Shown in pieces: positions 1-16,236 of a stretch of DNA of 16,236 nucleotides. The translations under genes were made by a program, and so were the position numbers. This stretch comes from Nocardioidaceae bacterium (GTDB lineage Bacteria; Actinomycetota; Actinomycetes; Propionibacteriales; Nocardioidaceae). The stretch is from positions 2,103-18,338 of the forward strand of contig JAGQUE010000175.1 in the NCBI GenBank assembly GCA_020438665.1. Direction: 5' to 3'. The notes below the pieces were generated by a model, which did no database searches, was not told where the DNA came from, and saw only the letters and a list, made by a program, of their open reading frames with translations. How positions within the stretch are numbered: the first letter of the stretch is position 1; each line of letters begins with the position of its first letter.

Positions 1-3000
1 GCTCGGGACGCTCCTCCGGAACGGCGGGCGACCACGACGTGCAGGCCGGTGTCGCGGGCCTGGGCCATCAGGGGCTGGAGCGGCTGGACCGGCGAGCTCT
101 GCTGGGTCGCGACAAGGTCGTAGTCATCGACGACCACGAACACCTCGGCCCCGGTCCACCACGAGCGGCTGCGCAGCTGGTCGGGGGTCACGTCCGGGCC
201 GGGGATGCGGTTCTCGAGGTAGGCCGCGAGGTCGCGCAGCGCCGGCTGGGCCTGGGCTGCGGAGGTGAGGTAGTGAAGCAGGTAGTCCTCGGGCACCTCG
301 CCGAGGTGCGCCCGCCGGTAGTCCACGACGACGATCTGGGCCTCCTGCGGGGTGCGGGTGCGCATCACCTCGTGCAGGTAGGAGCGCAGCACGCCGCTCT
401 TGCCCGACCGGCCGTCACCGAAGATCAGCAGGTGGGGCTCCAGGTCCGGGTTCAGCCCGACGGGAGCCAGCTCCTTCTCGTTGACCCCGAGGAGCAGGTG
501 GCCGGTCGCAAGCCCGCGAGCCGCGGCCTGATCACGAACGGCGGCCAGCTCCACGCGGTCGGGCAGGAGCCGCAGCTTGGGACCGGTCGGGCCCGTCCAC
601 GCGGCGGCCACCCGGCGGACCAGGTCGTCGACCCCGACGCCGACTGAGGCCGGATCGGGGCGGCCGTCGATGCGCGGCAGTGCCGCCAGGTGGTGGAGCT
701 TGCCGGGGACCAGTCCGCGGCCGGGTCGTCCGGTCGGCACGAGCGCCGCGACCTTGCGGTCTATCTCGGAGTCCATCGGGTCACCGAGCCGCAGCTCCAG
801 GCGGGTGCCGAACACATCGCGCATCGCCGAGCGGAAGTCTGCCCATCGGGTCGCCCCGACGAGCAGGTGCAGCCCGAAGGTCAGCCCGCGCGACGAGAGC
901 TGCTGGAGCTCCATCTCGATGTCGTCGAAGTCCGCTCGCAGCGTCGCCCAGCCATCCACCACCACGAAGACGTCGCCGAAGCCGTCGTCGGCCTGGCCGG
1001 CGGCCCGGCGGCTGCGGTAGGTCTCGATGCTGTCGATCCCCTGTGCCCGGAAGTAGGCCTCGCGCCGGTCGACGATGCCGTGGACCTCGGCGAGGATCCG
1101 GCGTACGACGTCGGGCTCGGCGCGGGTGCCGACGCCGGCCACGTGAGGCAGCGCGGCCATCGGCGCGAAGACGCCGCCGCCGAAGTCGAGGACATAGAAC
1201 TGCGACTCCAGCGGGGTGGTGGTCAGGGCGAGGCTCGACACCAGCGTCCGCAGCAGCGTGCTCTTGCCGCTCCGTGGACCACCGACGACGGCGACGTGGC
1301 CGGCCGACCCGCTGAGCGCGGCGGTGAAGGTGTCGCGCCGCTGCTCGCGGGGGCGATCGGCCGTCCCGAGCGGCACCACGAGCGCACCGGCGCTCCGCCA
1401 CGACGGGGACACCAGGCCGAGGCGGGGGTCCTCGACGAGGTCGGGCATGAGGCCGTCCAAGGTGTCGGGAACGTCGAGGGGTGGCAGCCACACCTGGTGG
1501 GCCTCGGGGCCACGACCGACCATCAAGGTGACCGCGATGGCGAGCAGCGAGTCCTGGTCCGCCTCGGTGGGGGCGGGGTCGATCAGCTCCTCGGCCGGCT
1601 CCACCGGTGTCAGCACCCGCACCTCGGAGATCGTGAACGGCACGATGCCCTGGGGGGTGCCGCCGGCGCGACGAGAGGGGCTGCGGGTCGGCGGGGGACC
1701 CGACACGTAGGACGCCTTGAACCGCAACAGGCTCGACTGGTCGGGCTTGAGATAGCCCAGTCCGGGCACGGGCGGCAGCTCATAGGCGTCGGGGACACCG
1801 AGCACTGATCGCGACTCCGCGGCGCTGAAGGTGCGTAGCCCGACCCGATAGGACAGGTGGCTCTCCAGCCCGCGGAGCCGACCCTCCTCGAGCCGCTGCG
1901 AGGCGAGCAGGAGGTGGAGTCCGAGGGAGCGCCCGAGCCGACCGATGGCGACGAACAGGTCGATGAACTCAGGCTTGGCCGACAGCATCTCTGAGAACTC
2001 GTCGACGACGATCAGCAACGAGGGCAGCGGATCGAGGGCCTCGCCGGCCGCGCGGGCGCGCTCGTAGTCGCGCACCGACGCGAAGTTGCCCGCCTGACGG
2101 AGCAGCTCCTGGCGCCGCACCATCTCACCGGAGAGGGCGTCCTGCATGCGGTCGACGAGGGTGAGCTCCTGGGCGAGGTTGGTGATCACCGCGGACACGT
2201 GTGGGAGGTCGGACATGCCCGCGAACGTGGCGCCGCCCTTGAAGTCCACCAGGACCAGGTTGAGCTGTTCGGGGGAGTGGGTCATCGCCAGGCCGAGCAC
2301 GAGCGTGCGCAGGAACTCCGACTTGCCGGAGCCGGTCGCCCCGATGACCAGGCCGTGCGGGCCCATGCCCTGTTGGGCGGACTCCTTGAGGTCCAGGTGG
2401 ATCGTGGCGCCCCCCTCGCCCACTCCGATGGGCACCCGGAGCCGGTCGCGGGCCGGCCGCGGCCGCCAGGCGGCAGTCGGGTCGAACGCGCGGACGTCAC
2501 CGAGGCCGAGCAGGTCCATGAAGTCGCTGGTGGCGGTGATCTCACCGGGGGCGCCGGCGTCGGCGCGGTCGATGGCCACGGTGTGCAGCGGTGCGAGGCG
2601 GCGGGCGAACGCCTCGGCGGTGGTGAGGTCGCACTGGTCGGCGAGCGCCCGGATCGGTTCCTCGCGCAGGCGGAGGGCGAGCACCGGCGCCTTGCCGGCC
2701 TCCTCGGGCAGGTCCTCGAGCTGGAGTCGGAGCCGAGTGGGGTCGTCGAGCGCGTCCCAACGGCTGGGCAGGTCGACCACGGTCACGCCGTGGAGACCGT
2801 CGGGCGGGATGACGTGGTTGCCGGGCGGCAGCTCCTGGCCGTCGACCACCAGGAGGATGTGCGGCGAGGGGAGCCGGTCGTCGGCCCCGAACCGGGGCCG
2901 GTCGGCCAGGTCCGCGGGCAGCAGCCCCGACAGGTCGGTCAGGGAGGTGGTGACCATGCGCATCGGGCCGGCCGCGTCGGACTGTCGTCCACTCAGGGCG

Positions 3001-3797
3001 TGGGGCAGCCATTTCAGCCAGTCCCAGTGGGCCAGCTTGTCCTCACTGCAGAGCACACCGACCGCGAGATGGGTCGGGGCGTGGAAGGCGGTCGCCGAGC
3101 AGACGAGTGCCCTTGCGAGCGCGCGCGCCTGCTCCTCGGAGCCGCAGAGCTCGACCCGGTCGAAGGCGCGCAGGTCGATGCTCGCCGGCAGCCGGGGCTG
3201 GACCCGATGGACCACGAGCAGCCGGTGCAGCGCCGAGGCCGCGGCCGGGTCGACCTGGTCGATCGGGGCGCTCTCCGGGGGGACGAGCTCGACGGACAGC
3301 GGTTGGGCGCAGACGCCGTAGCGCACCTGCAGGAACCTGTCGTCGCCCGCGCCCAGCTCCCAGACCCGGGACCTTTCCTCGGCCAGCGCGGGCAGCGAGG
3401 TCGGCTCGGGGTGCTGCCAGGTGAGCGCCCGGCGCTGCTGGGCGGCGGCGTCGCGCGCCACCTCCCGGACGGTGCCGAGATAGCGGAGGTAGTCGGTGCG
3501 GGTGCCGGTCACCTGCTGGGTGCGCTGCTTCCGCTGCCGGTCGAGCTGGACGACGATGAAGCCCACGGTCGCGAACAGGAACATTCCGGCCGCGATATAG
3601 CCACGGGCGCCGGCGCCGGTCTGGCTCATGGTGGCCACCAGGACGATGGAGCCGAGGCTGCCCAGCATCGGGATCGCGTTCATGAGAACGCCGGATGCGC
3701 CCTCGTTGGGCTCGATCTCCGGAGGTGGCTGCAGCACCAGCTGACCGGTGGGCACCACGGGCTCGTCGTGGCGCGAGCCTCGCAGCGTCGTGGTCAA
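1..3797 (-). CDS. eccC: Type VII secretion FtsK/SpoIIIE-type ATPase EccC (fused EccCa-EccCb), C-terminus cut by window edge
   Basis: This is the motor ATPase of the ESX membrane complex, which recognises WXG100 substrates and drives export. The frame is open from the left edge for 1265 codons. Fused EccC proteins are usually about 1300-1400 residues, so only a short C-terminal piece is missing. Two membrane segments lie near residues 37-57 and 66-84 and are followed by a basic stretch. Three P-loop ATPase domains follow, with Walker A motifs GATGSGKS (486-493), GGPRSGKS (839-846) and GDGRSGKS (1127-1134). Walker B is intact in the first domain (VVDEF, D599/E600). It reads VVDGW (D948/G949) in the second and VVDDY (D1224/D1225) in the third, so the first domain is probably the main hydrolytic one. 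I chose the TTG start (protein begins MTTTLRGSRHDEP) because AGGGGGAA at 3801-3808 sits just upstream; an in-frame ATG at 3863 has no such site. It is divergent from the first eccD. Confidence 0.96.
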   Translation of the reverse strand, partial: MTTTLRGSRHDEPVVPTGQLVLQPPPEIEPNEGASGVLMNAIPMLGSLGSIVLVATMSQTGAGARGYIAAGMFLFATVGFIVVQLDRQRKQRTQQVTGTRTDYLRYLGTVREVARDAAAQQRRALTWQHPEPTSLPALAEERSRVWELGAGDDRFLQVRYGVCAQPLSVELVPPESAPIDQVDPAAASALHRLLVVHRVQPRLPASIDLRAFDRVELCGSEEQARALARALVCSATAFHAPTHLAVGVLCSEDKLAHWDWLKWLPHALSGRQSDAAGPMRMVTTSLTDLSGLLPADLADRPRFGADDRLPSPHILLVVDGQELPPGNHVIPPDGLHGVTVVDLPSRWDALDDPTRLRLQLEDLPEEAGKAPVLALRLREEPIRALADQCDLTTAEAFARRLAPLHTVAIDRADAGAPGEITATSDFMDLLGLGDVRAFDPTAAWRPRPARDRLRVPIGVGEGGATIHLDLKESAQQGMGPHGLVIGATGSGKSEFLRTLVLGLAMTHSPEQLNLVLVDFKGGATFAGMSDLPHVSAVITNLAQELTLVDRMQDALSGEMVRRQELLRQAGNFASVRDYERARAAGEALDPLPSLLIVVDEFSEMLSAKPEFIDLFVAIGRLGRSLGLHLLLASQRLEEGRLRGLESHLSYRVGLRTFSAAESRSVLGVPDAYELPPVPGLGYLKPDQSSLLRFKASYVSGPPPTRSPSRRAGGTPQGIVPFTISEVRVLTPVEPAEELIDPAPTEADQDSLLAIAVTLMVGRGPEAHQVWLPPLDVPDTLDGLMPDLVEDPRLGLVSPSWRSAGALVVPLGTADRPREQRRDTFTAALSGSAGHVAVVGGPRSGKSTLLRTLVSSLALTTTPLESQFYVLDFGGGVFAPMAALPHVAGVGTRAEPDVVRRILAEVHGIVDRREAYFRAQGIDSIETYRSRRAAGQADDGFGDVFVVVDGWATLRADFDDIEMELQQLSSRGLTFGLHLLVGATRWADFRSAMRDVFGTRLELRLGDPMDSEIDRKVAALVPTGRPGRGLVPGKLHHLAALPRIDGRPDPASVGVGVDDLVRRVAAAWTGPTGPKLRLLPDRVELAAVRDQAAARGLATGHLLLGVNEKELAPVGLNPDLEPHLLIFGDGRSGKSGVLRSYLHEVMRTRTPQEAQIVVVDYRRAHLGEVPEDYLLHYLTSAAQAQPALRDLAAYLENRIPGPDVTPDQLRSRSWWTGAEVFVVVDDYDLVATQQSSPVQPLQPLMAQARDTGLHVVVARRSGGASR

Positions 3798-3800
3798 GCG

Positions 3801-3808
3801 TTCCCCCT
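3801..3808 (-). promoter_or_regulatory. Ribosome binding site deciding the TTG start of eccC
   Basis: Read on the minus strand, AGGGGGAA lies three bases before the TTG at 3797, leaving five bases after the AGGGGG core. No comparable site precedes the in-frame ATG at 3863. This supports the rarer TTG start. Confidence 0.6.
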
Positions 3809-3848
3809 GGAGCCCGGCCCGTGCATCGTGGGCCCTGGTCGTCGCTTG

Positions 3849-3854
3849 ATGATA
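3849..3854 (-). promoter_or_regulatory. Possible -10 element of the eccC promoter
   Basis: TATCAT on the minus strand matches the actinobacterial TANNNT -10 pattern and would give a leader of about 45 bases before the TTG start. The hexamer 17 bases upstream (TAGTCG) is only a weak -35 match. The assignment is inferred from sequence alone. Confidence 0.35.
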
Positions 3855-3875
3855 GGCGGGCATGCGGGCAGCGAC

Positions 3876-3881
3876 TACCCT
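3876..3881 (+). promoter_or_regulatory. Possible -10 element of the first eccD promoter
   Basis: TACCCT fits the TANNNT -10 pattern and lies about 40 bases before the GTG start at 3920. No convincing -35 hexamer is visible at 17-18 bases. It overlaps the inverted repeat at 3880-3894. Confidence 0.3.
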
Positions 3882-3894
3882 GCCCACAGGGCAG
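3880..3894. promoter_or_regulatory. Inverted repeat CTGCCC-ACA-GGGCAG between the divergent eccC and eccD genes
   Basis: Two perfect 6-base arms flank a 3-base centre. The repeat lies where transcription of the rightward operon would start if TACCCT at 3876 is its -10, and about 26 bases upstream of the leftward TATCAT. An operator for a dimeric regulator or a small 5'-UTR hairpin are both possible. The sequence does not say which. Confidence 0.4.
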
Positions 3895-3906
3895 CCCACG
3901 AGCGAT

Positions 3907-3913
3907 GAGGGGG
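3907..3913 (+). promoter_or_regulatory. Ribosome binding site deciding the GTG start of the first eccD
   Basis: GAGGGGG lies six bases before the GTG at 3920. The in-frame ATG at 3905 overlaps this site and has no clear site of its own, so GTG is preferred. Confidence 0.5.
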
Positions 3914-3919
3914 TGCGAC

Positions 3920-5317
3920 GTGGACAGCGCCCCCAGGGTGAGCACGTCCGACGTTCAGTGCGTCTGCGTCCACGGCCCCGCCGGTGTGCTCGACCTGGCG
4001 GTCCCCTGGGACACGACCGCGCGGCAGGTCGCCGAGGAGTACGCGCGGCAGTCGTCGCTCGAGGCGATCCCCGTGCTGCTCACGGCGCTGGGGGGGCCGG
4101 TCCTGCCCGATCGGCCTCTCGTGGAGTCCGGGGTCCGGGCGGGTGACGTCGTGGTCGCCGTGGCGACCGTGCTGTCCGCCGGACCGTCGGCTCGGATGCC
4201 GGTCGAGCCGGCCGCGGCCCGCGCCCCGGCCGGTGCCGGCGCCACGGCCTGGGTTGCGGTGGCGGCCGCCCTGGCGGTGGCGAGCGGCTGGCTGGCGGCC
4301 CACCTCGACGCAGGTAGCCAGCTGAGATCGGCGACCGTCGGTGCGCTGGTCGTCGCCGCGGTGCTGGGCGTCCTGCCGGCGCCCGGGGCGGCTCGACAGC
4401 GCACGCTCGCCGCGCCGGCCTTCGCGGGAGCGGCCGCGTTCGTCGTTGCCTGGGAGCCCACGTCGGGGACGCTTCCGCTGGTCCTGGGCCTGGCCGGCCT
4501 CGCGGCGGCAGCGACCGCCGCCGCGGCGCGAGCGCTTGCCGCCGACCCCCACGAGGGGTTGGTGGTGTGGCTGGTCAGCGGTGGGTCGTTCTTCGTGCTG
4601 AGCGGCGGGTGCGCGCTGCTCGGGCTCGGGCCCGCGGTCGTCTGGTCGGTCGCCCTCGTCGCGGCGATGCTGGCCACGCGCCTGGTTCCGGCCCTCGCGG
4701 TCGACGTCCCGGACCAGCTCCTCGTCGACCTCGAGCGGCTGGCAGTCACGGCCTGGTCGGCGCGCGAGCGGCCCCGTGGGCGCAGGGGCCGCGCCGTCGT
4801 CCCGACGGGGATGGTGGCCGACGTGGCTGACCGGGGGGGACGCATCGTGACCGCCGGGGCCGTGGCCATCGCGGTGGTCACGGTCGCCGCCGCGCGGGGT
4901 CTGCTGGTGACGGCCGACGTGCCGGTCGACCGGGTCGGCGCCCGGCTGCTCGTGGTGCTCGTGGGTGCCGTGCTGCTGCTGGCCGCGCGCCACCACCGGC
5001 ACCGGTTGGCCCGGGCCTGCCTGCGGGTGGGCGGGGTGCTGGCCTGGCTTGCGGTGACGGCCGGGATCGTCGACCGGTTGGACGAACGGCAGGCGTGGTG
5101 GCTGGTGGCGGCAGCCACCGTCGTCGCCGTCGTGCTGGTCGTGGCCTCGGTCGCCACGGGTCGCGGCTGGCGGTCGGCGTGGTGGTCTCGTCGCGCCGAG
5201 CTGGTCGAGGTCGTGGCCGGGTCGGTGGCCGTGGCGTCGGTGGTCGTGTCGAGCGGGTTGTTCCGCCACCTGTGGGAAATCGCGTCGACGATGTTTAGCA
5301 CCCGGTCGCCGGGGTAG
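3920..5317 (+). CDS. EccD-like Type VII secretion membrane protein, first paralogue
   Basis: A 465-residue integral membrane protein of the EccD type. EccD forms the large membrane barrel of the ESX pore, and its N-terminal ubiquitin-like domain contacts EccC in the cytoplasm. Residues about 11-85 look like the ubiquitin-like fold: alternating beta segments, a helix, and a late DRPLVESGVRAGD turn. From residue about 109 onward I count eleven hydrophobic segments with a basic cytoplasmic loop in the middle, the topology and length expected of EccD. The GTG start is chosen for its ribosome binding site; a longer in-frame ORF begins at 3695 but would run antisense into eccC. It is clearly diverged from the second eccD at 7955 and less like canonical EccD, so I give no symbol. 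It may supply one subunit of an EccD heterodimer or stand in for the missing EccE; both are inference. Confidence 0.85.
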   Translation: MDSAPRVSTSDVQCVCVHGPAGVLDLAVPWDTTARQVAEEYARQSSLEAIPVLLTALGGPVLPDRPLVESGVRAGDVVVAVATVLSAGPSARMPVEPAAARAPAGAGATAWVAVAAALAVASGWLAAHLDAGSQLRSATVGALVVAAVLGVLPAPGAARQRTLAAPAFAGAAAFVVAWEPTSGTLPLVLGLAGLAAAATAAAARALAADPHEGLVVWLVSGGSFFVLSGGCALLGLGPAVVWSVALVAAMLATRLVPALAVDVPDQLLVDLERLAVTAWSARERPRGRRGRAVVPTGMVADVADRGGRIVTAGAVAIAVVTVAAARGLLVTADVPVDRVGARLLVVLVGAVLLLAARHHRHRLARACLRVGGVLAWLAVTAGIVDRLDERQAWWLVAAATVVAVVLVVASVATGRGWRSAWWSRRAELVEVVAGSVAVASVVVSSGLFRHLWEIASTMFSTRSPG

Positions 5318-5362
5318 ATGACCACGCGTCGGACCTGCCCCTCGCCGGGCGACCCGCACCAC

Positions 5363-5368
5363 TAGCGT
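5363..5368 (+). promoter_or_regulatory. Possible -10 element ahead of the WXG100 genes
   Basis: TAGCGT lies in the 107-base gap between the first eccD and the first WXG100 gene and fits TANNNT. It would give the highly expressed small proteins their own promoter with a leader of about 50 bases. No good -35 hexamer is evident. Confidence 0.35.
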
Positions 5369-5424
5369 CACCGACCATCGATCTTCTCGCGGGGATGACC
5401 CACCGGGGGACAAGGAGAGGCGAT

Positions 5425-5745
5425 ATGTCCAGCACCGCCAACGAGATGGGACAGGGCCACGGCACCCTGTCCGCGGCCGCCGCCAAGGTGGCGTCCGCCA
5501 AGACCGACTTCGATCGGATCAGCTCCGACCTGACCGGCAAGATCCAGGGCCTGAGTGGCCAGTGGGTCGGCGCCGGCGGCACGGCGTTCATGAAGCTGCA
5601 CCGGGAGTGGACCGAGGCACACCGACGGATCACGGCCGCCCTCAACGAGTTCGAGGCGTCGCTGCACAGCACCGAGCGCGACAACACCTCGACCGACGAG
5701 AACCAGACCGGCCCGATGACCAACCTGTCGGCCCGTCTCGGCTGA
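5425..5745 (+). CDS. WXG100 family protein (EsxA/EsxB-like), first of a tandem pair
   Basis: A 106-residue, mostly helical protein of the ESAT-6/CFP-10 family, which are exported as helical-hairpin dimers by Type VII systems. The signature W47-V48-G49 sits at the turn between two amphipathic helices (about 8-43 and 54-86). The C-terminal tail of about 20 polar residues is longer than in the second protein. It has no tyrosine at all, so it lacks the YxxxD/E export motif and is expected to leave the cell by pairing with its neighbour. The ATG at 5425 follows AGGAGAGG four bases upstream. An in-frame ATG at 5395 would add ten residues but has no ribosome site. The next gene begins 27 bases downstream, so co-translation in equal amounts is likely. 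Confidence 0.93.
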   Translation: MSSTANEMGQGHGTLSAAAAKVASAKTDFDRISSDLTGKIQGLSGQWVGAGGTAFMKLHREWTEAHRRITAALNEFEASLHSTERDNTSTDENQTGPMTNLSARLG

Positions 5746-5772
5746 CCTCGACCTCTCGACAGGAGCACTGAC

Positions 5773-6066
5773 ATGTCTTTCGACCTTCGTGTGAACCACG
5801 CCCAGCTCGACGCCGCGGTGCAGGACATCGCGGCCACCGTCAAGGCCATCGACGGCCGGCTCGACCAGCTCGAGGCCGAGCTGGCGCCGCTCAAGAGCGA
5901 CTGGGTCGGCAGCGCCCAACAGGCCTACGCCCTGGCCAAGTCCAAGTGGGACGGCGCCATCGCCGACCTCAACCAGGTCCTCGCCGAGGCCGGGGTGGCG
6001 GTCTCCCAGGCCAACACCGAATATGCCGCGGCCGACCGCCGCGGCGCCAGCAACTTCCAGTTCTGA
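5773..6066 (+). CDS. WXG100 family protein with YxxxD export motif, second of a tandem pair
   Basis: A 97-residue WXG100 protein, the classic family length. W44-V45-G46 marks the hairpin turn between helices of about residues 7-40 and 48-86. Just after the second helix is Y84-A-A-A-D88, matching the YxxxD/E secretion motif that Type VII substrate pairs usually carry on one partner only. The tail ends in aromatic SNFQF, which could be the part read by EccC; that is inferred from how CFP-10 works in mycobacteria. The ATG at 5773 has AGGAG seven bases upstream. Together with the preceding gene it makes the likely secreted heterodimer of the locus. Confidence 0.95.
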   Translation: MSFDLRVNHAQLDAAVQDIAATVKAIDGRLDQLEAELAPLKSDWVGSAQQAYALAKSKWDGAIADLNQVLAEAGVAVSQANTEYAAADRRGASNFQF

Positions 6067-6110
6067 CAGGCACCGACGGCCCTCGAGCCGCCAGGGCTGA
6101 GGGGGACACG

Positions 6111-6584
6111 ATGGCCATTCCCGTGATGAGCACCGGTGCGGTGCTGGGTGCGCTCGGTGGGGTGCTCCAGCTCGACCCTGCCGTCCTCGAGCAGCTCGAA
6201 AAGATCCTCACCGAGAACTCCGACCTGCTCGAGGCTGCGCCCTACCAGCGGTTGCAGGTCTCCGACCGGGCCTTCGGCGGCTCGGCCAAGGCCGGCACGC
6301 TCGGCTGGCACCACGCGCGTGCCCACGAGGTGCTCGCCCAGACCGTCCTGGCGATGGTGACCGACCTGCGGGAGTTCGCCGTTGGTGTCCGGACCGCGGC
6401 CGAGGGGGTCGATGCGGCCGACGATGACGCCGCCGCGGACCTCGTCCGGCGCGCCGACCGGCTCCACAGCCATGACCAGCAGGCCTATGACCACGCCCGC
6501 AACCACCAGTCGGCGCAGCCTCCCCCCGAGATCGCCGGCGCCCCCGGCGCTGCCGACGAGACGGCCTCGGGAGGGCAGGCCTGA
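6111..6584 (+). CDS. EspC/WXG-like helical protein associated with Type VII secretion
   Basis: A 157-residue protein of unproven function. Residues about 45-120 read like the EspC (DUF2580) or WXG100 superfamily: a RLQVSDRAFGGS start, then a long Ala-rich helix (HARAHEVLAQTVLAMVTDLREFAVGVRTAAEGVDAADDDAA pattern). The FGGS followed by a helical partner resembles the turn of these hairpins. A flexible Pro/Ala/Gly tail follows from about residue 137. The tyrosines do not fit YxxxD/E. The start at 6111 is preceded by GAGGGGG with five bases of spacing. Its TGA overlaps the ATG of the next gene by one base (TGATG), which means translational coupling and suggests that the two products pair or act together. 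The EspC relation is recalled from family patterns, not computed. Confidence 0.75.
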   Translation: MAIPVMSTGAVLGALGGVLQLDPAVLEQLEKILTENSDLLEAAPYQRLQVSDRAFGGSAKAGTLGWHHARAHEVLAQTVLAMVTDLREFAVGVRTAAEGVDAADDDAAADLVRRADRLHSHDQQAYDHARNHQSAQPPPEIAGAPGAADETASGGQA

Positions 6585-7867
6585 TGGGACCCCGCGAGCG
6601 TGCGCTGCGTGACGCCGTCGGCGGCGGTAGCGCCGACGTCGTCACCGCTGCCGCCGAGGAGTGGCGCAGTGGCGCCCAGTTGCTCGCCAACGTCGCGATG
6701 GCGCTGGACCTGGCCGCCGAGAAGGCTCCCGAGACTTTCGGGCCCGCCTCCCAGACCGCCGCCGACGCGGCCGCGGCGTTCGGTCGGGTCAAGACCCTCG
6801 TGATGGAGCGCAGCGACCAGATGACCTCCGGCTCGCAGGCCCTGCTCGACGCGGTGGCCGCCTATCGTGAGGCGCAGACCACCCTCACGTCCCTCGGCGC
6901 CGAGCCCACGGCCCCCGTCTATCACGACCCCGGCCCGGCGGCCGACGACGCCGACGTGATCCGTGCCTCGGTCACCTACAACAACCGCGTCAGCGCCTAT
7001 CACGCCGACCTGGCCGCTCGTGAGTCGCAGTCGGCGGCCGCGCTCACGGCCATGGACACCAGCTATGACGGGTCGATCGCGACCTTGCAGTCCATTCACG
7101 GCGAGCCCGACCCGGCGACCGGGTCACCGGCTGGTGGCACCTCCTCGGCGAGCGGCACCCGAGCGGGCTCGGGCGGGGCTGGCGCCGCGACCTCCAGCGG
7201 CACGGGCACCGGCGCCGGCAGCGGCACTGGCAGCACCGGCGGCACCGGCGCGGATGGCACCGGCACGGGCACAGGTGGCACCGGGACGGGCTCGGGAAGC
7301 GGCTCCGGAGGACCGGGTGGTTCCGGTGGCTCCGGTGGCGGCGCACCCCAGGGCGGCACTCCCGGCGGCGATGGTGGGGCGCCCGGCTCGGGTGGCGGCC
7401 CGATCGGTGGTCCCCCCGGCGGCGGGTTCCCGGGCGGCGGATCCGGCGGATCGGGCGGATCGGGCGGTGGCACCGTCGGCGGTGTGGCCGGCACGGTCGG
7501 CGGCGGCGTGATCGGCGGGCTCGCCGGGCTCGGTGGCGCCGTGCGCGGCCCCCTCCCGATGGTGCCGGTGACCGGCGCCGCGTCGGGCAGCCTCGGGTCC
7601 ACGACCCGGCCGGCGAGTGCGGGCACCCTCGGCCGACCGACGACGGCCCCGGGCACCGTGGTGGGGGGCGGCAAGGGCGCCAGCGGCGGCCGCTCCTCGA
7701 CGGGTGGTGGCCGGGGAGCACGCGGGGTGACGGGCGCTATGGCCGGCGGCGGTGCGGGGGGCCGCGGCGACCGGCGGCGACGCGACGCGGCGACCGCCGT
7801 CGACCACCTCGACGGGCCCCAGGACTGGCTCGACGACGACGACCCGGCTCCCGGCCTCCTCGACTGA
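6584..7867 (+). CDS. Large PPE/WXG-like protein with Gly-rich C-terminal region, putative Type VII substrate
   Basis: A 427-residue protein I cannot name. Residues 1-172 are helical and Ala-rich, with a W27-R-S-G motif near the N-terminus and a second helical pair around 125-170, reminiscent of PPE or WXG-like secreted proteins. Residues about 179-400 are extremely rich in Gly with Ser, Thr and Pro, including GGS repeats, so probably disordered or fibrous. The end is basic (GGRGDRRRR, 392-400) then acidic (VDHLDGPQDWLDDDDPAPGLLD region, 406-427). I see no YxxxD/E. It is coupled to the preceding EspC-like gene by a one-base overlap and sits inside the secretion cluster, so a secreted or surface-displayed role is a fair inference. 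A structural part of the system is the alternative. Confidence 0.8.
   Translation: MGPRERALRDAVGGGSADVVTAAAEEWRSGAQLLANVAMALDLAAEKAPETFGPASQTAADAAAAFGRVKTLVMERSDQMTSGSQALLDAVAAYREAQTTLTSLGAEPTAPVYHDPGPAADDADVIRASVTYNNRVSAYHADLAARESQSAAALTAMDTSYDGSIATLQSIHGEPDPATGSPAGGTSSASGTRAGSGGAGAATSSGTGTGAGSGTGSTGGTGADGTGTGTGGTGTGSGSGSGGPGGSGGSGGGAPQGGTPGGDGGAPGSGGGPIGGPPGGGFPGGGSGGSGGSGGGTVGGVAGTVGGGVIGGLAGLGGAVRGPLPMVPVTGAASGSLGSTTRPASAGTLGRPTTAPGTVVGGGKGASGGRSSTGGGRGARGVTGAMAGGGAGGRGDRRRRDAATAVDHLDGPQDWLDDDDPAPGLLD
7120..7780. repeat. Gly-rich low-complexity coding region
   Basis: GGC/GGT/GGA-rich DNA encodes the Gly/Ser/Thr tail of the preceding gene. It includes four 9-base units at 7436-7471 (three GGCGGATCS copies and one GGCGGTGGC) that encode GGS GGS GGS GGG. 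Such stretches are prone to slippage and length variation. Confidence 0.85.
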
Positions 7868-7900
7868 GTCCGGATCCAGCCCGGACCGAGGCACGCCCGC

Positions 7901-7906
7901 TACCAT
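7901..7906 (+). promoter_or_regulatory. Possible -10 element ahead of the second eccD
   Basis: TACCAT fits TANNNT and lies in the 87-base gap before the second eccD, giving a leader of about 40 bases. No clear -35 is present. It may allow eccD-eccB-mycP to be transcribed apart from the substrate genes. Confidence 0.3.
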
Positions 7907-7954
7907 GCTTGCGGCCCGCAGGAGATGGGCTGACGACTGTCGGGGGGAGACGTC

Positions 7955-9325
7955 ATGACGCAGGGTGGCACCGGCGTCCCGAGCCTCGTGCGGATCACCG
8001 TCGCCTCGGCCACCCGACGGGTCGATCTGGTCCTGCCGGGCGCCGTCCCGGTGGCCGAGCTGCTCCCCGAGCTCGCCCGGGGGGTGGGCCTGCTCGACGC
8101 CGCCACCGTCTATGCGGGCTACCACCTGACCACCCAGGACGGCCGCGAGCTGGTGGGTGACGCGGGCCTGATCATGCAGGGGGTGGAGGACGGGGCCCTG
8201 CTCACCGTGACCTCGGGTGTCGACGACGCTCCGCCGCGCATCTATGACGACGTCGTCGAGGCGATGACCGACGTGGTCGAGCGCGAGCTCCGGCCGTGGC
8301 AGCCCGCCTCCGGCCGCCGCACCGCTCTGACCGCAGCCGCCCTGCTGCTCGCCCTCGGCGCGGCGGCGCTGCTGCTGCAGGGCGGCGTCCTCGCCGGGGT
8401 GACGTCGGCCCTGGTGGCGCTGTCGCTCGTGGTCGGCGCCATCGTCTTGTCCCGGGCCCAGCACGAGCGCGACGCCGCCGTGGCGGTCGCCTGGATGGGC
8501 GCCGGTTATGCCGCGGTCGCCGGCCTCCTCCTCGGCGCCGGTGACGGCCGGCCGGGGAGCGTCGACCAGTGGTTCGGGCTGCCTGCCGCCGTGGCGGGCG
8601 CCGGCATGCTCGCCGCAGGACTGCTGGCGCTGGTCGGGCTCGGAGACGGCCGGACGCTGGCGATCCCGCCGGTCGTCGTCGGTGCGGTCCTCGCCTCGGC
8701 CGGGTTGGTGATGCGGGCCGCGGCGTTCGATCCGGCCGTCGTGCTCACCACCACGCTCGTGCTTGTCGTGATCGCCGGCAGCGTCTTCCCCTGGCTCGCC
8801 CTGGGGATGGCCGGCACGGCGGTCCCCCAGCTCTACTCCACCGCCGACGTGACCGCCGACCCGACCGAGGTCGACCCCGTCCGTGTGGCCCTCGACGCCC
8901 GGCTGGCCCACGACATCCTGGTGGCGGTGTCCGCGACGGTCGGTCTGCTGCTGGTCCTCGTGGCCCCGCTGGCCGTCTCGCTCGGTCTCCCCGGCACCCT
9001 GCTGGCTGCCGTCGCGTGTCTGGTCGTCATGCTCCGGACGCGGCAGTACCGCACCGGCGCCGAGGTACTGGTCGGGCTCGTCTCGGGTATCGCCGGCCTC
9101 GTCGTCATCGCGGTGGCCCTGGTGTGGCTCCACCCCGACTGGCGACCGACCACGGCGGTCGTGCTCGCGTTCGCCGGGGCAGCGCTCCTCGCGCTCACCC
9201 TGGTGCCCAGCACCCCGTCGGTCCGCCGCGGCCGGGCCGGCGACATCGCCGAGTCCGTCGCACTCCTGGCCCTGCTGCCGCTGCTCGTCGTCGCGACCGG
9301 CATCTTCACCGCGCTCCGGGGCTGA
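7955..9325 (+). CDS. eccD: Type VII secretion integral membrane protein EccD
   Basis: A 456-residue EccD. The N-terminal domain (about 10-88) is the ubiquitin-like fold typical of EccD, with the family pattern VRITVASATRRVDLVLPG followed by PVAELLPEL. A linker (DDVVEAMTDVVEREL, 98-112) leads to eleven hydrophobic segments from about residue 123 to the C-terminus, with the usual loop between segments 6 and 7 (LYSTADVTADPTEVD). This is closer to the canonical family than the paralogue at 3920. The ATG follows a GGGGGGAGA ribosome site. Its TGA is two bases from the eccB ATG, so eccD and eccB are surely one operon. In ESX complexes two EccD copies surround each EccB/EccC unit. Here the two copies could come from different genes. 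Confidence 0.95.
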   Translation: MTQGGTGVPSLVRITVASATRRVDLVLPGAVPVAELLPELARGVGLLDAATVYAGYHLTTQDGRELVGDAGLIMQGVEDGALLTVTSGVDDAPPRIYDDVVEAMTDVVERELRPWQPASGRRTALTAAALLLALGAAALLLQGGVLAGVTSALVALSLVVGAIVLSRAQHERDAAVAVAWMGAGYAAVAGLLLGAGDGRPGSVDQWFGLPAAVAGAGMLAAGLLALVGLGDGRTLAIPPVVVGAVLASAGLVMRAAAFDPAVVLTTTLVLVVIAGSVFPWLALGMAGTAVPQLYSTADVTADPTEVDPVRVALDARLAHDILVAVSATVGLLLVLVAPLAVSLGLPGTLLAAVACLVVMLRTRQYRTGAEVLVGLVSGIAGLVVIAVALVWLHPDWRPTTAVVLAFAGAALLALTLVPSTPSVRRGRAGDIAESVALLALLPLLVVATGIFTALRG

Positions 9326-9327
9326 GC

Positions 9328-10731
9328 ATGGCCACCAAGCGCGACCTCGTCGAGGCCCACGCCTTCAGCCGGCGCCGGCTCGTCACCGCGTTCGTCTCAG
9401 GCGCACCGGGCGGCCGCGAGGTCGAACCGGTCCGTCCCGGCCGCACCATCGTGGGCGGGATCGCCCTGGCGGTCCTGCTCCTCCTGGGTGCCGTCGTCGC
9501 CGGCGTGTTCGCCCCGCGCACCCCCCAGGACTGGAACAAGGTCGGCCTGGTCGTCTCCAAGGACGACGGCGGCCTCTATGTCATCACCGAGAGCTCCGAC
9601 CACCCGGTGCTCCGGCCCGTCATCAACGTGACCTCGGCCAAGCTGATCCTCGGTGACCTCGCCGCCGACCCGACGCCGCTGTCGACGTCCTTCATCCAGA
9701 GCCAGCGGATCGGTGAGGACGTCGGCATCCTCGGGGCTCCCCACGACGTCCCCGCCCCCGAGCGGCTCATCGGGTCGGGGTGGACGGCCTGCACCGACTC
9801 GGGGCTCGGCATCCGCGTCGACATCGGGCCCCGCCCCGACGTCACCGCCGCGCCGGGGCGTGGGCTGGTCGTGCAGAGCGAAGGCGACTACTTCGTCGTC
9901 GCCGAGGCGCTCTCCGACGACCGCGTGCACCCGACGGCCTACCGCTATCGGTTGCCCACCCAGAGCGGTCCCCGCGACAACATGCTCGCCGCGCTCGGCC
10001 TCCCCGCCGGGGTCGAGGCCGTCGAGGTACCACCGGCCTGGCTGGCGCTGTTCCCGGCCGGTGGCGACCTGACCTGGGAGAGCATGGGGATCGAGCACGC
10101 TGGTCAGCCCGCGTCGATCGACGCGGCGGGCAGCGACGACCGCTATCGGGTCGGCGATGTCGTGATCTCCGCCGACGACGCCGTGGTGCTCACGGAGGTG
10201 GGGCCGGCACCGATGACGACGTTCGCGCTGGCGGTCTATGAGAACCTGCCCGAGCCCTACACCCCGCGGGTCTTCAGGGACGACCAGGTCGACCTGGGGC
10301 GCGTCGACCGCCCCTACGCCGACGCCCACTGGCCCGTCGACCTGCCGACCGCGGCGGTGGGTGAGGCATGCGTCCAGCTCGCCGCGGCCACCGATGCGCC
10401 GCCCCGCGTCACGCTGGCGGAGCTTCCTGGAGGGCGGGCCAGCGCCGACGGAGTGTCCGCCGGGACCAGCGCGGTCGGGATGGATCCCGGCTCCGGGGCC
10501 CTCGTGGTCGCGGGCGACTGGAGCCAGACCGAGGGCGGCTCCCCCTTCCTGGTCGACGCCAAGGGCCGGGCCTATCCGCTGCTGGTGCCGGCCGCCCTGC
10601 GGCTCGGCTATGGCGGCGTCGACCCCACCCGTGTCCCCGACGGCTGGCTCGAGCTCTTCGCCGACGGGGTGACGTTGTCGCCACAGGCGGCGCTGTGCCC
10701 GCCCGAGGCCGCGGACAAGCCATGCGGCTGA
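9328..10731 (+). CDS. eccB: Type VII secretion protein EccB
   Basis: A 467-residue bitopic protein of the ESX core. The N-terminus (MATKRDLVEAHAFSRRRLV) is the short cytoplasmic part with the expected Arg-rich helix. One membrane segment lies at about 41-62, and the rest is the extracytoplasmic repeat domain. Cys155 and Cys348 stand at about the positions of the disulfide reported for mycobacterial EccB1, and two more cysteines (457, 466) lie at the very C-terminus. In the family EccB scaffolds the periplasmic or cell-wall side of the pore and touches MycP. It starts two bases after the eccD stop and ends overlapping the mycP start by ten bases, so all three are translated together. A longer in-frame ORF upstream (from 8569) runs through eccD in another frame and is not real. 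Confidence 0.96.
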   Translation: MATKRDLVEAHAFSRRRLVTAFVSGAPGGREVEPVRPGRTIVGGIALAVLLLLGAVVAGVFAPRTPQDWNKVGLVVSKDDGGLYVITESSDHPVLRPVINVTSAKLILGDLAADPTPLSTSFIQSQRIGEDVGILGAPHDVPAPERLIGSGWTACTDSGLGIRVDIGPRPDVTAAPGRGLVVQSEGDYFVVAEALSDDRVHPTAYRYRLPTQSGPRDNMLAALGLPAGVEAVEVPPAWLALFPAGGDLTWESMGIEHAGQPASIDAAGSDDRYRVGDVVISADDAVVLTEVGPAPMTTFALAVYENLPEPYTPRVFRDDQVDLGRVDRPYADAHWPVDLPTAAVGEACVQLAAATDAPPRVTLAELPGGRASADGVSAGTSAVGMDPGSGALVVAGDWSQTEGGSPFLVDAKGRAYPLLVPAALRLGYGGVDPTRVPDGWLELFADGVTLSPQAALCPPEAADKPCG

Positions 10732-12011
10732 CCCGGGTCTCCTGGGCCGGCGCCGGTCTCGTCGTGGCGCTCGTCGCCGGGCCGCTGCCGCAGCCCTCGG
10801 TCGCCACCACGGTGTCGGCAGCCGATGTCCCGTGCCAGACCATCAGCGCCGACCTGCCGACCCAGGAGGCGGCGTCGGCCAGCCGGCCGATCCAGCTCCT
10901 CGGCGTCGAGCGCGCCCAGGCGCTGCTCGACCGGACCGCCCCGGCGGGGCCTCGCGTGCGGGTCGCGGTCGTCGACTCCGGGGTGATCGACACCCCCCGG
11001 ATCCCCGTCGTACGCCGGGTCGGGTTCACCCGGCTCGCCGAGGTGCAGCACTTCCACGGCACCGCCGTCGCCGGGCTGATCGCCGGGCAGCCGCTGGCCG
11101 ACGGTGCTGCCGTGGGGGTCGCGCCCGACGCGGAGATCGTCGACGTCCGGGTCTTCGACGACGACGCCCCCACCGACACCGACAGCGCCGATGTCCAACC
11201 GGCACGGGTCGCCCTGGGCCTGCGCTGGGTCGCTCGGCACGCCGACCGGCTCGACATCGGCGTGGTCAACGTGTCCCTGATGGTGGCCGACGACCCTCGG
11301 CTGGCCGCGGCCGTCCGAGCGCTCCGGCGGGCCGACGTCGTGGTGGTCGCCTCGACCGGCAACCGACCCACTGAGCCGGGCCAGCCCCTCTATCCCGACT
11401 TCGCCACGCTCGCCCCCGGCGAAGACGCCGCCGCCCGGGTCTTCCCTGCGGGCTATCCCGGCGTCGTCGGAGTCAATGCGACCTCGGGCGCCGCCGACGC
11501 CGACGATCTGGGATCGGTCCTCCAGAGCTCGGCCACCGACGTGGCCGCACCCACGCCCGGTGGAGTCACGGTCGCCCTCAACGGCGGCACCTGTGTGCTG
11601 CCCGACGTCGCCACCTCATGGTCGGCAGCCGAGGTCAGCGGCGTCGTGGCAATGCTGCGGGCCCGGTTCCCCGACGAGAACGCTCGGCAGATCGCCGCCC
11701 GTCTGACCGCGACCGCGAGTGCCGCGCCCGGATCGGCGAGCCCACTCGTGGGGGCGGGAGTCGTGCAGCCGGTGGAGGCGCTCACCCGACCCCTCCACCC
11801 GACTCGTGCGGGCACGGTCGCCGAGTCCCTGCCGGCACCCGACCTGCTCCCCGAGGCCTCGCAGCCCGTCGTCGCCAGCGACGACGGCGCCGCGCTGCGC
11901 CACGCCGCGCTCTGGTGGGGCCTCGTGGCCGGCGGCCTCGTCGTGCTGGCCCTGCTGGTGAGGCCCCTGCTGGCCCGGCGGCGAGACCTCGGCCGGCCGG
12001 CGGCCCGCTGA
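10722..12011 (+). CDS. mycP: Mycosin, membrane-anchored subtilisin-like protease of the Type VII system
   Basis: A 429-residue S8-family protease. A signal segment (about 8-30) is followed by the subtilisin domain and a C-terminal membrane anchor (about 393-416) ending in basic residues. The catalytic triad is visible: D85 (VAVVDSGV), H112 (FHGTAVAG) and S299 (ATSWSAAEVSG), with oxyanion-hole N214 (ASTGN). Mycosins are needed for ESX complex stability and, in some systems, process substrates. The serine block is atypical: Ala replaces the Gly of GTS, and Glu stands where the family normally has Pro. Cys38 in the N-terminal extension and Cys291 near the active serine could form a disulfide. 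The start overlaps the eccB end by ten bases. The gene ends the secretion operon, convergent with the next gene. Confidence 0.95.
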   Translation: MRLTRVSWAGAGLVVALVAGPLPQPSVATTVSAADVPCQTISADLPTQEAASASRPIQLLGVERAQALLDRTAPAGPRVRVAVVDSGVIDTPRIPVVRRVGFTRLAEVQHFHGTAVAGLIAGQPLADGAAVGVAPDAEIVDVRVFDDDAPTDTDSADVQPARVALGLRWVARHADRLDIGVVNVSLMVADDPRLAAAVRALRRADVVVVASTGNRPTEPGQPLYPDFATLAPGEDAAARVFPAGYPGVVGVNATSGAADADDLGSVLQSSATDVAAPTPGGVTVALNGGTCVLPDVATSWSAAEVSGVVAMLRARFPDENARQIAARLTATASAAPGSASPLVGAGVVQPVEALTRPLHPTRAGTVAESLPAPDLLPEASQPVVASDDGAALRHAALWWGLVAGGLVVLALLVRPLLARRRDLGRPAAR

Positions 12012-12020
12012 CCCGTCAGC
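12007..12020. terminator. Palindrome GCTGAC-CC-GTCAGC spanning both convergent stop codons
   Basis: A perfect 6-base inverted repeat contains the mycP TGA (12009-12011) in one arm and the opposite-strand stop (12016-12018) in the other. There are only four bases between the two genes. The two-base loop is too tight for the whole stem and there is no T-run, so a terminator role is weakly supported. Confidence 0.25.
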
Positions 12021-12660
12021 CAGCGACGTGGAAGCGGCGCCGGTGGAACTGCGGCTGCTCGATCTCGTCGAGCACGGCCAGCGCCAGGTCGGGCGCGGCG
12101 ATATAGGACTCGCCCGCCTCGTCGGTGAGCAGGATGTCTGTGCTCAGCCGGTAGCAGCCGGTGACGCGCTGGGGGAGCCAGGCCCCGAAGTTGGCGGCCG
12201 GGCTGACATAGAACCAGTCCAGCGACTCCGGAGACTTCCGCAACGCCTCGAGCAGGGCCATTCCAGTCATCACCTCGGACCGGATCTCGGCCGGCGGCTC
12301 GTGGACGTCGAAGAAGCGCGGTCCGCCCTCGGCCACGAGCATCGAGGACACCCCGCCCAGGACGCCGAGCCGGACGTCCGCTCGGTCGGCCAGGGTGATG
12401 AGCCGGTCGAGGATGCCCTCGAGCTTGCCCTCCATGTCACCGCGCGGCGAGAGGGTCTCGAAGACGACGTCGGCGTCCTCGACGACCCGGGCCAGCAGGG
12501 CCTCGTCCTCGAGGGACCCGTGGACATAGGTCACCCCGTCGACGGGCTCCGCCGGCGCGGTGCGACTGTAGGAGGTGACCGTGTGACCCCGTTGCGCGGC
12601 CTCGCGGACGACGGCCGAGCCGCCGTAGCCGGTGCCACCGAGAACCTTGATGCGTGTCAT
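12016..12660 (-). CDS. NAD(P)-binding SDR-type oxidoreductase/epimerase
   Basis: A 214-residue atypical short-chain dehydrogenase of the NmrA/YwnB kind. The N-terminal Rossmann strand and loop IKVLGGTGYGGSAVV carries the GxxGxxG dinucleotide-binding motif (8-14), followed by a strand ending in SYSRT (likely cofactor ribose side) and HGSLEDEALL, typical of these proteins. A strand GVLGGVSSML precedes a DVHEPP loop, and SLDWFYVSPAANF resembles the conserved WTIVRP-type segment. The substrate cannot be told. Such proteins are flavin or sugar-nucleotide reductases, or redox sensors. The ATG has no purine-rich ribosome site; only pyrimidines precede it, so leaderless translation or a weak site is possible. 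It is convergent with mycP and divergent from the Cys-rich gene, and nothing ties it to secretion. Confidence 0.85.
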   Translation of the reverse strand: MTRIKVLGGTGYGGSAVVREAAQRGHTVTSYSRTAPAEPVDGVTYVHGSLEDEALLARVVEDADVVFETLSPRGDMEGKLEGILDRLITLADRADVRLGVLGGVSSMLVAEGGPRFFDVHEPPAEIRSEVMTGMALLEALRKSPESLDWFYVSPAANFGAWLPQRVTGCYRLSTDILLTDEAGESYIAAPDLALAVLDEIEQPQFHRRRFHVAG

Positions 12661-12774
12661 GAGGGGGGAAGTCGGGACGCGCTCACTTTGTTCCCGGCGC
12701 CTGCAAACGAGATGCCGATCACGCTGGTGGGCGTCCCCCGAACACGCCGGTGCCGATGGGAGGACGATGGACCC
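12661..12774. promoter_or_regulatory. Divergent promoter region between the oxidoreductase and Cys-rich genes
   Basis: These 114 bases must hold both promoters. I see GGGAACAAAG on the minus strand, which recalls a stress-sigma -35, but no convincing paired -10. No inverted repeat stands out. Confidence 0.4.
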
Positions 12775-13380
12775 ATGCCTGCCACATCCACCGCGCCGAC
12801 GCCGACCACGACCTCCACCTCGACCCCGATCCGTGCCGAGCACGGCTGCCGGTCCTTGTCGGAGTGTGACCTCGGGGTGGCCCAGCGGTTGGCGCTGATG
12901 GCCCTGCGTCATGGTGGCTTCGTGCGTGACCTCCCCGCCGGTTCGTTCGTCGGAGACACCACCGAGGAACGTGCCTATGGCGACTACCTGCTCGTGCTGC
13001 TCCGGCGCTATGGCGGCGCCGACTTCGACGAGGAGAAGGTGCTCACCGTCTTCGCAGACCATCCGCTGCTGCTCGCCCCCGCCGATCCCGAGCACGTCAC
13101 CCACGACTGCCCCGTCTGTGGGAGCCCCGCTCTGTTCACCACCGCTCGCGGCACCGTCTGTGACGATTGTGCCGAGCGGGTGCGCTGCTCGTCGGGCCAC
13201 CTGGTGGCCGGCACGAGCGCCGACGCCTGGGGCCACTTCGCGGCCTACCACGTCGACGGTCACGGCGAGGAGTGCCACTCGGTCACCGACAGCGGCGTCT
13301 GCTGGATCGACGACTGCGAGTGCGTGATGGAGGAGACGCGCACCGGCGGTGTCGTCGTCGAGGTCCTCGCGGCCCCCTGA
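12775..13380 (+). CDS. Cys-rich, probably zinc-binding protein of unknown function
   Basis: A 201-residue protein I do not recognise. After a Thr/Pro-rich, likely disordered N-terminus (1-20) comes a helical part (about 33-100). The C-terminal half has Cys pairs C112-x2-C115 and C129-x2-C132, then C138, C167, C176, C181 and C183. There are eleven cysteines in all plus several histidines (H141, H154, H159, H163, H168). This suggests one zinc ribbon and perhaps a second metal site or an iron-sulfur site. No signal peptide is seen, so it is probably cytoplasmic. The ATG follows GGGAGGA with ten bases of spacing, slightly long. An in-frame ATG at 12712 without a ribosome site would add 21 residues. 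GC content and codon use look like the neighbours. Confidence 0.75.
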   Translation: MPATSTAPTPTTTSTSTPIRAEHGCRSLSECDLGVAQRLALMALRHGGFVRDLPAGSFVGDTTEERAYGDYLLVLLRRYGGADFDEEKVLTVFADHPLLLAPADPEHVTHDCPVCGSPALFTTARGTVCDDCAERVRCSSGHLVAGTSADAWGHFAAYHVDGHGEECHSVTDSGVCWIDDCECVMEETRTGGVVVEVLAAP

Positions 13381-13421
13381 GCCCCGCCGAGCCCTACCCC
13401 ATCGCCGAGTCGTCACATCGT

Positions 13422-13450
13422 GTGAGGGCTCGATAGGACCGTGCCCTCAC
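13422..13450. terminator. Hairpin between convergent genes, possible bidirectional terminator
   Basis: GTGAGGGC (13422-13429) and GCCCTCAC (13443-13450) are perfect 8-base arms with a 13-base loop, lying between the ends of two convergent genes. No T-run follows on either strand, as is common for high-GC actinobacterial terminators. A smaller TCACA-TCG-TGTGA repeat at 13413-13425 overlaps the left arm. Confidence 0.5.
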
Positions 13451-13469
13451 CACGACGCCGGTGCGGGTG

Positions 13470-15209
13470 TCAGCGGTGGGGGAGCACCAGCAGGGTGATC
13501 GAGCTCGCCGGATAGGTCGCCGTGGCGCGCGAGCCGGTGAGGGTCACTGCCTTGCGCCGGACGATGTCCTTGGGGGCAGCCGCGGAGTAGCGCCATACCT
13601 GCGCCTTGGCCCTGGCCGAGAAGTGCCGGAGCACGAGCTTGGCCGTGATGGCCGCGCCGGTCTTGTTGATCACCATCAGGGTCAGGGCGCCGTCGGAACC
13701 TCGGCTCGCGCCGAACACCGACAGCTGGTTGCGCGCCGTGCTGGTTGCCCGCACCGAGGTGTTGCCGAACTGGCTGCGGTTGCCGTCATAGTTGCGATAC
13801 ATCCGGAAGGCATAGGCCCACGGCTGACCGGCCGTCATCCCGCTGGACTGCCACAGCGTGGCGAGGTCGAGCCCCTCCCGTCCGAAGATGCCGAGCACCT
13901 CGGCCTGCGCCAGGGCGCCGTTCATCGACTCGGTGCCGCCCCAGTTGTACTCGGTGATCGCCGTCTTGGTGCCCGGGTAGTACTGGTCGACCCACGACCG
14001 CATGGTCCGGATCCACTGGAGCGGCTTGTTGCCGTTGGCGTCGCTGATCCACGACTCGTCGACGTAGTGGGGATCCCACAGCGCGCGGGTCGAGCGCAGT
14101 CGCAGTCGCTGGGTCGCCGGGCTGCCGGCGGCGGACAGCGCGACGCCGTCCTCCTGGGGATAGAAGTGCTCGTCGAAGTAGTCGAGCAGCCGGGTCCCGC
14201 CGGTCTGCTCCGCGGTCGCGAACTGCTGGAGGTACCAGGCACCCAGCGGCAGGCCGCCGTGGGCGTCCCGGTCGGCGTGCGACTGCCCGCAGTTGTCGGC
14301 GGCGGAGTAGTAATAGGCGCACCAGCCCCAGTCGCTCGGCCCCAGCACGGCGGCGGAGTCGTCGGCCGCCTTGACCGCGGCGGCGGTGGCGTGGGACTTC
14401 GACCACAGCTCGTCGAGGTCGAGCGGGTCGGGGTGGACGTCGCGGTGCGTGGAGTTCCACAGCGTGGGCTCATTGTCGAGGGCATAGAAGTCGACCCCGC
14501 CAGCGTCCGCCGCGCCGTACGACGACACCAGCGACCCGACCATGTTGCCGACGAACGTCTCGTCGGCCGTGCGTGAGGTGGTCGTCGGGGCGGCGGTCAG
14601 CAGCGTCGACCAGTTGTTGCGGGTCCCGTTGCCGCAGTTGGGGTCCCAGGGGTCGTAGTCGTCCTGGTTGGGGAAGTCGGTCTGGGGGAAGGAGCACGTG
14701 AACGGGTGGTCCCTCGGTGAGTTCTTGGCGACCCACCCGGTCATCGGAACCGTCACGATGCTGCGGGAGCCGCGTGCCTGGTCGGTGGTGACGAACGAGT
14801 CGAGCGTGGCGTCACCGCTGGCGACGATGTTCTCGAAGTACCAGTCGCTGCCGGTGTTGTAGGTGTCGTTGAGGTAGTTGTAGCGGCTCGTGCTGTTGCC
14901 GCCCCAGCGGTCGATCGGCACCCGGAAGGCCTTGCGGATCCCGGGGATCCCGGAGCTGCCGTTGATGCCATAGATCATCGGGCTGATCGCGTGGCGCCCC
15001 ACCGAGGCGTCGATCGTCAGCGTCTCCTTCGCGGCCTTGTGGCGGGCCGGGTCGGCCGCCCGGGCGCCGCCGGCGACGGGGGCGACAGTCGCGCCGAGCG
15101 CATGAGCCCGCGTCGGCGCAGCGGTCGGCGCGCCCGAGCTGGGCGTGCCGGGCAGGGCCACGAGGGTGACGGAGAGGACGGCCGAGACGAGCGTGACTCG
15201 CAGACGCAT
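13470..15209 (-). CDS. Secreted glycoside hydrolase family 44 (endoglucanase/xyloglucanase type)
   Basis: A 579-residue exported enzyme. A Sec-type signal (MRLRVTLVSAVLSVTLVALPG, cleavage likely near 25-32) is followed by a low-complexity linker to about 60 and then the GH44 catalytic barrel. The family's two catalytic glutamates are recognisable: acid/base E247 in DNEPTLW and nucleophile E420 in ITEYNWGG. Other family blocks are MIYGING, RWGGNSTSRYNY, GPSDWGWCAYYYSA, and YFDEHFYPQE. The C-terminus (about 485-579) is the beta-sandwich part that completes GH44 proteins. No carbohydrate-binding or dockerin module is attached. GH44 enzymes cut beta-1,4-glucans such as xyloglucan and carboxymethylcellulose; the precise substrate here is unknown. 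The ribosome site is weak. The gene is divergent from the aldolase gene. Confidence 0.92.
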   Translation of the reverse strand: MRLRVTLVSAVLSVTLVALPGTPSSGAPTAAPTRAHALGATVAPVAGGARAADPARHKAAKETLTIDASVGRHAISPMIYGINGSSGIPGIRKAFRVPIDRWGGNSTSRYNYLNDTYNTGSDWYFENIVASGDATLDSFVTTDQARGSRSIVTVPMTGWVAKNSPRDHPFTCSFPQTDFPNQDDYDPWDPNCGNGTRNNWSTLLTAAPTTTSRTADETFVGNMVGSLVSSYGAADAGGVDFYALDNEPTLWNSTHRDVHPDPLDLDELWSKSHATAAAVKAADDSAAVLGPSDWGWCAYYYSAADNCGQSHADRDAHGGLPLGAWYLQQFATAEQTGGTRLLDYFDEHFYPQEDGVALSAAGSPATQRLRLRSTRALWDPHYVDESWISDANGNKPLQWIRTMRSWVDQYYPGTKTAITEYNWGGTESMNGALAQAEVLGIFGREGLDLATLWQSSGMTAGQPWAYAFRMYRNYDGNRSQFGNTSVRATSTARNQLSVFGASRGSDGALTLMVINKTGAAITAKLVLRHFSARAKAQVWRYSAAAPKDIVRRKAVTLTGSRATATYPASSITLLVLPHR

Positions 15210-15433
15210 GCCGCCAGTGTGGCGCAGGTGATGGTCGCCGGACCGAGGATCCGCGCGCCTTGTCCCTCGCGTCGCGTCGGTCGAAGACCGCCGGTCGTGA
15301 CCGATGGGCGCCCCTGGGTGCAGAGCGAGGTGATGTACGTCCTCGCGCCGCCGACGGATGAGGCGCATGCTGGCAGGGAGAACGCGGGTGGCCGGCCACC
15401 GCGAGCGTGGCGGGTCACCGGAGAGGACCCATC
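15210..15433. promoter_or_regulatory. Divergent promoter region with GGTC/GACC inverted repeats
   Basis: This 224-base spacer serves the GH44 and aldolase genes. It holds three short inverted repeats sharing arms: GGTC-GCCG-GACC (15233-15244), CGGTC-GAA-GACCG (15278-15290) and CGGTC-GT-GACCG (15292-15303), the last two in tandem. A fourth, looser pair, GGGTC and GACCC (15412-15416, 15426-15430), encloses the aldolase ribosome site. I could not assign clear -10 or -35 boxes. Confidence 0.45.
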
Positions 15434-16236
15434 ATGAACGAGGAGATGCTCCTTCAGATCAAGAGCGGCGCGGGTTTCGTCGCGGCCCTCGACCAGAGCG
15501 GCGGGAGCACGCCCAAGGCGCTGCGACGCTACGGCATCGAAGAGTCGTCCTACGACGGCGAGGAGGCGATGTTCGACCTCATCCATCAGATGCGGACCCG
15601 GATCATCACCAGCCCGGTGTTCACCGGGGACCGGATCCTGGCCACCATCTTGTTCGAGCAGACGATGGACCGGCAGATCGCGGGGATGGGCTCGGCCGAG
15701 TACTGCTGGACGCAGAAGCACATCGTGCCGTTCCTCAAGGTGGACAAGGGCCTGGAGGTCGAGGCAGACGGAGCCAGGCTGATGAAGCCCCTCCCCGACC
15801 TCGACTCCCTGCTCGAGCGGGCGCTCGGCCACGGCGTCTTCGGGACCAAGATGCGCTCGGTGGTGCTGACCGCGGACGGCGCCGGCGTCGACGCGGTGGT
15901 GGCGCAGCAGTTCGACGTCGCGCGGCAGATCCTGGCCGCAGGTCTGGTGCCGATCATCGAGCCCGAGGTCGACATCACGAGCCCCGAGAAGGCGGCGACC
16001 GAGGAGCTGCTCAAGTACGCCCTCCTCGCCCAGCTCGACGAGCTGGCCGACGGGCAGGACGTCATGCTCAAGCTCACTCTCCCCGAGGTCGACGACCACC
16101 ACCAGGCGCTGATCGACCACCCCCGCGTGCTGCGCGTGGCCGCACTCTCCGGCGGCTACTCGCGCCACGAGGCAGACGCCCGCCTCACCCGCAACCATGG
16201 GGTCATCGCCAGCTTCTCGCGCGCGCTCACCGAGGG
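15434..16236 (+). CDS. fda: Class I fructose-bisphosphate aldolase, C-terminus cut by window edge
   Basis: A glycolytic/gluconeogenic enzyme that splits fructose 1,6-bisphosphate into glyceraldehyde 3-phosphate and dihydroxyacetone phosphate through a Schiff base. 267 codons are visible of the roughly 295-300 usual for the short bacterial class I type, known for example from Staphylococcus. Family blocks: [17 protein letters not shown] (14-30), [13 protein letters not shown] (72-84), [31 protein letters not shown] (136-144), [10 protein letters not shown] (172-181), [10 protein letters not shown] with the likely Schiff-base Lys213, and ALSGGYSR (237-244). The ATG follows GAGAGGA with six bases of spacing. 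All five visible tyrosines use TAC, unlike the secretion genes, fitting a highly expressed housekeeping gene. Confidence 0.96.

Follow-up and report, generated by a model that had tools for sequence, protein, structure and literature searches.

Gene content of the locus

Why should a type VII secretion locus encode two EccD-type proteins and no EccE? The question is raised by a locus that Pfam, NCBIfam and profile searches place at positions 3–12011 of the window, the whole 16,236-nucleotide stretch of Nocardioidaceae DNA analysed here. An eccC gene on the minus strand, cut by the left edge, is followed on the plus strand by the gene for an EccD-like protein (EccDL), two WXG100 genes, two substrate-like genes, eccD, eccB and mycP. 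Every item of this gene list, first drawn up in a sequence-only reading of the same DNA, is confirmed:

3..3863, minus strand: eccC, membrane ATPase (TIGR03924, 946 bits; TIGR03925, 774 bits; PDB 4nh0, 1094 bits)
3920..5317, plus strand: EccDL, a ubiquitin-like domain and a multi-TM EccD domain, divergent from eccC (PF19053, 3e-10, over cut-off)
3953..4165, plus strand: ubiquitin-like domain of EccDL, approximate, residues 12–82 (profile match to the ubiquitin fold 2mlb, E 0.0011)
5395..5745, plus strand: WXG100 protein 1 with a WVG motif (PF06013, 7.3e-11); start possibly 5425
5773..6066, plus strand: WXG100 protein 2 with a WVG motif (PF06013, 3.4e-16)
6111..6584, plus strand: small substrate-like or chaperone-like gene, no match to Pfam, NCBIfam or PHROGs families
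6584..7867, plus strand: substrate-like gene, second half Gly/Thr-rich, likewise no match to these families
7955..9325, plus strand: canonical eccD (PF19053, 2.5e-42; YukD PF08817, 8.8e-18; TIGR03920, 112 bits, over cut-off)
9328..10731, plus strand: eccB (PF05108, 7.4e-47; NCBIfam EccB match below cut-off)
10722..12011, plus strand: mycP, a mycosin (S8 protease) with a C-terminal hydrophobic stretch (PF00082, 1.1e-20; TIGR03921, 3.9e-48)

Three Walker A motifs (GATGSGKS, GGPRSGKS and GDGRSGKS) lie in the part of eccC within the window; its C-terminal end falls beyond the left edge, and its start is uncertain, the reading frame being open to 3899. The TIGR03921 match of MycP is below the model cut-off, whereas the matches to Pfam EccB, Pfam S8 and both EccD models exceed the respective cut-offs; the window EccB matches no solved structure. 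Near its C-terminus, WXG100 protein 2 carries YAAAD, which we take to fit the YxxxD motif. For the two substrate-like genes, phmmer finds relatives of the first in 9 of 127 sequences and of the first 170 residues of the second in 10 of 127, the window included in both counts.

EccDL is a diverged EccD

EccDL begins at a GTG codon backed by the starts of its homologues, and its frame is backed by codon-position GC (0.80/0.58/0.92, against 0.90/0.59/0.79 for the antisense ORF). Sequence comparison identifies EccDL as a genuine homologue of EccD that has diverged strongly. Besides its PF19053 match, it aligns with EccD in hhalign at a probability of 98.9 over 423 columns, nearly the full EccDL length, and a search with it finds 881 proteins at E ≤ 0.001. 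In a tree of both EccD types, EccDL forms one clade (support 100/100) and the partner EccDs another (100/99), with nearly the same branching order and with EccDL branches about twice as long; the tree rules out a recent local duplication. EccC from 20 EccDL-bearing loci is likewise a single clade (SH-aLRT 100). The diverged second EccD anticipated by the sequence-only reading is thereby established on PF19053, hhalign and the tree.

The canonical EccD gives profile matches to EccD5 and EccD3 PDB chains; EccDL matches no solved EccD structure by sequence or profile, and its YukD domain is recognized by Pfam in several members of the family, the window copy not among them. That EccDL might be an unrelated transporter or a decaying duplicate is hardly credible. 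Such an origin would agree with the lack of BLASTP similarity to the window's canonical EccD and with the silence of the NCBIfam EccD models, but the PF19053 and hhalign matches rule out a transporter of another family, an outcome that would have undone the earlier interpretation, and the 881 proteins matched and strict retention in all 44 EccB-bearing genomes of the family sample also speak against this origin. Of 28 genomes known to encode EccDL, Pfam EccD detects the protein at E ≤ 0.001 in only 21, and among the 120 matches listed the protein is mostly called "hypothetical protein" where named; such naming, together with incomplete Pfam detection, has let annotation overlook EccDL.

Conservation and spread of the two-EccD locus

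The arrangement is no local noise, since 80 relatives include 73 complete loci and all 73 show the order eccC (minus strand), then EccDL-esx-esx-eccD-eccB-mycP. Relatives extend to Aeromicrobium, Motilibacter and Microbacterium. The window has two EccD-type genes, as do 77 of the 80 loci; the remaining three are cut off by contig ends. One locus (L048) lacks eccC, and this locus and six others lack mycP, all at contig ends; in L073 eccD appears in two frames. Families flanking the locus on both sides were left out, being mostly several frames that match the same DNA. A mobile-element origin was rejected after tblastn gave no match at E ≤ 1e-5 among 72,556 plasmid and 50,697 phage records.

Across 149 genomes of the family, EccDL and EccB occur together in 44 and are both absent from the other 105. 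Because one EccB and one over-cut-off EccC are present in 42 of the 44, EccD and EccDL probably both serve one motor; the two exceptions carry the whole locus twice (G001) or a second, single-EccD system (G008). An additional long EccC-like protein below the cut-off (309–358 bits) is encoded in 13 of the 44, and a second motor is therefore possible in those genomes.

A rather unlikely arrangement is that separate EccD and EccDL homodimers build two alternative machines on one EccC and EccB, perhaps for different substrates or conditions. The layout would suit it, with EccDL beside eccC and eccD with eccB and mycP as two sub-modules, as would the second mycosin beside the esx genes in non-Nocardioides loci (checked by Pfam in two) and the distant EccC-like protein in 13 of 44 genomes. 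Yet EccDL and EccB are never apart in the family sample, nearly all of its paired genomes hold one EccB, and an EccDL homodimer would place a protein without the linker helix at the bent position.

Absence of EccE

EccE is absent from the window and likewise from the loci of all 80 relatives, whose flanks were covered out to 10 kb at most and less where a contig ended; the statement that no EccE is in view holds for both. An eccE just outside the locus, which would have undone the earlier interpretation, occurs beside none of the 80. The EccE profile PF11203 works, as its strong matches in other genomes of the class (down to 3.4e-32) indicate. In the Nocardioides-type genomes it gives weak matches in 20 of 28, five of them over the cut-off; these five were rejected as EccE, three being SCO6880-family and two DUF58 proteins. 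Six matches were assigned a locus, namely all five over the cut-off and L086, which is below it. For EccA, Pfam finds no AAA match among five flank genes of L003.

Absence of EccE is described as ordinary in ESX-4-type systems (PMC4791881, PMC11217815). In five genomes (G056, G155, G216, G297 and G317) Pfam detects one EccD and the EccE profile has no match, and hence neither EccE nor EccDL is a general requirement. These genomes weigh against the suggestion that EccDL has assumed the position and the function of EccE, as do its alignment with EccD and the silence of the EccE profile on the EccDLs shown, for which EccDL was also rejected as an EccE homologue. What speaks for a takeover is that EccE is missing from EccDL loci and that ESX-3 EccE is described as holding the extended EccD linker, the part lost in EccDL (PMC6986878). 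We regard this replacement, one of two options put forward in the sequence-only reading, as very unlikely.

Opposite retention of linker and loops

The two EccD types retain opposite elements, the linker in EccD and the cytoplasmic loops in EccDL; structural roles of these EccD parts are described in PMC6986878, PMC11370616, PMC8131196 and PMC8232910. The elements concerned are:

8246..8263, plus strand: EccD linker motif DDVVEA, residues 98–103, pattern matching E110–A115 of EccD3
4166..4243, plus strand: EccDL linker, limits by eye; EccD linker motif lost, 0% of columns at least 90% identical
4688..4855, plus strand: EccDL loop TM6-TM7, named by analogy with EccD, DVPDxxLxDLERLAVTAWSAR...GRRGR, conservation 0.74
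5150..5215, plus strand: EccDL loop TM10-TM11, named by analogy with EccD, VATGRGWRSAWWSRRAE, conservation 0.88, 64% of columns at least 90% identical

Residues D98, D99, V100 and A103 are invariant across 12 EccDs. The linker motif is found in 88 of 88 partner EccDs as against 1 of 90 EccDLs, where the single match falls outside the linker (counted among fragments of 400 residues or more that scored 60 or more, duplicates removed). Linker conservation is 0.39 in EccDL and 0.85 in EccD, whereas the loops are nearly level, at 0.74 and 0.78 for loop 6-7 and 0.88 and 0.81 for loop 10-11, against overall values of 0.62 and 0.76. In loop 6-7 of EccDL, 43% of columns are at least 90% identical, and the loop is largely retained in distant members.

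Loss of the linker in EccDL could be partly general relaxation, although its loops stay conserved. Outside the two-EccD subtype, 12 of 60 EccDs lack the strict motif, about four of them, as judged by eye, also lacking a near variant, so the motif is not indispensable everywhere. EccD for its part keeps both its linker and its own loop 6-7 and is the more conserved overall, for which reason EccD homodimers are still conceivable, as the arrangement of two alternative machines would have it.

EccDL adjoins eccC wherever both are visible, and in G213 and G393 the two are co-directional with abutting frames (in G393 both are spread over several frames and were kept so; this EccDL is outside the 90 counted). 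This adjacency, the longer EccDL branches, the peak of EccDL conservation in the loops and the existence of EccE-less genomes with one detected EccD would all accord with an accessory EccC-binding membrane protein, an assembly factor or regulator outside the EccD barrel, with a core that would be formed, as presumed for ESX-4, by a homodimer of EccD. We judge such a role unlikely: EccDL is as regular as EccB (44 of 44 genomes), can be aligned with EccD along almost the entire protein, and has conserved loops that correspond to surfaces used within the EccD complex.

Proposed EccD–EccDL heterodimer

At a probability of roughly 0.55, we favor an EccE-less machine of the T7SSa (ESX) kind built on an obligate EccD–EccDL heterodimer, with EccD in the outer, bent place and EccDL in the inner, extended one. 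The proposal builds on the EccD homology of both proteins, one shared EccB and one over-cut-off EccC in nearly all genomes examined, the strict co-occurrence in the family sample, the single clades and the opposite retention of linker and loops. Whereas ESX-3 and ESX-5 set two identical EccD copies in two different places per protomer, here two genes would supply them. EccD would occupy the outer place, its linker helix gripping the EccC stalk and EccB; EccDL would occupy the inner place, with its TM6-TM7 loop and the TM8/10/11 surface in contact with the stalk of EccC, the linker of its EccD partner and the N-terminus of EccB. That the two proteins pair physically, which place each of them fills, and that a fixed EccD/EccDL asymmetry makes EccE dispensable are inferences.

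Of the earlier interpretation, the asymmetric EccD pair is well supported as an inference from sequence, through one EccB and one over-cut-off EccC in 42 of 44 genomes, strict co-occurrence in the family sample, and the contrasting pattern in which the two EccD types have lost or kept the place-defining parts; the part that had EccDL replacing EccE finds no support from homology. In ESX-3, the EccD linker motif is reported to form the bent EccD copy, and EccE to keep one copy from bending (PMC6986878). Tentatively, the loci might represent a distinct T7SSa subtype in which linker-less EccDL can fill only the inner place, the outer one falls to EccD, and the fixed asymmetry does the job of ESX-3 EccE.

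An asymmetry made elsewhere from identical EccD copies may here be written into two genes. In mycobacterial ESX systems the two places are not separately mutable, because one gene supplies both copies; with the places split, mutating either gene would probe each separately, so that the reason for the double use of EccD, and the function of EccE, would become directly testable in harmless soil bacteria. If the proposal is true, nature has taken apart the roles of the two EccD copies in these EccE-less two-EccD machines.

Comparison with known systems

The locus has the T7SSa (ESX) features of an EccC ATPase, a WXG100 pair, EccB, EccD and MycP, and lacks the EccE of ESX-1/2/3/5 (0 of 80 loci). 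It holds the ESX-4-like set, defined in PMC4791881 as EccB, C, D, MycP and an esx pair without EccE, and departs from it in having more than a single eccD. Relative to EccD, EccDL has the TM domain and the N-terminal ubiquitin-like domain but not the linker helix motif.

EccC and eccD are divergent in loci L193 and L197, which we take to be ESX-4 on gene order. ESX-4 and ESX-4-like systems share EccB, EccC, EccD, MycP and the WXG100 pair with the present locus, and some or most are described as lacking EccE (PMC4791881, PMC11217815); one EccD is described for ESX-4-like systems, whereas here EccDL stands beside eccC and canonical eccD with eccB-mycP. Kribbella flavida, also of the Propionibacteriales, is reported to carry two ESX-4 clusters (PMC4791881). 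The T7SSc–T7SSj variants share an EccC-type ATPase and a WXG100 core, and no two-EccD variant is described in the passages of PMC11217815 consulted; judged by title or the opening of the abstract, the open-licence literature yielded no description of a two-EccD type VII system. A locus in a mycobacterial-type genome (L195 in G077) resembles ours in having two EccD genes round one eccC, but it includes EccE, and both of its EccDs carry the linker motif and fall outside the EccDL clade.

Mycobacterial ESX-3 and ESX-5 share with the locus EccB, EccC, EccD with a ubiquitin-like domain, MycP and a WXG100 pair. They use one eccD gene twice and have EccE, whereas here there are two eccD genes and no EccE; by analogy, their two EccD places per protomer would be the same two that EccD and EccDL are proposed to fill.

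Organization of the type VII secretion locus

Within the window lies a compact type VII secretion locus in which every component named by the sequence-only reading is present, namely eccC, a second EccD-type gene (EccDL), a WXG100 pair, two substrate-like genes, eccD, eccB and mycP. The genes following eccC are arranged divergently from it, in the order given.

Genes of the locus and its right-hand neighbors
Reaching past the left window edge, (-): eccC
3920-5317, (+): EccDL
Next: two WXG100 genes
6111-7867: two substrate-like genes
7955-9325, (+): canonical eccD, the partner of EccDL
Next: eccB
Next: mycP
12016-15368, (-): NAD(P)-binding NmrA-like protein and GH44 glycoside hydrolase, adjoining mycP on the right and not counted as locus parts

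By its EccB, EccC, EccD, MycP and WXG100 components, the locus is a member of T7SSa. The two genes at 6111-7867, between the WXG100 pair and eccD, gave no match in a family search and have phmmer relatives in just 9-10 of 127 sequences; they likely encode variable cargo or a helper of cargo.

EccDL is a divergent EccD homologue

The product of the gene at 3920 matches Pfam EccD at 3e-10 and aligns with the EccD profile over 423 columns with a probability of 98.9, bearing out its initial description as EccD-type, while BLASTP detects zero similarity between EccDL and the neighboring EccD. The EccDL profile also matches redesigned ubiquitin (E 0.0011), and average hydropathy suggests a multi-transmembrane, EccD-like body, whose helix and loop numbers are assigned by analogy with EccD rather than taken from a structure. 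By profile comparison, EccDL is thus an EccD. The EccDL of the window sits on a single contig of 18.3 kb, and its named relatives belong mostly to Nocardioides and Nocardioidaceae.

Scanning of genome contigs yielded 112 relatives, 80 of which were analyzed as loci. EccDL and at least two WXG100 matches occur in all 80, eccC in 79, eccD in 77, eccB in 75 and mycP in 73, the absences lying at contig ends. Order and strands are identical in 73/73 loci with every gene, including one (L073) in which eccD appears in two frames. The absence of EccE noted in the window extends to these relatives (0/80 loci). Across a family sample of 149 genomes, EccDL and EccB occur in the identical 44 genomes, which are kin to one another rather than 44 independent events; G507, one of the 44, has just a short stretch of EccDL match. 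EccDL is fixed in its locus.

The entire locus is present in two copies with equal scores (L002 and L008) on two contigs of one assembly of Nocardioides sp. 503 (G001), either a real duplication or an assembly effect. In another genome (G393; L220/L221), EccDL and eccC are scattered across several reading frames.

Phylogeny and distribution

An unrooted tree of 84 EccD-type rows (82 different) separates three clades: 23/23 EccDL (100/100), 23/23 partner EccD (100/99) and 38 others (95/98). The inner order of the EccDL and partner EccD clades is nearly alike, with G040 and the Motilibacter genome G106 placed differently. With a root placed within the other systems, EccD and EccDL likely stem from a single old duplication; this origin is likely rather than proven because the tree is unrooted and the EccDL branches are long. 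EccC proteins from 20 EccDL-bearing loci form one clade in a 34-row tree (SH-aLRT 100).

Protein matches extend the subtype to Aeromicrobium (G054) and Motilibacter deserti (G106), and the EccD/EccDL pair is observed in both as well as in a Microbacterium-like genome (G213; 85% identity to an M. oxydans protein); for Cellulomonas, Serinibacter and Actinomyces, the observations are limited to EccDL-type proteins. Among the loci read, those of Nocardioides, Aeromicrobium and Motilibacter have EccDL and eccC in divergent orientation; in G213 and G393 the two genes share a direction, with eccC immediately after EccDL. Of the 30 loci ranking highest by EccD match in a class sample (L097-L126), 29 have canonical eccD in the place divergent from and beside eccC; in the thirtieth (L115), eccC falls below the check threshold, yet is found by phmmer. 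Two-EccD loci outside Nocardioides (L177-L182, L205, L221, L222, L224) carry an extra diverged mycosin beside the esx genes plus the usual mycP after eccB, unlike the 73 complete loci, which have one mycosin each.

Linker and loop conservation of the two EccDs

According to PMC6986878, each ESX-3 protomer contains two EccD3 copies of differing shape. In the bent copy, the linker between the ubiquitin-like domain and TM1 forms a helix touching both EccB and the stalk of EccC; in the extended copy, it touches EccE, which impedes bending of that copy. Excerpts of PMC11370616 report that deep mutational scanning flags EccD3 linker residues E110-A115, with the bent copy's I112 and A115 seated in a pocket that the extended copy forms with its TM6-TM7 loop. 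For ESX-5, parts of PMC8232910 and PMC8131196 describe a pore-proximal EccD whose TM6-TM7 loop runs along the EccC stalk, whose TM11 lies on EccB and whose TM8/10/11 pocket receives the N-terminus of the neighboring EccB, and a distal EccD whose linker runs along the stalk. From the EccB and EccE contacts in these papers, we read the extended copy as inner and the bent copy as outer.

The partner EccD of the window carries a linker motif, DDVVEA (residues 98-103, nt 8246-8263), that resembles EccD3 residues E110-A115 in both pattern and order. The general motif [DE][DE][VIL]xx[AGV], sought in the linker region, occurs in 88/88 distinct partner EccDs, 48/60 EccDs of other systems and 1/90 EccDLs; the sole EccDL match (L204) appears to sit in the ubiquitin-like domain rather than the linker. 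By eye, near variants are visible in most of the 12 other-system EccDs lacking the strict motif, with about four exceptions. A preceding count gave 75/75 and 7/7 for EccDs (shuffled expectation 12.6 and 0.9) and 0/81 and 0/7 for EccDLs (3.5 and 0.4), with 1/81 for a looser second pattern.

Column conservation in Nocardioides-type loci (80 EccDL and 75 EccD rows; region limits set by eye)
Linker: EccDL 0.39, EccD 0.85
Loop 6-7: EccDL 0.74, EccD 0.78
Loop 8-9: EccDL 0.85, EccD 0.89
Loop 10-11: EccDL 0.88, EccD 0.81
Ubiquitin-like domain: EccDL 0.64, EccD 0.87
Whole protein: EccDL 0.62, EccD 0.76

Comparison of linker and loops indicates that EccDL has lost the features required at the outer place and retained those required at the inner one; EccD has retained both sets and could also pair with itself. 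The two sets of sequences fit the asymmetric EccD-EccDL pair envisaged from the window, read here with EccD outer and EccDL inner.

A probable single motor for two EccDs

Of 44 genomes chosen because they contain EccDL or the pair, 42 encode a single EccB and a single over-cut-off EccC. The exceptions are G001, with its double locus, and Nocardioides hwasunensis (G008), whose second type VII system (L093) has a single EccD that groups with EccDs of other class genomes and not with the Nocardioides pair. A strictly single motor is weakened by a long, below-cut-off EccC-like protein in 13/44 genomes (14 places, 309-358 bits; for example G106:C226:7943-9826 and G076:C1:606134-608044), possibly belonging to another secretion or translocation system; 30/44 genomes have one EccC and no further long relative, shorter FtsK-type matches near 100 bits being taken as other ATPases. 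One motor probably serves both EccDs. The odds of EccD-EccDL pairing are unaffected by this weakening, since the case for pairing draws on co-occurrence and the linker to the same degree.

Comparison with known systems

Five genomes (G056, G155, G216, G297, G317) have one Pfam-detected EccD, although Pfam may overlook an EccDL-like second gene in them, and lack any EccE match at a threshold of E<=0.001, so EccE absence is itself ordinary. Parts of PMC11217815 report EccE as absent from some ESX-4 variants. We hypothesize that the built-in EccD/EccDL asymmetry replaces EccE. In actinobacterial genomes, weak matches to the Pfam EccE profile can lead to SCO6880-family and DUF58 proteins (L094-L096, L082, L085) being taken for EccE.

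A different locus in a mycobacterial-type genome (G077; L195 6561-16915) has two EccD genes around one eccC, with EccE present. Both of its EccDs carry the linker motif and neither belongs to the EccDL clade, so two-EccD layouts may have a second, independent form. In G197, two EccD genes (L184 and L190) lie ~63 kb apart and may be a further split pair; within the stretches read, just one of them has eccC beside it.

A search of open-licence papers by titles and abstract starts found no report of a two-EccD system, and the portions of PMC11217815 covering the T7SSc-T7SSj variants do not describe two EccDs. According to sections of PMC4791881, ESX-4 comprises EccB, EccC, EccD, MycP and two WXG proteins, eccE being a later addition. 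The window locus differs from the ESX-1/2/3/5 type, which has EccE, in lacking it, and from plain ESX-4, which has a single EccD, in having two; we class it as a new T7SSa variant.
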